DNA of 64,000 bases from Teichococcus aerophilus. Its GTDB lineage: Bacteria > Pseudomonadota > Alphaproteobacteria > Acetobacterales > Acetobacteraceae. Shown in pieces: positions 1 to 64,000 of the stretch. A program made the position numbers and the translations under genes. Positions within the stretch are counted from its first letter, which is position 1, and each line of letters begins with the position of its first letter. Location of the stretch: assembly GCF_014490485.1 (NCBI RefSeq), contig NZ_JACTVA010000010.1:62001-126000 (forward strand), in the 5' to 3' direction. The notes beneath the pieces were generated by a model, which was not told the origin of the DNA, did no database searches, and saw only the letters and a list, made by a program, of their open reading frames with translations.

Positions 1-836
1 CCCGGGCGGTACAGGCCAGTGCCGATGAACAGGTCGGGCGGGTCGCTCAGCACCTGTTCCAGCGAGATCTGGCCGCCGGGGCGGTTGCCCAGCACGGGCG
101 TGGCGGCGTTGCGGCCGCCGACCAGGGCGAGGAATTCGCCGCTTCCGCCGGTGCCGGCGGCCCAGCAGCAGGGCCAGCGGCCGGGGAAGGCGTTCAGCAG
201 CACGCGCGGCGCGGCGCCTTGCCCGGCCGGGGACGGGTTGGCGGCGACGCGGCTGCGGATGCGCTCCATCCGTTCCTCGTGGAAGCGGATGAAGGCGTCG
301 GCTTGTTCGCGGCGGTCCAGCGCCTCGCCCAGCAGGCGGATGGTGGGGGCGGTGTTGGTCAGCGGCTTCTGGAACACGTCCACGAACAGGACCGGCACGC
401 CGGATTGCGCGAACTGTTCCAGCAGCGGCCTGGATTCCGCCGAGTTGGCCTGCCAGGCGCTGAGGATGACCAGGTCCGGCGCCAGGGACAGGCCGCGCTC
501 GATGGAGAAGGTCTGGCCGACATTGGTGGTCAGCACCGGCACGGCGTCGATGGCGGGAAAGCGGCGCTGGAAGGCGACGTAGCTCTGTGGGTCCGCCCGC
601 CGCATGTCGCCCCCCATGCCGACCAGCAGGGAGACGGGGTCCGGGTGGATGAGGGACAGGGTGAGGAGCTGCATGCTCTCCCCCAACAGCAGGGTGGCGG
701 GCTTGTGGGGCAGCGTGACCTGCCGGCCCAGCACGTCGGTGACGGTGCGGGGCCACTGCGCCCAGGCGGGGGTGGCCAGCAGCAGCAGGGGCGCCGCCAG
801 CAGCGGGGCCAGCAGGGCCCGGATGCGCTTGAACAT
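1..836 (-). CDS. ABC transporter periplasmic binding protein, iron-siderophore/cobalamin type (3' end cut by window)
   Basis: The reading frame starts at the ATG at 836 and stays open to the window edge, giving about 278 residues; the C-terminus lies outside. An N-terminal signal peptide is visible: MFKRIRALL, a Leu/Ala core, then ATPAWAQ. The mature part starts RTVTDVLGRQVTLP, the usual opening of the TroA-like/PF01497 fold that binds siderophores, haem or cobalamin for an ABC importer. Later segments such as VILSAWQANSAE, VLFVDVF and RNAATPVLG fit the same family. No permease or ATPase of this type lies inside the window, so the ligand cannot be assigned. The family call is firm; the substrate is open. 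Confidence 0.85.
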   Translation of the reverse strand, partial: MFKRIRALLAPLLAAPLLLLATPAWAQWPRTVTDVLGRQVTLPHKPATLLLGESMQLLTLSLIHPDPVSLLVGMGGDMRRADPQSYVAFQRRFPAIDAVPVLTTNVGQTFSIERGLSLAPDLVILSAWQANSAESRPLLEQFAQSGVPVLFVDVFQKPLTNTAPTIRLLGEALDRREQADAFIRFHEERMERIRSRVAANPSPAGQGAAPRVLLNAFPGRWPCCWAAGTGGSGEFLALVGGRNAATPVLGNRPGGQISLEQVLSDPPDLFIGTGLYRP

Positions 837-1031
837 GACGGTGGCCTCCGCAGCCGCATGAGAGGGCTTCGGCATAGCGGCGTGCCCGGGGCCAGGACAA
901 GGCGCGGGGTGGGTTGCCGGCCGCCATGCTGGCGGCCTCGTGTTGGCTTGCCGCGCGGGCGGCGGGCCGGGCCACTGGTGGTGGGGCCTGGGCGGGGCCA
1001 TCTGCTGTGCCGTTGTCCCGCCGGAGGTCCG

Positions 1032-1709
1032 ATGCACGCCGTTTCCACCAGCCTGTTGCTGCCGCTGCGGCAGATCACCGAGCCTGGCTTCCGCTGGCCG
1101 CTGCTGAAGGGCGTGCTGGGCGCCCTGCTGGCCTTTGGCGGGCTGATCTGGCTGGCGGATTGGGGCGTGTCCTCCCTGGTCGGCGGCGAGGGGTGGCTGG
1201 CTACCCTCGCCGGGGTGTTGGGCGGGGTGCTGGTGCTGGTTTCCGCCGTGTGGCTGTTCGTGCCGGTGATGCTGGGCATCGCCAGCCTGTTCCTGGACGA
1301 GGTGGCCGAGGCGGTGGAGCGGCGATACTACCCTGCCCTGCCGCCCGCCGTGGGGTCCGGCCTGCATTCGCAGGTCTGGGCCGGCGTGGTGCTGGGCCTG
1401 AAGATGCTGGCGCTGACGATCGTGGTGATGCTGCTGACATTGTTCGCGCCGCCGCTGGGGGCCGTGTGCTTCTGGGTGCTGGCTGCCATCTCGCTCGGCA
1501 ACGGGTTGTTCGAGGGGGTGGCGCAGCGCCGCATGTCCGTGCCCGAGGCCAGCGCGCTGCGGCGGCGGCTGCGCTGGCCGGTCTGGGCCGTGGGCGGCGT
1601 GCTGGCGGCGGCGGCGCTGGTGCCGGTGCTGAACCTGGCGGTGCCGGTATGGGGCACGGCGGCGATGACGCACCTGATGCAGCGGGTGAAGCAAGGGGCG
1701 CCGGGCTGA
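1032..1709 (+). CDS. EI24 domain-containing inner-membrane protein
   Basis: 225 residues. The ATG at 1032 follows a GGAGG at about 1023-1027; the longer upstream frame lacks a comparable ribosome-binding site. Four or more hydrophobic segments are visible, including LLKGVLGALLAFGGLIWLA, a long hydrophobic run after WLATLAGV, LKMLALTIVVMLLTLFAPP and WAVGGVLAAAALVPVLNLAVPV. The pattern around YYPALPP and the closing PVLNLAVPVWGTAAMTHL matches the EI24/CysZ-like family (PF07264). E. coli CysZ is a sulfate channel, but bacterial EI24 proteins are otherwise mostly unstudied, so sulfate transport is not claimed. It is monocistronic; a REP-like hairpin lies about 30 bp past the stop. Confidence 0.8.
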   Translation: MHAVSTSLLLPLRQITEPGFRWPLLKGVLGALLAFGGLIWLADWGVSSLVGGEGWLATLAGVLGGVLVLVSAVWLFVPVMLGIASLFLDEVAEAVERRYYPALPPAVGSGLHSQVWAGVVLGLKMLALTIVVMLLTLFAPPLGAVCFWVLAAISLGNGLFEGVAQRRMSVPEASALRRRLRWPVWAVGGVLAAAALVPVLNLAVPVWGTAAMTHLMQRVKQGAPG

Positions 1710-1740
1710 CGGGCGGGCTTGCTTGGTGAGAAGGAAGGAA

Positions 1741-1792
1741 GGAAGGCCGGGGAAGGAGTTCCCCGGACCCCTTATTTTCTTCTTCGAGTTTT
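1741..1792 (+). repeat. Dispersed hairpin/T-tract repeat, copy A
   Basis: The core GGGGAAGGAGTTCCCC (1749-1764) sits in a near-palindrome, followed by GGACCCC, a T/C-rich tract and CGAGTTTTAGCG. It lies in forward orientation just past the EI24 stop, so it could act as that gene's terminator. Four more copies are found at 1883, 3711, 14634 and 14968. Confidence 0.75.
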
Positions 1793-1882
1793 AGCGGGCG
1801 GTGGACATGCCGAATGATGTGACAGCCGTCGCCGCCGGATTTTGGATTTATCCAGGGGCCAACTGGCAAACGTGAGGCATCA

Positions 1883-1936
1883 CGAAAAACTCGCAGAAAA
1901 AAGATGGGGTCCGGGGAATTCCTTCCCCGACCTTCC
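1883..1936 (-). repeat. Dispersed hairpin/T-tract repeat, copy B
   Basis: This is the same element as copy A, inverted. The core is GGGGAATTCCTTCCCC at 1913-1928. Read on the minus strand it is a hairpin with a GGAA loop, then GGACCCC, then a T-rich tract, then CTGCGAGTTTTTCG. It lies about 40 bp past the stop of the minus-strand DHDPS-family gene, in terminator orientation for it. Copies A and B face each other between two convergent genes. Confidence 0.75.
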
Positions 1937-1977
1937 CTCCGAAGCCCCGCCGGCGCGTCCCGGCGGGGCTTTTTGCG

Positions 1978-2880
1978 TCAGGCGGCGAGCTTGCGCGCGA
2001 GCAGGGCGTCGGCGGCGGTGCCGAGTTCGCGCACGACCTGTTCCGACAGGGCCGGCAGGGGCTCGCGCGTCAGGCGCCAGGCCATGTCCTGCTTGCGGTG
2101 GGCGATCATGGCCTTGAGGGCGGGGATGATCGGGTGGGTAAAGGCCAGCTCGATCAGCGGCGCGATGTGCGGGCTGTCCTCGCCACGCTTGGCGGGGCCT
2201 TGCAGCAGTTCGGGCACGATGTTGGCCATGCCGCAGATGGTGCCGCTGCCGCCTTCGCGCACGGCGCGGGCCAGCTGGCGTTCGTCGCCGACGAGGATCT
2301 GCAGGTCACGGTGGTCGGCCAGCAGGGCGGCGGTGTTGTCCCAGCTGCCGGAGCTGTCCTTCACCCCGGCCACCGTGCCCGGGAAGGCGGCGCGCAGGCG
2401 GCCGACGAGCGCAGGCGAGATGCCGACGCCGGTCATGGACGGGATGTGGTAGAGGAACACCCGCGTGCGGCCCGCGAGTGGCGCGATGACGCGGGAGAAC
2501 CAGGCGAAGAGGGAGTCGTCGCTGACCTGACGGAAGTAGCAGGGCGGCGCGATCAGCAGGCCGGAGCAGCCGGCGGCCAGGGCGGTCTCGGCCTGGGCCA
2601 GTGCGTCTTCCTCCGTCAGCGTCATGACGCCGCAGAGCAGGCGGCCCTGGGCGTTGAGGCCCGCTGCCGCGAAGGCGGCGAAGGCGGCCTGGCGCGGGGC
2701 GATGCCGAAGGACGGTCCCTCCCCCGTTGTGCCGAACAGGGTCAGGCTGTCGCAGCCGCCATCAAGGCAGGCCTGCGCATGGGCGGTGAAGCGGGGCAGG
2801 TCGATGGCGCCAGTGGCCGTGACGGGGGTGGCGATGGCGCAGCCCAGGCCGAAAGGCCCGGATGAAGCAGAAGCCGACAT
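1978..2880 (-). CDS. Dihydrodipicolinate synthase / N-acetylneuraminate lyase family aldolase
   Basis: 300 residues, the usual size for this (beta/alpha)8 class I aldolase family. The start is the ATG at 2880 (MSASASSG), preceded on the minus strand by AGGGAAA. Family motifs are present: LFGTTGEGPS (the GTTGE pyruvate-carboxylate loop), VFLYHIPSMTGVGI with the catalytic-type Tyr, and VAGVKDSSGSW with the Schiff-base Lys. Reactions in this family are aldol condensation, cleavage or dehydration with pyruvate as one component. It sits alone, away from lysine genes, so a catabolic aldolase or dehydratase is more likely than dapA itself. A second, divergent family member is at 56659. Confidence 0.85.
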   Translation of the reverse strand: MSASASSGPFGLGCAIATPVTATGAIDLPRFTAHAQACLDGGCDSLTLFGTTGEGPSFGIAPRQAAFAAFAAAGLNAQGRLLCGVMTLTEEDALAQAETALAAGCSGLLIAPPCYFRQVSDDSLFAWFSRVIAPLAGRTRVFLYHIPSMTGVGISPALVGRLRAAFPGTVAGVKDSSGSWDNTAALLADHRDLQILVGDERQLARAVREGGSGTICGMANIVPELLQGPAKRGEDSPHIAPLIELAFTHPIIPALKAMIAHRKQDMAWRLTREPLPALSEQVVRELGTAADALLARKLAA

Positions 2881-3106
2881 CGGACGGTGATTTCCCTGTG
2901 AGGTCCGCGGCGCCTGATTCACGGCGGCGCCGTTGGGTGGAAAGCTAGCACAGCGGTTGGGCGGGGAAACAAGCGTCTTGCCCATGGCTATTCGGCCATG
3001 CATTGCGCACAAGAAACGTTGAGGCGATTTTATTTGATATTGCCGAAGCATCGGCGCTTGCCTACCTCCGCCGCCAAAGAAGAGCGGCCCCGTGGAGGAC
3101 GATTCT

Positions 3107-3532
3107 ATGACGCCGAGATGCCTGTTGACTGCCGGCCTGCTCGCTTCCGTCCTGACGCTGGCGGCACCGGTGGGTGCCATGGCGCAGGGCGCCACGCCGA
3201 CGCCGCCCGCCGCCGGTGGTTCCGCTGCCAGTGGTTCCGCCGCCATGCCACGCCAGCCCACCGCCGCGCAGGCCGCGCAGCAGGAGCGGATGCGGACCTG
3301 CAACACCCAGGCCGGCACCAACAAGCTGGCCGGCGAGGCGCGCCGCACTTTCCTGAGCGATTGCCTGGCCGGGCGCACGCCGGCCGCTGCGGCACCGGCC
3401 GCCGGGGCGCCGACCACGCAGCAGGACCGGATGCGGACCTGCAACACACAGGCGGGCAGCCGCAGCCTGGCGGGGGATGCACGGCGCAGCTTCATGAGCC
3501 AGTGCCTCTCGGGCGCCGCGGCGCCGCGCTGA
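3107..3532 (+). CDS. PsiF repeat-containing secreted protein
   Basis: 141 residues from the ATG at 3107, which has GGAGGA at about 3093. A GTG at 3092 is in frame but overlaps that ribosome-binding site and is less likely. A signal peptide ends near GAMAQG and an Ala/Pro-rich spacer follows. Two PsiF-type repeats come next, each with the pattern QxRMRTCNTQAG, then LAGxARRxFxxxCL, carrying paired cysteines. PsiF is a phosphate-starvation-inducible protein of unknown biochemical role in E. coli. Periplasmic location is inferred from the signal peptide. It is monocistronic. Confidence 0.85.
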   Translation: MTPRCLLTAGLLASVLTLAAPVGAMAQGATPTPPAAGGSAASGSAAMPRQPTAAQAAQQERMRTCNTQAGTNKLAGEARRTFLSDCLAGRTPAAAAPAAGAPTTQQDRMRTCNTQAGSRSLAGDARRSFMSQCLSGAAAPR

Positions 3533-3710
3533 GGATAGGCGGCGGATCGGGCGTTACCGCGCCGTCCGGACGCAGGTCCGGGAGGCGGTGTTCCGGGCCT
3601 TGGCGCGCGCGGGGCGTTGGCGCGATCGTCACGGGTCGGCTTGACCGGCAGCGTGGTCGCGCCTGACGAACAGCGGATGGGATCTGGGCGAGATCGACAT
3701 CCGGGCTTGG

Positions 3711-3750
3711 CAGGAAGGCTGGGGAATTCCTTCCCCTGCCCCTCCTTCCG
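3711..3750 (-). repeat. Dispersed hairpin repeat, copy C (partial)
   Basis: The core GGGGAATTCCTTCCCC is at 3721-3736 and is flanked by CCTTCC-type sequence on both sides. The T-tract half seen in the other copies is missing. It lies 26 bp past the stop of the minus-strand DUF1028 gene, between convergent genes. Confidence 0.65.
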
Positions 3751-3775
3751 GCGCCGGCCTGGATGCCGATCGGCG

Positions 3776-4510
3776 TTAGTGCCCGGCTTCGTCGCCGAAT
3801 TGCAGGTCCAGCCCCTCCGCCGCCCAGCCGGCGCGGATGGCGGCACGGTCGACCTCGCCGGAGGGGTTGGCCTTGCGGGGGCCGGTGGCCAGGGACGGGC
3901 GGCGCTTCTGGTGCCAGATGCCCAGCAGGCGGCGCAGTTCCGGCAGCGGTGCCGCGTGGTCGTCCACGCGGATGTCGAGGTCGGGGAAATCCTCGGTGGT
4001 GATGAGCTTCATGGCGGCGGACTGGCGGCCGCGGCGGTCGCCGCCTGCCTGCTCTCCCGCGTCCATGGCCTGCATCATGCGCTCGGGCAGGGGCTGGGCG
4101 GCGTCGGCGGCCTGCAGGCTGGCGAGGGTATCCGCCACCACGGCGGGCCCGGCCAGCATGTTGCCGGCGACGCTGAAGCCGGGCGCGGCGGCGGAGCCGG
4201 CCCAGATGACGCAGCTGGAACCAGTCCAGGCGGCGCTGCGGCCGCGGCGGTCGATGGCGTGGACCTGGCGGTAGGCGCTGTTGGCGTCGCCGGCCAGGGC
4301 GGACTGGATGGCGGCTTCCGGCGTCAGGCCGCGTTCCAGCGCATCCAGCACCGCCGGGCCGAGATAGCGGTTGGTGAAGGACTGGGTGGAGACGGCGCCG
4401 ACGCCCGCGCGCAGATACGGGCAGGAGGCGCCGACCGCGAAGGCGCAGGTGGCGACGGCGACGCCGAAGGCGCCGGTGCGGGGGTCATGGGCAAGGATGG
4501 ACCAGGTCAT
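3776..4510 (-). CDS. DUF1028 domain-containing protein
   Basis: 244 residues from the ATG at 4510. The N-terminus (MTWSILAHDPRTGAFGVAVAT, then VGASCPYLRAGVGAVSTQS) is the hallmark of DUF1028 (PF06267). Also diagnostic are NRYLGPAVLDALERGLTPEAA, the DANSAYRQV/AIDRRGRSAAWTG block and SVAGNMLAG. The C-terminal segment from about residue 180 (MKLITTEDFPDLDIRVDDH) is also typical. Members are often described as Ntn-hydrolase-like, with roles suggested in amino-acid or peptide catabolism; none is proved here. It ends against repeat copy C and is divergent from the ATP-grasp operon. Confidence 0.85.
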   Translation of the reverse strand: MTWSILAHDPRTGAFGVAVATCAFAVGASCPYLRAGVGAVSTQSFTNRYLGPAVLDALERGLTPEAAIQSALAGDANSAYRQVHAIDRRGRSAAWTGSSCVIWAGSAAAPGFSVAGNMLAGPAVVADTLASLQAADAAQPLPERMMQAMDAGEQAGGDRRGRQSAAMKLITTEDFPDLDIRVDDHAAPLPELRRLLGIWHQKRRPSLATGPRKANPSGEVDRAAIRAGWAAEGLDLQFGDEAGH

Positions 4511-4695
4511 GCGTGCGGCCTCGGCAGGTGGGATGCCAAGGGTTCGTGGGAATGGCGGTTTGTTCAAGGGGCAATGGCACATTCCCTGTCACGCCTGTGA
4601 TCGGCCGGCTGGTTGACATCGCGTGGTCCCGGCGGCTCCTTTCCCGTAACAAACCGGGGGCGGGCGTGGCCGCCGCCGGTGCCAGCGGGCGGGAT

Positions 4696-5880
4696 ATGCC
4701 GGACCAGCCAGACACGCCTTGCCCCGATGCCCTGCGCCGCGTGGCGCTGCCGCGCGATGATGCGTTTCCGCACCGGGCGGAGGCGCTGGGCTTCGGGTTC
4801 CACTCGCCGGATGGCCGTGAGTACTGGGCGCGCGACGCCTGCTACGTGCTGCGCGCCACGGTGGCGGAGCGCATGGCGCTTGCGGCGCGGGAGCTGGAGC
4901 AGATGATTGAGGCCGCCGCCGATGCGGTGGTGCAACGGGGCGACTATCAGGGCTTTGGATTCAGCCCGCGCCTGATGGCGTTGGTGGAGGCGTCCCACCG
5001 CGCGGCGGAACCCTCGCTCTACGGGCGGTTTGATTTCCGGCTGGCAGCCGATGGCGGCTTGAAGCTTTACGAATTCAATGCGGAGACACCGGCGGCGCTG
5101 CTGGAAGCGGCGGTGGTGCAATTGGCGTGGTTCGAGCAGGCGACCGGCCTGCCGGCGGGCGCGGAGCAGTGGAACGCCATCGACGACGCGCTGGTGGCGC
5201 GCTGGCCGGCGATGGGGCTGCCGCACCAGGTGTATTTCGCGGCGGAGCGCGACCGGGAGGACGAGATCGCCCAGGTGGCCTACCTGATGGCCACCGCGCG
5301 CGCGGCCGGGCACGCGGCGAGCTTCCTGCCCGTGGACGACATCTCCTGGCATGCCCAGGACGGGCTGGTGACGCCGGAGGGCGCGCGGCTGGAGGCCTGC
5401 TTCAAGCTGTATCCGTGGGACTGGCTGGATGCGGAGGAAGGCGGCTGGTTGCTGCCGCGCGGCGGCACCCGGTGGATCGAGCCCGCCCGGCGGATGCTGC
5501 ATGCCAACAAAGCCATCCTGGCCGAGCTGTGGCGGATGTTTCCGGGCCACCCGCTGTTGCTGCCGGCCTCGCTGGATCGGAGCGCGATCGACGGTGCCGC
5601 CATCGGCAAGCCGGCGCTGGGGCTGGAAGGGCATGGCATGACGATCGAGGATGCGGCCTCCGCCGATGCGTCGACGGAGATGCCGGAGGAGCTGCCGCCC
5701 TCCCCCACCATCTGGCAGCAATGGGCGCCGTTGCCGGCGCATGATGCCGGCGGCGTGCCGGCCTATCCGGTGATGGGGGTGTGGTCGGTCGGCGGCGAGC
5801 CGTGCGGGCTGGGCATCCGCGAAGGCGATGGGTTGGTGACCACGTTGGAGGACCGTTTCGTGCCGCATATTCTGCTGTGA
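4696..5880 (+). CDS. Glutathionylspermidine synthase-like ATP-grasp ligase, first copy
   Basis: 394 residues from the ATG at 4696. This is the synthetase half of the GspS fold with no N-terminal CHAP amidase, as in E. coli YjfC/YgiC. Recognisable blocks are RFDFRLAADGGLKLYEFNAETPAALLEAAVVQ (counterpart of the family's EYNADTPTSLLEA block), FKLYPWDWL, and the C-terminal PVMGVWSVGGEPCGLGIREG and RFVPHIL. Family members use ATP to ligate an amine to a carboxylate; the true substrates of the stand-alone forms are unknown. It is the first gene of a seven-gene operon and lies 8 bp upstream of a paralogue. It keeps the canonical NAETP loop that the second copy lacks. Confidence 0.85.
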   Translation: MPDQPDTPCPDALRRVALPRDDAFPHRAEALGFGFHSPDGREYWARDACYVLRATVAERMALAARELEQMIEAAADAVVQRGDYQGFGFSPRLMALVEASHRAAEPSLYGRFDFRLAADGGLKLYEFNAETPAALLEAAVVQLAWFEQATGLPAGAEQWNAIDDALVARWPAMGLPHQVYFAAERDREDEIAQVAYLMATARAAGHAASFLPVDDISWHAQDGLVTPEGARLEACFKLYPWDWLDAEEGGWLLPRGGTRWIEPARRMLHANKAILAELWRMFPGHPLLLPASLDRSAIDGAAIGKPALGLEGHGMTIEDAASADASTEMPEELPPSPTIWQQWAPLPAHDAGGVPAYPVMGVWSVGGEPCGLGIREGDGLVTTLEDRFVPHILL

Positions 5881-5888
5881 GCGATTCC

Positions 5889-7049
5889 ATGCTTCCCTTG
5901 CGCCGACTGCGAACTTCCACGCCAGACCTGTTCCAGCACCGCCTGCGCGCGCTGGGCCTGCTGGAGCCCGGGCCGGATGGTGCGCCCTACTGGAACACGG
6001 GCGCCGCCTACGCGCTGGCGCCCGCCGTCGCGCTGACCTGGCTGAACGCGGCGGACGCGGTGCACGACATGTGCCTGAAGGCCATCAACACCATTGTGCG
6101 GGAGCGCGACTACGCGGCCTTCGGCATCGAGAATGCGGGGATGATCGCGGCGATCGAGCGTTCGTGGCAGGCGCGGGAGACGACGTTCCTGGGCCGCATG
6201 GATTTCAGCCTGGGCGCGGATGGCGTGCCGAAGCTGTTGGATTACGAGGCGGACGGGCCGGTCTGCCTGCCCGAGGCGTCCTACCTGCAATGGGAATGGT
6301 TCGAGGCCTGGAAGGCCGCCGGGGGGCGCGGCGGCGAGGACCAGGAGAACCTGGTCTATGAGAAGCTGATCGCGATGTGGAAGGGGCTGCGGCTGGGCGG
6401 GCGGCTGTGCATCGCCAGCGGCGGCGATGCCGATGGCGACGGCAACCCGCTGGACACCGCCGAGCGCTTCACCGCCGAGTATCTGGCCGAGACCGCCAGG
6501 GAAGTCGGCCTCGACGTGCATCTGTGCGGCATCGGCCAGGTGGGCTGGGATACCGAGGCCCTGCGCTTCACCGATGCCGACGACCAGGTGCTGGAGCTGC
6601 TGGTGAAGCTGTACCCGTGGCACTGGATGGAGCGGGAGACGAATGCCGACGCGCTGCCGTTGAGTAAGACGCGCTTCCTGCCCCAGGCCTGGACGCGCCT
6701 GCTGGCGGACAAGGCGTTGCTGGCGGTGCTGTGGCGCATGTTCCCGGACTCGCCCTACCTGCTGCCGGCGGCGCTGGAGCCGGGCATGCTGGACATGCCT
6801 GCGGTGGCCAAGCCGCGCCGGGGCTGGGATGGCGAGGGTGTCAGCCTGCCCGGCCAGCCGAGCGCGACAGACCGTGGCCCGCTGGTCTGGCAGGCGCATT
6901 GCCCGCTGCCGGTGCTGGATGGTGTGCATGCCGCGCCCAGCGTGTGGATGGTGGATGGCGAAGCCGCTGGCCTGTCCTTCCGCGAATCCAACGGGCCGGT
7001 CACGCGCATCGACGCGCGCTTCGTGCCGCATATGCTGTTGCCGCCATGA
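5889..7049 (+). CDS. Glutathionylspermidine synthase-like ATP-grasp ligase, second copy
   Basis: 386 residues from the ATG at 5889, 8 bp after the first copy. The same architecture is seen: RMDFSLGADGVPKLLDYEADGPVCLPEASYLQ, then VKLYPWHWM, and a C-terminal PSVWMVDGEAAGLSFRES and RFVPHMLLPP. The substrate-site segment has changed from EFNAETP to DYEADGP, so the two ligases have diverged and may act on different acceptors or form a heteromeric enzyme. The ATP-grasp half looks intact, with AVAKPRRGWDGEGV in the glycine-rich loop position. Tight spacing implies co-transcription with both neighbours. Confidence 0.82.
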   Translation: MLPLRRLRTSTPDLFQHRLRALGLLEPGPDGAPYWNTGAAYALAPAVALTWLNAADAVHDMCLKAINTIVRERDYAAFGIENAGMIAAIERSWQARETTFLGRMDFSLGADGVPKLLDYEADGPVCLPEASYLQWEWFEAWKAAGGRGGEDQENLVYEKLIAMWKGLRLGGRLCIASGGDADGDGNPLDTAERFTAEYLAETAREVGLDVHLCGIGQVGWDTEALRFTDADDQVLELLVKLYPWHWMERETNADALPLSKTRFLPQAWTRLLADKALLAVLWRMFPDSPYLLPAALEPGMLDMPAVAKPRRGWDGEGVSLPGQPSATDRGPLVWQAHCPLPVLDGVHAAPSVWMVDGEAAGLSFRESNGPVTRIDARFVPHMLLPP

Positions 7050-7100
7050 TGCGGGCTGCCGCTTCGCCCGCCTTTCGTGCTCTCACTCAGGAATTGCCGC

Positions 7101-7526
7101 ATGCAGGCCGCTGATATCCTCGCCGTGTTTCCGGCCACGCTGCTGAGCTTCGTCACCGCCTTCGGGCTGGGGGCGCTGTTCTGGGTGGTGGGGCTGATGG
7201 TGATCTCCTTCGCCACGCCGCAGCGGGAATTGGCGCTGCTGCGCGCGGGCAACCTGCCGACGGCCATCGCCTTCGGCGGCAAGGCGGTGGGGATGGTGCT
7301 GCCGATCGCGGCCGTGGCCCGCAGTGCGGCCGGGCCGCTGGACCAGGCGATCTGGTGCATCGTCGCCGTGCTGGTGCAGTTGCTGGTGCACCTGGTGCTC
7401 TCGGCGGTGCTGCAGGGCCGGCTGAAGGCGGAGATCGAGGCGGACGAGGTCGGCGGCGGCGCCGTGTTCATCGCGTTTATCCAGATCGGCGCGGGCATCC
7501 TGAACAATGCTTGCATGGCGGGCTGA
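7101..7526 (+). CDS. DUF350 (YjfL-like) membrane protein
   Basis: 141 residues from the ATG at 7101, with AGGAA at about 7089. Four hydrophobic segments are arranged as two pairs: FPATLLSFVTAFGLGALFWVVGLMVI, NLPTAIAFGGKAVGMVLPIAAVA, AIWCIVAVLVQLLVHLVL and VFIAFIQIGAGILNNACMAG. The AGNLPTAIAFGGKAVG and GAGILNNACMAG motifs are typical of DUF350 (PF03994). In E. coli this family (YjfL) is encoded next to a DUF1190 protein and a GspS-like ligase, as here. An inner-membrane location is clear; the function is unknown. Confidence 0.85.
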   Translation: MQAADILAVFPATLLSFVTAFGLGALFWVVGLMVISFATPQRELALLRAGNLPTAIAFGGKAVGMVLPIAAVARSAAGPLDQAIWCIVAVLVQLLVHLVLSAVLQGRLKAEIEADEVGGGAVFIAFIQIGAGILNNACMAG

Positions 7527-7529
7527 GCG

Positions 7530-8540
7530 ATGAGCGCCGGGCCGGGCATACGCCTCGGCCGCTCCCGCACCGTGCGGGCGGCGGCGTTGGTGACGGTAGG
7601 GCTGGCGGCGACGGCCTGCGGCGACGAGACGCCGCCGCCCGATACGCCGCTGGATACGGTGCAGCGGCAGGAGATCTGCGAAGCCGCGCATCGGCGCCTG
7701 GGCGAGGACCCGGCGCATTGCGCGGCGCTGGAGCGCGTGGCGCAGCGCGAGCACAGCGCCACGCGGCCGCATTTCGCGTTGGCGGCGAATTGCGAGGCGG
7801 CCTTCGGGGCCGGCGCGTGCGAGGGCGAGGCCAGCCCTCTGGGGCGTGGCCAGTCCTGGCGCCCGGTGCTGGTGGGGTGGAACACCCGGCCGGGCGGCGG
7901 CGCGCCGGACCCGGTGGTGCGGGACCGGGAGGGGCAGGCCTGGGCGCTGTACGCATCCGGCCTGCAGCCGCAACCGGTGCAGGATGCCGTTGTCGGCGAG
8001 CCGGCGGAGGCGCTGAGCCTCCCGCAGCGCTCCGCCTATCCGCGGCGGGCGCCGGTCTATGACGACCGGGCGGGGTGCGAGGCGGGTTGGGGCCGTTGCG
8101 AGAGCACCGTGCTGCTCAACCGCTTCGTCGAGCAACGGGTATGCGAGGCGGTTTGGACCACCTGTACCGAGGTGACGCTGCCGGGCGAGGCCACGCTGGC
8201 CAGTTCCTCCAACGGCGGCGGCGGCGGCAGCAGCGGCGCGCATGGGCGCTTCATCTGGTGGGGCAGCTACAATTCCGGTTGGCGGGACCGCTACGCAGCC
8301 AGCTACGCGCCGCGCTGGCAGGGTTGGGGGTGGACCAGCAACCGGGTGCCGGTGGCCACCTATGCCAGCCGTACCGGCGGGGCCCAGGCCTGGGATACCA
8401 GCGGCCAGCGGCTGACGCCGGCCCGCAGCCTGGCGAGCATTGCCGGGGACCGGGCGGGGTCGGCGCTTTCCACCCGTACCGAGACCATCGCGCGGGCGGG
8501 CTTCGGCTCCACCGGGCGTTCGATGTCGGCGGGGGGCTGA
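7530..8540 (+). CDS. DUF1190 (YgiB/YjfM-like) probable lipoprotein
   Basis: 336 residues, starting 3 bp after the DUF350 stop. The N-terminus AALVTVGLAATACGDE suggests a lipoprotein signal with a non-canonical lipobox; a Sec signal peptide is the alternative. Cysteines recur (EICEAAH, AHCAAL, ANCEAAFGAGAC, AGCEAGWGRCEST, RVCEAVWTTC), fitting a disulfide-rich envelope protein. The Gly-rich stretch followed by RFIWWGSYNSGW, and the ending TIARAGFGSTGRS, are characteristic of DUF1190 (PF06693). It is presumed to work with the ligases and DUF350; no biochemical role is known. Confidence 0.8.
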   Translation: MSAGPGIRLGRSRTVRAAALVTVGLAATACGDETPPPDTPLDTVQRQEICEAAHRRLGEDPAHCAALERVAQREHSATRPHFALAANCEAAFGAGACEGEASPLGRGQSWRPVLVGWNTRPGGGAPDPVVRDREGQAWALYASGLQPQPVQDAVVGEPAEALSLPQRSAYPRRAPVYDDRAGCEAGWGRCESTVLLNRFVEQRVCEAVWTTCTEVTLPGEATLASSSNGGGGGSSGAHGRFIWWGSYNSGWRDRYAASYAPRWQGWGWTSNRVPVATYASRTGGAQAWDTSGQRLTPARSLASIAGDRAGSALSTRTETIARAGFGSTGRSMSAGG

Positions 8541-8543
8541 GGA

Positions 8544-9185
8544 ATGGCGAGCGTGAGTTTCAGCCGGCCGCCGGAGACCTGGCTGGGGGATGCGCAGCGG
8601 CGGTTGCTGCTGGTGTTGATGCTGGCCGCGGCGGCGCTGGGGCTGGTGGGCTGGCTGATGCCGCCGAACGGCCTGCTCTACTGGGTGGCGCTGGTGGCCG
8701 CGCCCTCGGTGGCGGCGGTGCTGGGCTATGTGGCCGGTGGGATGCCGGCGGCGCGGCGGCTGGACCGGTTGCTGATGGGGGGCGCGCAAGCCGGGCGGGA
8801 GGGCGGCTGGACGCCCGCCCACCCTGCCCTGCTGCCGGCCGAGGCGCGGGAGGCCCTGGAACGCGCCGTGGTGCCGGCCCTGCTGGCGCAACTGACCAGC
8901 GCGGCGCGCCGGGCGCCCGCGCAGGCGGAGCCGCTGCAGGCGCTGCTGGCCAGCGCGCGGGCGGTGATGCGGCAGCCGCAGCCGCCCGCCGAGGCGACAC
9001 GTCTGCTGGCCGAGTACCTGCCTGGCATGATCGTCAGCCTGGGCCATGGCCGGCGGCGGGACGGCGTGGCCGAGGCCTGCGCGTTGCTGGAAGGCGCGCT
9101 GCGCGGCCAGCCGGCGCCGGGGCTGGTGGAGCGGATGGGTCGCCTGTTGCCGGCGGCGCCGGCCGGCGGGCAGGCGCGGCCATGA
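8544..9185 (+). CDS. Membrane protein of unknown function in the ATP-grasp operon
   Basis: 213 residues from the ATG at 8544, 3 bp after the DUF1190 gene. Two adjacent transmembrane helices are visible near the N-terminus (LLLVLMLAAAALGLVGWLM and GLLYWVALVAAPSVAAVLGYVAGG). A cytoplasmic alpha-helical domain of about 130 residues, rich in Ala, Leu and Arg, follows. I recognise no family. Its stop overlaps the next start (ATGATG, 9182-9187), so it is translationally coupled. Position and membrane anchor suggest a part of the same envelope process as the ligases; that is inference only. Confidence 0.7.
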   Translation: MASVSFSRPPETWLGDAQRRLLLVLMLAAAALGLVGWLMPPNGLLYWVALVAAPSVAAVLGYVAGGMPAARRLDRLLMGGAQAGREGGWTPAHPALLPAEAREALERAVVPALLAQLTSAARRAPAQAEPLQALLASARAVMRQPQPPAEATRLLAEYLPGMIVSLGHGRRRDGVAEACALLEGALRGQPAPGLVERMGRLLPAAPAGGQARP

Positions 9186-9475
9186 TGCACCGGGAACTGA
9201 ATGGCGCGGCGCTGGCGCTGCTGGCGGGTGCCGTGGCGCTGTTCTGCGCCGGCCTGACCTTCGCCGTCTCGAACTGGGATGAGGCGGTGACGGACCGCGC
9301 CTATGTGGAAGCGGCACGCCGGGCGGTGGAGGCCGAGCGCAACGGCACCCTGGCCGCCGAGGAAGGCAGCATGCGCATGTGGGTGCCGCAGGACTACGCC
9401 TTGCCCTCGCCCGGTTTCCGGCTGCGGGAGGAGCAGCTGAGCCGCTCCAACGGCCCGCTGAAGGGCGCCCGATGA
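9182..9475 (+). CDS. Small single-pass membrane protein of the ATP-grasp operon
   Basis: 97 residues from the ATG at 9182, overlapping the previous gene by 4 bp (a second ATG at 9185 is possible). One N-terminal transmembrane helix (GAALALLAGAVALFCAGLTFAV) is followed by a polar helical region with YVEAARRAVEAERNGTLAAEEGSMRMWVPQDY. No family is recognised. ATGA overlaps at both ends place it firmly inside the operon. Confidence 0.65.
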   Translation: MMHRELNGAALALLAGAVALFCAGLTFAVSNWDEAVTDRAYVEAARRAVEAERNGTLAAEEGSMRMWVPQDYALPSPGFRLREEQLSRSNGPLKGAR

Positions 9476-10044
9476 TCACTACCCTGTTGCTGGTGCTGGG
9501 CATCGTGCTGGTGGGCTATGGCCTGTGGCGGGCCCGCCGCGTCGGCGGTGCCGACCCGGTGCGGGACCCGGAGACCCGGCTGCGGATTGCCGTGCCGCCG
9601 CGCCGGGACCTGCCGATGCTGACGCTGGAGTATCGCGGCCAGGTGCAGTTCGGCCCCGTGCAGGCGCGCTGGACCGCGCCGCCCGAGGCCGCGATGGCCT
9701 GCGGCAACCCGGACCGCGACCCGGCCCTGCCCGGCGGCGACGTGCCGGCCGGACGCTACCGTGTGCTGGAGGCTGTGGACCTGTCCGATGCGGCGGACCC
9801 GCTGCGCGACGCCTTCGGCACGCTGGCGCTGGTGCTGCGGCCGGAAGCCGGGGGGCGCGACGTGCTGCTGCACGGGCAACGCCGGCAGATCCGGCATGCC
9901 CCCGGGGGCGTCGCCGTGCTCAGCCGGGTGCTGGATGCGCTGGTGGAGCAGTTGGGCGACCCGCGCGGGCTGCGGGTGGAGATCGAACGCCGCAGCATCC
10001 GGCGGCGGGGCTGGGGCGGCACGGGGCGGGAGATACGGGGTTAG
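9472..10044 (+). CDS. Membrane-anchored protein of unknown function, last gene of the ATP-grasp operon
   Basis: 190 residues from the ATG at 9472, overlapping the previous stop by 4 bp. A single N-terminal transmembrane helix (TTLLLVLGIVLVGYGLWRARR) is followed by an Arg- and Asp-rich soluble domain. The domain contains a segment that reads like a beta-rich fold (LTLEYRGQVQFGPV, GRYRVLEAVDLSDAADPLRDAFGTLALVLRP, DVLLHGQRRQIRHAPGGVAVL). No family is recognised. The seven-gene operon ends here, with no clear terminator before the convergent msrC gene. Confidence 0.7.
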   Translation: MITTLLLVLGIVLVGYGLWRARRVGGADPVRDPETRLRIAVPPRRDLPMLTLEYRGQVQFGPVQARWTAPPEAAMACGNPDRDPALPGGDVPAGRYRVLEAVDLSDAADPLRDAFGTLALVLRPEAGGRDVLLHGQRRQIRHAPGGVAVLSRVLDALVEQLGDPRGLRVEIERRSIRRRGWGGTGREIRG

Positions 10045-10109
10045 AGGGCGGCCGCCCTGGGAAGTGCGGGGCGATCTTTGGGCAGGGCGACGCTGGGCTG
10101 AGTGGGCGA

Positions 10110-10610
10110 TCAGCCGGGGAGCGGGTCGCTGGCGGCGATGTAGAGCGCGGCGATGCGCTCGATGCCCAGGCGGTCGGCTTCGGTGAAGCGGCCGGGGATG
10201 GGGCTGTCCAGGTCGATGACGCCGATCACCTGGCCATCCCGCAGCAGCGGCACCACCAGTTCGGAGCGTGAGGCGGCGTCGCAGGCGATGTGGCCGGGGA
10301 AGGCGTGCACGTCCTCCACCAGGACCGAGCTGCCGCGCTGCGCGGCGGTGCCGCAGACGCCGCGGCCGCTGGCGATGCGGACACAGGCTGGCTTGCCCTG
10401 GAACGGGCCCAGCACCAGTTCCCCGCCCGGGCGCAGGAAGTAGAAGCCGGCCCAGTTGAGGTCCGGCAGCAACTGGAACAGCAGGGCCGAGGTGTTGGCG
10501 GCGTTGGCGATGGCATCGCGCTCGCCATGCAGCAGGGCGGCCAGGGATTCGGCGATCTCGGCATGCAAGGCGGCCGGGTCGGTGGCGGTGATGGTCGGGG
10601 CTTCGAACAT
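10110..10610 (-). CDS. msrC: Free methionine-(R)-sulfoxide reductase (GAF domain)
   Basis: 166 residues from the ATG at 10610. A single GAF domain covers nearly the whole protein (LPDLNWAGFYFLRPGGELVLGPFQG, CGTAA, RSELVVPLLRDGQVIGVIDLDS). Three cysteines fall at residues 76, 86 and 110. The 10 and 24 residue spacing equals that of Cys84, Cys94 and Cys118 in E. coli MsrC, where they form the redox relay. The enzyme reduces free L-Met-(R)-sulfoxide in the cytosol and protects the methionine pool from oxidation. It is monocistronic. Confidence 0.9.
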   Translation of the reverse strand: MFEAPTITATDPAALHAEIAESLAALLHGERDAIANAANTSALLFQLLPDLNWAGFYFLRPGGELVLGPFQGKPACVRIASGRGVCGTAAQRGSSVLVEDVHAFPGHIACDAASRSELVVPLLRDGQVIGVIDLDSPIPGRFTEADRLGIERIAALYIAASDPLPG

Positions 10611-10883
10611 GGCGGTAGTCCCTTCGGCAATCCCGGCTTGAGCGGGGCGGCGTGGGCCGTGCGATGGCGGCTCTATAGCGCGTGGCACGTGCGGACGCAG
10701 GGCCAAGCTATCGCCAGGAAGTTGAATGTTGCCAATGTCATAGCGCGGGGTGTGGCAGGAATACATCTTGGGGTAGCTTTTCTTACAAAGGCGCTAAACC
10801 TGTAATTGCATTGAGCGAAAACATGTTACTTTCTCGTACGGTCACAAAGGCCCTGAGCAGGCCCGTAGGGAAAGCCGAAAACC

Positions 10884-13709
10884 ATGGCGCCATTCGTGCA
10901 GTTTCGCGTCACCGCAGACTGGGGGGACGGCTTCAACGGGGAGATCACCCTGTTCGCCGGGGATGACCCGCTGCGGAACTGGTCCCTCGGCTTCCTGGCG
11001 CCGTTCACCATCGACGCGATGTGGACCAGCGGGTCGATCACCTCGGTGCAGGATGGGTTGATCACCGTCTCGGGCGCCGAGTGGAATGCCAATGTCGCGG
11101 CGGGAAAGTCCGCCACCTTCGGCTTCACCGCGGCGCGCGGCGATAGCGGCACGGATATGCCGACCGCCTTCCTCCTGGATGGCGCGCCGGTGGCGGCGCC
11201 CAGCCTCTCGGTCGGCGACGTGACGGTCAGCGAGGCGCTGCACAGCCTGACCTTCACGGTGACGCTGTCCTCCGCCTCCTCCCTCCCCGTCTCAGTAGAT
11301 TGGGGCACGGCGGATGGCTCGGCCACGGCGGGCGCGGATTACGTGGGCGGCGGCGGCAAGCTGGTGTTCGCGCCGGGCCAGACCAGCCAGACCGTGACGA
11401 TCGGCCTGCTGCCCGACGCGGTGCATGAGGGGCGGGAGACCTTCGCCCTCAACCTCTCCAACGTCTCCGGCGCCAGCATCAACGACGGGCACGCGGTGGC
11501 GACCATCCTGGATGACGACGACGCGCCGAATAACGGGGCGGTCGGTGCCATCTCCACCCAGGGCAACCAGTTCGTCGACGCGAACGGGGATAATGTCCGC
11601 ATCGGCGCGATCAACTGGTACGGCATGGAGACGACGCGCTTCGCCCCGGACGGGCTGGACCAGCGCAACTGGATGGACATGATGGACCAGATGGTCGGGC
11701 TGGGCTTCAACGCCATCCGCCTGCCCTTCTCCAGCCAGGCGCTGGCGGGCCATGACCTGCCGACCAACATCAACTACCAGCTGAACCCGGACCTGGTGGG
11801 GCTGACCGCCAGCGGCATCATGGACAAGATCGTCGGCTATGCCGGCGAGATCGGCATGCGGGTGCTGCTGGACCGGCACCGTGGCGAGGCCGGCGACGGG
11901 CCGAACGACAACGGCCTGTGGTACGACGCCACCTATACCGAGCAGGCCTGGATCGACGACTGGACGATGCTGGCCACGCGCTATGCCGGCAACCCGACTG
12001 TCCTGGGCGCCGACCTTTCCAACGAGCCGCATGCCGGCACCTGGGGCGATGGCAGCGCGACCGACTGGCGGGCGGCGGCGGAGCGCGCCGGCAACGCCAT
12101 CCTGGCCGCGAACCCGGACTGGTTGATCGTCGTCGAGGGCACTGGCTGGTACGACGGCGAGGGCTATTGGTGGGGCGGCAACCTGATGGGGGCGACGGAG
12201 CACCCGGTGCGGCTGAACGTGCCGAACCGGCTGGTATACTCGGCGCACGACTACCCGCCATCGCTGTTCCCGCAGAGCTTCTTCAACGACCCCAACTTCC
12301 CCAATAACATGCCGGCGCTGTTCGAGAAGATGTGGGGGCACGTCTTCACCTCCGGCACCGCGCCGGTGCTGCTGGGCGAGTTCGGCAGCGGCATGACCGA
12401 CGCCAAGGACGTGGCGTGGATGCAGCAGCTGGTCGCCTACCTGAACGGCGACTTCAACGTGGACGGAACGAACGACCTGGCACCGGGGAAGGAAGGGATC
12501 TCCTGGGGCTACTGGGCCTGGAACACCAATGAGGGCGCCAGCACCGGTATCCTGGACACCGACTGGAGGACGCCTGTCGAATCCAAGATGGATGCCTTGC
12601 AGACGCTGCTGGCGCAGCGCTTCCCCAGCTACGTCGCCGGGGAGCCTACCGAAGTGATGGGGCACGCACCTGCGCCTGCGGTGGACACCGCACCGGCGCT
12701 GAAGGTGGAGGCGGGCGAGAGCGTGGCGGAGCTGCCCGCCACCCCTGCCGCCGGCCTGACGGAAATGGTGCCGGGTCCGGCGGGGACGCACGAGGTGCTG
12801 CTGCAGGGCAATGCGGCCGGGGCGATCTCGCTCGGCGTGGCGCTGGGTGATGTCAGCCTGACGCGTGCGGCGGATGGACATGTCAGCGGCATGCTGTGGA
12901 ACGACGCGGCCGGGGCGCATGCGGCGCGCTTCCTGAATGCCGGGCATGTCGACTTCCTGGATGGCGGCATCACCTTCCATGCCGGTTCCAGCGTCGCGGC
13001 GGTGGAAGGGCTGTACCACGCGTTGCTGGGGCGGGATGGCGACGTGGTCGGCCGCAGCTTCTGGACCGCGGCGGTGGAGGATGGCTTCAGCCTGCGCGAC
13101 GTGGCGGACAGCATGCTCGCTTCGGCCGAGGCGCATGGTGCCAGCGGGGCGCATTCCAACGACGCCTTCCTGGGCCGGCTGTATGAGAGCGTGCTGTTCC
13201 GCGCCGCCGATGCCGGTGGGCTGGCCTTCTGGCGTGATGCGCTGGCGCATGGGGAGAGCCGGGCCGATGTCGCGGCCAGCTTCGTAGCCTCGGCCGAGGC
13301 GCGGCAGGACCCGGGCGGCGTGGCCGCCGCCGGGCTGCTGACGGTGGACCCGGATGCGGCCTGGATCGGCTTCAGCTTCGCGGCGCTGCACGGCCGGCAG
13401 GTGGCGGCGGGCGAGTTGGCCAGCCTGCTGGGGCAGGCGGATGCCGTCGGGCGGAGCGGGCTGCTGGCCAGCATCATGCAGGGCAGCGAGTATGCCAGCT
13501 TCCTGGGGGCGAAGGACGCCGCCGGGTTCATCCAGGGGCTGTACGAGGGGGTACTGCACCGGCCGGCCGATGCGGGCGGGCAAGCCTTCTTCACCGCCGC
13601 CCTGGCTTCGGGAACCACGCGGCAGGATGTGGCGGCTTCCTTCCTGGCGTCCCAGGAAGCGCAGCCTTACTACCACGCCTATGCCGGGCATGGCGTGGAC
13701 CTGCTGTAG
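10884..13709 (+). CDS. Multidomain GH5 endoglucanase-like protein: CBM2-like, Calx-beta, GH5, DUF4214 repeats
   Basis: 941 residues. About 1-105: a CBM2-like cellulose-binding domain (WGDGFNGEITL, DDPLRNWSLGFLAPF, SGAEWNANVAAGKSATFGF). About 106-212: a Calx-beta domain ending VATILDDDD. About 215-590: a GH5-type (beta/alpha)8 domain with the acid/base Glu381 in LSNEPH and the nucleophile Glu499 in LLGEFGS. About 700-930: three DUF4214 modules (LYxxLLxRxxDxxGxxFW type). There is no N-terminal signal peptide. Calx-beta and DUF4214 are common in proteins exported by type I secretion, so that route is inferred. Beta-1,4-glucan hydrolysis is the likely activity. It is monocistronic. Confidence 0.88.
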   Translation: MAPFVQFRVTADWGDGFNGEITLFAGDDPLRNWSLGFLAPFTIDAMWTSGSITSVQDGLITVSGAEWNANVAAGKSATFGFTAARGDSGTDMPTAFLLDGAPVAAPSLSVGDVTVSEALHSLTFTVTLSSASSLPVSVDWGTADGSATAGADYVGGGGKLVFAPGQTSQTVTIGLLPDAVHEGRETFALNLSNVSGASINDGHAVATILDDDDAPNNGAVGAISTQGNQFVDANGDNVRIGAINWYGMETTRFAPDGLDQRNWMDMMDQMVGLGFNAIRLPFSSQALAGHDLPTNINYQLNPDLVGLTASGIMDKIVGYAGEIGMRVLLDRHRGEAGDGPNDNGLWYDATYTEQAWIDDWTMLATRYAGNPTVLGADLSNEPHAGTWGDGSATDWRAAAERAGNAILAANPDWLIVVEGTGWYDGEGYWWGGNLMGATEHPVRLNVPNRLVYSAHDYPPSLFPQSFFNDPNFPNNMPALFEKMWGHVFTSGTAPVLLGEFGSGMTDAKDVAWMQQLVAYLNGDFNVDGTNDLAPGKEGISWGYWAWNTNEGASTGILDTDWRTPVESKMDALQTLLAQRFPSYVAGEPTEVMGHAPAPAVDTAPALKVEAGESVAELPATPAAGLTEMVPGPAGTHEVLLQGNAAGAISLGVALGDVSLTRAADGHVSGMLWNDAAGAHAARFLNAGHVDFLDGGITFHAGSSVAAVEGLYHALLGRDGDVVGRSFWTAAVEDGFSLRDVADSMLASAEAHGASGAHSNDAFLGRLYESVLFRAADAGGLAFWRDALAHGESRADVAASFVASAEARQDPGGVAAAGLLTVDPDAAWIGFSFAALHGRQVAAGELASLLGQADAVGRSGLLASIMQGSEYASFLGAKDAAGFIQGLYEGVLHRPADAGGQAFFTAALASGTTRQDVAASFLASQEAQPYYHAYAGHGVDLL

Positions 13710-13754
13710 TTTACTGAACTTGTAGTCGGTCTAAGCGAAGATCGTGATCAGGTA

Positions 13755-14507
13755 TCAGGCGGCCAGACCGCCATCCACCAGCAGCTCGGCGCCGTTGACA
13801 TAGGCGGCGGCGGGCGAGCAGAGGAACACGGCGGCGGCGGCGACATCCTCCGCCCGGCCCAGGCGGCCGGCGGGGATGCGGGCCTCCACCGCCTGCCGGT
13901 AGGCGGGGTCCGCCAAGGCGGCGGCGTTGCCTTCGGTGGCGATGGCGCCGGGGCAGAGGATGTTGACGGTCAGACCCTGCCCGCCCAGTTGGCGCGCCAG
14001 GTTGCGGCCCAGATTGCCGATGGCGGCCTTGCTGGCGGCATAGGCCAGCTGGTGCGGGTTGGGGCGCCATTGCTGCACGCTGCCCAGCAGCAGTACCCTG
14101 CCCTGCCCGCCCTGCCGCAACCCCGGCAGCGCCGCGCGCACCAGCAACAGGCTGGCGCGTACATTCACCGCCCAGTGCAGGTCGGCCCCCAGCGGATCGA
14201 TCGCTTCCAGTGCCACGCGCTGTTCGAAGGCGGCGTTGCAGACCAGCAGGTCCGGCGCGCCGCCGAGTGCCGTGGCGACAGCCTGCACCAAGCGGGCCGG
14301 GGCGAGCGGGTCCGCCAGATCAGCCGGCAATGCAGCGCGGGCGCCGATAGCGGCGGCGGTGGCCTGCGCTTCGTCCGCGTCATGCGCCCCTTCATGCGAG
14401 ATGGCGACGCCGGCGCCGGCTGCCGCCAGGGCGGCGGCAATGGCCTTGCCGAGGCCACGGCGGCCGCCGGTGACCAGGGCGCGGCGGCCGGTCAGGTCGA
14501 GATGCAT
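13755..14507 (-). CDS. Short-chain dehydrogenase/reductase (SDR), NAD(P)-dependent
   Basis: 250 residues, the classical SDR length. The nucleotide-binding motif TGGRRGLG is at residues 14-21, the NAA motif is at LVCNAAFE, the Ser is in LLLGSVQQW and the catalytic YxxxK is YAASK. The C-terminal AELLVDGGLAA is typical of the FabG-like subgroup. The substrate is unknown; the fold also occurs in sugar, ketone and acyl reductases. It starts at the ATG at 14507, reads away from the binding-protein gene upstream, and is not tightly linked to a pathway. Confidence 0.88.
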   Translation of the reverse strand: MHLDLTGRRALVTGGRRGLGKAIAAALAAAGAGVAISHEGAHDADEAQATAAAIGARAALPADLADPLAPARLVQAVATALGGAPDLLVCNAAFEQRVALEAIDPLGADLHWAVNVRASLLLVRAALPGLRQGGQGRVLLLGSVQQWRPNPHQLAYAASKAAIGNLGRNLARQLGGQGLTVNILCPGAIATEGNAAALADPAYRQAVEARIPAGRLGRAEDVAAAAVFLCSPAAAYVNGAELLVDGGLAA

Positions 14508-14633
14508 CGGGGCGCCTTTGGTGCGTTCGGGTGTGGGGCGGGCATGGCGGTTCTCATCCGGGGTGGCGATTGTTCGTCGGGATGGGCGGCGTTGTGGAGT
14601 TCATTGGGCCTGGATAGGGACTGGGAGGTGGGA

Positions 14634-14690
14634 GGCAGGCCGGGAAAGGAGTTCCCCGGGCCCCTTCTTTTGTTTTTGGGTTTACCGGGT
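14634..14690 (+). repeat. Dispersed hairpin/T-tract repeat, copy D
   Basis: AGGCCGGGAAAGGAGTTCCC, then CGGGCCCCTTC and a T-rich run with TTTTTGGG. One core base differs from the other copies (GGGAAAGG against GGGGAAGG). It is the only copy not directly behind a gene 3' end in terminator orientation. Confidence 0.7.
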
Positions 14691-14967
14691 GTGGTGGTGG
14701 TGAAGGGTGCTTGGTGAGGAACGGCGTGGAGCGGCCATGGATGTCGACGATGGACAGCGCGCCATGCATAGCGATTCTGAAAGATGAATGTGGGCAGCGC
14801 GGCAGGAGGAAGCTCTGCGGCCGGATGGCCGCAACGGATGCGATTTTGAACACCGACATGCGCGTGCGGAGCACGGCAGAGGCCTTCGTTTGACCAGGTG
14901 ACTGGCGTGCGGCGCGGGCGATCACATCCGGAAGCCATCAGGGCGTATTGAGCAGTCCCTGAACGAT

Positions 14968-15025
14968 CCAAAAACCCGCAGAAAAAGAAGGGGTCCAGGG
15001 GAATTCCTTCCCCTGGCCTTTCCCT
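14968..15025 (-). repeat. Dispersed hairpin/T-tract repeat, copy E
   Basis: The core GGGGAATTCCTTCCCC is at 14998-15013. On the minus strand it is an 8-bp stem with a GGAA loop, then ACCCCTTCTTTTTCTGCGGG. It begins 2 bp past the stop of the minus-strand binding-protein gene, the position and orientation of a rho-independent terminator. Confidence 0.75.
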
Positions 15026-15026
15026 C

Positions 15027-16301
15027 TCACGCCGGCAGCAGCGGGCGCACCCGGGTCATCGTGCGTTCCACCGCCTGTTCGGGTGTACTGCGGCCGAGCA
15101 CGGCGGATTGCACTTCCTCGACGAAGATGGCCTCGGCGCGGCTGGCTTCGGCGAAGGCGGGGAATGGGACGCGGGCGCTGGCCAGGGCGGCGGCTTCCAC
15201 CTTGGCGACCGGGTTGGCCTCGGCGAAGGTGGCGTCGGCGTAGGTGGAGAGGCGGACGGGGCCGTTGCCGTTGCGGGCCGCGCCGGTAGTGACGGCGGGC
15301 GAGGACATGGCGCGGATGAAGCTCCACGCCAGGGCCTTGTCCCGCGCGTTGCGGGGGATGGACATGGACCAGAACTCCACCGCCGCCGCCATCTTCAGGC
15401 CGGCGGGCGAGGTGGTGGAGACCGGCATCTCCATCGCCTCGATCTGGCCGGGGAAGCGGGATTGCTCGGCGCGGTTGAGCTGGGCGTGGCGGCTGAAGGG
15501 CAGGATGGCGAAGGCGGCGCGGCCCTGCTGCAGCCAGGTGACCTGGTCCTCGTTGGTGGTGGTGGCGTAGCCGCGTGGCAGGGAGCCGGCTTCGAACATG
15601 CCGCGGATGACGGCGATGGCTTTCACCATCGCATCCGGGTCCGGCAACAGCTTGCGGTCGGGGGTGATGAAGTCGCCGCCGAAGGCGCGGGCGAACATCA
15701 CCGGATAGGCTGCCAGCGCCGCCGTCATCACCATGCCGGTGACAGGCGCGGCGCCGGAGGGGCGGAAGGTGAGTTGCCTGGCCTGATCGACCAGTTCCTC
15801 CAGGCTGCGCGGCGGGGCGGCGATGCCGCGCTGTTCCAGCAGCGCCTTGTTGTAGAACAGGCCGTTGGTGGCGTGGCGCACCGGCACGGCGATGGTGTGG
15901 CCGCCTACGCGCATGGCCTCCCGCAACCCGGGGGCGATGTCTTCCCACTGCTCGATGGGGGCGGAGGCCAGCAGGCTGTCCAGCGGTTCCAGCAGGTTGC
16001 CGACTTCCGGGGTGGCGCGGCTGTTCAGCAGGTAGCCGATGCCGAAATCGGTGGCGGGCAGGCTGGCCTCGCGCAGCAGGCGGTCCTGCAGCGGGGCGAT
16101 ATCCGCCGTGGTCCAGGACAGTTCGGCATTCTGCTGGCGGCGCCAGTCGGCGGTCAGGTCCCCCGCAGCGCCTTGGGTAAGCACCTGCTGATGCACGCGG
16201 TGGGAGAGGATGTCGAGCCGCCGGGCCTGGGCACGGGCCAGGGAGGGCGCGGCGAGCAGGGCGGCGGTGGTGCCGAGTATGGCACGGCGGGTCAGGCGCA
16301 T
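15027..16301 (-). CDS. Carbohydrate-type ABC transporter extracellular binding protein, copy 1
   Basis: 424 residues from the ATG at 16301, with GGAGAAAG just upstream; an ATG 15 bp further upstream overlaps that site. The N-terminus MRLTRRAILGTTAALLAAPS with LARAQ has a twin-arginine-like TRR motif and a signal cleavage site. The mature protein has family-1 solute-binding features: TTADIAPLQDRLLREAS, GLFYNKALLEQRGI with PPRSLEELV, and FARAFGGDFITPD. It is a paralogue of the protein at 21410; both start with LxxxSHRVHQ and end RxxPLLP. It is the last gene of a minus-strand unit with two permeases. Periplasmic sugar or polyol capture is expected; the ligand is unknown. Confidence 0.85.
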   Translation of the reverse strand: MRLTRRAILGTTAALLAAPSLARAQARRLDILSHRVHQQVLTQGAAGDLTADWRRQQNAELSWTTADIAPLQDRLLREASLPATDFGIGYLLNSRATPEVGNLLEPLDSLLASAPIEQWEDIAPGLREAMRVGGHTIAVPVRHATNGLFYNKALLEQRGIAAPPRSLEELVDQARQLTFRPSGAAPVTGMVMTAALAAYPVMFARAFGGDFITPDRKLLPDPDAMVKAIAVIRGMFEAGSLPRGYATTTNEDQVTWLQQGRAAFAILPFSRHAQLNRAEQSRFPGQIEAMEMPVSTTSPAGLKMAAAVEFWSMSIPRNARDKALAWSFIRAMSSPAVTTGAARNGNGPVRLSTYADATFAEANPVAKVEAAALASARVPFPAFAEASRAEAIFVEEVQSAVLGRSTPEQAVERTMTRVRPLLPA

Positions 16302-16422
16302 CGGGTCTTTCTCCATTCCTCGGCGGGCCGGTTGACCGGTCCTCATTATGTCGGGGCGTGATCGTCGCGGGGCGTACAGTCAGACGTTCGCCAGGGCGTG
16401 CCCATGGCGGGCACGCCCTGGT

Positions 16423-17265
16423 TCAGCCTTTGGTGGCGCCGGCGGTGAGGCCGGCCACCAGGTATTTCTGCGTGATCCAGACGAAGAGCAGCACGGGCAG
16501 CAACTGCACCGTGGCGGCGGCGAACAGCGTGCCCCACTCGACGCCGTCGAAGCTGCCCACCACCTCGGCCAGGACCAGCGGCGCGGTCTTGGCGCGGGTG
16601 GAGGTGAAGACGAAGGCGAAGAGGAATTCGTTCCAGGCATAGACGGCGACGAAGACGGCGACAGCCATCATGCCCTGCGCCGCCAGCGGCATGATGATGC
16701 GCCAGAGCGTCGTCAGGCGGCCGGCGCCGTCCACCGCCGCGGCCTCGTCCATCTCCTTCGGGATCTGGTCGATGAAGGCGCGCATGACGAAGCTGCCGAG
16801 CGAGACGAAGAAGGTGGCGTAGAGCACCGCCAGCAGCACATGCGTATCCTGCAGCCCCAGCGCGTTGGCGACGGGGAAGAGTGGCAGGGTGGTGACGATG
16901 GGCGGGATCAGCCGCACCACGATCAGCAGGAAGGCGGAGCCGGCCAGCCAGCGCGCGCGGAAGCGGGAATAGGCGTAGCCGGCGAGCAGGCTGGCGAAGA
17001 CGGCGATGACGGTGGCCAGCGCGGTGATGATGACGCTGTTGCCCAATGCCTTGAAGAAATCCGGCCAGTGCTGCCACAGCGAGACATAGTGTTGGAAGGT
17101 TGGCTGGAAGGTCAGGCGCGGCGGCACGGCGAAGATCTCGCCCTCCGGCTTGAAGGAGGAGGAGACGATCAGCGCGATCGGGCCCAACGACCAGAGCAGG
17201 ATGGCCAGCACTGCCAGCAGCTTCAGGGTGCCGAGCAGCAGCTGGCGGGGGAGCGACCTACGCAT
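16423..17265 (-). CDS. Carbohydrate ABC transporter permease (MalG-like)
   Basis: 280 residues. The start is the ATG at 17265, overlapping the upstream permease gene by 8 bp. Six hydrophobic helices are visible. The EAA loop that contacts the ATPase is EMDEAAAVDGAGRLTTLWRI, followed by IMPL. The N-terminal SLGPIALIVSSSFKP and the ending WITQKYLVAGLTAGATKG are typical of MalG/UgpE-type inner permeases. It pairs with the permease at 17258 and the binding protein at 15027. No cognate ATP-binding subunit is encoded in the window, so a shared MsmK/UgpC-type ATPase elsewhere is presumed. Confidence 0.92.
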   Translation of the reverse strand: MRRSLPRQLLLGTLKLLAVLAILLWSLGPIALIVSSSFKPEGEIFAVPPRLTFQPTFQHYVSLWQHWPDFFKALGNSVIITALATVIAVFASLLAGYAYSRFRARWLAGSAFLLIVVRLIPPIVTTLPLFPVANALGLQDTHVLLAVLYATFFVSLGSFVMRAFIDQIPKEMDEAAAVDGAGRLTTLWRIIMPLAAQGMMAVAVFVAVYAWNEFLFAFVFTSTRAKTAPLVLAEVVGSFDGVEWGTLFAAATVQLLPVLLFVWITQKYLVAGLTAGATKG

Positions 17266-18127
17266 CGCCGCGCTGCTCCTTCGCCAGGCGCCACAGATAG
17301 GGCGCGGCCATCAGAAGGGAGGCGACGACCATGATCCAGCCGGTCGCGGCCGCGCCGCCGAAGGCGTTGTAGCGGAAGGCTTCCAGGTACAGGTACACGG
17401 CCACCACCTCCGTGCTGCGGGCGGGGCCGCCGCCGGTGAGCAGCCAGACCTCGCTGAACAGGCGGAAGGCGAAGATCAGCCGGAACAGCATGGCCATCAG
17501 CATCGCCGGCATCAGCAGCGGCAGGGTGACGTTGCGGAAGGTCTGCCAGACGCTGGCGCCGTCGATCTTCGCGGCCTCGTACACCTCCCCCGGCAGGGCC
17601 AGGCGGGCGGCGTAGAGGATCATGAAGGTGAAGGGCAGGTGCATCCAGATGGAGAGCAGCGAGACCAGCACCAGCCCGTGCGCGGGGGTGACGGCCCATT
17701 CCAGCCCGGGCAGGCCCAGCAGGTTGAGCAGGTAGGAGACGTGGCCGACATCGGGGTCGAACAGGAAGCGCCACATGACCACGGCCGCGACCTCGCTGAC
17801 CGCGTAGGGCGCGAGGACGCAGGCGATCAGCAGGCGGCGGAACGGCAGCCCCTGCGCGAAGAGCAGCGCCATGCCGAGGCCGAGCAACAGCTCCAGATGC
17901 ACCACCACCAGCACGACGATGGCGGTGTTGCCGAGGGCGCGCCAGAAATAGCCGTCCGAGAGGATGCGCGCGTAGTTCTCCCACCCCACGAAGCGGGCAT
18001 CGGCGCCGAAGCTGGAGCTGTGGAAGGAGAGCCAGGCCAGGTAGACCGAGGGCACCACCAGCACCGCCCAGATCATCGCCTGGGTCGGTGCCACCAGCAG
18101 GAAGCGCGTGAGGAAGTTCTCCCGCAT
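17258..18127 (-). CDS. Carbohydrate ABC transporter permease (MalF-like)
   Basis: 289 residues from the ATG at 18127. Six helices are visible, starting FLTRFLLVAPTQAMIWAVLV. The EAA motif is EVYEAAKIDGASVWQTFRN, followed by VTLPLL, and the loop FSEVWLLTGGGPARSTEVVA with YLYLEAF is diagnostic of the MalF/UgpA type. It overlaps the downstream permease by 8 bp and lies 6 bp below the gene at 18134. It forms the heterodimeric channel with its partner. Confidence 0.92.
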   Translation of the reverse strand: MRENFLTRFLLVAPTQAMIWAVLVVPSVYLAWLSFHSSSFGADARFVGWENYARILSDGYFWRALGNTAIVVLVVVHLELLLGLGMALLFAQGLPFRRLLIACVLAPYAVSEVAAVVMWRFLFDPDVGHVSYLLNLLGLPGLEWAVTPAHGLVLVSLLSIWMHLPFTFMILYAARLALPGEVYEAAKIDGASVWQTFRNVTLPLLMPAMLMAMLFRLIFAFRLFSEVWLLTGGGPARSTEVVAVYLYLEAFRYNAFGGAAATGWIMVVASLLMAAPYLWRLAKEQRGDA

Positions 18128-18133
18128 GAAGCG

Positions 18134-18472
18134 CTATTCCTTCAGGTGCAGGGTGACGAGCAGCGTGATCTCCGCCCCCGCCGGCAGATCCGCCGCCAGG
18201 CGCAGCCAGCCGCCGAAATGGGCGACGCGGGCGAAGGCGACGGCGTCGGTGTTGTCCGGGAAGGTCAGGCGCGTGCCTTCATCCGCCCAGTGCATGCCAT
18301 CCGCGCTGATCTGCACCCGCGCGGTGACGCTGCTGGGCACGGCGGGCGGCTTCAGGGCGCGAACGAAGACGATGGCTTCCTTCGCCCAGCCGCATTCATA
18401 CGGCTCGGTGGCCGCGCGGCCCTGCCAGGTCTCGTTGCGGCAGACAACGGCGGCGACATTCTGTGCCAGCAT
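18134..18472 (-). CDS. Conserved-looking small protein of unknown function in the ABC uptake locus
   Basis: 112 residues from the ATG at 18472. It is fully embedded in the operon, 2 bp after the stop of its upstream neighbour and 6 bp before the permease gene. No signal peptide is seen. Alternating short strands (AKEAIVFVRALKPPAVPSSVTARVQIS, AVAFARVAHFGGWLRLAADLPAGAEITLLVTLHL) suggest a beta-sandwich, perhaps carbohydrate-binding-like. I do not recognise a family; the role in the locus is unknown. Confidence 0.7.
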   Translation of the reverse strand: MLAQNVAAVVCRNETWQGRAATEPYECGWAKEAIVFVRALKPPAVPSSVTARVQISADGMHWADEGTRLTFPDNTDAVAFARVAHFGGWLRLAADLPAGAEITLLVTLHLKE

Positions 18473-18474
18473 GG

Positions 18475-19356
18475 TCAGAACTCCCCGGAGAGGCAGACGC
18501 CGTCGATGGCCAGCGAGGCGCGCTTGTCCGTATCGGTCTCGACGAAGAAGACGATGTTCAGCATGCACCACAGGTTGCGCCAGGCGGGCATGCGCATCGG
18601 CGCGAAGCCGGACATGTCGAACACCCGGTCGTTGATGCGGAAGCTGGTGGCCTGCCAGCGGGAGAGATCGAAGTCGAAGCAGGCGTAGTGCCAGTTCACC
18701 TTCGTCGCGATCTCGTTGTAGCAGAGGCGCTGTTCGCCGCCGGGCAGGTTCTCCCACCCCTCGGGCGAGAGGTGGTCGTGCGTCGCGGTCTTGCCGCTGT
18801 TGCCGAGGGCGCGGGAGGGTTGCAGGGCCTGCTTGAACTGCCAGCGCTGCACATGTTCGCCATCCAGCGCGTTCAGGAAGCGCAGGTGGGGCATGACGCG
18901 CTCGCCACCCGCATCGCTATCCCCCGACTGCAGGTCGTAGAGAAAACCGACGCTGCGGACATCGGTTTCGGAGAGCAGCAGCTCCGACGCCTCGGGTTTG
19001 AAGGTGAAGTAGAATTCCAGGCGGATGGGGCCGGCTTTGCGGAAGGTCAGCCGCTTGATGGCGGTGTTGCGGGCGCCCCGGCGCGGGCGGGTCTGTACCC
19101 GCAGGGCGTAGCCGCCATCCAGCCCGTTATGGCTGCCGGAATCCCAGTTGGGCAGCGTGCTGAGCATCGGGTGGCTGTGCTGCGCGTAAGCGGGCAGCAT
19201 GGAATCCAACGAGCCCTCGTAATTGCCGACCAGCTGCGTCCAGCCACAGAAGCCACGGTCGAAATCATCGCAGAAGACGATGCGGGAGAGCGGGTCGAAA
19301 CGGGACAAGGCGGGGTTGGCATCGCGCAGGGCGCGGCGGAGTGTCTCGGCATCCAT
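18475..19356 (-). CDS. Unrecognised approximately 293-residue protein in the ABC uptake locus
   Basis: The chosen start is the ATG at 19356 (MDAETLRR), with GAGGA nine bases upstream. An ATG at 19365 overlaps the upstream stop as ATGA but abuts the ribosome-binding site. The protein is beta-rich with many aromatic residues: FDDFDRGFCGWTQLVGNYEGSL-like, KRLTFRKAGPIRLEFYFTFKPE, NWHYACFDFDLSRWQATSFRIND, LWCMLNIVFFVETDTDKRASLAIDGV. This reads like a jelly-roll/concanavalin-type domain such as those binding or cleaving glycans, but no catalytic motif is evident. No signal peptide is seen. The link to carbohydrate use rests on context. Confidence 0.7.
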   Translation of the reverse strand: MDAETLRRALRDANPALSRFDPLSRIVFCDDFDRGFCGWTQLVGNYEGSLDSMLPAYAQHSHPMLSTLPNWDSGSHNGLDGGYALRVQTRPRRGARNTAIKRLTFRKAGPIRLEFYFTFKPEASELLLSETDVRSVGFLYDLQSGDSDAGGERVMPHLRFLNALDGEHVQRWQFKQALQPSRALGNSGKTATHDHLSPEGWENLPGGEQRLCYNEIATKVNWHYACFDFDLSRWQATSFRINDRVFDMSGFAPMRMPAWRNLWCMLNIVFFVETDTDKRASLAIDGVCLSGEF

Positions 19357-19361
19357 CGATG

Positions 19362-20492
19362 TCATTCCTCGATCCTGAAGCGGTCCAGCGCACCGGGGCG
19401 CAGGGCCACGCCCAGGCCGGGTTGCTGCGGTACGGTGAGGCGGCCATCCTCCAGCTGCGTGACATCCCCTGCCGCCACGTCCGTCAGTTCCTGGCGGAGG
19501 GGGTTGTCGAAGACCATGCATTCGTAGGTCATGAAGCTCTCGGCGGCGGCAGCCAGGTGCAGGCTGGCGGCGGCGCAGATGGCACCGGACCAGCCGATAT
19601 GCGGCGCGTAGGCGACATCGTGCAGCGCGGCGTGCTCGGCGATGCGCCACGTCTCGGTGATGCCGCCGGAACGGGCGACATCGGGCTGCACCAGGCCTAG
19701 CGTGTGGTCCACCACCAGCGCCGCCGACTGGCGGGCGACGAAATCGCTCTCCCCGGCCGCGAGGCGCAGCGGCAGGTGGGCGGCGAGGCGGCGGTAGCCG
19801 GCATGGTCGTCCGGGCGCAGCGGTTCCTCGAACCAGCCGTAATCCGCGTCGGCCAGGGCGCGGCCGACGCGCAGCGCGTCGGCGGTGTCGTAGGCCCAGT
19901 TGGCATCGACGCCGAGCAGGATGTCCGGCCCCGCCATGGCGCGGGCGCGGCGGACCCAGGCGATGGCCTCGCTGACCGGATGGCCGATCTTGAGCTTGAT
20001 CTGGCGGAAGCCGCGGGCGAGCGCGGCCTCGACCTCCGCCTCCATCCGCGCCTGGCCGGCCCAGTTGATGGAGGAGGCGTAGGCATCCACCCTCTCCCGC
20101 CCCACCCCGCCCAGCAGGCGCCAGACCGGTTGGCCGGCGGCTTTACCGGCGAGGTCCCAGCAGGCGATGTCCAGCCCGGCGATGCATTCCACCAGCATGC
20201 CGCCGGTGCGGCCGGTGAGCGTGCCGCGCATGGCGTTCCATAGCGCGCGCCGGTCATGCGCGCTGCGGCCGATCAGCTTCGGCGCCAGGGCGGAGCGGAT
20301 GAAGCGGGCATAGCCATCGGCGCCGCGCCGGGCGAGGCATTCGCCCAGGCCGGTCAGCCCGCTTTCCGTATGGATTTCGATGACGATCAGTTCCAGCGCG
20401 GGCCAATCGCCCTGGCTGGTGCGCTGTGCGGTGGGCAGGACGGCGCGCAATGGATGCGCCTCCACCTGCCGGATGAGCAGAGGATCGGCCAC
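19362..20492 (-). CDS. Mandelate racemase/muconate lactonizing enzyme family protein (enolase superfamily)
   Basis: 376 residues. The start chosen is the GTG at 20492, with GGGAG about 8 bases upstream; no ATG fits the N-terminus. Barrel motifs are present: IKLKIG with the K-x-K base, Mg2+ ligands in GVDANWAYD (Asp), WFEEPL (Glu) and AAGESDF (Glu), and a His in YAPHIGWSGA. The lid domain TESGLTGLGECLARRGADGY is typical. Enzymes of this group dehydrate acid sugars or racemise hydroxy acids, which fits a sugar-acid uptake and catabolic locus. The start region is divergent from a GntR regulator with a palindrome between them. Confidence 0.88.
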   Translation of the reverse strand: MADPLLIRQVEAHPLRAVLPTAQRTSQGDWPALELIVIEIHTESGLTGLGECLARRGADGYARFIRSALAPKLIGRSAHDRRALWNAMRGTLTGRTGGMLVECIAGLDIACWDLAGKAAGQPVWRLLGGVGRERVDAYASSINWAGQARMEAEVEAALARGFRQIKLKIGHPVSEAIAWVRRARAMAGPDILLGVDANWAYDTADALRVGRALADADYGWFEEPLRPDDHAGYRRLAAHLPLRLAAGESDFVARQSAALVVDHTLGLVQPDVARSGGITETWRIAEHAALHDVAYAPHIGWSGAICAAASLHLAAAAESFMTYECMVFDNPLRQELTDVAAGDVTQLEDGRLTVPQQPGLGVALRPGALDRFRIEE

Positions 20493-20515
20493 GGATGTTT
20501 CTCCCTGGCCTAGCC

Positions 20516-20530
20516 ACTTATCGGATAAGT
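20516..20530. promoter_or_regulatory. Candidate operator for the divergent GntR/FadR-type regulator
   Basis: ACTTATC-G-GATAAGT is a perfect 7+1+7 palindrome in the 81-bp space between the divergent enolase-family gene and the regulator gene. Spacing and symmetry fit a dimeric GntR-family protein. This is inference from position; binding is not shown. Confidence 0.55.
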
Positions 20531-20573
20531 TGCTGAGTTGCAAGACGGGTCCGCAACGGTCTATGCTCCACGA

Positions 20574-21380
20574 ATGAGTGATACTGCTTTGCGCGCCCTG
20601 GCCCCGCCCGAGACCGACGGCACCGAGATGTTCGCGGGGCCGATCCTCGCCCCGGTGCGGCTGACCGATGGCGTGATCAGCGCGTTGTCGGAAGCCATTC
20701 TTGACGGACGGCTGAAGCCGGGCGAGGCGCTGCCGGCGGAGGCCCGGCTGGCGGCGCGCTTCGGCGTCTCCAAGCAAGTGGTGCGGGAGGCGATGCGCCA
20801 GTTGGCGGCGCTGGGCGTGCTGCAGGTGGGCCAGGGGCGCGCCACCCGGGTGGTGGAGGCGCTGGATGCCCAGCCGCTGGCGCGCTTCTGGCGCTTTGCC
20901 GCCGGCGGCACCCGCGCCGGGCTGGCCGAGGCGGTGGAGCTGCGGCGGATGATCGAGCCCCAGGTGGCCCGGCTGGCCGCGCAGCACGCGACGCCGGAGG
21001 GGCTGGCGCAGCTGCGCCGCATCCTGGACCGCATGGCGGATGCGATGGGCGACATCCCGCGCTGGATCACCGCCGACCTGGATTTCCATGACCACCTGGC
21101 CGCGCTTTCCGGCAACCGGCTGGTGCGGTTGCAGGTGCATGGGTTGCGGCCGGTGATCGAGGAAGTGATGCGGCTGTTCAATGCGCGGGAGCCGCGCGGG
21201 CCGGCGGACTGGCAGGCGACCTGGGACCGGCACCGGCTGGTGGCCGATACCATTGCCGCGCAGGACCCGGAGGCGACCGAGCGCGCCATGCTGGCGCATT
21301 TCGCCGCCGCGGAGACCGCGATCGCCGAGCTGTTCCCATCGCGTGCCGCCGACCCGCCGGAGCGAACCACGCCCGGCTGA
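20574..21380 (+). CDS. GntR/FadR-family transcriptional regulator
   Basis: 268 residues from the ATG at 20574. The winged helix-turn-helix lies at about residues 30-100, with LPAEARLAARFGVSKQVVREAMRQLAALGVLQVGQGRATRV, a classical GntR recognition helix. The C-terminal all-helical FCD-type ligand domain shows ELRRMIEPQVARLAA and DLDFHDHLAALSGNRL, whose Asp/His residues commonly bind a metal and a carboxylate effector. It is divergent from the catabolic operon and 29 bp upstream of a second binding-protein gene, so it probably controls both, most likely as a repressor released by a sugar acid. Confidence 0.9.
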   Translation: MSDTALRALAPPETDGTEMFAGPILAPVRLTDGVISALSEAILDGRLKPGEALPAEARLAARFGVSKQVVREAMRQLAALGVLQVGQGRATRVVEALDAQPLARFWRFAAGGTRAGLAEAVELRRMIEPQVARLAAQHATPEGLAQLRRILDRMADAMGDIPRWITADLDFHDHLAALSGNRLVRLQVHGLRPVIEEVMRLFNAREPRGPADWQATWDRHRLVADTIAAQDPEATERAMLAHFAAAETAIAELFPSRAADPPERTTPG

Positions 21381-21409
21381 ACCGGGCGGCAAGAAGGGAG
21401 GATACAACA

Positions 21410-22696
21410 ATGAACATGATCACCCGCCGTGCCGGCCTGGCCATGGCGGGGCTGGCCACGCTGGCCCGCCCTTCCCTGCCCCGGGCGCAGGGGAATGCAC
21501 CGCTGGCGGTGTTTTCCCACCGTGTGCACCAGACGGTGGCGACCGGCGCCGATGGCGGCGATGCCACCGCCCCCTTCACCCGCCAGACCGGCGCGCCGGC
21601 GCAATGGACCACGTTTGATATCGGCCCGCTATGGGACCGGCTGCAGCGCGAGGCCTCGCTCAGCGAAGGCAGTGTCGATGTCGGCTTCGTGCTGAACACG
21701 CAAGTGACGCCGCGCGCCGCCACCTTGTTCGAGCCGCTGGACGAGTGGATGCGGCGGGACCCGGTGGAGGCGCCGGACGATATCTTCCCCGGCCTGCTGG
21801 AGGGCTTCCGCGTCGGTGGGGCGGGGATCGCGATGCCGGTGCGGCACTCATCCTCCGGCCTGCACTACAATGCGGAGATCTTCGAGAAGCGCGGCATTGC
21901 CGGGCCGCCGCGCACGATCGAGGAACTGGCCGAGGTGGCGCGGCGCTGCACCTACCGCGATGGCGGGCCGCCTGTGGTGGGGCTGGTGATCCCGGGCGTG
22001 GCCTACCCGAATGTCATCGACATCGCGCGGGCGTGGGATGGCGACTTCGTCACCGCGGATTTCCGTTGCGTCGCCGACCAGCCGCCGATGGTCAACGCCA
22101 TCCGCCTGCTGCGTGAGTTGTTCGAGGCCGGGGCCTTCCCGCGCAACTTCGCCACGTTGCAGGCCGAGGACGTGAATACCTGGATGCAGACCGGGCGCGC
22201 CGCGATGGCGCTGACGGGGATGAGCCGCAACCGTATCTACAACGACCCGCAGCGCGGGCGCTTTGCCGGCAAGATCCGCACGGTGGCCGTGCCGGTCAGC
22301 GAGAGCCTGAAGGACCGGTTCGACGTGGCGCCGGCTAAGGTGGAGTTCTGGGGCATGGCCATTCCGCGCAATGCCAGGCGCAAGGATCTGTCCTGGGCCT
22401 TCATCAAGACGCTGCTGACACGGCAGGCGACGCTGGGCATGGCGCTGGGTGGCAACGGCCCGGTGCGCGCCAGCACCTATGAGGATGCTCGGTTGAAGGA
22501 AGCCGTTTCCTACGCCGATGAGGAGCGGCGGGTGTTGCGGGTGGCGCGGGTGCCACTGCCGGCTTTCGACGAAGCGGCGCGGGCTGGCGACTTGTTCCGC
22601 GAGGAGGCGGAGGCGGCCGTGCTGGGCATGAGGACGCCGGAGGAAGCGATGCGCAGCCTGACGGCGCGGGTGGCACCCCTGCTGCCAAAGGTGTGA
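21410..22696 (+). CDS. Carbohydrate-type ABC transporter extracellular binding protein, copy 2
   Basis: 428 residues, starting at the ATG at 21410 behind AAGGGAGGA. The signal region MNMITRRAGLAMAG with LPRAQ is again twin-arginine-like. It aligns along its length with the protein at 15027: shared SHRVHQ, PLxDRLxREASL, EKRGIAGPPRTIEELAE, WGMAIPRNARRKDLSWAFIK and GNGPVRASTYEDA. It is read from the opposite side of the locus, directly behind the GntR gene. Two paralogous binding proteins around one permease pair suggest ligand range extension or replacement. A hairpin lies at 22733-22758. Confidence 0.85.
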   Translation: MNMITRRAGLAMAGLATLARPSLPRAQGNAPLAVFSHRVHQTVATGADGGDATAPFTRQTGAPAQWTTFDIGPLWDRLQREASLSEGSVDVGFVLNTQVTPRAATLFEPLDEWMRRDPVEAPDDIFPGLLEGFRVGGAGIAMPVRHSSSGLHYNAEIFEKRGIAGPPRTIEELAEVARRCTYRDGGPPVVGLVIPGVAYPNVIDIARAWDGDFVTADFRCVADQPPMVNAIRLLRELFEAGAFPRNFATLQAEDVNTWMQTGRAAMALTGMSRNRIYNDPQRGRFAGKIRTVAVPVSESLKDRFDVAPAKVEFWGMAIPRNARRKDLSWAFIKTLLTRQATLGMALGGNGPVRASTYEDARLKEAVSYADEERRVLRVARVPLPAFDEAARAGDLFREEAEAAVLGMRTPEEAMRSLTARVAPLLPKV

Positions 22697-22732
22697 TGGC
22701 GGATGGCGGGCACGGCCTAAGCCGAGAGGCGT

Positions 22733-22758
22733 GGCGGCGGGCGTTGCGGCCCGCCGCC
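22733..22758. terminator. GC-rich hairpin between convergent genes
   Basis: GGCGGCGGGC and GCCCGCCGCC form a perfect 10-bp stem around a 6-base loop. It lies 36 bp past the plus-strand binding-protein stop and 8 bp past the minus-strand lipoprotein stop. It has no T-tract, so intrinsic termination is uncertain. Confidence 0.45.
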
Positions 22759-22766
22759 AGTTCGGT

Positions 22767-22991
22767 TCACGGGTTGCCGGCGCCGTTGCCGGTACCAGCG
22801 CCGGCACCGCTGCCGTTCTGGCCGCCGCTGCCGCCTTCACCGCCGCCACGCAGGTTGCCCTGCCCGGCCGGCATCTGCGGGTTGCTGAAATTAGGCCCGC
22901 TGGGCGGCGCGATCGGCGGCGTGGAGGTACCGGCGCCGCAGGCGGACAGCGCCAGGATTGACGCGATGGCGAGTGCGGAAAGGGATTTCAT
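22767..22991 (-). CDS. Small lipoprotein, Gly-rich
   Basis: 74 residues from the ATG at 22991. Signal peptide MKSLSALAIASILALSAC with lipobox LSAC, so lipidation at Cys18 is expected. The mature part is short and low-complexity: Pro/Ser first, then Gly/Asn/Ser-rich (GGGEGGSGGQNGSGAGAG). No domain is recognised. It is probably a small envelope lipoprotein with no visible partner. Confidence 0.7.
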   Translation of the reverse strand: MKSLSALAIASILALSACGAGTSTPPIAPPSGPNFSNPQMPAGQGNLRGGGEGGSGGQNGSGAGAGTGNGAGNP

Positions 22992-23180
22992 GGAATTGCT
23001 CCGTCCAGGACTAGCACAACAACATTTCGGCGGGGAGCAGAGTTGCGCTGCCGGGCAGGTGCTGGCCCCGCCGTGCCGATGCGCGGGAACCTCGGCGGCT
23101 GCGGCCGATTAGGTTGTTGCCCCGTTCACGCAAGCGGCCTTCCGCCGCCGTGCCCGGGAGCCAACAGAGGACAACGCGCC

Positions 23181-23366
23181 ATGGACGAAACGGAGCAGGA
23201 CCTGCAGCAGCGCATCGAGGTGCGCGCCTATCAGCTCTGGGTGGAGGCCGGCATGCCGGAGGGCCAGGCGGAAGATTTCTGGCACCTCGCCCGTGCCCAG
23301 GTGGGCAGCGAGGCGCAGGATGACGAGGACACGTTGCGGCCGGAGGGGCAGGAAGCGCTGCACTGA
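23181..23366 (+). CDS. DUF2934 domain-containing small protein
   Basis: 61 residues from the ATG at 23181. The core IEVRAYQLWVEAGMPEGQAEDFWHLARAQV matches the short DUF2934 helix pair (consensus RAYxxWexxGxPxGxdxehWxxAe). It is acidic and soluble, with unknown function; members are often stress-associated in alphaproteobacteria. Confidence 0.75.
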   Translation: MDETEQDLQQRIEVRAYQLWVEAGMPEGQAEDFWHLARAQVGSEAQDDEDTLRPEGQEALH

Positions 23367-23447
23367 CCGATGGCGTGGCCGCGCTTCGCGCTGCGCGCCG
23401 CTATCTTCCGCTGCCACGCGTCATAGGCGGGCTATTGGGAATTTCCT

Positions 23448-23489
23448 CGCCAGCAAAAGGCGCCTTTGGAAGGCGTGGCGCTGCTGGCG
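23448..23489. repeat. Complex inverted repeat
   Basis: The outer arms CGCCAGCA (23448-23455) and TGCTGGCG (23482-23489) enclose a perfect 12-bp palindrome AAAGGCGCCTTT (23456-23467). It lies between two convergent small genes. It could be a transcription terminator or a remnant of a miniature repeat; only one copy is seen in the window. Confidence 0.45.
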
Positions 23490-23520
23490 GGGAGTTTTGC
23501 TTCGGTGAAGCGGAAGTTGA

Positions 23521-23745
23521 TCAGACCAGGCTGGGCGTGATGCGCCAGAAGCCGCCATTCTGCGTGTCCGGGTGGCGCAGCCAGCGGTAGGTGGCGCAGA
23601 CACTGCGGATCTGGATGGTCGGTCCACGCATGGTCAGGCGGGCCACCACGTGCTGCGGCAGGTAGGCACCTCGCAGATGGCGCTCCCACAGCATGTCCAG
23701 CAATGCGTCGCTCATCGACAACGGCACCGTCCGGCCCAAGGTCAT
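23521..23745 (-). CDS. Hypothetical small protein
   Basis: 74 residues from the ATG at 23745, with only a weak purine-rich stretch (AAAAAAGAA) upstream. The sequence is soluble and aromatic-rich at the C-terminus (IQIRSVCATYRWLRHPDTQNGGFWRITPSLV). No family is recognised. The upstream DNA is AT-rich and promoter-like. It is a plausible but unproved gene. Confidence 0.5.
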   Translation of the reverse strand: MTLGRTVPLSMSDALLDMLWERHLRGAYLPQHVVARLTMRGPTIQIRSVCATYRWLRHPDTQNGGFWRITPSLV

Positions 23746-23898
23746 ATTATTCTTTTTTCGTAATGAATCCTTGTGTGTCTGTCCAATGAGAATTCTGTAA
23801 TCCGCGTCATGCGACGCGGTGAACAGGCAAGCCGCCGCGTGGGGAACCCAGGGTGGCGGCGGTGGTTCGGTTGGTTGGACCGATCTGGGAGGATCGCG

Positions 23899-24201
23899 AT
23901 GAAGCTTGCACTCGGCCATACCGTGGCTGCCGCTGCGATGATGGTGGCACAGGCGGCCTGCGCCCAGCCTACGACGCCGCCGACCACACCGCCGACCCAG
24001 CCCCCGGCGGCGCCAGGGCTGGGGCCGACGCCCAACCCGGAGCGCCCGGGCATGACGCCGCCCGAGCGAGGCGTGATTCGCCCGCCTGCCAATGTCGACC
24101 CCGAGATGCGGGTGTTGACGCCGGACCCCCTGCCCGGCCGCACCCCAGTGGTGCCGCCGCCGGCCAACACGCCGGACCGGCCGCGCGTGGAGCCACGCTG
24201 A
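23899..24201 (+). CDS. Proline-rich secreted protein
   Basis: 100 residues from the ATG at 23899 behind GGGAGGA. A signal peptide (MKLALGHTVAAAAMMVAQAACAQ) is followed by a mature chain dominated by Pro and Thr (TTPPTTPPTQPPAAPG, PERPGMTPPERGVIRPP). It is low-complexity and probably extended; cell-wall or periplasmic location is inferred. No enzyme motif is seen. The cysteine near the signal end (AAC-A) makes a lipoprotein possible. Confidence 0.6.
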   Translation: MKLALGHTVAAAAMMVAQAACAQPTTPPTTPPTQPPAAPGLGPTPNPERPGMTPPERGVIRPPANVDPEMRVLTPDPLPGRTPVVPPPANTPDRPRVEPR

Positions 24202-24424
24202 CCGGGCCAGGACCCTGCTGTCCTGCGCTGGTGTGTTGGCAAATGAGCAGGTTCTGCGCGCAGGCCTTTATCGCCTGCGGCACGAGGTCAGGGGCAGCCG
24301 GCGCCGCTCAACCCGGGCGCCGCTCTGGATGACGGTTCTGCTACTTCGGGTTGCAAGCCCCGCATGGCAGCCCAGGGTAAATGTTGCCGCATCGTTACCT
24401 TCTGGCCTGCTAATCCGCGCTCCC

Positions 24425-24748
24425 ATGACGCAGGCGTTCAAGACGAAGGTTCTCAAGGTCATCGGCATCGATACCGATGGCTGGCTCATCTCGCAGTACC
24501 GGGGTGTGCGCGTGCTCTCCCTCGGCATACAGCATGTGCTGGATCTGCCAGGGCACCCTTTCGACGGCATGTCTCTGGGCAACGCTCGTGCCTGGATCAG
24601 GGTTATCGATATCTGGCTGGATAGCCGGGACATTCCGCTGACCTTGCAGGGCTGCCTGCAAAGAGCCGGCGCGACCATGCCGGCGGCGATTGCCGCCCAG
24701 GAAGGAGAAGCCCGTGAGCAGACACGTCATTCAGGTGCTGAGCGCTAG
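24425..24748 (+). CDS. Hypothetical protein
   Basis: 107 residues from the ATG at 24425. The N-terminal half is well structured in appearance (FKTKVLKVIGIDTDGWLISQYRGVRVLSLGIQHVLDLPGHPFDG), and the tail is basic and Ala-rich. The frame overlaps the next gene by 35 bp, so the true end or the reality of the gene is uncertain. No family is recognised. Confidence 0.4.
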   Translation: MTQAFKTKVLKVIGIDTDGWLISQYRGVRVLSLGIQHVLDLPGHPFDGMSLGNARAWIRVIDIWLDSRDIPLTLQGCLQRAGATMPAAIAAQEGEAREQTRHSGAER

Positions 24749-24944
24749 CGGCGCGTGGAGGGTGAAGAACGGCGCCGCCGAGACATCCTATCCGAACAAG
24801 AACGATGCCATCGCCAAGGCCAGGGCAGAGGCCAAGGCCATCCATGATGGTGGCGGATTGTCGCAGGTGCTGGTGCAGAAGGCGGATGGCACCTGGCAAA
24901 CCGAGTACACCTACGGTGACGACCCGCGCGACATCAAAGGCTGA
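24714..24944 (+). CDS. DUF2188 domain-containing protein
   Basis: 76 residues. The GTG start at 24714 has AAGGAG eight bases upstream. The pattern HVIQVLSASGAWRVKNGAAETS, then NKNDAIAKARAEAKAI, then LSQVLVQKADGTWQTEYTYGDDP is the DUF2188 signature: a small beta-alpha-beta unit often seen in stress-related short proteins. The function is unknown. It is followed by a strong intrinsic terminator. Confidence 0.8.
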   Translation: MSRHVIQVLSASGAWRVKNGAAETSYPNKNDAIAKARAEAKAIHDGGGLSQVLVQKADGTWQTEYTYGDDPRDIKG

Positions 24945-24950
24945 AACGAC

Positions 24951-24983
24951 AAAGCCCCGCGGCAGTGCCTGCGGGGCTTTTTT
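24951..24983 (+). terminator. Rho-independent terminator after the DUF2188 gene
   Basis: AAAGCCCCGC pairs with GCGGGGCTTT (10 bp) around a 10-base loop and runs into TTTTTT, 7 bp past the stop codon. Confidence 0.9.
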
Positions 24984-25127
24984 GAGCGAACCGAAAGATG
25001 CGCCCCCACGCGCGATGAAGCACGAGGCAAGGAGCAGTATCAATGGTTCTAAGGAAGACACCGAACCGGGCTGGAAGGCGGAGCCCTCCGAGCCGGCAAC
25101 GCACTCACGTTCAACGAGAAGTGAGAG

Positions 25128-25145
25128 ATGGCGTCCCCTAGGGGA
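25128..25145. repeat. Left attachment site
   Basis: ATGGCGTCCCCTAGGGGA is an exact copy of the tRNA-Glu 3' segment at 39147-39164. The flanking bases differ immediately on both sides, which fits an 18-bp crossover core duplicated by integration. Confidence 0.85.
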
Positions 25146-25207
25146 AACGACGACGCCGCAGAAAATTCACGCTAAAACAAGCGGATACGGACCCGGCTTG
25201 GGCGAAT

Positions 25208-25219
25208 AATGGATCACCC
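25208..25219 (+). promoter_or_regulatory. Candidate integrase arm-type site, left
   Basis: AATGGATCACCC lies 63 bp inside the left core. The same 12-mer is found inside the right core at 39061-39072, with a further ATGGATCACC at 39076-39085 (62 bp inside). Near-equal distances suggest integrase or excisionase arm sites. Confidence 0.45.
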
Positions 25220-25615
25220 TGCCGGACCACCGCAAGAGGCTTCCCGCGAATTGCTGGGGTCCCATTGACGGGCCGGAACCTTGCTCAAGACGTTTGCGAA
25301 CGCCTTCCGGGGATCAGACCCTAGCAGCAGCGCCGCGGCGTGCGGGTGCGTGAACTGAAGGACCTTCGCCGTGAACAGCCGCGGTTCGACCTCCAGGGCA
25401 TCCGCGAAGGCAAGCATCCGATCTGGCGGTAGAGAGTTCCGGCCGGTCTCAATCGCGCTGATCCCCGAGCAGCCATCCATTCCGACGAGTTCGGCTAGCT
25501 GACGCTGGGTTAGCCCTACTTTGGCCCGGAGACCCTGTAGCCACCGCCCGAGCTCAACCCGGTACTCCGCGCCAGCCGGGCCGCGGTGACTGAGTGGGTT
25601 CGAGAAGGCGGGCAT
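25214..25615 (-). CDS. XRE-family helix-turn-helix regulator
   Basis: 133 residues from the ATG at 25615. The HTH domain is at about residues 18-80: ELGRWLQGLRAKVGLTQRQLAELVGMDGCSGISAIETGRNSLPPDRMLAFADALEV. The canonical LTQxxLAExxG and IExGR elements are present. The C-terminal 50 residues carry no known domain. It is the outermost gene at the left end of the element and is likely the repressor or maintenance regulator of it. A GGATCACCC arm-type motif overlaps its 3' end. Confidence 0.85.
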   Translation of the reverse strand: MPAFSNPLSHRGPAGAEYRVELGRWLQGLRAKVGLTQRQLAELVGMDGCSGISAIETGRNSLPPDRMLAFADALEVEPRLFTAKVLQFTHPHAAALLLGSDPRKAFANVLSKVPARQWDPSNSREASCGGPAG

Positions 25616-26120
25616 AACGGGCGGTCTCCGGGATAGGTCACGATTCTAGGGCTTGGAGCCGCCTGACGCCACCGCCCGGCCGGCCCCGGGGTGGCGGGTA
25701 GAGGCAACGTGAAAAAGAACCGGTCTCTGAAGGAACGACCGCTGGATTTGACCCCGTGGGGGTTCGAACGGCGACGACCAACCGACAATAACAACAACAA
25801 CCCTTTAGCGGCTTTTTTGAAACGGCTGCTTGGAAACAGGGGGTGGGGGTCGTTCCGGAAGCCGAGTGCCGGTCGAGCGCCCGACTACAGACCCCCGGGC
25901 AGCCGGACCGTTCCTCGCGACCGCCCTTCCCGACAGAGCCCGCGCCCGCCATCCGCCCCGCCCTGCCCTGCCCTGCCCTGCCGCCGAATCAATAGGGCTT
26001 GCCCATACGATAGAGCCGGAACGCTGGCATTAAGCGCAAGAAAGCCGATCATTAGGGTTGCGTTCTGCCTTTTGATGCGATTATATCATTACATCTTTGA
26101 CCCTAAAGATTGGATCGGCC
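25616..26120. other. Gene-free interval in the element
   Basis: No supported gene in 505 bp. It contains an A/C-rich simple stretch around 25785-25800 and four tandem CCCTG units at about 25962-25981. An AT-rich segment (about 26040-26100) just upstream of the recombinase gene is probably its promoter region. Confidence 0.5.
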
Positions 26121-26720
26121 GTGCTCGTTGGATACGCCAGAACTTCCACCGTCGACCAGGACGCCGGCCTTGCCGCCCAGGTTCGGGACCTCGAAGCGGC
26201 GGGCTGTGAGAAGGTCTTCGCCGAAAAGGTGTCGTCGGTCGCCACCCAGCGCCCCCAGCTTGCCAGCGCATTGGACTTCCTAAGAGAGGGCGACACGCTG
26301 GTTATCGCCAAGCCCGACCGGCTGGCGCGCTCGACGACTGACCTACTGGCCATCGTAGCGAAGCTGGAGGCAAAGGGCGTGGCGCTTCTGGTCCAGTCGA
26401 TGGGCGGCGAGCCTATGAGTACCCGAGGCCCGACCGGCAAGCTCATGCTGACCATGCTCGCGGCGTTCGCCGAGTTCGAACGCGCATTGATGCTGGAGCG
26501 GCAAAAGGAAGGCATCGCAAAGGCCAAGGCAGAGGGGGTTTACAAGGGCCGTGCCCCGACTGCCCGCGCGAAGGCCGCCGAGGTCCTCGCCATGCAAGCC
26601 CAGGGTGTGCCCGTGGTCGAGATCGCTAAGCGTCTTGAGATTGGCGTGGCAAGCGCCTTCCGTATCCTGCGGGACGCAAAGGCCGCGGCTGCGGCGGAGA
26701 CCCCTGCATCGCTGGGCTAG
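26121..26720 (+). CDS. Serine recombinase (resolvase/invertase family)
   Basis: 199 residues. The start is taken as the GTG at 26121 (LVGYARTST, the standard N-terminus); a TTG at 26097 would add eight residues. The resolvase domain covers about residues 1-140: catalytic Ser9 in YARTSTVDQD, KPDRLARSTTDL with the active-site Arg pair, and GPTGKLMLTMLAAFAEFERALMLERQKEGI. The C-terminal Hin-type HTH is VPVVEIAKRLEIGVASAFRILRDA. It acts on DNA by site-specific strand exchange; targets could be element dimers or an invertible segment, but no inverted target pair was found. Confidence 0.9.
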   Translation: MLVGYARTSTVDQDAGLAAQVRDLEAAGCEKVFAEKVSSVATQRPQLASALDFLREGDTLVIAKPDRLARSTTDLLAIVAKLEAKGVALLVQSMGGEPMSTRGPTGKLMLTMLAAFAEFERALMLERQKEGIAKAKAEGVYKGRAPTARAKAAEVLAMQAQGVPVVEIAKRLEIGVASAFRILRDAKAAAAAETPASLG

Positions 26721-26833
26721 TTGGGTACTTCGCCCAGAAACCCTTCAAGGTTCGCGGGGAAGCACGTTGCCTTCGCCCTGCCCACTCGCAGACTTCACCC
26801 TGGCCGTGACTGTCGGCCTTCCAAAGGAAGCTC

Positions 26834-27142
26834 ATGATGCGCGACACGCAGCTTGGCTGGTTTGACACGACCCTGGGCATCAACGCTGCCGATCTATCAG
26901 AGGGCCATTCGTTTGTCGGCCGGAACGCCGGATGGCTCGCGGAGCCCATTCTGGCGGAAGACGGCCAGTGGCTCGCGCTGTCCCCGCCGCATCGTGACGA
27001 CGTGGTCTTCAGCGTAACCCGTTCGGGGGCATGGCTGCATGCCGTGAACCTCGATAGCCAGGCCGAGGTGGGCGTCTTCGCGACGATGGCGGAAGCGCTC
27101 CAAGGGTGCCTGTTGGACGCTGGCCGGGATGTCGTGGCGTAG
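26834..27142 (+). CDS. Hypothetical protein of the element
   Basis: 102 residues; the ATG at 26834 (or 26837) follows AAGGAAG. The chain is acidic with beta-like periodicity (FVGRNAGWLAEPILAEDGQWLALSPPHRDDVVFSVTRSGAWLHAVNLDSQAEVGVF). Its size and general pattern resemble the gene at 27404, but similarity is too weak to call them paralogues. No family is recognised. Confidence 0.6.
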   Translation: MMRDTQLGWFDTTLGINAADLSEGHSFVGRNAGWLAEPILAEDGQWLALSPPHRDDVVFSVTRSGAWLHAVNLDSQAEVGVFATMAEALQGCLLDAGRDVVA

Positions 27143-27230
27143 AGGATGAGCAGGAACCCTCAACGGGTGCCACCATGATTGCTCCAAGCCTTGTAAAGGC
27201 TGGTATCGAATTGGGACCGATTCGGCCTTG

Positions 27231-27398
27231 ATGAAGGACACCATCGGGGAACTTCTCTCTCTTTTAGTTGAACGGACTCTTGCGGCCGACTCGTTGCCTG
27301 CTAGAATCAGTCCGGGCGCTCGAACCGCCTCTCCAGAAGACTTAGAGACCAGCTTAGATATCAACCTGAGGTCTGTTAGCCCTCCTGGAGCAGATTGA
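27231..27398 (+). CDS. Possible small acidic protein
   Basis: 55 residues from the ATG at 27231 (MKDTIGELLSLLVERTLAAD, then SLPARISPGARTASPEDLETSLD). The stop falls 5 bp before the ATG of the next gene, an operon-like spacing. There is an amphipathic N-terminal helix and an acidic tail. No good ribosome-binding site is seen, so it is a tentative call. Confidence 0.4.
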   Translation: MKDTIGELLSLLVERTLAADSLPARISPGARTASPEDLETSLDINLRSVSPPGAD

Positions 27399-27403
27399 CG
27401 TCC

Positions 27404-27742
27404 ATGGATAATTCCCACTTCCGTCTCGCAGACCTCTCCGCGACGGACCGCGCAGCCATCTCCGCATGGTGCAGGAAGACCCCGGGCGGGTGGCGTGCCG
27501 AGCAGGTCCCAAGTGACGGCGCGGCCTTCATGCTTGTTTCTAACAACCAGACCCGCAAGGCCCTCCGCGAGGTTCACCGCCAGTTGCGGGACCCCCACGC
27601 TACCACGGCTTGGCACGTCATCAGGCACGCGGACGGCTTCGTGGTCGTGGACGACGGTCGCTGCGGGCAGTCCATTGCCCAGGCGCCCACGCTGACGGAC
27701 GCTCTTGCAGCTTTGGCAGTCGCCCAGCCGCTCCACTCATGA
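27404..27742 (+). CDS. Hypothetical protein of the element
   Basis: 112 residues from the ATG at 27404 with GGAG upstream; a TTG nine bases earlier is in frame. It is a mixed alpha/beta soluble protein (AISAWCRKTPGGWRAEQVPSDGAAFMLVSNNQTRKALREVHRQLRD, HVIRHADGFVVVDDGRCGQSIAQAPTLTDALAALAVA). No family is recognised. A hairpin with a GCAA loop (about 27741-27764) follows the stop. Confidence 0.6.
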   Translation: MDNSHFRLADLSATDRAAISAWCRKTPGGWRAEQVPSDGAAFMLVSNNQTRKALREVHRQLRDPHATTAWHVIRHADGFVVVDDGRCGQSIAQAPTLTDALAALAVAQPLHS

Positions 27743-28367
27743 GGGAGGGCCGCAAGGCCCCCTCGCCTCGACATTCCCCCAGACGGCCGCCTCGCCTGCG
27801 CGCGGTACTTGATGAGGCTCGGCGGCGGCCTTTGCGGCTCGGACACGCCTGATCCCGATGCAGAAACCAGCGACCAACCAGGACTATGTCTTAACCCGCA
27901 ACGGTGTCCAGGGTGTGGCAGATAAGGCACAGTATCGGCCATCCGGCGCATTCTTTGCTGTGGATAGCTGACACACTTCACGACACAGTCTCGGGCGGTA
28001 GCCCGCACTGCGCGCTGAACGTCAAACCCGTTCAATGGCTTAGTCGGCGGCCGTCTGAACAGTCTTTGATCATGTCGTCGTGGGGTCGACGTGCTTGCGC
28101 ACTGTTTCTGGTTCCTATTGATGACGTCTCCAGCTTCTCACGGAGACGACTCAGTGACGCAGACCCGTAGCGCTTCAAGAGCTTCACGCCGACATCATCG
28201 TCGCAGAGCCGCGGGTTATCTCGCTGTGCCGTCGAACGGCCTGGATAAGCGACACCCCCTATGTGCTCGTAGGCGGCTTGCCTGTCCCTACGCAGGCATG
28301 AAACCCGACCTGCTCGGGCTCACAAGACCCTGACCCAAGCAACGTGACGCCGAACCTCCGTTCTAAG
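27743..28367. other. Gene-free interval upstream of the PolA-like gene
   Basis: No convincing coding frame in 625 bp. It begins with GAGGGAGGGCC-GCAA-GGCCCCCTC, a bulged hairpin that may end the upstream transcript. The rest has no recognisable repeats. A non-coding region before a replication-type gene could hold a promoter or replication origin; no iterons were seen. Confidence 0.5.
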
Positions 28368-28441
28368 CCCCGAGACCCGGCTCAAGGATCATCATGTCTG
28401 GTCTCGGGGTCTGTCCTGACAGGAGAGGAATTACTCCTCTC
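28368..28441 (+). promoter_or_regulatory. Leader with three consecutive hairpins before the PolA-like gene
   Basis: CCCCGAGACC/GGTCTCGGGG (28368-28377 with 28400-28409, a perfect 10-bp stem) encloses AAGGA and an in-frame ATG at 28394. It is followed by CTGTC-CT-GACAG (28411-28422) and by GAGAGGA-ATTAC-TCCTCTC (28423-28441). This looks like a structured 5' leader or attenuator. It would hide the first ATG, which favours the downstream GTG at 28466 as the real start. Confidence 0.5.
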
Positions 28442-28465
28442 TTCATCATCAGAAGGTCGGTCGCT

Positions 28466-29941
28466 GTGAACGTCCAGATGACACAACCCGCTGCCTATCC
28501 AACTGTCTGTCTTCAAGATGGTCTAAGTGAACGTCTTAATGATCAACGGGGGGAACAACCCCGAGGGGGGTATCCAGAAACAGTTAATGGCCTCCTCTAT
28601 GAGGTCCCGCCGACCGTTCCCGCCGCCGACCTTCTGACGGACGCGAAGGAGCTCCCGTTGCACATCGTGCCGGCCTCTCCCGCTGCAATCGGAATGGTCG
28701 CTGCGGTCGTCGACAGAGTCGCGGCACGTTGTGCGGAAGGTCGCCGCCGGAAGCGCACAGAGACCGAAGCGGTCGGGCTGGCGACCGCCGCCTCTGCGAT
28801 CATCTGCGGCGTCCTCTGGCTGTGGTCTCGCGGCACCCCACGGATGGGGTTTCGGGTCTGCTCTGCGGCTGCCTTCACGGGCCACCCGGTGTCGGCCCGC
28901 AGCTTCCGGGCTGCGCGCGACGCACTGCACGGCCTGGGCCTTATCGCGTATGTGGAGGGCGTGCGTTTTCGCTCTGAGTGGGCTGTCGGGGACGAGTGGC
29001 ATGGACACGCCGGCCGGTTCGCTCCGGCCCTGGCACTGCTCATGACTGCCCGAGAATGGGGTCTGTCCCCCGCCGACCTGCGCCGTGACTTCAAGCGGGC
29101 GTGCCCGACAACCCCTCCTCTGCCAGCCCCGCCAGTGGTCCTGCGCGACTTCAAACGCTGGCCGAAGAGTGCCGGAGATCGTCTGCTACCAATTGACCCT
29201 GCTGACCCGCTGATGCTCGCGGCTGTCGCGGAGGTGGAAGCGCACAATGCCTTCGCTGCTCGGGTCCCCATCTCAGGCTGCCTTCCCCCACGCTGGCGCC
29301 GCACCTTTCGAGGCGACTTTCGCTTGGGTGGCCGATGGCACCCCCTGGGCGGCGTGGAACACCTGTCCTCGTACCTGCAACTCTCCGAGGCCGAGCGGGT
29401 CGGAGACATCAGGATAGGTGGCGAGAAGGTTGTGGAGGTGGACATATCTTCCGCGCACCTCACCATCTTGCACGGGCTGTTTGGCCTCCAGCGACCGCAG
29501 GGCGACCTCTACGCCGCGGTCCCCGGCGTCCCTCGCACGGTCGCCAAGGCGTGGACAACCGCCGCCCTCGGGTCTGGCTACGCCCGGACAACTTGGCCGA
29601 GAATCGCCGAACCTCGCCTCCTTCAGTACGACCCGCAGATGATCCGGGATGCCATGGTGGCGGCCTACCCCTTCCTGCTGGATCTAGCTGTGGCTGTCCC
29701 GGCCGAACTCCGCGCGGCCCACAGCAACGAACGGACGCTGACAGCCCTCTATCTGCAAGCCGTAGAGGCTGGGGCACTGACAGCCGCAATGCGCAGGCTA
29801 CGTGAAGGCGGCCGGCTGGCGTTGCCGACCCATGACGGGATGATCGTCCCTGCCTCGGTTGAAGCCACAGCCTGTTCGGCGCTTCGTGCAGCCATCGAGG
29901 CGGCAGCCGGCGTGATCCCGGTCCTGGACGTCACGCGGTAG
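28466..29941 (+). CDS. PolA-like DNA polymerase with N-terminal winged-helix region, divergent
   Basis: 491 residues from the GTG at 28466 (AGAAGG nine bases upstream); an in-frame ATG at 28394 lies inside a hairpin. The N-terminal half has a winged-helix-like segment (VSARSFRAARDALHGLGLIAYVEGVRF), as in replication initiators. The C-terminal half carries family-A polymerase motifs. Motif A is VEVDISSAHLTIL (Asp326). Motif B is RTVAKAWTTAALGSGY, with Arg357 and Lys361 at the R-x3-K spacing of Klenow 754/758. Motif C is LPTHDGMIVP (His456, Asp457). The usual Glu after HD is Gly. No nuclease domains are present. Likely the element's replication polymerase or primase-polymerase. The motif reading is mine and has not been checked by a profile search. 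Confidence 0.6.
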   Translation: MNVQMTQPAAYPTVCLQDGLSERLNDQRGEQPRGGYPETVNGLLYEVPPTVPAADLLTDAKELPLHIVPASPAAIGMVAAVVDRVAARCAEGRRRKRTETEAVGLATAASAIICGVLWLWSRGTPRMGFRVCSAAAFTGHPVSARSFRAARDALHGLGLIAYVEGVRFRSEWAVGDEWHGHAGRFAPALALLMTAREWGLSPADLRRDFKRACPTTPPLPAPPVVLRDFKRWPKSAGDRLLPIDPADPLMLAAVAEVEAHNAFAARVPISGCLPPRWRRTFRGDFRLGGRWHPLGGVEHLSSYLQLSEAERVGDIRIGGEKVVEVDISSAHLTILHGLFGLQRPQGDLYAAVPGVPRTVAKAWTTAALGSGYARTTWPRIAEPRLLQYDPQMIRDAMVAAYPFLLDLAVAVPAELRAAHSNERTLTALYLQAVEAGALTAAMRRLREGGRLALPTHDGMIVPASVEATACSALRAAIEAAAGVIPVLDVTR

Positions 29942-29982
29942 CGGCGGGGGGGGATGGCTTTAGGTGCTGCCAGTAGCGATGA

Positions 29983-30252
29983 TCTACCGACATCAGGAGG
30001 CACGATGCGAAGCTGAAGCTTGCCGACGAAGTGGGGGCGTCTCCCCGTGAACTCGTCTGGCACTATCTGGCGGCAGCGGAGGCGCAGGCCATGACGTTGG
30101 CTCTGCGGGAGCTACGTGGGGCCGGCATTTTGGGTCTGCCCGTCCATGACAGCTTGATTGTTCCTGAAGCAGCGGAGGGTCTCGCGCGCCGCGCTATCGC
30201 AGAGGGGTTCCGGCAGGTCTGCGGGGTCGTGCCTACCGTGGATCGGAAGTAG
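29983..30252 (+). pseudogene. Truncated C-terminal tail of a second PolA-like gene
   Basis: The frame open from 29983 to 30252 encodes ADEVGASPRELVWHYLAAAEA, then a helical stretch and GLPVHDSLIVPEAAEGLARRA. This aligns with the last about 90 residues of the intact gene just upstream (its LPTHDGMIVP motif C). Motif C here is HDS. A good AGGAGG plus ATG (29995-30007) reads into a different frame and stops after three codons, so the fragment is not expressed from it. It is a remnant of a related gene, by duplication or by recombination with another element. Confidence 0.6.
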
Positions 30253-30605
30253 CCACCAGCAGCAAGCGTTTTCGGATGGACGGCTGCGCTGCACCGCCTT
30301 GGTGCCCCACTACCGGCCGCTCTTGCCGCCGCCTAGCGAGGCTCCACATGCGGGCACCGCAGCACCGACGATCTACGGGATGGATATGAGGAAACGACCT
30401 AGCGCCGCCACATGACGGGGGTGCCCGCCGTTCCACGCCACCGCGCTAGCACCCCGAGCCGCTAGCTGCGGAGAAACGACCTAGAGCAGCTATATGAGGA
30501 GAGCGCGCGACCGCCCTCCCGTCATCCATCTCTCATCCCTACGAAACAGCCAGACAACCCCGCAGCCACGCTCGCGGGGTTTTGGCATTGGAGCTCTTAG
30601 AAGCC
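30253..30605. other. Gene-free interval with short direct repeat
   Basis: No gene is seen. GAAACGACCTAG occurs at 30391-30402 and 30473-30484, each near an ATATGAGG, forming a loose direct repeat about 82 bp apart. A terminator hairpin is at 30556-30583. Confidence 0.5.
30556..30583 (+). terminator. Rho-independent terminator-like hairpin
   Basis: AACCCCGC pairs with GCGGGGTT (8 bp) around a 10-base loop and continues TTTT. It would end transcription from the polymerase region before the HNH-like gene. Confidence 0.7.
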
Positions 30606-31133
30606 ATGCATCACCTCAGCGGAGAGGCCACTGCGCTCGCGCCTTCGTTCGCAAAAGAACGTCTCAGGAAGCCAGCCCGCTACCCCCGCCGCCCGCGGCT
30701 AATTGACCCTGGGGTATTCCCTGTCAGGGTCGATGGCCAACGGGCACTCGTCATAGACCTATCGGGCGGCTGGGGCGCAGGTAAGCGGTTCATCATCGAT
30801 CCGGAAGACTGGCGCTGGGTCAAAGAAAACCACGGCGCTACGTGGGTGCTTAACAGCAATGGAAACGGGGCGCGCCACGCATACGTCAGTAGCGCAGCGA
30901 GGACCGCGGCGAGGTCCGCCGGGCAACTGGGCGGCTCTCCAAAGGCATTACTCGCGCGTGTGATCATCGGCGACGGCAAGCCGATGCCCCCAAAGACCGC
31001 GGTGGCCTATCGGAACGGGAACCGCCTGGATCTTCGCCGCGCCAACCTCGAAGTCATCCCCCGTAGCGCGTGCAGCACCTACCGTCCGAAGTGCCCGCCG
31101 CCCGTCATCGTCGAAGGCTGGTTGGACTCCTAA
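30606..31133 (+). CDS. HNH/homing-endonuclease-like protein (degenerate)
   Basis: 175 residues from the ATG at 30606; a TTG at 30582 is in frame. The C-terminal pattern LARVIIGDGKPMPPKTAVAYRNGNRLDLRRANLEVIPRS resembles the HNH homing-endonuclease core, in which a VDHxNGxxLDxRxxNL motif is usual. Here the expected His is replaced (VAYRNGN), so nuclease activity is doubtful. The middle region KRFIIDPEDWRWVKENHGATWVLNSNGNGARHAYV resembles the DNA-binding part of such phage proteins. It is common cargo of phage genomes. Confidence 0.55.
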   Translation: MHHLSGEATALAPSFAKERLRKPARYPRRPRLIDPGVFPVRVDGQRALVIDLSGGWGAGKRFIIDPEDWRWVKENHGATWVLNSNGNGARHAYVSSAARTAARSAGQLGGSPKALLARVIIGDGKPMPPKTAVAYRNGNRLDLRRANLEVIPRSACSTYRPKCPPPVIVEGWLDS

Positions 31134-31165
31134 GCGCCCTCCCTCACCCTCAACCCGAACATCTC

Positions 31166-31208
31166 CACGAAGGCGCCGCCGGTATCCACTCCGAGCGGCG
31201 CCTTCGTG
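31166..31208. terminator. Perfect 14-bp inverted repeat
   Basis: CACGAAGGCGCCGC and GCGGCGCCTTCGTG form a perfect 14-bp stem with a 15-base loop, between the HNH-like gene and the virion-protein genes. It has no T-tract; it could be a terminator for the upstream gene or a processing or protein-binding site. Confidence 0.5.
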
Positions 31209-31222
31209 ATTCTGGAGCTAGA

Positions 31223-33241
31223 ATGTCAGGAACATTCGACAACTACTCGATACGCGACCTGGAGGATATCGCCCGATACGGCAACCTCTATCGCGCCCAG
31301 CCGGGTTTGCGTGGTCCGGCCGGAGTACCGCAGGCATTTGCCAATGCGCCCTTCTCTGCGGACGTTGCAGGGCCGAACGGCGCGGCCTTCATTAACGACG
31401 CCGCGAGGGAGGCCCGGCTTCGCAGCTACTCCGCAGCGCCGGCCTCGCCGAGTTACCCCAGCCTGTTGGAAGACCAGCCGGAGGCGGCCCCGACAGGTGC
31501 GCCGGGGGCTGGCGCCCTCTTTGTGCCGCAGCCGCCAACCCCTCCCGTGGGTGCGCTGTCCCAGGCGGCCGTCAGTAGCAATCCCGCCGCACTTCCGCCG
31601 GTCCAGCGGGGCGCAGCCGTCCAGCCAATAACCCCACCCCCTACGGCCGAACCACCAGCATCCGACCGGCTCCTAGCATCCCTCCGAGCGCGCCAAGCCG
31701 CGGGATTGCCCCCGGTGACTACCCCCGACCCTGTGCAGTCCCGCGTCGCATCCATTGAGAGCGGCACTGCGGGTTCGGCCGCCCGGAACCCGAACAGCTC
31801 GGCATCCGGCGCCCTCCAGATCACGGATGGGCTCTGGGCGGACTATGCCCCCCGCCTGGGTCTTCAGCCCAGCCAGCGCAATGACAACGATGCCCAGGGT
31901 CGCGTCTTCCAAGCCTTCCGCAGCGACGTCACCCCGGAACTCCGCGGCGTCCTCGGGCGAGACCCGGAGCCGGCGGAACTGTATGGGGCTTGGCTGCTGG
32001 GTCGTGCTGGCGCCAAGGCGCTCTACTCGGCCAATCAGGGCGAAGACGCCCAGGCGCTATACGCGCGGGTTGCTGGAGAGGGCACGGCAGCCGCAGCGTT
32101 CCGGAACAACGGGAACATCATGCGGCCCGGCATGACGGTCGGCGACCTTCAGCAGAGCATCTCGTCCTACTACAACCGCCGACCCGGGGAGAATCCAGCG
32201 CCCCCGGGAGATACTGCGCAGTTACCCGCCGTGCGGCCGGCGTTGGCATCAGCGCCTTCCTTTCCCCAAGCGGCGCCGGTCAGCAACGCTGCGGAACAGC
32301 TCCAGGTCCCAGAGCAGCCCGCCTTCGCGCCGGACCGGTCGGCGCCTTGGATGGCGCTTGGCGCCGGTCTGTTGGGTGGGTCTGGCTTGGCGGACGGGTT
32401 CGCCCGGGGCCTTGCGGGCTTCCAGGAAGCAAGCCAGCAGGGTCGTCGCCAGGAATTGGTGTCACAGAACGCGGCCTCTGACCGAGCTTTCCGGCTGGCA
32501 ACCGCACGCGCCACCCTGGCAGCTTCTGAGAATGATCGCGCCGCGCGGCGCGAACAGTTCCAGCAGACCCGAGAGGATAACCAGCAGGCGCGCGCTGATA
32601 CGCTGACAGACCGGCGTGAGGGGCGCGCCGAGACCCTCGCCGCGCGCGCGGATGCACTGCGGATTGCCGCCTCGGCTCGGGGAGAAGCCGCGCAGGTCGC
32701 CGCTGCGTCCCGAGCCGAGGCGGGTCAGCAGCGCCAACTTGGGGAAGTCACCAAGACGGAGCTCCCGCTGATCGAGACCCTTGCAAGCTCACGTGAGACG
32801 GTCCAGCGCGGCCGGGTTATCCTCAACCAGCTCGATAACGGCGAACTGTCCCTCGGGCCTGTCGACAACGCTTGGTCCGGCGCTCGAAACTGGGCGGGCT
32901 GGTCAAGCCAGACCAGCCAGAACTATGCGGAGCTCCAGAGGTACGTCTCGACGACGGTCAACGCCATCCTGAACCAGGCCAAGGGTCCGCAGACCGACCA
33001 GGACGCCATCCGTGCCCGCGAGAACATCTTGGCGAACCTCAACGACCCCGCGGTTGTCCGCCAAGGCTTGGAGGAGCTAATTCGTATCCAGAGCCAAATC
33101 CACGCCGACACGGAGAGCCGTATCCAAGGACGGCGGAGGGCGCTTAGCCTGCCCGAAGCAGACTTAAGCAACTACGGGCTGCCCCAGATCCGCAACGCCG
33201 CACCGGCCGACGGCATCTTGAACATCCGGCGTATCAACTAA
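31223..33241 (+). CDS. Podovirus-type internal virion protein with lytic transglycosylase motif
   Basis: 672 residues from the ATG at 31223 behind GGAG. The N-terminal third is Pro/Ala-rich. Around residues 175-215 a transglycosylase-like core is seen: RVASIESGTAGSAARNPNSSASGALQIT, with Glu179 as the presumed catalytic acid, then GLWADYAPRLG. From about residue 400 it becomes strongly helical, charged and coiled-coil-like (RREQFQQTREDNQQARADTLTDRREGRAETLAARADALR). Such fusions occur among phage ejection proteins (T7 gp16-type) that open peptidoglycan during DNA entry. It is the first of three linked virion-like genes. Confidence 0.65.
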   Translation: MSGTFDNYSIRDLEDIARYGNLYRAQPGLRGPAGVPQAFANAPFSADVAGPNGAAFINDAAREARLRSYSAAPASPSYPSLLEDQPEAAPTGAPGAGALFVPQPPTPPVGALSQAAVSSNPAALPPVQRGAAVQPITPPPTAEPPASDRLLASLRARQAAGLPPVTTPDPVQSRVASIESGTAGSAARNPNSSASGALQITDGLWADYAPRLGLQPSQRNDNDAQGRVFQAFRSDVTPELRGVLGRDPEPAELYGAWLLGRAGAKALYSANQGEDAQALYARVAGEGTAAAAFRNNGNIMRPGMTVGDLQQSISSYYNRRPGENPAPPGDTAQLPAVRPALASAPSFPQAAPVSNAAEQLQVPEQPAFAPDRSAPWMALGAGLLGGSGLADGFARGLAGFQEASQQGRRQELVSQNAASDRAFRLATARATLAASENDRAARREQFQQTREDNQQARADTLTDRREGRAETLAARADALRIAASARGEAAQVAAASRAEAGQQRQLGEVTKTELPLIETLASSRETVQRGRVILNQLDNGELSLGPVDNAWSGARNWAGWSSQTSQNYAELQRYVSTTVNAILNQAKGPQTDQDAIRARENILANLNDPAVVRQGLEELIRIQSQIHADTESRIQGRRRALSLPEADLSNYGLPQIRNAAPADGILNIRRIN

Positions 33242-33470
33242 CGACATCGGGTCCGTGCGGCTCTCTACCGCCCGCACAGCGTGCAGCCGTTTTCCCGCCA
33301 GCCGCTTCTGGCCGGTCTTCGGCTGTGTCCTACCTGACTTCCCCCAAGCCGCCCCAGCGGGCACGGCGGGAGGGCGGCGTTGCGCCCGTCCCGATGCGCT
33401 ACAGCAAGTAGACCAGCAGGCACCGGACGACCGTGCTGCTGGGTGCCCATCCCCAAGAAAGCGACCCCTC

Positions 33471-33944
33471 GTGGATACTTCTCCCGTGATCATCCCAGGC
33501 GACATCGCCTTGGCCGATGACCTCGCGCCGAGGCTGCGTGCCGCCGATGCTGACGAACTCCGAGCCAACGGCCGGGAGCCTCTGCCGGGTCTGCGCCGCG
33601 CGGCTGCGGTGTCGGCCCTGTTGTCCGCAATCGCAGAGCCATGCGGACGACCCATAGCCCTCTTTGGGTTCGCCGACCTCGGCAACGGCGCGGCGTGTCC
33701 TTGGCTGCTCGGGTCTGACGACCTCGTGGACCGGCACCGGGGGTGGTTCATCCGGAACTCGCAGACCATCGTGAGATCTGGGGACCACCGCTGGGGCCGC
33801 TTCTGGAACCGCGTGGATGCGCGGAACATCCTTCACATCCGGTGGCTTCGCTGGGTCGGCTTTAAGGTCGGACCCGCAGCACCGCACGGGCCTTACGGCC
33901 TTCCCTTTCATTCAATCTCTAGGAATAATCTATGTGTGACGTAG
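33471..33944 (+). CDS. Phage Gp13-like (DUF2833) internal virion protein
   Basis: 157 residues from the GTG at 33471 (a GTG at 33486 is the alternative); upstream sequence in the same frame looks non-coding. The pattern LRAADADELRANGREPLPGLRRA, then GRPIALFGFADLGNGAACPWLLG, then WFIRNSQTIV and RNILHIRWLRWVGFKVG with PYGLPFHSI is the GNAT-like Gp13/DUF2833 family of podoviruses, where it is an internal virion or assembly factor. It overlaps the next gene by 13 bp. Confidence 0.7.
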   Translation: MDTSPVIIPGDIALADDLAPRLRAADADELRANGREPLPGLRRAAAVSALLSAIAEPCGRPIALFGFADLGNGAACPWLLGSDDLVDRHRGWFIRNSQTIVRSGDHRWGRFWNRVDARNILHIRWLRWVGFKVGPAAPHGPYGLPFHSISRNNLCVT

Positions 33945-35365
33945 CCACAGGAGCCGTCGTTGTTGGCGGCGCTATAGCCGGCGCAGCGGCTGGCAGCGGC
34001 TCAAAGAAGTCTTCGGCGACTTCTACGTCCTCGCCGTGGGGACCCCAGGCCACCCACCTGGACAACGCGTTCAACGGCGCCTCGGCGCAGTACGACGCCC
34101 AGCTCGGCCGACCGGCCTGGGAAGCGACAAACCCCACCGCCGCCGGCTTCAACGCCACACAGCAGGAAGGCGCCGCCCTGGCAGCCGACTACGGCCGAGG
34201 AGCCGGCGGGGCTCTGTCGACCGGGGTAGCCAACCAAGCAGGCGCTCTGATGGGCGCCGGCACGAACTACCTTCAGAACGCAGGCGCACTCGCCCAGAAC
34301 GGCGCAGGGCAGGCTAACGGCATGGCGTCCGGCGTCCTGTCGCAGGCGGCTACCGGTCAGCCCATGGGGTCTTCCGGCGTGGCCGGGTCTTCGGGTCTGG
34401 CGGGCCAGCAGGGCGCCCTGTCCACCGCCACGGCGCTCGCCGCGCAGGGCCAGACGAACCTCAACCCGTCGATCCAGCAGGCGGCAGCGGGTTACGTCAA
34501 CTCGGACCTTGTGAACGGCCAGGTGGACGCCGCCACCCGCGACGTTGCGAGGACCCTTGGGGAGGAGACCCTGCCCGGCCTCAATGCCCGCGCGATGGCC
34601 GGCGGGAACATCAACTCGGCCCGGGCGGGTGCTGCCGAGGCGGTGGCGCGTCGAGGGGCGGAGGACCGGGCGGCCGACATCTCGTCGGGCATTCGGAACA
34701 ACGCCTATAATACTGGGGTCAACGCCGCCCTGACGGCGAACGCCCAGCAGAACAACTTGGCGCTGACGGCCAACGCCCAGTCGGCCGCCGCGGCTGGCGC
34801 CCTGTCGAACCTTGGCGAGAACCAGCGGCAGTTCGACACGTCCACCCGGGTCGGGGCCGCCCAGTCCCTCGGCGCGCTGGACACCTCGAACCGTTCGCTG
34901 GACAGCCAGACCCGGCTTGCGGCGAACAGCCAGCTTGGCGACGCGACGTCGCTGGGCTTCCAGGGGGCACAGTTGGCGGGCGCGCTGACGGACGCCAACG
35001 CCGGCCGGATCGGAGCACAGGGCGACCTCCAGCAGGCGGAAGCCCAACGGCTGATCGATCAGAACCGGACGCAGTACTACGCCCAGGAACAGAGCAACCA
35101 GGCGGCCCTCCAGAACTACTATGGGATCGTCGGCGCGGGGAACTGGGGGAACAGCACCACCCAGACAACCGCAACGCCAGGACCCGGAGTTCTGGGCGGG
35201 GCACTAGGCGGCGCTGCTGGTGCCTACGGGCTCTACAACTCGTTCGGCGCGAGTGCCGCGGGCGGTGCTGGCGGGTCGACGTCCGGCGGGGCACTGAGCC
35301 TGGGCAAGCTGTTCTCAGGGACGGCGGACGGAGGCAGCAAGGGCGCGCTCTACCGCGGCGCCTGA
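33932..35365 (+). CDS. Podovirus-type internal virion protein B-like (Ala/Gly/Gln-rich)
   Basis: 477 residues from the ATG at 33932 with AGGAAT upstream. It opens with MCDVATGAVVVGGAIAGAAAG, a short hydrophobic Gly-rich segment typical of gp14-like ejection proteins. A long Ala/Asn/Gln-rich, largely helical body follows (AALTANAQQNNLALTANAQSAAAAGALSNLGENQRQFD), ending in a Gly-rich tail. Size and position after the Gp13-like gene match the gp13-gp14 order of podoviruses. Low complexity limits certainty. It is followed by a strong terminator. Confidence 0.6.
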   Translation: MCDVATGAVVVGGAIAGAAAGSGSKKSSATSTSSPWGPQATHLDNAFNGASAQYDAQLGRPAWEATNPTAAGFNATQQEGAALAADYGRGAGGALSTGVANQAGALMGAGTNYLQNAGALAQNGAGQANGMASGVLSQAATGQPMGSSGVAGSSGLAGQQGALSTATALAAQGQTNLNPSIQQAAAGYVNSDLVNGQVDAATRDVARTLGEETLPGLNARAMAGGNINSARAGAAEAVARRGAEDRAADISSGIRNNAYNTGVNAALTANAQQNNLALTANAQSAAAAGALSNLGENQRQFDTSTRVGAAQSLGALDTSNRSLDSQTRLAANSQLGDATSLGFQGAQLAGALTDANAGRIGAQGDLQQAEAQRLIDQNRTQYYAQEQSNQAALQNYYGIVGAGNWGNSTTQTTATPGPGVLGGALGGAAGAYGLYNSFGASAAGGAGGSTSGGALSLGKLFSGTADGGSKGALYRGA

Positions 35366-35383
35366 CGGCTTGAGGTGAGACTT

Positions 35384-35428
35384 GGCGCAGGTCCTCCGGC
35401 TTCGGCTGGAAGGTCTGCGCCTTTTTTT
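35384..35428 (+). terminator. Rho-independent terminator after the virion-protein genes
   Basis: GGCGCAG (35384-35390) pairs with CTGCGCC (35415-35421), with a further internal TCC/GGA pairing, followed by seven T. It isolates the reverse transcriptase region from the upstream operon. Confidence 0.85.
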
Positions 35429-35429
35429 A

Positions 35430-35876
35430 CATCCCTTCATTCTTTTTCTGGACAAGCTGAGCTCAAGCCGCTATCGAAAGGATGCCCTATCGGTTCAGTT
35501 CTGAACGCGGCAGGGGTTTGTTGTTGCAGATGTCAATCGACAATCTGATGGCTACTGGCGCGAACTTTCTGAGTTTCGTGACCAGATGGTTAAGCAGGGT
35601 GAACGACATCATAGTAATCAAGTCCTCCGGACTGAGATTATAGCAATACCAGTATGGTAAAGGGCCGCTCGGAGTACTTGTACTACGCGCGAGTGATAAC
35701 CAAGCAGGCGGCGTTCCGACGCAGCCTGACGGTTGAGGTGACGGAAAGACCAAAAGGCGACGATTGGTCCGATCTGTTGTCTGGCAGCAGAGATGCTGTC
35801 AGGGTGCCGAGGGGCTTTCCTCGTTAGAGGCGGATCCGCCCATAGATCCGGCCCCCGGCCTTGCCACTCAACAGAC
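35430..35876 (+). ncRNA. Candidate structured non-coding RNA of the reverse-transcriptase system
   Basis: 447 bp of AT-richer DNA between a terminator and the RT gene, with no plus-strand frame longer than about 60 codons. It is dense in hairpins: GTTCAG-TT-CTGAAC (35493-35506), AGTCC-TCC-GGACT (35621-35633), AGTAC-TT-GTACT (35673-35684) nested in CTCG/CGAG, CTGGCAGCA-GAGA-TGCTGTCAG (35781-35802), GAGG/CCTC (35809-35822) and the palindrome GGCGGATCCGCC (35829-35840). Some defence RTs (DRT2, DRT9) need an upstream ncRNA as template or partner. The RNA itself, its ends and its promoter are inferred. Confidence 0.5.
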
Positions 35877-37205
35877 ATGGTTCGAATGCTGTATCCCAAG
35901 AAGCCGCGCATTAAGAAGAAGCGTTCGGGCTGGTTCACCCCTCGACGATATCCGCACTTCGATATGCCGATCATGCGCCTGGAGACTGCCAAGGAGTTGG
36001 TAGAAGACCCAGAGAAAGTGGCGCGTCATGGGTTCCTTCCTCTCATAGCATTCGAGAAACGCCAAAGGCGGTTTGTTTCAAGTAAGGGTGGGAGACCGAC
36101 TGGCAAAGTTAAGGTTCGCAAGCTTGCTTATTGCTCCAATAAGGACGCTACGATCTTATCGTATTATGCCGCTATGCTTTCGGATCTCTATGAAGAAGCG
36201 CTTCAAAGTGCCGGCCTCGACGAGGTCGTCACCGCGTATCGCAAAGGTTCATCAAACATCTCGCTAGCCCTTGGGGCTTTCAACGAGATAAGAAGCCGCG
36301 GGCGCTGCACGGCCCTTGCGCTCGACATATCTGGATTCTTCGACAACATTGGCCACGACGTCTTGAAGCGTCATTGGGCTACGATTCTAGGCGTCACGAA
36401 ACTGCCTGCTGACCACTTTCAAGTCTTCAAAGCAATAACCCGCTTCAGCACGGTCGATCGTGCCTCGTGCCTTGAGCGGCTAGGCATGCATCCATTCACC
36501 CCTCAACGCAACTTGCGGGTCCCGCTGTGCTCTGCACGACAATATCGAGAACTGATCCGAGGCAGCCCGTCCGGCGCACCAAACCTTGTAACCCCGCATT
36601 CTGGTGAAAAGGGGATTCCTCAAGGTACCCCTATCTCAGCCGTAGCCGCCAATATCAGTATGCTGGCGTTCGACAAGGCGGTCTCTGCGGAGGCAGTACG
36701 GCTTGGCGCCGTTTACCGGCGTTACTCCGACGATATCCTGGTGGTCTGCTCACCCAAGGACGCAGGCCACTTTGAAGATTTTATCCTCGGATCTCTAGAT
36801 TCGCTCGCCAATCCTTTGAAGATCAAGGCCGCGAAATCGCAGCGAGTTGAGTTTAGGGGGCCAGGCGTCGCGGCAATGCCGCACGCGCTTGATTATTTGG
36901 GGTTCACCTTCGACGGCCGAAAGATACTGCTCCGCGGCACAACGCTTGCCCGATTCTGGCGGAGAATGGCTACTTCGGTGCATTGGGCAAAGCGTATGCA
37001 GACACTGGCGGAAAAGGGCAAAGTTACCGGGAGGCCCGTACTGCACCGTCGCGAATTGCACACGCGATTGACCCACCTTGGAGCCGACAGCTTTCATAGG
37101 GGTTACGCCAGGAGGGCGGCCACGATGATGGGCGCGCCGTCTATAGGTCGCCAACTGCGCCGCCACATGCATGTCCTTCAGAATCTTATCGACAAGCCGA
37201 GATGA
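35877..37205 (+). CDS. Reverse transcriptase of the defence-associated (DRT/UG) type, Drt2-like
   Basis: 442 residues from the ATG at 35877 (a second ATG at 35886). The N-terminal block has RRYPHFDMPI and KLAYCSNKDATILSYYAAMLSDLYEEAL with VVTAYRKG, a layout I associate with single-protein antiviral RTs. RT motifs: motif A ALDISGFFDNIGH (Asp150), GIPQGTPISAVAANI, the catalytic YSDD at 283-286 and LDYLGFTF. There is no maturase, X or endonuclease domain and no integrase fusion, so it is not a standard group II intron RT. Codon use is AT-richer than its neighbours. Predicted role is anti-phage defence; the exact class (Drt2 or another UG lineage) is uncertain. Confidence 0.75.
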   Translation: MVRMLYPKKPRIKKKRSGWFTPRRYPHFDMPIMRLETAKELVEDPEKVARHGFLPLIAFEKRQRRFVSSKGGRPTGKVKVRKLAYCSNKDATILSYYAAMLSDLYEEALQSAGLDEVVTAYRKGSSNISLALGAFNEIRSRGRCTALALDISGFFDNIGHDVLKRHWATILGVTKLPADHFQVFKAITRFSTVDRASCLERLGMHPFTPQRNLRVPLCSARQYRELIRGSPSGAPNLVTPHSGEKGIPQGTPISAVAANISMLAFDKAVSAEAVRLGAVYRRYSDDILVVCSPKDAGHFEDFILGSLDSLANPLKIKAAKSQRVEFRGPGVAAMPHALDYLGFTFDGRKILLRGTTLARFWRRMATSVHWAKRMQTLAEKGKVTGRPVLHRRELHTRLTHLGADSFHRGYARRAATMMGAPSIGRQLRRHMHVLQNLIDKPR

Positions 37206-37240
37206 AGTTTAGCGCGGCCCGTAGTCCCGCGGGGTTCTGG

Positions 37241-37495
37241 TCAGCGGCGATGGGACTTCCGGTTTCCAGACTTGCGAGACGATACCCTCAATGTCGCCCA
37301 TGCCAGCAGCCCGACGAGACATGCCCAACCTGCGGCAAACAGGGTCCCGAGCGCTAGCCACTGCCACCCAGCGCCGGGGTAGTGACCGCGCAGCCATCCG
37401 AGGAAGGCGATCAAGCCGCCTGTGAATAAGGTGCCTGCCACGAAGACGCACAGCATGAGCGCGCCCGGCGATATCTCGCCACGGTCATCGCTCAT
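37241..37495 (-). CDS. Small membrane protein downstream of the integrase
   Basis: 84 residues from the ATG at 37495, overlapping the integrase stop (ATGA) and so translationally coupled to it. Two transmembrane helices are visible: PGALMLCVFVAGTLFTGGLIAFLGWL and WQWLALGTLFAAGWACLVGLLAWATL. The C-terminus is basic (RVSSRKSGNRKSHRR). No family is recognised; it reads like a phage-type small membrane protein. Confidence 0.6.
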   Translation of the reverse strand: MSDDRGEISPGALMLCVFVAGTLFTGGLIAFLGWLRGHYPGAGWQWLALGTLFAAGWACLVGLLAWATLRVSSRKSGNRKSHRR

Positions 37496-39048
37496 TCTCC
37501 CGCCTCGCTCGTCAATGGTCCGGTGTACCCGTCTACTGGGATAGGCGAAGGGATCTTGTAGACTTCCTTGATGAGCTGATCCGGCCGGCCACGCCAGCCC
37601 CGTCCATAGTTGGCGCCTGCATTTACCGGGTTGTTGTGACCCAGCATCGCATCTGCGGCTTCTTCGCGGACCCCGCTGAACCTCAACAGGTCCTTCATGC
37701 GGTGGCGCCATGAGTGTGCTGCGACCTTATTTTTATCTTTGATTCCAACCTTGCCGCGCAGCCAACGGCCCAGCTTCTTAGTTGCCATCGCACTGCGGTT
37801 ACCATTACGCCCCGGCTTCAAGTCAGGGAATAGTGGCCCGGTGTGCGGACGGGACTGCGCGTAGGCAAGGAACCCCTCGGCAAGGAGGGCGGGATGCAAA
37901 GGCACCATTCGGACGGGCTGGCCGTCCTTTAGAGTCCGCCCCTCGGCGCGGTCGTGAATGTCGAGAATCCAGACCCCGCTTTGCTGCCTAATATCCGCCG
38001 CCGCTGCTCCGCTAGCTTCCTCAAGGCGACACCCTGTGAAGGCTAGAAGCCAAGGAAGCCAACGCAGGAAGCCCGCTTCACTGCGTGCGGCAGTCAGAAT
38101 GATCTCAGCGTCCGCGTCACTGAATGGCTGCCGCTCGGTGGTGTGGCGCTTGGACCCTTGGGGGCTCATTCCTTCAAAGGGGTTGCTGGCGCCGTCTGGC
38201 AAGTGGCCGTTCCGTAAAGCCCAGCCCCAGAGTGAGCGAAGCATTGCGATATCTGCCCCGATGGTCGCCGGTTTGACCCCGCCCGCCGCACGGTCCTCCT
38301 TCAGCGCGCGAACGCCCGCCTTATCCAGGCGGCCCGCGTCATTGTAGCCAACAACCCGCTTCAGGTGTGCAAGCGCCGAGCGCCGCTTATCGAATGTCTT
38401 GGGCTTCTCTGCACGCTCGGCTTGGTGCACCTCAAGTAGTCGGTCCATCGTGAGGGACGGTTGTGCGGCTTTGAGCGACGGCGGATAGAGGGCATCCGCC
38501 GGGTCCGGCCCGAAGTCTCCCCGCGCGCGGCCAAGCCGACGCATCGCCAAGCGGTAGCGATAAGACCATAGGTGCCCGGCCATTCGGGTCGTTGTGTCGT
38601 CATCGGGAAGCAGTCCGAAGCCTAGAAGCACCTGTCGTGCCTCGGCCATGCGCCGCTCATTCGGGATGAACTCTGGTGCTTCGCCATCATCGGCATCGCC
38701 CGGCGTCAGTTCGTCCAGCACCGTATCGCGGTGGAGATCGGCCGCGGCGTAGGCGCCAGGCTGTGCATCAATATCCGGGCCCGCAGACCTATAGAGATCG
38801 CCGACCAGTGCTGCGAGGCGGTCGTCAGGCACCGACACGACTTCTCCCCGCACGACTAACCGGGCGGCATCAAGTCGGGCTTGGAGACTCGATAAGGCTG
38901 CGGGATAGCGGCGCGCGGCTTCCCGCGGGTCCTTCGTATTGAGCGAAAGGAACAGCTCGGAACGACCGATGGTCGCTCGCAACGCAGGCGGCACGACCAC
39001 TCGAACGCGGTAGACTTTAGACTTGGGATGCTTCTGCGGTCTGGGCAT
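37492..39048 (-). CDS. Tyrosine recombinase / integrase of the element
   Basis: 518 residues from the ATG at 39048 (a GTG at 39060 would add four). The N-terminal KVYRVRVVVPPALRATIGRSELFLSL is the DUF6538-type segment of alphaproteobacterial integrases. The core-binding domain follows at about 205-300. The catalytic domain has FTGCRLEEASG (Arg), AAHSWRHRMKD (HxxR), MLGHNNP (His) and ANYGRG (Tyr nucleophile). It lies next to tRNA-Glu, the integration target, and is read away from it. Repeated GGATCACC motifs upstream may be arm sites. Confidence 0.9.
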   Translation of the reverse strand: MPRPQKHPKSKVYRVRVVVPPALRATIGRSELFLSLNTKDPREAARRYPAALSSLQARLDAARLVVRGEVVSVPDDRLAALVGDLYRSAGPDIDAQPGAYAAADLHRDTVLDELTPGDADDGEAPEFIPNERRMAEARQVLLGFGLLPDDDTTTRMAGHLWSYRYRLAMRRLGRARGDFGPDPADALYPPSLKAAQPSLTMDRLLEVHQAERAEKPKTFDKRRSALAHLKRVVGYNDAGRLDKAGVRALKEDRAAGGVKPATIGADIAMLRSLWGWALRNGHLPDGASNPFEGMSPQGSKRHTTERQPFSDADAEIILTAARSEAGFLRWLPWLLAFTGCRLEEASGAAAADIRQQSGVWILDIHDRAEGRTLKDGQPVRMVPLHPALLAEGFLAYAQSRPHTGPLFPDLKPGRNGNRSAMATKKLGRWLRGKVGIKDKNKVAAHSWRHRMKDLLRFSGVREEAADAMLGHNNPVNAGANYGRGWRGRPDQLIKEVYKIPSPIPVDGYTGPLTSEAGE

Positions 39049-39060
39049 GTTGAGAGGCAC

Positions 39061-39085
39061 AATGGATCACCCCGGATGGATCACC
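39061..39085 (+). promoter_or_regulatory. Candidate integrase arm-type sites, right (two copies)
   Basis: AATGGATCACCC at 39061-39072 and ATGGATCACC at 39076-39085 are tandem copies of the motif seen at 25208-25219. The inner edge is 62 bp inside the right core. They also lie just upstream of the integrase start, so they could be autoregulatory. Confidence 0.45.
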
Positions 39086-39146
39086 GGGAGCCTGTAACCT
39101 CTTGATTATGCGATAAACCCTGCGACTTCAACGGCCTAAAAGGCCA

Positions 39147-39164
39147 ATGGCGTCCCCTAGGGGA
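39147..39164. repeat. Right attachment site within the tRNA-Glu 3' end
   Basis: ATGGCGTCCCCTAGGGGA is identical to 25128-25145. It covers the CCA end, acceptor strand and start of the T-arm of the tRNA gene, so integration keeps the tRNA intact. Confidence 0.85.
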
Positions 39165-39223
39165 TTCGAACCCCTGTTACCGCCGTGAGAGGGCGGTGTC
39201 CTAGGCCTCTAGACGAAGGGGAC
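39148..39223 (-). tRNA. tRNA-Glu (anticodon CTC)
   Basis: 76 nt with encoded CCA. The acceptor stem GTCCCCT pairs with AGGGGAC, and the anticodon arm is CCGCC-CTCTCAC-GGCGG, which places CTC at positions 34-36. The T-arm is CAGGGG-TTCGAAT-CCCCT. It serves as the integration site of the 14-kb element. Confidence 0.93.
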
Positions 39224-39320
39224 TTCGTTGGGCGTGGCGGGCTTCTAACCGGGGCGAAGCCGTCGATCAAGGCGTCATCTGCGAGAAAAGGCGGAAATTT
39301 TCATCCCCGCCCGTCCCTGC

Positions 39321-39611
39321 TTATTCGCCCAGGCGGATCTCGCCGGTCTGGCGCAGGTTGCGTGGGTCAACCAGCAGCACGCGGCCGCCATCCGGGCGCT
39401 CCACCCAGATGGCCAACTGGCCCTCCAACGCAGCAATGCCGCCGACGCGGCTGCCCACCGGCTGCCGCAGCGCCAGATTTGTGGTAGTGAGCGCCGTATC
39501 GACACCCTGGGCAGCCCGGTTCATCCGCTGGATCACCAGCACCACCAGCGCCACCGTGGCCACCACGATGAGCACGCCCATGACGGACACGAGAATCTTG
39601 AGCGCGCGCAT
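39321..39611 (-). CDS. Small single-pass membrane protein divergent from rluD
   Basis: 96 residues from the ATG at 39611. One N-terminal transmembrane helix (ILVSVMGVLIVVATVALVVLVI) is followed by a short soluble part (GGIAALEGQLAIWVERPDGGRVLLVDPRNLRQTGEIRLGE). Small proteins of this form are regularly found beside rluD in alphaproteobacteria (I believe DUF6476, not verified). Its start overlaps the assumed rluD start, suggesting a shared divergent promoter or a shorter rluD. Confidence 0.7.
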   Translation of the reverse strand: MRALKILVSVMGVLIVVATVALVVLVIQRMNRAAQGVDTALTTTNLALRQPVGSRVGGIAALEGQLAIWVERPDGGRVLLVDPRNLRQTGEIRLGE

Positions 39612-40611
39612 CGACACCCCCCCTGCGAATACAATCCCAACCGAGGCCTTCACCCTGGCCGCCAGCCCCGCCGAGGCAGGGCAGCGGGTGGACCGCTTCC
39701 TGGCGGGCGGGATAGGCACGTTGTCCCGCTCCCGCGTCAAGGCACTGATCGAGGAAGGGCATGTCAGCCGCGACGGCCTGCCGATGACCGATCCGTCCGA
39801 GGCGGTGCGGGCCGGCGCCACCTATGTCGTCGCGCCGCCACCCGCGGCACCGGCGACGCCGCAGGCCCAGGACATCCCGCTGACCATCCTGTTCGAGGAT
39901 AAGTACCTCATCGTGTTGGACAAGCCGGCGGGGCTGGTGGTGCACCCGGCCCCCGGAAACCAGGACGGCACGCTGGTCAACGCCCTGCTGGCACATGCGG
40001 GGGACGATCTCTCCGGCATCGGGGGGGAGAAGCGGCCGGGCATCGTGCACCGGCTGGACAAGGACACGTCCGGCGTGATGGTTGTGGCGAAGACGGAGCG
40101 GGCGCATCAGGTGCTCTCCGCCACCTTCGCCAGCCGGGAAAATCTTGAACGTTCCTATTTGGCATTGGCGTGGGGCGTCCCCACATCCCCCAAAGGCGAG
40201 ATCGAGGCCCCGATCGGCCGCCATCCCACCGACCGCAAGCGCATGGCGGTGGTGGCCCGCAACGGCAAGGATGCGCTGACCCGCTACGTGACTGAGCGGG
40301 CCTGGGGTACCGGGTGCGCCCTGCTGCGCTGCCGGCTGGCAACCGGCCGGACGCACCAGATTCGCGTGCACCTCGCCCATATCGGCCACCCCTTGGTGGG
40401 CGATCCTGTGTACCTGAAGCGAGTCCCAAGTGGCTCGCGTGGGTTGCCGATGCCTGCGCGGGACGCATTGCTGGCCTTCCCGCGCCAGGCCCTGCATGCG
40501 GAATCCCTGGGCTTCCCCCACCCCGTGACCGGAGAAAATCTGCGGTTTTCCGCCCCTTTGCCGCAGGATTTCGTGGAACTGCTCACATTGCTGGACGGTA
40601 ACGCGACGTAA
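39580..40611 (+). CDS. rluD: Ribosomal large-subunit pseudouridine synthase, RluA/RluD family
   Basis: 343 residues from the ATG at 39580. This start overlaps the divergent gene; a TTG at 39598 is the alternative and no later ATG fits. An S4 RNA-binding domain at the N-terminus (QRVDRFLAGGIGTLSRSRVKALIEEGHV) is followed by the synthase domain with ILFEDKYLIVLDKPAGLVVHP, the catalytic motif GIVHRLDKDTSGVMVVAKT (Asp nucleophile) and TGRTHQIRVHLAHIGHPLVGDPVY. It makes pseudouridines in 23S rRNA (helix 69 for RluD). Adjacency to rpoH is the common alphaproteobacterial order. Confidence 0.9.
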   Translation: MTDTRILSARIDTPPANTIPTEAFTLAASPAEAGQRVDRFLAGGIGTLSRSRVKALIEEGHVSRDGLPMTDPSEAVRAGATYVVAPPPAAPATPQAQDIPLTILFEDKYLIVLDKPAGLVVHPAPGNQDGTLVNALLAHAGDDLSGIGGEKRPGIVHRLDKDTSGVMVVAKTERAHQVLSATFASRENLERSYLALAWGVPTSPKGEIEAPIGRHPTDRKRMAVVARNGKDALTRYVTERAWGTGCALLRCRLATGRTHQIRVHLAHIGHPLVGDPVYLKRVPSGSRGLPMPARDALLAFPRQALHAESLGFPHPVTGENLRFSAPLPQDFVELLTLLDGNAT

Positions 40612-40842
40612 CCCGAGTTACGCACTCGGGAATTACTTGCGCAACCTCCTTCCGCTTGATAGCGTTCAATCAGTCGCCAACGCCGGGTGCCAAACCAAGG
40701 GTGTAGCCGCCGGACCCGTCCCGTCAGTGACTCGGGGCAGCGCGGTACATCAGGGCTCAGCGGGGTGCGACCCGGACAAGTTCGCCCGTCCGGGGCTCGC
40801 CGTCACAGGGGCGCCCGGAAGGTGCAGGAGGCAGATGCAACC

Positions 40843-41730
40843 ATGGCTTCCACTACGTCGATGATCCCGATGGCCCCAGAGGGCAATCTCTCCCGCTATC
40901 TGCAGGAGATCCGCAAGTTTCCCATGCTCACGCCGGATGAGGAATTCCGGCTGGCCAAGTCCTGGAAGGACGCGGGCGACCAGAAGGCGGCCCACCGCCT
41001 TGTCACGTCCCACCTGCGCCTCGTTGCCAAGATCGCCATGGGTTACCGTGGCTACGGCTTGCCGGTGGGCGAGCTGATCAGCGAAGGCAATGTCGGCATG
41101 ATGCAGGCGGTGCGTCGCTTCGACCCTGATCGCGGCTTCCGCCTGGCCACCTACGCTATGTGGTGGATTCGCGCGGCAATCCAAGAGTACATCCTGCACT
41201 CCTGGTCGCTCGTGAAGATGGGTACCACGGCCGCGCAGAAGAAGCTGTTCTTCAACCTGCGCCGGCTGAAGGGCCAGATGGCAGCCCTGGAAGAGGGCGA
41301 CCTGAAGCCGGAGCAGGTGGCCAAGATCGCCCACACGCTGCAGGTGCCGGAGCAGGACGTCGTGTCCATGAACCGTCGCCTGGCCTCGCCCGACAACTCG
41401 CTGAACGCGCCGGTGCGCGCTGATAGCGAGGGCGAGTGGCAGGACTGGCTGGTGGACGAGAGCGAGAGCCAGGAAACCGAGATCGCCGAGCGGCAGGACA
41501 TGTCCAACCGCCGGATGATGCTAGGCGAGGCGCTGAAGACGCTGAACGAGCGTGAGCGCCACATCCTGATCGAGCGCCGGTTGAAGGACGAGGCGACGAC
41601 GCTGGAGGAACTCTCCCAGCAGTACAACATCAGCCGCGAGCGTGTGCGGCAGATCGAGGTCCGTGCCTTCGAGAAGCTGCAGAAGAGCATGAAGACGCAG
41701 ATCACCGAGCGCCGGATGCAGGCCGACTAA
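40843..41730 (+). CDS. rpoH: RNA polymerase heat-shock sigma factor sigma-32
   Basis: 295 residues from the ATG at 40843, with AGGAGG 12 bases upstream. Region 1.2 is NLSRYLQEIRKFPMLTPDEE. Region 2 has SHLRLVAKIAMGYRGYGLPVGELISEGNVGMMQAVRRFDP and ATYAMWWIRAAIQEYIL. The RpoH box is QKKLFFNLRRLKGQM, diagnostic against other group 3 sigmas. Region 4 has TLNERERHILIERRLKDEATTLEELSQQYNISRERVRQIEVRAFEKLQ. It directs transcription of chaperones and proteases. The 231-bp upstream region likely holds its promoters; a strong terminator follows. Confidence 0.96.
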   Translation: MASTTSMIPMAPEGNLSRYLQEIRKFPMLTPDEEFRLAKSWKDAGDQKAAHRLVTSHLRLVAKIAMGYRGYGLPVGELISEGNVGMMQAVRRFDPDRGFRLATYAMWWIRAAIQEYILHSWSLVKMGTTAAQKKLFFNLRRLKGQMAALEEGDLKPEQVAKIAHTLQVPEQDVVSMNRRLASPDNSLNAPVRADSEGEWQDWLVDESESQETEIAERQDMSNRRMMLGEALKTLNERERHILIERRLKDEATTLEELSQQYNISRERVRQIEVRAFEKLQKSMKTQITERRMQAD

Positions 41731-41754
41731 CGGCCCGCATCGGCGAGACGACGA

Positions 41755-41782
41755 AAACGGGGCCGCGAGGCCTCGTTTTTTT
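41755..41782 (+). terminator. Rho-independent terminator of rpoH
   Basis: AAACGGGGCC pairs with GGCCTCGTTT (10 bp with one G-T) around GCGA, followed by a run of T. Confidence 0.9.
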
Positions 41783-41833
41783 GGGCCCGGCGGCCAGCCT
41801 GCTGAAACAGGCCGCCCTGCGTCCCCTGCCCGC

Positions 41834-42343
41834 CTAGTGGCCCAGGGCCGCCTGTAGCTCACCCTTCGTCATGCTGGAGCGGCCGCGGATGTTGCGCTTG
41901 CGGGCTTCCTGCATCAGCGCCTCCTTCGTCGCGCCATCCTTGTGCACGGCGTCGCGGGCGCGGGAGGCTTTGCGGGCGACGTCCTTGGGCTGGGCGCTGA
42001 ACTGCTCGCCCTTGGCCGTATCTGCCCGTTTCTTGCGGGTGGAGCGGTCGTATTCGTCGCAGCTGAGGGAGGCGCGCGCCTTCTTGGGCAGATAGCGCTC
42101 GCCCGTGCTGGCGCTGGTCTGGCCGGACCGGGTGCCCCATTCCTCGCGCTGCCATTTCTCCAGGCTGTTGTCGGCGCTCTTCCGGCCGGCATAGCCGCCG
42201 CCGGCCTTCTTGTAGGCCTGCGTTGCCAGCTGCGCCTTGCGGGCGGACCACTGCCCGGGCTTGCCGCCCTTGGCGCCCTGGGTGATCTCGGTTTTCACCT
42301 TTTCCCACAGCGCGGGGTTGGTCTTAGTGGCTGTGCCAGGCAT
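41834..42343 (-). CDS. DUF5872 domain-containing protein with SAP/Rho-N-like C-terminus
   Basis: 169 residues from the ATG at 42343. The N-terminal domain NPALWEKVKTEITQGAKGGKPGQWSARKAQLATQAYKKAGGGY and the basic YLPKKARASLSCDEYDRSTRKKRADT segment match DUF5872. The C-terminal helix pair (ATKEALMQEARKRNIRGRSSMTKGELQAALGH) resembles SAP/Rho-N nucleic-acid-binding modules. It is very basic, so a DNA- or RNA-associated role is likely; the function is not known. Confidence 0.75.
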   Translation of the reverse strand: MPGTATKTNPALWEKVKTEITQGAKGGKPGQWSARKAQLATQAYKKAGGGYAGRKSADNSLEKWQREEWGTRSGQTSASTGERYLPKKARASLSCDEYDRSTRKKRADTAKGEQFSAQPKDVARKASRARDAVHKDGATKEALMQEARKRNIRGRSSMTKGELQAALGH

Positions 42344-42454
42344 GCGCGCCTCCGCCGATTGCTTCGGGCAGCAACGCGGGTGTGCGGCGGGCGGTTGCCG
42401 GGCGCCCGGCTGGGGCACGGCAAGGCCACGCGGCCAGCCGGTGCGGCGCGCATG

Positions 42455-42485
42455 AAAAAGGGCGCGACCCTCGCAGGCCGCGCCC
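42455..42485 (-). terminator. Rho-independent terminator of purA
   Basis: On the minus strand, GGGCGCG pairs with CGCGCCC and is followed by TTTTT. It lies 28 bp past the purA stop. Confidence 0.85.
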
Positions 42486-42512
42486 TCCTTCCCGCCCTTT
42501 CGGGCGCAGGTC

Positions 42513-43802
42513 TCAGTCGGCGAAGGGGTCGCTGACCAGGATGGTGTCGTCGCGCTCCGGGCTGGTGGAGAGCAGCGTCACCGGCGCCTCGACCAGTTCC
42601 TCGATGCGCTTGACGTACTTGATGGCGGTGGCCGGCAGTTGCGCCCAGGAGCGGGCACCCTGCGTGGACTCGCTCCAGCCTTCCAGCGTCTCGTAGATCG
42701 GCTCGGCCTTGGCCTGGGCCCCGGCGGCGGCCGGCAGGCGCTTCACGACCTCGCCGTCGATGCGGTAGCCGGTGCAGATCTTGAGCTCGGTCAACCCGTC
42801 CAGCACGTCCAGCTTGGTCAAGGCGAGGCCCTGTATGCCGCCGACCTTGACCGCCTGGCGCACCAGGCAGGCATCGAACCAGCCACAGCGGCGCGGGCGG
42901 CCGGTGACGGTGCCGAACTCACGCCCACGCTCGCCCAGCCGCTTGCCGACATCGTCGAACAGCTCGGTCGGGAACGGGCCCGAGCCGACGCGGGTGGTGT
43001 AGGCCTTGGCGATGCCCAGCACGGTGCCGATCTGGTGCGGCCCGATGCCGGCGCCCGCCGCCGCGTTGCCGGCGACGGTGTTGGACGAGGTGACATAGGG
43101 ATAGGTGCCGTGGTCGACATCCAGCATCACCGCCTGGGCGCCCTCGAACAGCACGCGCTTGTTCTCGTGCCGAGCCTCGTCCAGCCGCTCCCACACCGCT
43201 TCCGAGAAGGGCAGCAGCTTGGGCGCGAGTTCCAGCAACGCGTCCAGCAGCGCCTGCTTCTCGAACGGCTCGGCGCCGAGGCCCTTGAGCAGCGAGTTGT
43301 GGTGCAGCAGCAGCTCGTCCAGCTTGCGGGACAGCGTCTCCGGCTCGGCCAGGTCGCAGATGCGGATCGAGCGGCGGCCGACCTTGTCCTCGTAGGCGGG
43401 GCCGATGCCGCGCCCGGTGGTGCCGATCTTGTCGCCGCCGCGCGCGGCCTCCCGCGCCTTGTCCAGCGCCGGGTGCAGCGGCAGGATCAGCGGGGTATTC
43501 TCGGCGATCCGCAGGTTGTGCGGGCCGACCTCCAGCCCCTGCGCCTGCACGCGGGCGATCTCGGACAGCAGCGCGTCCGGGTCCAGCACCACGCCGTTGC
43601 CGATGATGCCCAGCTTGCCGCGCACCACGCCCGAGGGCAGCAGGCTCAGCTTGTACGTCTGGTTGCCCACCACCAGCGTATGGCCGGCGTTATGGCCACC
43701 CTGGAAGCGCACGACGATATCGGCCCGGCTGGCCAGCCAGTCGACGACCTTGCCCTTGCCTTCGTCGCCCCACTGGGCGCCGATGATGGCGACATTGGCC
43801 AT
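42513..43802 (-). CDS. purA: Adenylosuccinate synthetase
   Basis: 429 residues from the ATG at 43802. The GTP-binding GDEGKGK is at residues 12-18, and QGGHNAGHT, the IMP-loop segment [14 protein letters not shown] and [11 protein letters not shown] are all present. The C-terminal guanine motif region TKLDVLDGL is also seen. The enzyme joins IMP and aspartate using GTP, the first committed step to AMP. It starts 2 bp after hisZ, so the two are co-transcribed, a frequent alphaproteobacterial pairing. Confidence 0.97.
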
Positions 43803-43804
43803 GG

Positions 43805-44950
43805 CTACGCGTTCTCCTCGATCGGCGCGGCGGCGCGGCCGCGCAGGGTGTGGCTGCACCGCAGGCTCTGCGGTGTGTCGGTGTCGGACAGGGCAGCCAC
43901 GGTGATGAAACCTTGGGTCCGCAGTTCAGCGGCGGCAACCGCATCGGCGCCGCGCGGGATGAAGACGCGGTGGGGCAGCGGCGCGGGGGCCACGGCGCGG
44001 GCAACGGTATCGGGGTACAGGGTCATGCCCGTCGCCGTCTCGCCACCGCTCATGTAGCGGCCGCCGCGGGCCAGCTCACCGGTATTGCCGGGGCCGTAAA
44101 GGGTGAAGGCAACGCCCACGTGATACTGCAGGCCGCGGAACTCCACCGGGTCCAGCGTGATGCGCAGGCCGGGCGCACGGGCGCGGATGGCGGCGACGAT
44201 GGCGGCGGCATTGTCCGCGATGGCGCGAGCGGCGGGCGGCAGGCTGGCGGCAGCCAGGGCGGCGAGCGCCCCATCGGCGGGGCCGGCGGCGGTCAGCAGC
44301 GCGGTCAGGCCATTGGCGGGCGGGCCAGCCTGGGCGGCCAGGGCGTGCACGGCGGCGGCGTCCTTGCGGTCCAGCGCACGGGCCAGCTTGTGGCGCAGGT
44401 CGCCCTGTACGCCGGCCGCATCCAGCAGCGCGGGGGCCATGGTGGGCAGGGTGATGTCCAGGCTGGGGGCGGCGATGCCGGCGGCGGCCAGAGCCTCGAC
44501 GCTGACGAGCGCGATCTCGGCATCCGCCTCGGCGCAGTCGGTACCGATCAGCTCGATGCCCACCTGGGGGATCTGCCGTTGCGGGGCGAGCTGGTTGCCG
44601 CGCACCCGCAGCACCTGGCCGGAGTAGGACAGGCGCAACGGCCGGGCCACGCCGCCCAGGCGCGTGGCGGCGATGCGGGCCACCTGTGGGGTGGTGTCGG
44701 CGCGCAGGCCCATCATCCGGTGGCTGTCCGGGTCCATCAGGCGGAAGGTCTGGTCCGCCACGGCGGCGCCGGAGCCGGCGAGCAGGCTGTCCTCGAATTC
44801 CAGCAGCGGCGGCTTGACGCGCTCATAGCCATGCGCGGCGAAGACGGCGTGCATCGCCTCGACCAAAGCGGCCTCGCGTGCTGCCTCGGGGGGCAGCAGG
44901 TCGGTCAGGCCGGAGGGCAGCAGGGCGGGGCTGGGCAGGTCTTCGGTCAT
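43805..44950 (-). CDS. hisZ: ATP phosphoribosyltransferase regulatory subunit
   Basis: 381 residues from the ATG at 44950. It is a HisRS-like paralogue with class II synthetase-type motifs: [19 protein letters not shown], motif 2-like [24 protein letters not shown], and [16 protein letters not shown]. The protein lacks the anticodon-binding domain of HisRS, which separates hisZ from hisS. It binds the short HisG and gives histidine feedback to the first step of histidine synthesis; hisG is not in the window. It is the first gene of the hisZ-purA pair. Confidence 0.88.
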
Positions 44951-45108
44951 GAGTCCGGGAGGGCAGCCTGATGAGAGCGAGTGGGCGGCGGCGTGTGTGG
45001 CAGCGCATGCGCTTTGGGGCAAGGGCGGATCGCGCATGCGTCCCTCCACTATCCCCCGTGTCCCGTGCCACTTGGCAACGACCGGGCCGACATCCTTAAC
45101 TGGACGGC

Positions 45109-45645
45109 ATGAACCGACGCTCCTGCCTCGCCCTGCTCGCGCTCCCCCTCCTCGCCGCTTGCGCCGACGATCCGGCGGGCGGCTTCCTCGGCGGTGCCGG
45201 AGATCCGGTGCGTGGGGCAGCGCTGAACGCGCCGTTCAACTTCGGCAATCTGGGCGCCCTGCGCGGGCAGCCGGGGCGGGTCGCGCTGGCGCTGGTGCAG
45301 CTGGAGTTCCTGGCGGACCAGTTGCCGCAGGACCCGTACTGGCAGAACCGCATCAACCCGCTGACCATCCAGCAATTGCAGCGCGCCCGGAACGACACGC
45401 GGCAGGCGCTGGGCATCCCGGCCGATGCGCCGGCCGGGCTGGTGATGGATTCGCTGCGGCAGGCCAATGCGGCGCTGGAGGGGCTGAACCCGGCCGGCGC
45501 GCGCGCTGCCCTCAGCGGACCCGCCTTCCCGCTGGGCGGGCAGGCGGTGCTGGAACGCCTGACCAACCTGCCGGACCTGCCTTCCGCCACCACGGCCGCC
45601 GGCGCCGTCAACCGGGACGTGATGGCGCTGGGCAACCGGCGCTGA
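45109..45645 (+). CDS. Lipoprotein of unknown function
   Basis: 178 residues from the ATG at 45109. Signal peptide MNRRSCLALLALPLLAAC with lipobox LAAC at Cys18. The mature part is helical and Ala/Leu-rich (PGRVALALVQLEFLADQLPQDPYWQNRINPLTIQQLQRARNDTRQALGIPADAPAGLVMDSLRQANAAL). No known domain is seen. Monocistronic, divergent from hisZ. Confidence 0.75.
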   Translation: MNRRSCLALLALPLLAACADDPAGGFLGGAGDPVRGAALNAPFNFGNLGALRGQPGRVALALVQLEFLADQLPQDPYWQNRINPLTIQQLQRARNDTRQALGIPADAPAGLVMDSLRQANAALEGLNPAGARAALSGPAFPLGGQAVLERLTNLPDLPSATTAAGAVNRDVMALGNRR

Positions 45646-45857
45646 GCCAGGACGGGGCCTGACCAGAGGGAGGCCCCTTCCCGCCCCGCCACCCCACGAC
45701 GCCGCCCAAGGCTGCGCGGGCCGGGGCGGGCTGCACCGATTTGCGGCAAACCGGCTCTCCCACAGGCTGCAAAGCGGCTCTGCTGCCCGCTTTGGGCTGT
45801 ATCGCGGCATGGTGGGCCAAGGTTATGCTGCGGCGAACCAAGCTGCCGGGACCCTGC

Positions 45858-48800
45858 ATGCCCATCCATGTCGCGCTGACGCACCGCACCAGCTACACGT
45901 ACGACCGGCCGGTCTCGCTGGGGCCGCAGACCATCCGGCTGCGGCCGGCGCCTTATGCGCGCACCCCGATCCTGGCCTATTCGCTGAAGATCTCGCCGCA
46001 GCCGCATTTCCTGAACTGGCAGCAGGACCCGCAGGGCAATTTCCTCGCCCGCGTCGTGTTCCCGGAACCGGTGATGTCCTTCGACGTCACGGTGGACCTG
46101 GTGGCCGACATGGCCACCATCAATCCCTTCGACTTCTTCCTGGAGCCCGAGGCCGAGACCTGGCCCTTCGCCTACGATCCGGTGCTGGAGCAGGAGCTGG
46201 CGCCGTTCCGCCGCGCCGCGCCGGTCGGGCCGCTGCTGCAGGCGCTGCTGGACCAGGTGCCGCGCGAGGAGCGCCGCAACGTCGACATGCTGATGATGCT
46301 CAACGGCATGGTGAACAGCAGTGTCGGCTACGTGGTGCGGATGGAGCCGGGCGTCTGGAGCCCGGAGGAGACGCTGGAGAAGGCCAAGGGCTCCTGCCGC
46401 GACAGTGCCTGGTTGCTGGTGCAGTTGCTGCGCAACCTGGGCTACGCGGCGCGCTTCGTCTCCGGCTACCTGATCCAACTGGTAGCGGACGAGAAGCCGC
46501 TGGAGGGCCCGGAAGGCCCCACCGCCGACTTCACCGACCTGCATGCATGGGCCGAGGTGTACCTGCCGGGCGCCGGCTGGGTCGGGTTGGACGCCACCTC
46601 CGGCCTCATGGCCGGCGAGGGGCATATCCCGCTGGCGGCGACGCCGGAACCGCAATCGGCGGCGGCGATCAGCGGGCTGATGTCCAAGGCCAAGGTGGAA
46701 TTCGACTTCGGCATGTCGGTCCGCCGGGTGCGGGAATCGCCCCGCGTCACCAAGCCGTATGAGGACAAGGCCTGGACTGCCATCAAGGCCGCCGGGCAGC
46801 AGGTGGACCGCGCGCTGGACGCCGGCGCCGTGCGGCTGACGATGGGCGGCGAGCCCACCTTCGTCTCCGCGACGGACCAGGAGGGTGAAGAGTGGAACAC
46901 CGATGCCCTGGGCCCGACCAAGCGAAAGCTGGCCGGGCGGCTGCTGAAGCGGCTGGTGCCGCTGTGGTCCAAGGGCGCGGCGGTGCAACTGGCGATGGGC
47001 AAGCACTATCCGGGCGAGCAATTGCCGCGCTGGGCGCTGAACGCCTTCTGGCGGCTGGATGGCCAGCCGGTGTGGCGGGACCCGGCCCTGCTTTCAGACG
47101 ACGACCATACGGATGACGCGACGCCCGAGGATGCCGCCGGCTTTGCCGCCGGGCTGGCGGCGCGGCTGGGGGTGGACCCGGCGCTGGTGAACCCGGCGCA
47201 TGAGGACATCCACTACTACCTGTGGAAGGAAAAGCGCCTGCCCGCCAACGTGGTGGTCGAGGACGCCAAGCTGCGCGACAGGCTGGAGCGGGAGCGGCTG
47301 GCCAAGGTGTTCGGCCAGGGTCTGGCCGCCAGCGTCGGCTCCGTGTTGCCGCTGCGTCATGGCAAGCGCGGTTGGGAGTCGGCCAGGTGGTTCTTCCGCG
47401 ACGACACGCTGTTCCTGCTGCCCGGCGATTCGCCGATCGGCTTCCGCCTGCCGCTGGACAGCCTGCCCTGGGCTGACCCGAAGCGCATCCCAACCGAGTT
47501 CGAGGCCGACCCGTTCGCCCCCGCCGAGGCGCTGCCGGCGCCGGAGCTGCTGCTGCGCAACCTGCGCGCGCGGCTCGACCCCTCCCCCCTGCACCGCACG
47601 CTGCGGGCGGCGCGGGAGGCCCGGATGCCGGAGACACGGGTGCGGGAGCCGCAATACGCCCTGGCCGGCGCGCCTGGCCCGGTGGATGGCAGCCCGCGCT
47701 TCCCTGTCTATCACCAGAACCCGCCGCTGGTGGGGCGGGAGGAGCCGGACCTGGTCCGCACCGCGCTGACGGTCGAGGCGCGGGAGGGCAAGCTGCATGT
47801 GTTCTTCCCGCCACTGACCAAGATCGAGCACTGGCTGGACCTGGTGGCGGCGGTGGAGGACACCGCCGGCGCCGTGCGCCGCCGCGTGGTGCTGGAAGGC
47901 TATGCCCCGCCGCGCGACCCGCGGGTGCAGAGCTTCTCCGTGACGCCCGACCCCGGCGTGATCGAGGTGAACGTCCACCCCGCCACCAACTGGGACGAGC
48001 AGGTGGAGCGGACGGAGCAGCTGTACGAGGCGGCGCGGCAGGAGGGGCTGGCGGCGCAGAAATTCATGCTGGATGGCCGCCATGTCGGCACCGGCGGCGG
48101 CAACCATGTGGTGATGGGTGCGGCGACGCCGGCCGACAGCCCGTTCCTGCGCCGGCCGGACCTGCTGAAGTCTCTGCTGGGCTTCTGGCACAATCACCCC
48201 AGCCTGAGCTTTCTGTTCGCCGGCTTGTTCATCGGCCCGACCAGCCAGCACCCGCGCATCGACGAGGCGCGGCAGGACGTGCTGAACGACCTGGAGATCG
48301 CCTTCCAGCAGGTGAAGCCCTTCGAGGAGAAGGCGCCCTGGGTGACCGACCGGCTGTTCCGCAACATCCTCTCGGATATGACGGGGAATACCCACCGCAC
48401 CGAGTTCTGCATCGACAAGATGTACTCCCCGGATAGCAGCAGTGGCCGGCTGGGGCTGGTGGAGTACCGGGCCTTCGAAATGCCGCCGAACCCGCAGATG
48501 GCGGCGGTGCAGATGCTGCTGATGCGCGCCGCGGTCGCCGCGTTCTGGGAACGCCCGTATGAGCGCCGGCTGGTGCGCTGGGGCAGCCGCCTGCACGACG
48601 ACTTCATGCTGCCGCACTACGCCACGCAGGACCTGAACGACGCCATCGCGGAGCTGCGCGGCCTGGGCGCGCCGCTGGACCCCGCCTGGTTCGCCCCGCA
48701 TGCCGAGTTCCGCTTCCCGCAGATCGGCGAGCTGGCGGTGGCCGACATGACGCTGGAGCTGCGGCACGCGCTGGAGCCCTGGCACGTGCTGGGCGAGGAA

Positions 48801-49256
48801 AGCACCGGCACCGGCACCGCCCGCTACGTGGACAGCAGCACCGAGCGGCTGCAGGTGAAGGCCAGCGGCTTCACGCCGGAACGCTACACCCTGGCCGTCA
48901 ACGGCAAGGCGCTGCCGATGCAGCCGACCGGCGTGGCGGGGGAGTTCGTGGCCGGCGTGCGCTTCAAGGCCTGGGCGCCGCCTTCCGCCCTGCACCCGAC
49001 CATCAAGGCGCAGGTGCCGCTGGTGTTTGATGTATGGGATAGCTGGAACGGGCGCAGCCTGGGCGGCTTCTCCCACCACGTCGCGCATCCGGGCGGGCTG
49101 AGCTATGCCGACTTCCCGGTGAACGCCAATTCGGCCGAGGCGCGCCGCCGCTCCCGCTTCTTCCCGTTCGGGCATACGGCGGGCAGCATGGCGGAACCGG
49201 TCCGGGTCCAGGGTGCGGAATTGTCCCGCACACTCGACCTGCGCCGTTTCGCGTGA
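45858..49256 (+). CDS. Large transglutaminase-like protein with DUF2126
   Basis: 1132 residues from the ATG at 45858. The N-terminal part has the IHVALTHRTSYTYDRPVSLGPQTIRLRP beta domain and a transglutaminase core with Cys180 (KGSCRDSAWLL), His229 (TDLHAWAEVYLPGAGWVGLDATSG) and Asp245. From about residue 300 the DUF2126 region follows: RLTMGGEPTFVSATDQEGEEWNTDALGP, GKHYPGEQLPRWAL, HNHPSLSFLFAGLFIGPTSQHPR and HRTEFCIDKMYSPDS. These proteins are regularly encoded with a circularly permuted ATP-grasp and alpha-E protein, as here. A peptide-ligation and cross-linking pathway has been proposed; the substrate is unknown. Confidence 0.9.
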   Translation: MPIHVALTHRTSYTYDRPVSLGPQTIRLRPAPYARTPILAYSLKISPQPHFLNWQQDPQGNFLARVVFPEPVMSFDVTVDLVADMATINPFDFFLEPEAETWPFAYDPVLEQELAPFRRAAPVGPLLQALLDQVPREERRNVDMLMMLNGMVNSSVGYVVRMEPGVWSPEETLEKAKGSCRDSAWLLVQLLRNLGYAARFVSGYLIQLVADEKPLEGPEGPTADFTDLHAWAEVYLPGAGWVGLDATSGLMAGEGHIPLAATPEPQSAAAISGLMSKAKVEFDFGMSVRRVRESPRVTKPYEDKAWTAIKAAGQQVDRALDAGAVRLTMGGEPTFVSATDQEGEEWNTDALGPTKRKLAGRLLKRLVPLWSKGAAVQLAMGKHYPGEQLPRWALNAFWRLDGQPVWRDPALLSDDDHTDDATPEDAAGFAAGLAARLGVDPALVNPAHEDIHYYLWKEKRLPANVVVEDAKLRDRLERERLAKVFGQGLAASVGSVLPLRHGKRGWESARWFFRDDTLFLLPGDSPIGFRLPLDSLPWADPKRIPTEFEADPFAPAEALPAPELLLRNLRARLDPSPLHRTLRAAREARMPETRVREPQYALAGAPGPVDGSPRFPVYHQNPPLVGREEPDLVRTALTVEAREGKLHVFFPPLTKIEHWLDLVAAVEDTAGAVRRRVVLEGYAPPRDPRVQSFSVTPDPGVIEVNVHPATNWDEQVERTEQLYEAARQEGLAAQKFMLDGRHVGTGGGNHVVMGAATPADSPFLRRPDLLKSLLGFWHNHPSLSFLFAGLFIGPTSQHPRIDEARQDVLNDLEIAFQQVKPFEEKAPWVTDRLFRNILSDMTGNTHRTEFCIDKMYSPDSSSGRLGLVEYRAFEMPPNPQMAAVQMLLMRAAVAAFWERPYERRLVRWGSRLHDDFMLPHYATQDLNDAIAELRGLGAPLDPAWFAPHAEFRFPQIGELAVADMTLELRHALEPWHVLGEESTGTGTARYVDSSTERLQVKASGFTPERYTLAVNGKALPMQPTGVAGEFVAGVRFKAWAPPSALHPTIKAQVPLVFDVWDSWNGRSLGGFSHHVAHPGGLSYADFPVNANSAEARRRSRFFPFGHTAGSMAEPVRVQGAELSRTLDLRRFA

Positions 49257-49275
49257 TACCGGCCGCGGGGTGAAC

Positions 49276-51792
49276 ATGCACACCCCGCGCGACGAGATGG
49301 TGGACGGCAACGGCCGCGTGCGCCCGCATTGGCGCGGCGTGCTGGCCGGCTTCGCCGACCTGCCGCCCGGCGGCATCGAGGCCTGTGCCCGCCGGATGGA
49401 ACGCGCCTTCGAGGATGAGGGCGTCACCTCCCTGCTGCCTGGGGAGGCGCCGGCGGCTGGCCAGGCCTCCTGGCGGTGCGACCCGGTGCCGCTGGTGCTG
49501 CCGGCCGATGAGTTCGCCGCCCTTTCCGCCGGGCTGGCGCAGCGCGCGCGGCTGCTGGAGGCGTTGCTGGCCGATCTATACGGGCCGCAGGCGCTGCTGG
49601 CGGAAGGGCTGATCCCGCCCGCGCTGGTGTTCAACAACCCGGGCTTCCTGCGCCCGTGCCGGGATGCCAGCCAGGGCTGGGTGCGCCACCCCTTCCTCCA
49701 TTGCTACGCCGCCGACCTGCTGCGCGGGCCGGATGGCCTGTGGCGCGTGGTGGCGGACCGCACCAGCCGCGCCGGCGGCATCGGCCACGCGCAGGAGAAC
49801 CGGCGGATGCTGGGGCGGGTATTGCCGGCCGCCTTCCGTGGCTATCAGGTGCGCCCGCTGCGGCCGTTCTTCGATGTGTGGCAGGACGCGTTGCAGCGCC
49901 TGGCGCCGCCGCGCGATGCGGATGGCAGCGGGGATGGCCCGGCCATCGCGCTGCTGACCCCCGGGGTGAACCATCGCTTGTGGTTCGAGCATGTGTTGCT
50001 GGCGCGGGAGCTTTCCTGCGCGCTGGTGGAGCCGAACGACCTTTCGGTGCGCAACGGCGCCGTGTTCGTGAAGACGCTGAAGGGGCTGCAGCCGGTGGAC
50101 GTGCTACTGCGCCGCGTCGCCGGGCCGGGGCTGGACCCGTTGGAATTCGACCATGCCGTGGGCGGCGTGCCCGGGCTGCTGGATGCCGCGCGGCACGGCA
50201 CGGTGAAGCTGGCCAACGAGCCCGGCGGCGGCGTCGTGGAGGCGGCGGGGCTGACCGCGTTGCTGCCGGCCCTGTGCCGCCGCCTGCTGGGCGAGGACCT
50301 GCTGCTGCCGCAGGCTGAGACGCTGTGGCTGGCCGACCCGCTGGCCCTGGGGCGGGTGCTGGACGACCTGACCGGCTGGATCATCCGCCCCGCCACGGGC
50401 CGTGGCCGCAGCCAGGTCCCGGCCCTGATGGACCTGGCCGAGCGGGCGGAGCTGGCGGCGCGGATCGAGGCACGGCCGGCCGACTATGCCGCCAGCGCGG
50501 CGGTGCCGTCCTCCGTCGCGCCCTGCGTAGTGGGGGACAGGCTGGCGCCGCGCCCGGTGCGGCTGCGGATGTTCCTGATGCAGGATGGCGCCCGCTGGCA
50601 CACCCTGCCCGGCGGCCTGGCGCGGGTGGAGGATGCCGACGGCACCACCGCCAAGGATGTTTGGGTACTGAACGAGGAAGACAGCCGCATCACCGGCCCG
50701 GTGGCGCAGCCGCAGCAGCCGCTCTCCATCCGCCGCTCGGCCGGGGACCTGCCGAGCCGTGCCGCCGACAACCTGTTCTGGCTCGGCCGCTATGTGGAAC
50801 GGCTGGAAGGGGCGGCGCGGCTGATTCGCGCCACGTTGACTCGGCTGGACCGTGGGCCGCTGCTGCCGCGCGAGGTGGCCGAGTTGCAGGCGCTGGCGCA
50901 GTGCCTCAGCCATTGCGGGCTGGCGGCGGTGGAGGACCAGCCGAGCGGCGGCGCCACCGCGGCCCTGCGCGCCGCCTTGTTGCGCAGCGTGGCGGAGGGT
51001 GGAGTGGTGGCCGGGCTGTTCGCCCAGGTGGCCCGGCTGATCGGCTCCGTGCGGGACCGGCTGACGGCCGACATGTACGCCACCTTCACCCTGCCGTTGC
51101 GCGGCCTGCGCGCCGTGGCCAGCCAGGCGCGGGAACTGGAGGCGCTGGAAGCCGCCATGGGCGGGGTGCTGCGCTACACCGCCAGCGTCGCCGGCGTGGC
51201 GGCCGAGAACATGGTACGGGCGGGTGGCTATACCTTCCTGGACCTCGGCCGGCGGGTGGAGCGGGCGCAGAGCGTGGCGGCCCAGTTGCACTTCGCCCTG
51301 GCGCAGCCGCCCTCGCGCATCGAGGGCGGGCTGCGGCTGGCGCTGGAGCTGTGTGATTCCGTCATTACCTATCGCAGCCGCTACCTGGGGGTGTTGCAGC
51401 CGGCCCCGGCGCTGGACCTGGTGCTGGCCGACCCCGGCAACCCGCGCGGCCTGGGCTTCCAGTTGCATGCCCTGCACCGGCTGCTGACCGAGCTGGCCGA
51501 GGGCACGCAGAGCGACCTGGCCGACGCCGCCGCGCGGCTGATCTCGGAAGTGGAGGCGATGCCGGGGATCGTGCTGTCCAGCCAGGATGGCCAGGCAGCG
51601 GCGACCGGCGCACTCTCCCCCTCTCTCGGGCGGATTGAGGACGAGGTGGCCAGCCTCTCCGATGCCGTCACGCGGCGATACTTCGCGCTGCTGCCCCTGG
51701 CGCAGGCGCTGGGCGGCCAGTCGGACGGCGAGGCGCTGGATGGCAATGGCGTGGCGGAGGGCCTGCCAGCGGACCTGCCCGCCTTCGTCTGA
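49276..51792 (+). CDS. Circularly permuted ATP-grasp fused to alpha-E domain protein
   Basis: 838 residues from the ATG at 49276, 19 bp after the DUF2126 gene. Residues about 1-470 are the circularly permuted ATP-grasp type 2 region (DUF404/DUF407 type): FNNPGFLRPC, WRVVADRTSRAGGIGHAQENRRML, GVNHRLWFEHVLLARELSCALVEPNDLSVRNGAVFVKTLKGLQPVDVLLRR. From about 490 the alpha-E domain (DUF403 type) begins: LPSRAADNLFWLGRYVERLEGAARLIRA and RAGGYTFLDLGRRVERAQSVAAQLHFAL. These are often separate genes; here they form one chain. A peptide or amide ligase role is inferred from the fold. Confidence 0.9.
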   Translation: MHTPRDEMVDGNGRVRPHWRGVLAGFADLPPGGIEACARRMERAFEDEGVTSLLPGEAPAAGQASWRCDPVPLVLPADEFAALSAGLAQRARLLEALLADLYGPQALLAEGLIPPALVFNNPGFLRPCRDASQGWVRHPFLHCYAADLLRGPDGLWRVVADRTSRAGGIGHAQENRRMLGRVLPAAFRGYQVRPLRPFFDVWQDALQRLAPPRDADGSGDGPAIALLTPGVNHRLWFEHVLLARELSCALVEPNDLSVRNGAVFVKTLKGLQPVDVLLRRVAGPGLDPLEFDHAVGGVPGLLDAARHGTVKLANEPGGGVVEAAGLTALLPALCRRLLGEDLLLPQAETLWLADPLALGRVLDDLTGWIIRPATGRGRSQVPALMDLAERAELAARIEARPADYAASAAVPSSVAPCVVGDRLAPRPVRLRMFLMQDGARWHTLPGGLARVEDADGTTAKDVWVLNEEDSRITGPVAQPQQPLSIRRSAGDLPSRAADNLFWLGRYVERLEGAARLIRATLTRLDRGPLLPREVAELQALAQCLSHCGLAAVEDQPSGGATAALRAALLRSVAEGGVVAGLFAQVARLIGSVRDRLTADMYATFTLPLRGLRAVASQARELEALEAAMGGVLRYTASVAGVAAENMVRAGGYTFLDLGRRVERAQSVAAQLHFALAQPPSRIEGGLRLALELCDSVITYRSRYLGVLQPAPALDLVLADPGNPRGLGFQLHALHRLLTELAEGTQSDLADAAARLISEVEAMPGIVLSSQDGQAAATGALSPSLGRIEDEVASLSDAVTRRYFALLPLAQALGGQSDGEALDGNGVAEGLPADLPAFV

Positions 51793-51894
51793 GGCGGGGC
51801 CGGCACCGTCAAGCCCTGGATCATTGGCCGGCCGCGTGCTTCACCTCCGCGACGAAACGCTTCCGACGATCACGCTGCAGGAAAGACTCTCCGC

Positions 51895-52749
51895 ATGCTC
51901 TGGCGTGTCCGCCATGTCACCACCTATCGCTATGCCGAGACGGTGGACATGGCCACCCACATGCTTCACCTGACGCCACGCGCCCTGCCCTACCAGCGGG
52001 TGCTGGAGGAGTGCGTTGCCTGCGAGCCGGAGCCGGCACGAATGACCCAGGGCGGCGACCATTTCGGCAACCGCGTGACCTGGCTTTCCATCGACCGGCC
52101 GCATGACCGGTTCGAGGTGACGGCGGAGGCCGTGGTGGATTGCGCCTTCCCGCCGCCGCCGCCGGAAGAGGACACGCCGGCCTGGGAGAGCGTGGCCGCC
52201 GCGCCCACGCCCGACGTGGCGGAGTTCACTTTCGCCTCTCCCATGTTGCCGGAGAGCGGCGCGGCGCGGGACTACGCAGCGCCGTCCTTCCCGCCCGGGC
52301 GCAGCATCCTGGCCGGGTTGCTCGACCTCAATGCGCGCATCGGGCGGGATTTCGCCTTCCGCGCCGGTGTGACCGGCATCTCCACGCCGGTCAGCCAGGT
52401 GCTGGCGCAGCGCGCGGGCGTCTGCCAGGACTTTACCCACCTGATGCTGAACGGGCTGCGCGGGCTGGGGCTGCCGGCGCGCTATGTCTCCGGCTACATC
52501 CGCACCCGGCCGCCGCCGGGCGGCGTGGCGCGGCGGGGGGCGGACCAGTCCCATGCCTGGGTCAGCGCCTGGCTGGGGCCGCGTCATGGCTGGCTGGATC
52601 TGGACCCCACCAACAACGTGGTGGTGGCGGAGGAGCACCTGGTGCTGGGCTGGGGGCGGGATTTCAGCGATGTCTCCCCCCTGCGCGGCATCATCCTGGG
52701 CGGCGGGCGGCACTGGCTGGACGTGGCGGTGGACCTCACACCCGCCTGA
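51895..52749 (+). CDS. Transglutaminase family protein
   Basis: 284 residues from the ATG at 51895. The N-terminal beta domain opens MLWRVRHVTTYRYAETVDMATHMLHLTPR. The triad is Cys177 (RAGVCQDFTHL), His220 (DQSHAWVSAWL) and Asp237 (WLDLDPTNN). The C-terminal VLGWGRDFSDVSPLRGIILGGG is characteristic of the bacterial group linked to ATP-grasp/alpha-E loci. It completes a three-gene set with the two preceding genes. Probable amidase, peptidase or transferase on a peptide product. Confidence 0.92.
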   Translation: MLWRVRHVTTYRYAETVDMATHMLHLTPRALPYQRVLEECVACEPEPARMTQGGDHFGNRVTWLSIDRPHDRFEVTAEAVVDCAFPPPPPEEDTPAWESVAAAPTPDVAEFTFASPMLPESGAARDYAAPSFPPGRSILAGLLDLNARIGRDFAFRAGVTGISTPVSQVLAQRAGVCQDFTHLMLNGLRGLGLPARYVSGYIRTRPPPGGVARRGADQSHAWVSAWLGPRHGWLDLDPTNNVVVAEEHLVLGWGRDFSDVSPLRGIILGGGRHWLDVAVDLTPA

Positions 52750-52875
52750 GCCGTGGCAACCTGTTGCGCTCCACGTTGTTTTCCTCACATCCCGCCGCCC
52801 CGCGCGTGGAGACTTCGCGCCACGGGGCGGGAGGAAGAGGAGCGCCGAAGGGCGCCGGCCGAGGAGAACGACAGG

Positions 52876-54072
52876 ATGGCGACCCCCGCTAGGCCTGCCA
52901 CGCCGCATGGCGTGGCGCCCAAGGCGCCACTGGCCGCCATCGTGCCACCCGGGCGCGATACAGCGCTGGATTTCTGGCGTGGCTTCGCGCTGATCTCGAT
53001 CTTCATCAACCACGTCTCCGGCAATGTGCTGGAGGGGTGGACGCATAAGAATTTTGGCTTCTCCGACGCCGCCGAGCTGTTCGTGCTGTTCGCCGGCTAT
53101 GCCGCCGCCTGCGCCTATTCCCGCCGTTACGATGAGCAGGCGGGCGAGCGGTTCAACGTCTCCCTCAAGGTGATGAGCCGGGCGGCCGGGCTGTACACCA
53201 CGCATCTGGCCATGCTGATCCTGGGCAGCGCCGTGTTCGCCTGGGCGGTATTGCGCACCGGCGATGCCGGGCTGTTCAGCGTGGTGGCGCTGGACCCGTT
53301 CCTGCTGGACCCGATCCAGGCGCTGGTGAAGGCGGTGACGCTCAGCTACCAGCCGGGCTACCTGAACATCCTGCCGCTGTATTTCGTGCTGATCGCCATC
53401 CTGCCGCTGCTGCTATGGATGGGCACGCGCAGCCTCTCCGCCACCGTGGCGCTTTCCGCCGCGCTGTACACGGCGGCCGGGCTGACCAAGACCAACCTGC
53501 CCAGCTACCCGATGGAGGGCGGCTGGTTCTTCAACCCGCTGAGCTGGCAGTTCCTGTTCACCATCGGCTTCGCGCTGGGTGCGAAGCGGGAGCGCACCGG
53601 GCTGACCGTGCCGTTCCGCCGTGGTCCCTGGCTGCTGGCCATCGGCTTCCTGGCGCTTTCCCTGGTGATCACGGTGTTCCACCTGGCGCCGGAGGCCGAG
53701 GGCGTGGTGCTGCGGGATATGCTGGTGGTGCCGGAGAAGCAGTACCTCTCCGTCCCCCGCCTGCTGCATGTGCTGGCGCTGGCCTATGTGGTGGTGCATT
53801 CGCCCTTGCAGGCCTGGGCCGCGGCGAGGCCCGCCACCAGCCCGCTGGCGATGATGGGGCGGCATTCGCTGCCGGTGTTCTGCACCGGGCTGATGCTGAG
53901 CATGCTGGGCGTGACCTTCCGCCAGACCGGGCATGACGGCGCGGGGTTCGACCTGCTGTACCTGGCCTTCGGCATCAGCATGCAGGTCCTGGTGGCGTGG
54001 CTGCTGACCTTGGCGGAGAAGCGGCGCGGCACGCGCGCGGTGCCCGCCACTAGCGTGGTTCTGCCCTCCTGA
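52876..54072 (+). CDS. opgC: OpgC-type acyltransferase, membrane protein
   Basis: 398 residues from the ATG at 52876 behind ACAGG. About ten transmembrane helices. The OpgC family motifs are DTALDFWRGFALISIFINHVSGNVLEGWTHKNFGFSDAAELFVLFAGYAAA near the N-terminus, GYLNILPLYFVLIAILPLLLWM, and LPSYPMEGGWFFNPLSWQFLFTIGFALG. OpgC succinylates osmoregulated periplasmic glucans in enterobacteria and Rhodobacter. The glucan synthase genes (opgG/H) are not here. The stop overlaps the next start (TGATG), so it is coupled to the SGNH hydrolase. Confidence 0.88.
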   Translation: MATPARPATPHGVAPKAPLAAIVPPGRDTALDFWRGFALISIFINHVSGNVLEGWTHKNFGFSDAAELFVLFAGYAAACAYSRRYDEQAGERFNVSLKVMSRAAGLYTTHLAMLILGSAVFAWAVLRTGDAGLFSVVALDPFLLDPIQALVKAVTLSYQPGYLNILPLYFVLIAILPLLLWMGTRSLSATVALSAALYTAAGLTKTNLPSYPMEGGWFFNPLSWQFLFTIGFALGAKRERTGLTVPFRRGPWLLAIGFLALSLVITVFHLAPEAEGVVLRDMLVVPEKQYLSVPRLLHVLALAYVVVHSPLQAWAAARPATSPLAMMGRHSLPVFCTGLMLSMLGVTFRQTGHDGAGFDLLYLAFGISMQVLVAWLLTLAEKRRGTRAVPATSVVLPS

Positions 54073-54905
54073 TGCGGCGGGCCTTCCTGCTCTCCGGCAT
54101 CGCCGCGCTGGCTTTGGCGCGCGGTGGTGCCCGGGCCCAGATGCCGGCCCTGCCCTCGGCCCCCGCCGCACCGCTGCCGGCGCCGCCCGGTGGCGCCGCG
54201 CCGCCGCCGGTGGGCAATGTGCCGGAAGCCTGCCTGGTGCCGGGGGAACTGCAGAACCTGCAATTCGCCCTGCCGCGCATGGCGGCGCTGATCCGCGACA
54301 AGGACCCGATCCGCATCCTCGCCATCGGCTCCTCCAGCACGGCGGGCATTGGCGCCACGGTGCCGGCGCATGCCTACCCGCCCCGGCTGCGCGACGCACT
54401 GATGCGGTTGATCCCCGGCACCGAGGTGACGGTGCGCAATGACGGCATCGGGGGCGAGGTGGCCTCCACCACGCTGGTGCGGATGAAGAAGTCGGTGGAA
54501 GACTGGAAGCCGGATGTCGTGCTGTGGCAGCTCGGCACCAACGACGCGTTGCGGCACATTACGCCGGAGGCCTTCGCGCAGACATTGCGGGAGGGCGCGG
54601 AGTTCGTGCTGGGCCGTGGGCTGGACCTGCTGTTGATCGACCCGCAATACTTCCCCGGCGTGCCGAGCGACGACCTGTACCGGACCTTCGTGCAAAGTAT
54701 CGAGCTGGTGGCGGCGGAGAAGCGGATTCCCCTGATGCGGCGCTACGCCATCATGCGCTACTGGGACGCGCTGCCGCAGAAAGTGCCCATGCTCTCCGCC
54801 GACGGCTTCCACATGAACGATCTGGGCTATCTCTGCATGGCGGAGACCCTGGCCGGCGGCATGGCCCAGCGGGTGATGCGCGCCCTGGCGCAGACGGCGC
54901 CCTGA
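54072..54905 (+). CDS. SGNH/GDSL-type hydrolase, secreted
   Basis: 277 residues from the ATG at 54072, overlapping the opgC stop by one base. A signal peptide (MRRAFLLSGIAALALARGGARAQ) and a Pro-rich spacer come first. SGNH blocks: ILAIGSSSTAGIGA (Ser), RNDGIGGE (Gly), QLGTNDALR (Asn) and SADGFHMNDLGY (Asp and His). Such enzymes esterify or de-esterify surface glycans. Coupling with OpgC suggests acyl-group turnover on periplasmic or surface glucans; that link is inference. Confidence 0.85.
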   Translation: MRRAFLLSGIAALALARGGARAQMPALPSAPAAPLPAPPGGAAPPPVGNVPEACLVPGELQNLQFALPRMAALIRDKDPIRILAIGSSSTAGIGATVPAHAYPPRLRDALMRLIPGTEVTVRNDGIGGEVASTTLVRMKKSVEDWKPDVVLWQLGTNDALRHITPEAFAQTLREGAEFVLGRGLDLLLIDPQYFPGVPSDDLYRTFVQSIELVAAEKRIPLMRRYAIMRYWDALPQKVPMLSADGFHMNDLGYLCMAETLAGGMAQRVMRALAQTAP

Positions 54906-55035
54906 GGGCCGGGTACCCGGCTGGCGGGAGCCGGTTCGGGCGGTGGCCGACCGTCCGGCTAAAAGGCCACTCCCCCGCCACGGGCAGGGGAGTCGCGCTT
55001 CATGTGTGGAAGTGTGTGTGTATCCGCCGGCCGGC

Positions 55036-55371
55036 CTAGCGGACGACGAAGCGGCTGCCGCGGCAGACGTTGAAGTCGCGCTGTTCTACCCGGCGGCCGC
55101 CTTCCAGCACCGCCAGGAAATCGAACCGGCAGGCGCCCGAGCCGTCGTCGATATTGATCACGATGGAACGGCCGGAGGGCAGCACGTTGCGGCCCAGGAT
55201 GTCTTCTTCCCAGGACGAGCGGTTGATGTTGGAGGCGTAGAACTCGCGCAGGGTACGGCCGGAGGAATTGACGACTTCCACGCGCCGGTCCTGCGCCATG
55301 GCGCCGGAGGAAGCGGCATCGAAAAGTCCGAAGGCCGCCAGCAGGGCGGCGGCGAGAAGGTTACGGCGCAT
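55036..55371 (-). CDS. Small secreted protein, tandem family member 1
   Basis: 111 residues from the ATG at 55371 (GGAGAT eight bases upstream; an ATG at 55380 overlaps that site). A signal peptide ends near SGAMAQ. The mature domain is DRRVEVVNSSGRTLREFYAS, then NRSSWEEDILGRNVLPSGRS, then VINIDDGSGACRFDFLAVLEGGRRVEQRDFNVC. Two cysteines probably pair. I know this pattern from many alphaproteobacterial hypothetical proteins, without function. It has two paralogues just upstream (55648 and 56136) in the same direction. Confidence 0.75.
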   Translation of the reverse strand: MRRNLLAAALLAAFGLFDAASSGAMAQDRRVEVVNSSGRTLREFYASNINRSSWEEDILGRNVLPSGRSIVINIDDGSGACRFDFLAVLEGGRRVEQRDFNVCRGSRFVVR

Positions 55372-55416
55372 GGCGATCATCTCCGAGTTGCCTTGCCACG
55401 GCGGGCGAGTTACCGC

Positions 55417-55428
55417 GTTGAAACATGC
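55417..55428 (-). promoter_or_regulatory. Shared upstream motif, copy 1
   Basis: GCATGTTTCAAC on the minus strand, starting 46 bp upstream of the start codon at 55371. The identical 12-mer is found 47 bp upstream of the second paralogue. Probable common promoter or regulator site. Confidence 0.45.
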
Positions 55429-55647
55429 GGCCTGAAGCAGGGCAATTCACGGCTACGCGCGGTGGGTGGCACAAGATCGTGACCATGAGCGTGGCCGTTA
55501 TGGGCAGCGGACGGACGGTGCGCCGCGCGCCGGTGCCGGCCGCGGCACCGGGGGCCGGCGAGCCCCTGGTGCCGCGACGGACCCAGCCTTCCGCATCAGG
55601 CGGAGGCGTCGGTCAGGTTGCGCCGCGTCCCGCGCGGCGCACGCGCC

Positions 55648-56013
55648 TCAGCGGATGACGTAGCGGGCCAGACGGCAGACATCGATGTTGCGCTGCTCGA
55701 TGCGGCGGCCATCGTCCAGCACGGCACGGAAGTCGAAGCGGCAGGCGCCGGAGCCGTCATCGATGTTGATCATCACGGCGCGGCCGGGCGGCAGCACGTT
55801 GCGGCCCAGGATGTCTTCCTCCCAGGTGTTCCGGCTGACGTTGGAGGCATAGAACTCCCGCACCGTCACACCGGAATCGTTGAAGACCTCGACACGCCGG
55901 TCCGCCGCCACGGCGACGGGCACGTAAGCGACAGGGGTGACAGTCGGGGCGCAGGCGGACAGGCCAAGGCCTGTTGCCGCCAGCAAGGCAGCGGCGATCA
56001 GATTACGGCGCAC
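55648..56013 (-). CDS. Small lipoprotein, tandem family member 2
   Basis: 121 residues. The start is the GTG at 56013, with AGGAGA about nine bases upstream; no suitable ATG is present. The signal peptide is lipoprotein-like (RRNLIAAALLAATGLGLSAC), so unlike its paralogues it should be lipid-anchored. The mature domain is DRRVEVFNDSGVTVREFYAS, WEEDILGRNVLPPGRAVMIN, then IDDGSGACRFDFRAVLDDGRRIEQRNIDVC. Conservation over the whole domain shows recent duplication. Confidence 0.75.
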   Translation of the reverse strand: MRRNLIAAALLAATGLGLSACAPTVTPVAYVPVAVAADRRVEVFNDSGVTVREFYASNVSRNTWEEDILGRNVLPPGRAVMINIDDGSGACRFDFRAVLDDGRRIEQRNIDVCRLARYVIR

Positions 56014-56059
56014 GATGGTAGGTCTCCTTCCTGCCGTCAGGTCATTGACAGGCCGGAAG

Positions 56060-56071
56060 GTTGAAACATGC
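56060..56071 (-). promoter_or_regulatory. Shared upstream motif, copy 2
   Basis: GCATGTTTCAAC on the minus strand, 47 bp upstream of the GTG at 56013; identical to copy 1. Confidence 0.45.
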
Positions 56072-56135
56072 GCCCCGTGGCCGTCGCAAGCAGCGCACGG
56101 CACGGGGCGCCGGCAAATAAACGTTACCTTGGGCG

Positions 56136-56468
56136 TCACCGCACCGTGTGGCGGCTCACTTCGCAGACATTGATGTTGCGCTGTTCGACGCGGCGGCCGC
56201 CATCCAGCACTGCCAGAACATCGAACCGGCAGGCGCCGGAGCCGTCATCGATGTTGATGACGACGGAGCGGCCTGAAGGCAGTACGTCGTTGCCCAGGAT
56301 GTCTTCCTCCCAGGAGGAACGGTTGGTGTTGGAGGCGTAGAACTCCATCATCGTGCGGCCGGAGGCGTTGACGACCTCCACGCGCCGGTCCGCTGCCCCG
56401 GCGGCTGGGGCGAACGGCATCAGGGCGGCGGCGGCCAGGAAGGTCGCGGTCAGAAGCGTGGGGCGCAT
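56136..56468 (-). CDS. Small secreted protein, tandem family member 3
   Basis: 110 residues from the ATG at 56468. A signal peptide ends near APAAGAA. The mature domain is DRRVEVVNASGRTMMEFYAS, NRSSWEEDILGNDVLPSGRS, then VINIDDGSGACRFDVLAVLDGGRRVEQRNINVC. Closest in sequence to member 1. The three genes have separate upstream regions of 120-280 bp, so each probably has its own promoter. Confidence 0.75.
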   Translation of the reverse strand: MRPTLLTATFLAAAALMPFAPAAGAADRRVEVVNASGRTMMEFYASNTNRSSWEEDILGNDVLPSGRSVVINIDDGSGACRFDVLAVLDGGRRVEQRNINVCEVSRHTVR

Positions 56469-56513
56469 GGCGGTCTCTCTCTGCTTGCCGTCACCGTTCA
56501 GGCAAGTTCCGGC

Positions 56514-56525
56514 ATCGGAACATCC
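56514..56525 (-). promoter_or_regulatory. Shared upstream motif, copy 3 (diverged)
   Basis: GGATGTTCCGAT on the minus strand, 46 bp upstream of the start at 56468. It matches 8 of 12 bases of the motif before the other two paralogues, at the same distance. Confidence 0.35.
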
Positions 56526-56658
56526 GGCCGCGGTGGAAGCAAGGCAGGCTGTGCCTCAACCCTTCACTCCTCCTCCCTTCCCTGGCCCGCCGGCGGCGCG
56601 CATGGCAAGCTGGCGCCGCAAGCCGCGGGAAGCGGCGCAGGACAAGGGGGAATACGAC

Positions 56659-57585
56659 ATGGCCAATGACCGCCAGGTGTATCAGGGCGTCTTTCCGGTG
56701 GTGCCGACGATCTTCGACGAGAGCGGCGCGCTGGACCTGGAAGGGCAGCGCCGCTGCGTCGACTTCATGATCGACGCGGGGTCGGACGGTCTGTGCATCC
56801 TCGCCAATTTCTCCGAGCAGTTCGTGCTGTCGGATGAGGAGCGGGAGGTGCTGCAGGACAGCATCCTGGCGCATGTGGCCGGGCGCGTGCCGGTGATCGT
56901 GACGACCACGCATTTCAGCTCCCGCCTCTGCGCCAAGCGGTCCCGCCGCGCGCAGGATGCGGGGGCCGCGATGGTGATGGTGATGCCGCCCTATCACGGC
57001 GCCACCATCCGCGTGGCGGAGCCGGGCATCTTCGGCTTCTACCAGGCGGTGTCGGACGCCATCGACATTCCCATCATGATCCAGGACGCGCCGGTGGCAG
57101 GCACGCCGCTCTCCGCCGCGTTCCTGGCACGGATGGCCAGGGAGATCGCCCATGTCTCCTACTTCAAGATCGAGGTGCCCTTCGCCGCCGCCAAGTTGCG
57201 TGCGCTGATCGGCCTGGGTGGCGACGCCATCGTCGGCCCGTGGGATGGCGAGGAAGCCATCACGCTGATGGCGGATCTGGAAGCCGGGGCGACGGGTGCG
57301 ATGACCGGTGGCGGCTACCCGGACGGCATCCGCCAGATCCTCGACCCCTGGCGGCGGGGCGACAGGGAGGCGGCGGCGGAGGCCTACCAGCGCTGGCTGC
57401 CGCTGATCAACTACGAGAACCGGCAATGCGGCCTGCTGGCCGCCAAGGCGATGATGCTGGAAGGCGGCATCATCCGCAGCGATGCCGGGCGGCACCCGCT
57501 GGCGCCGCTGCACCCGGAGACCCGCGCCGGATTGCTGGCCCTGGCGCGCAAGCAGCACGCCCTGGCGCTGCGCTGGGGCCGCTGA
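56659..57585 (+). CDS. DHDPS-family enzyme, possibly a keto-deoxy sugar acid dehydratase
   Basis: 308 residues from the ATG at 56659. (beta/alpha)8 features: VYQGVFPVVPTIFDESGALDLEG, FMIDAGSDGLCILANFSEQFVLSDEER, VIVTTTHFSS and VMVMPPYHGA. The Schiff-base Lys is in SYFKIEVPF. Where DHDPS has a YNxP-type Tyr, this protein has IMIQDAPVAGT. The GTTGE loop is replaced by ANFSEQ. These changes argue against dapA; the QDAP segment recalls L-2-keto-3-deoxyarabonate dehydratases, which would suit a sugar-acid user. That assignment is tentative. Confidence 0.75.
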   Translation: MANDRQVYQGVFPVVPTIFDESGALDLEGQRRCVDFMIDAGSDGLCILANFSEQFVLSDEEREVLQDSILAHVAGRVPVIVTTTHFSSRLCAKRSRRAQDAGAAMVMVMPPYHGATIRVAEPGIFGFYQAVSDAIDIPIMIQDAPVAGTPLSAAFLARMAREIAHVSYFKIEVPFAAAKLRALIGLGGDAIVGPWDGEEAITLMADLEAGATGAMTGGGYPDGIRQILDPWRRGDREAAAEAYQRWLPLINYENRQCGLLAAKAMMLEGGIIRSDAGRHPLAPLHPETRAGLLALARKQHALALRWGR

Positions 57586-57685
57586 GAGAGCCCGCGGTAC
57601 CGGGTGGCGGGCGGTTGCCTGCCGCCCGGCTGGCGCGCAAGCTTCCCATCCCCGGGCATGGCCCGGATGATCAAGGATTGAGAGC

Positions 57686-58018
57686 TTGAAGCTGCCCCCG
57701 CTGCCCTTCACCGCCGTCCACTGGGACGCCCTGCCCGCCACCGAGCACAAGGGCGAGACCGGCACCGCGACCTGGCGCACGCTGAACAACGGCGATGTGC
57801 GGATGCGCGTCGTCGAGTACTCGCCGGGCTATCTGGCCGATCACTGGTGCGACCGCGGCCACATCATCTACGTGCTGGAGGGTGAGCTGACCTCCGAGCT
57901 GAAGGATGGCCGCCGCGTCGTTCTCACCCCGGGGCACGGCTACACGGTCTCCGATTTCGGGGACTCGCCGCATCGGTCCTCGACCACCACCGGCGCGCGG
58001 CTGTTCATCGTGGACTGA
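57686..58018 (+). CDS. DHCW-motif cupin-fold protein
   Basis: 110 residues; the TTG at 57686 is the start, with AAGGA about eight bases upstream. A single cupin barrel: RMRVVEYSPGYLADHWCDRGHIIYVLEGELTSELKDGR and VVLTPGHGYTVSDFGDSPHRSST. The ADHWCDRGH segment carries the metal-ligand His pair and the Trp/Cys that name the group. The role is unknown; small cupins often isomerise or sense sugars. It follows the DHDPS-family gene by 100 bp and may be co-transcribed with it. Confidence 0.8.
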   Translation: MKLPPLPFTAVHWDALPATEHKGETGTATWRTLNNGDVRMRVVEYSPGYLADHWCDRGHIIYVLEGELTSELKDGRRVVLTPGHGYTVSDFGDSPHRSSTTTGARLFIVD

Positions 58019-58346
58019 GCCGCGGCCGCTGCCACGCGCCGAGGTTCCGGCACAGGGATCGCGGCGCGGCCTGCTGGGTGGCGGGGCTGTCGTGGGCGTG
58101 CCCCCGCCTGGTCCTGCAAGGCTTGCCGTGAGGCAGGCGGGCGTGGCCTGCCTGGCGGGTCAGGTCTGCTTCTGACGCTTTCTCAGGGGCCTTTTCGCCG
58201 CCATCACGGCCTACACGCATCAATTTTTAGATTCATAAATTTATTAGGAGGACTGCCCTAGGGAGGGCGAATCTCTTGTCTGTAAGCTTTTCTTTTTGCG
58301 ACAAGAAGATTACGGAATATCCAGTCACGTCTGGGCGCCCTCCATT
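58019..58346. other. Gene-free interval with an AT-rich segment
   Basis: No gene is seen. From about 58208 the sequence becomes clearly AT-richer (TTTTTAGATTCATAAATTTA), with a stray AGGAGG at 58246-58251 that has no start codon at the right distance. The segment probably holds the promoter of the small membrane-protein gene at 58347. Confidence 0.45.
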
Positions 58347-58556
58347 ATGAGAACGGTCATAACTCGATCGAGAAGCCAAAGGGATCTTCCACACGGCCAG
58401 GGTGTATTTGCCGCAGCTCTCGCCCTGACACTGCTTTGGTTATACCACCTGTGGCTGTATGGTATTTTGTTGGGATTACTGACCGGACTGATCCCCGCAG
58501 TTGCCATGGGCTTCCTGGTCTTCGTCGGAATCCGCTGCCGCCTGCCGCTCCACTAA
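58347..58556 (+). CDS. Small membrane protein, probable
   Basis: 69 residues from the ATG at 58347; an upstream start would lengthen it. Two adjacent hydrophobic stretches (GVFAAALALTLLWLYHLWLYGILLGLLTGLIPAVAMGFLVFVGI) follow a basic N-terminus. The surrounding DNA is lower in G+C than its neighbours. No family is recognised. Confidence 0.45.
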   Translation: MRTVITRSRSQRDLPHGQGVFAAALALTLLWLYHLWLYGILLGLLTGLIPAVAMGFLVFVGIRCRLPLH

Positions 58557-58731
58557 CGGCGCGCCGCCCTACCCTATCGGGACGTCCCTCCGCGGCGCGC
58601 AGGCCAGAAGGTCAGGGCCAGGGCCTGCGATCGGTCCATATCCGGCCTGCCTCGACATGGCGCTCCATCCTCACAGCGCCGTTGCGCCGAGAGGGACGCC
58701 CAGGCTGCCGTCGGAGGACGCGCGGGCAGCC

Positions 58732-58926
58732 TTAGCGCCGGGATGTGCTGACGATGGGAAGGGTCTTCTTGGCCGGCGGTTCGAAGGGCGGCAGGTCGCC
58801 CTCGTCCCAGCCGCCATACACACCGTTATGGTGCTGGTCCTTGCGAGGCGGCGGATTGCTGCGTTCGTCGAAGTCGCTTTCACCGTAGACGGGCCCGCTG
58901 GCTGCTGCTGCCTTAAACCCGTCCAT
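58732..58926 (-). CDS. Hypothetical small soluble protein
   Basis: 64 residues from the ATG at 58926. The sequence has defined character rather than random composition: GPVYGESDFDERSNPPPRKD, then HHNGVYGGWDEGDLPPFEPPAKKTLPIVSTSRR. It is rich in Pro, Asp and Gly and likely unstructured. No family is recognised. Confidence 0.45.
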   Translation of the reverse strand: MDGFKAAAASGPVYGESDFDERSNPPPRKDQHHNGVYGGWDEGDLPPFEPPAKKTLPIVSTSRR

Positions 58927-59052
58927 CTCCGCCGCCGCTCCACCCAATCACGACAGCATCGACTGCCGTGGCAGAATTTGCGCCGAATGTAAGAAAACTT
59001 CCAGGGTGTAAAATCGGCCAGTGGTGACTGTGCTGCGGCGCCCCGGCGCCGG

Positions 59053-59298
59053 TCAGGCCATCACGATGGGCAAGGAGGAAGCGGCGCCTCGATGGCGGGC
59101 TTCCCGGAGGGCCTGGGACTGTGCCCGTAGCCGCTGCGCCTGGGCGCGCAGGATCTCGCCCTGGATGATCGCCTCCTTCAGCTGGTGCCGCGCCTCGCGG
59201 ACTTCCGCCGCGACCAACCTGGTGTCACTGACCAGGACACGCGCGGCGCCTCGCCTGTCCGTCCAACCCGCAGTGGAGCCGTTAATCGAACCGTCCAT
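59053..59298 (-). CDS. Hypothetical small helical protein
   Basis: 81 residues from the ATG at 59298, with GGGGAGG about eight bases upstream. The second half is a long amphipathic helix rich in Arg, Gln and Ala (VAAEVREARHQLKEAIIQGEILRAQAQRLRAQSQALREARHR), suggesting a coiled coil. No family is recognised. Confidence 0.55.
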   Translation of the reverse strand: MDGSINGSTAGWTDRRGAARVLVSDTRLVAAEVREARHQLKEAIIQGEILRAQAQRLRAQSQALREARHRGAASSLPIVMA

Positions 59299-59480
59299 GG
59301 GATGCCCTCCCCTTGTTGAAGGAGAGAATGCTTCCCGCTACGCCTGGATGCAACATTTGGTTACGTTTCTCGCGGAACGTGGCCGATGTCTCGATGGCTG
59401 CGCTTTTCGTCCGTGAATATGCATGCGGCGATAACGCATCGGCAATCCCGCCACGCGGCAGCTCGGAGGCCTGGAAACAC

Positions 59481-59504
59481 AAAAGCCACCCCTGCAGGTG
59501 GCTT
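59481..59504 (-). terminator. Terminator-like hairpin downstream of tRNA-Lys
   Basis: On the minus strand, AAGCCACC pairs with GGTGGCTT and is followed by TT and a T-rich stretch. It lies 30 bp past the tRNA 3' end. Confidence 0.7.
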
Positions 59505-59533
59505 GGCGTTCGTCATGGGGGAGAAGGATGAGA

Positions 59534-59609
59534 TGGTGGGCGCTCACGGGCTCGAACCGTGGACCTACTGATTAAGAGTCAGCTGCTCTACCAACTGAGC
59601 TAAGCGCCC
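59534..59609 (-). tRNA. tRNA-Lys (anticodon CTT)
   Basis: 76 nt with encoded CCA. The acceptor stem GGGCGCT pairs with AGCGCCC, the D-arm is TAGCTCAGTTGGTAGAGCA, the anticodon loop CTCTTAA places CTT at 34-36, and the T-arm contains GGTTCGAGCC. It lies between small genes and rodA. Confidence 0.93.
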
Positions 59610-59687
59610 ATCTCATCGTCTGGAGCGGCGAACCGCCCCGTCGGTGGAGGGGGCTTTTAGCGGTTCTGGCGGGATTGGCAACCCCCC

Positions 59688-60845
59688 TCAATCACGCGTC
59701 GCGCCAAATTCTGCATTTCGGTGCACATAAACCGACATCAGCAATCCGAAGCCCAGCATGGTGGTGATCATCGCCGAACCGCCATGGCTGATCAGCGGCA
59801 GCGGCACGCCGCCGACAGGGATGCTGCCCGTCACCATCGCGATGTTCACGAACACATACAGGAAGAAGTTCACACCCAGCCCGATCGCCACCAGCCGGCC
59901 GAACTGATGGCGGCAGCGGATGGCGACCATCAGCGCGAAGGCGACGACGAGGCCCAGCAGCAGCAGCGTGGTCAGCGCGCCGACCAGCCCGAATTCTTCC
60001 GAGATCATGGTGAAGATGAAGTCCGTCTGCTTCTCCGGCAGGAAGTTCAGGTGGCCCTGGGTGCCTTGCAGGAAGCCCTTGCCCCATAGCCCGCCCGAGC
60101 CCAGCGCGATCTTGGACTGGATGATGTTGTAGCCGGCACCGAGAGGATCGCTCTCCGGGTCCAGGAAGGTGGTGATGCGGGCGCGCTGGTAATCGTGCAG
60201 CCGGTCATAGGCGATGGGCGCGATGGCGCCCGCCAGCGCCAGCACGCCGGCGAATTTCCACCAGCGCACGCCCGCCGCCCAGAATACCGAGCCCGCAACC
60301 ATCAGCGTGATCATGCCGGTACCGAGATTGGGCTGCTTCAGGATCAACCCCACCGGCACCAACGCGGCGATGATGGGCGGGATGAGGAAGAGCGGGTTGC
60401 CCACCCGCTCCCAACTCGCGCGGTGAAACCAGGCGGCGAGGCCCAGCACCAGCATGATCTTCATCAACTCCGATGGCTGCAGCTGCACCGGCCCGATCTC
60501 AATCCATCGCTGCGCGCCCTTGCCGACCTGGCCGTGCAACGCCACCAGCACCAGCAGCGCCACACCGCCGGCATAGCCGAGCCAGGACAGCTTCGCGATC
60601 AACCGGATATCGACCATGGCGATGGAGAGCATCATCACCAGTCCGAAGCCGAAGCGCAGCGCGTGCTTGCTGGCATAGGGCTCCGGCGCGCCACCGCCTG
60701 CCGAGTACAGCGCCACGTAGCCCACCGCCGCGACGGCGCAGAGCAGCAGGACAAAGCTCCAAGGAATCAGCCAGAGCTTTTCCAGGATGCCGGCGCCGCG
60801 GTCCCGCGTCAGCAGGCGGCGTTCGAAGAAGCCGGGGCTCATCAT
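59688..60845 (-). CDS. rodA: Rod-shape SEDS glycosyltransferase RodA
   Basis: 385 residues from the ATG at 60845, overlapping the mrdA stop. Ten membrane segments. SEDS signatures are KGAQRWIEIGPVQLQPSELMKI, the QPNLGTGM loop, DYQRARITTFLDPESDPLGAGYNIIQSKIALGSGGLWGKGF, and GSIPVGGVPLPLISHGGSAM. RodA polymerises lipid II into glycan strands during elongation with PBP2. It is the last gene of the mreC-mreD-mrdA-rodA order. Confidence 0.96.
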   Translation of the reverse strand: MMSPGFFERRLLTRDRGAGILEKLWLIPWSFVLLLCAVAAVGYVALYSAGGGAPEPYASKHALRFGFGLVMMLSIAMVDIRLIAKLSWLGYAGGVALLVLVALHGQVGKGAQRWIEIGPVQLQPSELMKIMLVLGLAAWFHRASWERVGNPLFLIPPIIAALVPVGLILKQPNLGTGMITLMVAGSVFWAAGVRWWKFAGVLALAGAIAPIAYDRLHDYQRARITTFLDPESDPLGAGYNIIQSKIALGSGGLWGKGFLQGTQGHLNFLPEKQTDFIFTMISEEFGLVGALTTLLLLGLVVAFALMVAIRCRHQFGRLVAIGLGVNFFLYVFVNIAMVTGSIPVGGVPLPLISHGGSAMITTMLGFGLLMSVYVHRNAEFGATRD

Positions 60846-62767
60846 CGGCGGATGGTTCCGTTCGGCGGGGTGCCAGGCACCTCGGCCACCTGCGCGGTGC
60901 CGGTATCGGCGGGGCGGGCGTCGGCGGAGCGCGCGGCGGGCGCGTTGGTGCGATTGAAGCGGTTCATCACGTCCGTCATCACCTCCCGCGCCAAAGGCGC
61001 GGCGGCGGAGCCACCGCTGGTGCCGTGCTCGACGACGACGGAAATGGCGTATTGCGGGTTGTCGTAGGGCGCGTAGGCGACGAACAGCGCGTGCGGACGC
61101 CATTCACGCGGCATCGTCTCCACCCGGAAGCCGCGTTCGCGCTGTTCGCGGGAGACGCGGCGGACCTGGACTGAGCCGGTCTTGCCGGCCAGCACGCCGA
61201 CGCTGGCGGGCAGCTTGCCGCTGCCGCCACTGCCGCCCTGCTCGTTCACCACCGCCCACATGCCTTCGCGCATCAGCTTCAGGTCCCGCTCGGGAATGCC
61301 CATCAGCGGCCAGTCCTCCGCCCGGATGCCCTTCACCTCCTTGCCGTTGATGCTGTGCGTCAAATGCGGCTGCACGGCGCGGCCAGTCGCCAGCCGCGCC
61401 GTCATGGTGGCGAGGGAGAGCGGGGTGAACTGGTAGAAGCCCTGCCCGATGCCGTGCACGATGGTATCGCCCAGGTTCCAGGGCTTGCCCTGGCTGATGC
61501 GCCACTGCCGGGTGGGGGAGAAGCCGCTGCGGGTGCCCGGCAGCTCGATCTCCAGGTCCACGCCCAGGCCGAAGCGCTTGGCCATGGCGGTGATCCTGTC
61601 GATGCCGGTGCGCTTGGCCAGCTCGTAGAAATACACGTCGCAGGAATTCTTCAGCGCCGCCCGCATGTCCATGCTGCCATGGCCGAAGCGGCGCCAGCAG
61701 TGGAAGCGGGTGTCGCCCAGGTCGTAGTGGCCGGGGCAGAAGACACGCTCGGTATGCGTCACCGTCTTGGCCTCCAGCGCCGCCAGGCCGACCACCATCT
61801 TGAAGGTGGAGCCGGGGGCGTAGAGGCCGTTGGTGGTCTTGTTGATCAGCGGCGTCGCGCGGTTGCGCGTCCATTCCCGCCACTGGGCGGAGGAGATGCC
61901 GGAGCTGAACAGGTTGGGGTCGAAGCTGGGCTGGCTGGCCATGGCGACGACCTCGCCATTGCGGGCATCCAGCACGACGATGCTGGTGCCTTCCTCGATG
62001 CGGTTGCGCACCGCCTTCTGCAGTTCGGCATCGATGGAGATGCCGATATCCTGGCCGCGCGCGCCCTCCCGCCGGTCCAGCTCGCGGATCACGCGGCCGA
62101 CGGCGTTGACCTCGAACTGCACGGTGCCGGCGCTGCCGCGCAGGATCTTGTCGTGGAAGCGCTCGATGCCGGAGCGGCCGACGCGGATGCCGGGCAGTTC
62201 CAGCAGCGGGTCGCCATCGATATCCGCCTCGGCCGGCGGGGCGACGTAGCCGACCACATGCGCCAGGTGCTCGCCCCAGGGGTATTGCCGCGTGGTGCCG
62301 ACATCGATGCTGATACCCGGCAGGTCCGGCGCGTTTACCTCGATCTTCGCCATCTCCTCCCAGGTGAGGAACTCGCGCACCACGGCGGGGACGAAGCGGC
62401 GGCGGCGGCGCACCTCGCGCTCGATGCGCGCACGCTCCTGCTCCGTCAACGGGATGATCTTGCTGAAGGTCTCCAGCGTGGCGCCGACATCCTGGGTCTG
62501 CTCGGCGGTCAGCAGCACGCGCCAGTTGAGGTCGTTGGCGCCGACGACGCGGCCGACCCGGTCCAGCACCCGGCCGCGTGGCGGGGCGATCAGGCGGGCG
62601 GAGATACGGTTCTCGTCGGCCAGGGTGGCGTAGCGCTCCCCCTGCTCAAGCTGCAGCTTCTGGAGGCGATAGCCGAGGAAGCCGAGCAGCCCCAGCTGCC
62701 CCGCCCCCAGCATCAGCGCACGGCGGGTGAACACGCCGCGCCTGCGCTCTTCCTCTTTCTTGCTCAT
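60842..62767 (-). CDS. mrdA: Penicillin-binding protein 2 (elongation transpeptidase)
   Basis: 641 residues from the ATG at 62767. One N-terminal transmembrane helix (ALMLGAGQLGLLGFLGYRL), the PBP dimerisation domain with APPRGRVLDRVGRVVGAN, then the transpeptidase domain. Active-site motifs are APGSTFKM (SxxK Ser), KNSCD (SxN) and AGKTGS (KTG, with Ser rather than the usual Thr after it). It cross-links peptidoglycan with RodA. Overlaps rodA by 4 bp and follows mreD by 16 bp. Confidence 0.96.
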   Translation of the reverse strand: MSKKEEERRRGVFTRRALMLGAGQLGLLGFLGYRLQKLQLEQGERYATLADENRISARLIAPPRGRVLDRVGRVVGANDLNWRVLLTAEQTQDVGATLETFSKIIPLTEQERARIEREVRRRRRFVPAVVREFLTWEEMAKIEVNAPDLPGISIDVGTTRQYPWGEHLAHVVGYVAPPAEADIDGDPLLELPGIRVGRSGIERFHDKILRGSAGTVQFEVNAVGRVIRELDRREGARGQDIGISIDAELQKAVRNRIEEGTSIVVLDARNGEVVAMASQPSFDPNLFSSGISSAQWREWTRNRATPLINKTTNGLYAPGSTFKMVVGLAALEAKTVTHTERVFCPGHYDLGDTRFHCWRRFGHGSMDMRAALKNSCDVYFYELAKRTGIDRITAMAKRFGLGVDLEIELPGTRSGFSPTRQWRISQGKPWNLGDTIVHGIGQGFYQFTPLSLATMTARLATGRAVQPHLTHSINGKEVKGIRAEDWPLMGIPERDLKLMREGMWAVVNEQGGSGGSGKLPASVGVLAGKTGSVQVRRVSREQRERGFRVETMPREWRPHALFVAYAPYDNPQYAISVVVEHGTSGGSAAAPLAREVMTDVMNRFNRTNAPAARSADARPADTGTAQVAEVPGTPPNGTIRR

Positions 62768-62783
62768 CCGGGCTTATACCCCA

Positions 62784-63323
62784 TCAGGCCAGATCCTCGG
62801 CGCGCTGCATGGCCTTGTGCAAGGGTGTCAGCATTGCGGCCAGGGCGGGGTAGAACCCCACGCAGAGCACGAACTGCACCAGGGCGGGCCAGAAGGCCGG
62901 CAGGCGCCAGTTCAGCACCGCCTGCAGCACGAAGCCCAGCAGGGCCGCGCCGGCGGCGAAGCCGGCGAAGGAGAGCCAGACCAGCAGGAAGGACTGCCGC
63001 GCCAGCAGGCGCCGCAGCCGCAGCACCAGCCCGTGCACCACCAGCATGGTGAACACTCCGATGCCAAGCGGGGAGAAAGTCAGCAGATCCTGCAACAGCC
63101 CCAGCACGAAGCACACGACCGGGGACATGGCGGCCGGGCGGAACAGGGACCAGAAGAACACGCAGGCCAGCGTGACCGCCGGCAGCGCCGATGGCAGCCC
63201 CACCGGGGCCGCCACCAGGACCATCAGCAGTGCCGTGGTGGCGGCGGGGAATGCGGCGCGGGCCAGCGCATCCAGCCGGCGCAGCAAGCCGGGGGCGGGT
63301 TCGGGCCTGCCTTTGATGGCCAA
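62784..63323 (-). CDS. mreD: Rod shape-determining membrane protein MreD
   Basis: 179 residues. The start is the TTG at 63323, with AAGGG nine bases upstream; no ATG is available near the N-terminus. Five or six hydrophobic helices are present, with the MreD segment PVVCFVLGLLQDLLTFSPLGIGVFTMLVVHGLVLRLRR. It is part of the elongasome. Lies 12 bp after the mreC stop. Confidence 0.9.
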   Translation of the reverse strand: MAIKGRPEPAPGLLRRLDALARAAFPAATTALLMVLVAAPVGLPSALPAVTLACVFFWSLFRPAAMSPVVCFVLGLLQDLLTFSPLGIGVFTMLVVHGLVLRLRRLLARQSFLLVWLSFAGFAAGAALLGFVLQAVLNWRLPAFWPALVQFVLCVGFYPALAAMLTPLHKAMQRAEDLA

Positions 63324-63335
63324 TGGGTCTGCCCT

Positions 63336-64000
63336 TCAGCGCCGCGGACGCGGCTCAGGCCGGGCGACGGATTCCGGCGGCAGGATGCCGCTCAGGCCGA
63401 AATCGAAGATCCGCAGCACATCCAGCCGGTCCAGCCGGGCGAAGAGCTGCACTTCCGCCGTGCCGCCTTCGGTCCAGTGCACGGTGCCGACCGGCAGGCC
63501 GGCGGGGAAGACCGAGGCCTCGGCACTGGTGACGACGCGCTCGCCCTCCTGCGGGCGGGTGCCTTCCGGCCAGTGCTGCAGGCGCGGGTTATCGCCATTG
63601 GTGCCGGAGAGGATGGCGCGGGCGCGGCTGCCTTCCAGCGTCACTGGGATGCGGCTGTTCATATCCGTCACCAGCAGCACGCGGGCGGAGCGGCTGCCGA
63701 CCTCGGTGACGCGCCCGGCCAGGCCACGCTCATCCAGCGCCACCTGGCCCTTGCGGATCTCGACGCCGGGGGCCAGGGCCAGCAGCACGGCGCGGGCATA
63801 GGTGCCGCCGGCATCGGCCACCACGCGGGCGGTGCGCAGGCTGGTCGGGGCTTCGGGGATGACGTTCAGCTGGCGGCGCAGAAGGGCGTTCTCGGCATCC
63901 AGGGAAAGGGCGGCGGCCTGCCAGCGGTGCAGGCGCTCATTCTCCTCCCGCAGGCGCAGATTCTCGGCGCGGATGGCCCACAGGGCGTGCGCCTCCTGCA
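63336..64000 (-). CDS. mreC: Rod shape-determining protein MreC, C-terminal part (5' end beyond window)
   Basis: About 221 residues are visible; the N-terminus lies past 64000. The coiled coil LRLREENERLHRWQAAALSLDAENALLRRQL leads into the periplasmic beta-barrel domain: ARVVADAGGTYARAVLLALAPGVEIRKGQVALDERGLAGRVTEVG, VLLVTDMNSRIPVTLEG and GERVVTSAEASVFPAGLPVGTV. These are typical of MreC, which links MreB/MreD to PBP2. Confidence 0.94.
   Translation of the reverse strand, partial: QEAHALWAIRAENLRLREENERLHRWQAAALSLDAENALLRRQLNVIPEAPTSLRTARVVADAGGTYARAVLLALAPGVEIRKGQVALDERGLAGRVTEVGSRSARVLLVTDMNSRIPVTLEGSRARAILSGTNGDNPRLQHWPEGTRPQEGERVVTSAEASVFPAGLPVGTVHWTEGGTAEVQLFARLDRLDVLRIFDFGLSGILPPESVARPEPRPRR

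What the first reader, a model, noticed from the sequence alone, without database searches (positions are those of the whole stretch)
35430..37205. Defence-type reverse transcriptase with a hairpin-rich non-coding region upstream, carried on a phage-derived element
Seen: an RT with intact ALDISGFFDN and YSDD motifs, no intron-maturase or endonuclease domain, and an N-terminal HFD plus KLAYCSNKDATILSYYA layout. It is preceded by about 450 bp with no gene and at least six hairpins, sealed off upstream by a strong terminator. Known: single-gene DRT systems (for example DRT2 and DRT9) use an upstream ncRNA, and in DRT2 rolling-circle copying of it creates a repeat gene (neo). Inference: this is a complete DRT-like unit and may make a templated cDNA.
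Basis: partly seen in the sequence, partly recalled or inferred. Interest (0 to 1): 0.85.

Follow-up and report, generated by a model that had tools for sequence, protein, structure and literature searches.

The report
Prophage DRT2 with hidden repeat gene
A prophage carries a known type of anti-phage reverse transcriptase (DRT2), and the RNA-coding DNA in front of it appears to hold a hidden, scrambled gene on the opposite strand that would become readable only when the enzyme copies it into tandem repeats.

Summary
The RT (35877-37205) is DRT2: NCBIfam NF041746 439.6 bits against a cut-off of 390; best fold match is the DRT2 structure 9c0i. A probable ncRNA region lies upstream, behind a terminator hairpin.

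The antisense strand holds a perfect -10 (TATAAT, 35642-35637) and -35 (TTGACA, 35536-35531) in the wrong order. Copying a 129-nt unit (35523-35651) head to tail puts them 17 bp apart and leaves a stop-free frame (43 codons per repeat), as published for KpnDRT2 Neo. 0 of 20,000 shuffles match.

Of 107 DRT2-like loci examined, window included, 74 carry such a signature. The bases repeated at both template ends come in two main forms: (A)CA, the published one, and GT, used here. On the RT tree 56 labelled loci need one change. The forms go with YCDD (30 of 30) and YSDD (26 of 27) active sites. I saw the GT form in no paper read.

Against: only two bases repeat here, the scaffold is unusually long, and a covariance model from relatives missed the window. 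Expression, cDNA and defence are untested. DRT2, a new variant of a known kind.

The parts
35877..37205 (+). DRT2 reverse transcriptase, 442 aa, YSDD at residues 283-286
   Evidence: NF041746 439.6 bits (cut-off 390); PADLOC Drt2 3.7e-130; 9lje and 9c0i about 1e-75; Foldseek 9c0i TM 0.84/0.87
35384..35428 (+). terminator of the upstream phage gene: hairpin plus T7
   Evidence: fold z -5.2; not listed by the simple scanner
35484..35867 (+). predicted ncRNA (ends inferred by eye from relatives, not measured)
   Evidence: fold of 35484-35876 z -3.98; layout shared with relatives
35485..35515 (+). 5' handle hairpin (CCCT...AGGG)
   Evidence: z -1.43, not unusual by itself: 17 of 200 shuffles fold as well; a similar handle precedes the template in relatives by eye
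35523..35651 (+). predicted template, 129 nt (43 codons); the cDNA repeat unit is its reverse complement
35523..35524 (+). first copy of the jump dinucleotide GT, start of the template
   Evidence: index 9 of the 17-nt junction
35652..35653 (+). second copy of GT, just outside the template
35531..35536 (-). -35 hexamer TTGACA of the predicted neo promoter
35637..35642 (-). -10 hexamer TATAAT of the predicted neo promoter, 17 bp from the -35 only across a repeat junction
   Evidence: at its thresholds the scanner finds no promoter-like site on either strand of linear 35300-35900
35624..35628 (-). GGAGG, possible ribosome-binding site of neo
35607..35612 (-). ATG ATG, possible neo start codons
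35487..35753 (-). open antisense frame (88 aa ORF) that contains the neo proto-gene
35783..35800 (+). scaffold hairpin with GAGA loop
   Evidence: z -2.07
35803..35865 (+). 3' terminal stem with two inner hairpins, with TTGC at 35861-35864
   Evidence: z -2.25; like stems at the same place in relatives; but model R1 of it misses the window
37492..39060 (-). integrase of the element
   Evidence: PHROG integrase 1.5e-27; DUF6538 over cut-off, Phage_integrase under cut-off
25128..25145 (.). 18-nt att-like repeat, left end of the element
39147..39164 (.). identical 18-nt repeat at the tRNA-Glu 3' end, right end of the element

Best explanation
A prophage-borne DRT2 anti-phage system. Inferred from the published KpnDRT2 mechanism: the RT holds the upstream ncRNA, copies its 129-nt template, and at the end of each round the nascent cDNA slips from the first GT copy to the second and starts again, giving a tandem-repeat cDNA. 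When this is made double-stranded after infection, the -35 of one repeat and the -10 of the next form a consensus promoter, and a stop-free hydrophobic repeat protein (Neo, 43 aa per repeat) is made that stops cell growth and so the phage. Shown here: RT identity, the split promoter, unit length, open frame and the GT pair. Inferred: all biochemical steps and the defence.
For: RT. Junction: promoter 12 of 12 with 17-bp spacing, unit a multiple of three, stop-free; 0 of 20,000 dinucleotide shuffles reach 12 of 12 with these rules, 39 reach 11, 827 reach 10. The -10 lies in codon phase 0 of an open frame (Tyr-Asn if TATAAT) in the window and in 73 of 74 loci with the signature (one of the three phases is closed anyway by TAA inside TATAAT). 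74 of 107 loci, window included, carry the signature. At score 14 or more the unit is a multiple of three in 61 of 68, against 7 of 15 on the opposite strand and 10 of 25 inside the RT gene. With the site chosen by the promoter alone, GT at index 9 stands in 22 of 39 sites in the window's part of the tree and 0 of 56 in the rest, and in 0 sites of both controls.
Against: Only two bases repeat at the template ends (published: three, ACA; the repeat is two to six bases in the 74 signature loci). The scaffold is about 100 nt or more longer than in relatives outside its own small clade (-35 to HFD 424 nt). The covariance model did not find the window. No promoter for the ncRNA itself was found by the scanner. 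33 of 107 loci fail the signature under the fixed rule. Some of them fail because the rule picked another candidate (L132 has a perfect ACA unit of 117 nt); the 46% relative L166 has a stop-free 141-nt unit by hand, with a weak promoter. Without frame or repeat rules the multiple-of-three excess is milder: 28 of 39 and 36 of 56. No relative above 47% identity was found, so selection on the unit itself cannot be shown.
Confidence: 0.78

Rival explanations
1. DRT2 with the jump at CAG (35527-35529 and 35650-35652), giving a 123-nt unit with a weaker junction promoter.
For: Three-base repeat; 123 is a multiple of three and stop-free; TTGTCG-18-TATAAT. It is the top candidate for the window if three repeated bases are required.
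Against: It leaves the perfect TTGACA 11 bp from the -10 and unused. The 17-bp spacing and GT at index 9 are shared with relatives.
Confidence: 0.1
2. A DRT2 RT whose ncRNA has drifted: the jump repeat is down to two bases and the scaffold carries insertions, so no Neo is made.
For: Two-base repeat, long scaffold, no covariance hit.
Against: Both hexamers perfect, frame and spacing intact, RT intact. The third base differs between the two copies in 10 of 27 GT loci, the window among them. Long -35 to HFD distances also in L165 and L166.
Confidence: 0.1
3. The cDNA itself or another templated product, not a Neo protein, is the effector, as for other DRT types.
For: DRT9 and others are described as acting through DNA products (PMC12483538, search listing only; PMC13213688, passages).
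Against: Stop-free, mostly hydrophobic frame with the same phase in 73 of 74 loci; best models and fold are DRT2, not DRT9.
Confidence: 0.04

Closest known systems
KpnDRT2 (Klebsiella pneumoniae; Tang et al. PMC11100668; Wilkinson et al. PMC12039810; PDB 9c0i)
   Same: Single RT with upstream ncRNA region; antisense split promoter with 17-bp spacing across the junction; unit a multiple of three (129 here; 120 there, 111 to 129 among its published homologues); one stop-free hydrophobic frame; 36% identity in the Foldseek alignment to 9c0i.
   Different: Template ends repeat GT, not ACA; active site YSDD, not YCDD; Tyr121 where 30 of 30 CA-type RTs compared have Phe; longer scaffold; lies in a prophage of an unnamed host.
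DRT2 loci L051, L052, L053, L057, L165, L166 (nearest in the RT tree)
   Same: GT at index 9 of both junction copies in five of six by rule, in the sixth (L166) by hand; similar handle and 3' stem by eye.
   Different: 38-47% RT identity; shorter scaffold except L165 and L166.
DRT9
   Same: RT with upstream ncRNA (from the literature).
   Different: PADLOC Drt9 49.5 bits against Drt2 433.3; Foldseek E 1.7e-11 against 2.7e-39.

Membership tests
DRT2 (UG2) RT family | RT over the curated Drt2 cut-off | tested here: met
   NF041746 439.6 vs 390 bits
DRT2 (UG2) RT family | fold and solved relative | tested here: met
   DRT2 chains best in sequence (9lje, 9c0i) and in fold (9c0i)
DRT2 (UG2) RT family | intact catalytic motifs | tested here: met
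   YSDD and ALDISGFFDN
DRT2 mechanism (Neo) | promoter restored across the repeat junction | tested here: met
   12 of 12, 17 bp; 0 of 20,000 shuffles
DRT2 mechanism (Neo) | unit a multiple of three, stop-free | tested here: met
   129 nt
DRT2 mechanism (Neo) | repeat at both template ends for the jump | tested here: inconclusive
   two bases only (GT), at the place used by relatives
KpnDRT2-type (ACA) subgroup | ACA-1 and ACA-2 | tested here: not met
   no ACA at index 11 in the window
DRT2 ncRNA | conserved folded ncRNA | tested here: inconclusive
   z -3.98 and shared layout by eye, but covariance model negative; no Rfam family at gathering threshold there
DRT2 mechanism (Neo) | tandem-repeat cDNA, Neo toxicity, phage defence | not testable with these tools
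   needs experiments
Group II intron RT/maturase | TIGR04416 over cut-off | tested here: not met
   61.5 vs 300 bits
Retron RT | retron RT models over cut-off | tested here: not met
   St85 51.8 vs 235 bits; TIR retron 23.3 vs 600; Ec67 18.7 vs 450

The most novel reading that the evidence does not exclude
DRT2 systems speak two jump dialects that split once in their history: (A)CA with YCDD active sites, the published form, and GT with YSDD active sites, to which this system belongs. The divergent DRT2 clades for which Tang et al. found Neo harder to annotate may thus make Neo by the same logic with a different, even two-base, slip signal; here with an enlarged RNA scaffold.
Probability: 0.7. 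Interest if true: 0.62.

Novelty: new variant of a known kind. Interest (0 to 1): 0.56.

Why it matters
Tang et al. write that Neo annotation was more challenging in divergent DRT2 clades and that alternative mechanisms were possible. A second, clade-wide junction rule would make hidden neo genes predictable there, gives a one-letter marker in the RT (YSDD or YCDD), and makes it testable how an RT finds its jump point with as little as two base pairs. It also adds a case of a prophage carrying a gene that, if real, does not exist in linear form.

Tried and rejected
Group II intron, retron and DRT9 readings were rejected on scores. Direct protein scans with P0001 in genome contigs and viral contigs found no relative; alignment queries did. 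A covariance model of the 3' stem (10 relatives; MAFFT rows partly shifted) did not find the window ncRNA at E 10 or below; its best hit, E 0.054 at 13926, I take as chance. Rfam has no match there at gathering thresholds. Requiring a three-base repeat gave the 123-nt CAG unit as top candidate for the window; kept as a rival, because the spacing rule fails. My first stop-free count used the wrong side of the junction (61 stop-free among 80 multiples of three, score 12 or more, 108 loci) and was corrected (74 among 79, 107 loci). The RT columns that separate the dialects are not independent of phylogeny, since the dialect changed once; they are markers, not causes. The one-change count leaves out the 16 signature loci with neither core, two labelled loci whose RT was not on the tree, and the 33 loci without the signature. 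A candidate ncRNA promoter seen by eye (TGGACA 35449, 17 bp, TATCGA) is too weak to claim.

Full report
What was checked. The RT at 35877-37205 is intact. It exceeds the curated Drt2 cut-off (NF041746, 439.6 against 390 bits); PADLOC gives Drt2 at 3.7e-130. The nearest solved chains are the DRT2 structures 9lje and 9c0i (E about 1e-75), and an AlphaFold2 model (14-row alignment, pLDDT 84.2, pTM 0.81) matches 9c0i best (TM 0.84/0.87, E 2.7e-39; next DRT9, 1.7e-11). Group II intron and retron models fall far under their cut-offs. The host genome, which is unnamed, has one match, and none of the 16 same-genus genomes searched has one.

The RNA region. A strong hairpin with a T run (35384-35428) ends the upstream phage gene (the simple scanner does not list it). 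From 35484 to 35876 the RNA folds with z -3.98. By eye, relatives show the same order: handle hairpin, template, scaffold, a terminal stem ending in (T)TGC or similar, RT start. In an alignment of ten relatives 7 of 9 pairs of the terminal stem have changes on both sides, but a model built from it did not find the window, so I do not claim a covariance-proven structure here.

The hidden gene. Wilkinson et al. (PMC12039810; abstract, main text without the discussion, bioinformatics section and figure legends read) and Tang et al. (PMC11100668, the preprint; parts 1 to 4 of 8 and passages read) report that KpnDRT2 copies a 120-nt template head to tail, that the antisense -10 and -35 meet 17 bp apart only across the junction, and that one frame without stops (neo) is then expressed and arrests growth. 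The window has TTGACA at 35536-35531 and TATAAT at 35642-35637 on the minus strand, in the unusable order. At its thresholds the scanner finds no promoter-like site in linear 35300-35900 on either strand. A 129-nt unit brings them to exactly 17 bp, is a multiple of three and is stop-free. The predicted repeat is YNLSPEDLITMMSFTLLNHLVTKLRKFAPVAIRLSIDICNWYC (GRAVY 0.44), with GGAGG upstream of ATG ATG. In 20,000 dinucleotide shuffles none reached 12 of 12 with these rules; 39 reached 11 of 12, 5 of them also with two equal bases at index 9-10; 827 reached 10 of 12.

Relatives. The scans gave none. 109 of the loci, window included, matched the RT at E 1e-20 and six more were added, 115 in all. 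Eight were dropped (near copies, or RT start or upstream cut off), leaving 107. With spacing fixed at 17, the best candidate chosen by promoter plus repeat but without any frame rule, and score 12 or more, the unit is a multiple of three in 79 of 101, and 74 of these are stop-free. At score 14 or more, 61 of 68 units are multiples of three, against 7 of 15 on the opposite strand and 10 of 25 inside the RT gene (108 loci). An open frame has the -10 in codon phase 0 in 73 of 74; median GRAVY is 0.68 against -0.28 in the other frames, and 70 of 74 are above zero; 52 of 74 have both a Met within 22 codons and a ribosome-site-like motif. 33 of 107 fail the fixed rule, among them 5 of 7 Bacteroidota, the Calothrix plasmid copy (L043) and L166; some fail only because a chance candidate outscored the true one (L132; compare).

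Two dialects. In the published clade the repeated bases are ACA. The scan recovers ACA at junction index 11 in 23 of the 74 loci, which fits the published 12-nt offsets. In the window's part of the tree the bases are GT at index 9 (27 loci). With the core taken as CA at index 12 or GT at index 9, the 74 loci split 31, 27 and 16 with neither. When only the promoter chooses the site (10 of 12 or better), GT stands in 22 of 39 sites of clades A and B plus L018, L043 and L069, and in 0 of 56 of the rest; ACA in 0 of 39 and 17 of 56; neither occurs in the opposite-strand and shuffled controls; the unit is then a multiple of three in 28 of 39 and 36 of 56 (controls 5 of 18, 15 of 43, 4 of 16, 16 of 42). 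On the RT tree (104 rows, quick IQ-TREE, no bootstrap) the 56 labelled rows need one change (SH-aLRT 94; 200 label shuffles at least 13). The third base differs between the copies in 10 of 27 GT loci, so two bases seem enough; the window's T/A is shared with L125 and L017. RT residue 121 is Tyr in 27 of 27 GT-type and Phe in 30 of 30 CA-type RTs, and the x of YxDD is Ser in 26 of 27 and Cys in 30 of 30 (L166 added to the GT set by hand, L018 and two CA-side loci left out because their RT is broken or cut). This tracks ancestry and is a marker only. Tang et al. write that Neo annotation was more challenging in divergent clades, with alternative mechanisms possible. In the papers read (also passages of PMC12596737 and PMC13213688) and in the searches I saw no GT form; supplements, most subscription papers and the final journal version of Tang et al. 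were not seen, so it may be in print.

What is odd here. The window, L165 and L166 (46% RT identity in the alignment; one clade with support 99) have long stretches between -35 and HFD: 424, 383 and 385 nt, against 139 to 328 in the other 72 loci with the signature. L166 has a stop-free 141-nt unit with GTT at both ends but a weak promoter (TTGCGT, TACGAT), and a second stop-free frame.

Setting. An identical 18-nt repeat at 25128 and at 39147 (tRNA-Glu 3' end) bounds about 14 kb with a resolvase, an HNH-like gene (under the Pfam cut-off), internal virion and DNA ejection proteins, the DRT2 unit and an integrase with a DUF6538 domain. L166 also lies near a resolvase and a DUF6538 integrase-like gene. 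A prophage guarding its host against other phages is the natural reading; this is inference.

Verdict. DRT2, with the Neo mechanism strongly predicted by sequence, in a GT-type, YSDD, long-scaffold branch not described in what I read.

Noticed in passing
window 25128-39164: About 14-kb element between identical 18-nt repeats, the right one at the tRNA-Glu 3' end: resolvase, HNH-like gene, ejection/internal virion proteins, DUF6538 integrase; no terminase or capsid family among the ten ORFs scanned.
   Followed up: partly
L083, L084, L087 (Pseudomonas DRT2 upstream regions): 11 to 12 of 12 junction promoter, but the unit is 125 nt, not a multiple of three; one extra base per jump would make 126.
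   Followed up: no
Bacteroidota clade with viral contig: L089, L090, L104, L111, L115, L129, L140: Only 2 of 7 show the signature; another promoter consensus or another product is possible.
   Followed up: no
L043 (Calothrix plasmid): 37% RT identity to the window but no neo signature under the rules used.
   Followed up: no
window 1737-1804 with 14630-14697; 1885-1928 with 14970-15013: Two pairs of similar dispersed repeats (76% and 84%) outside the element.
   Followed up: no
G445 (L018), L008, L171: DRT2-like genes that are split or hold stop codons in unnamed related genomes: apparently decayed copies.
   Followed up: no
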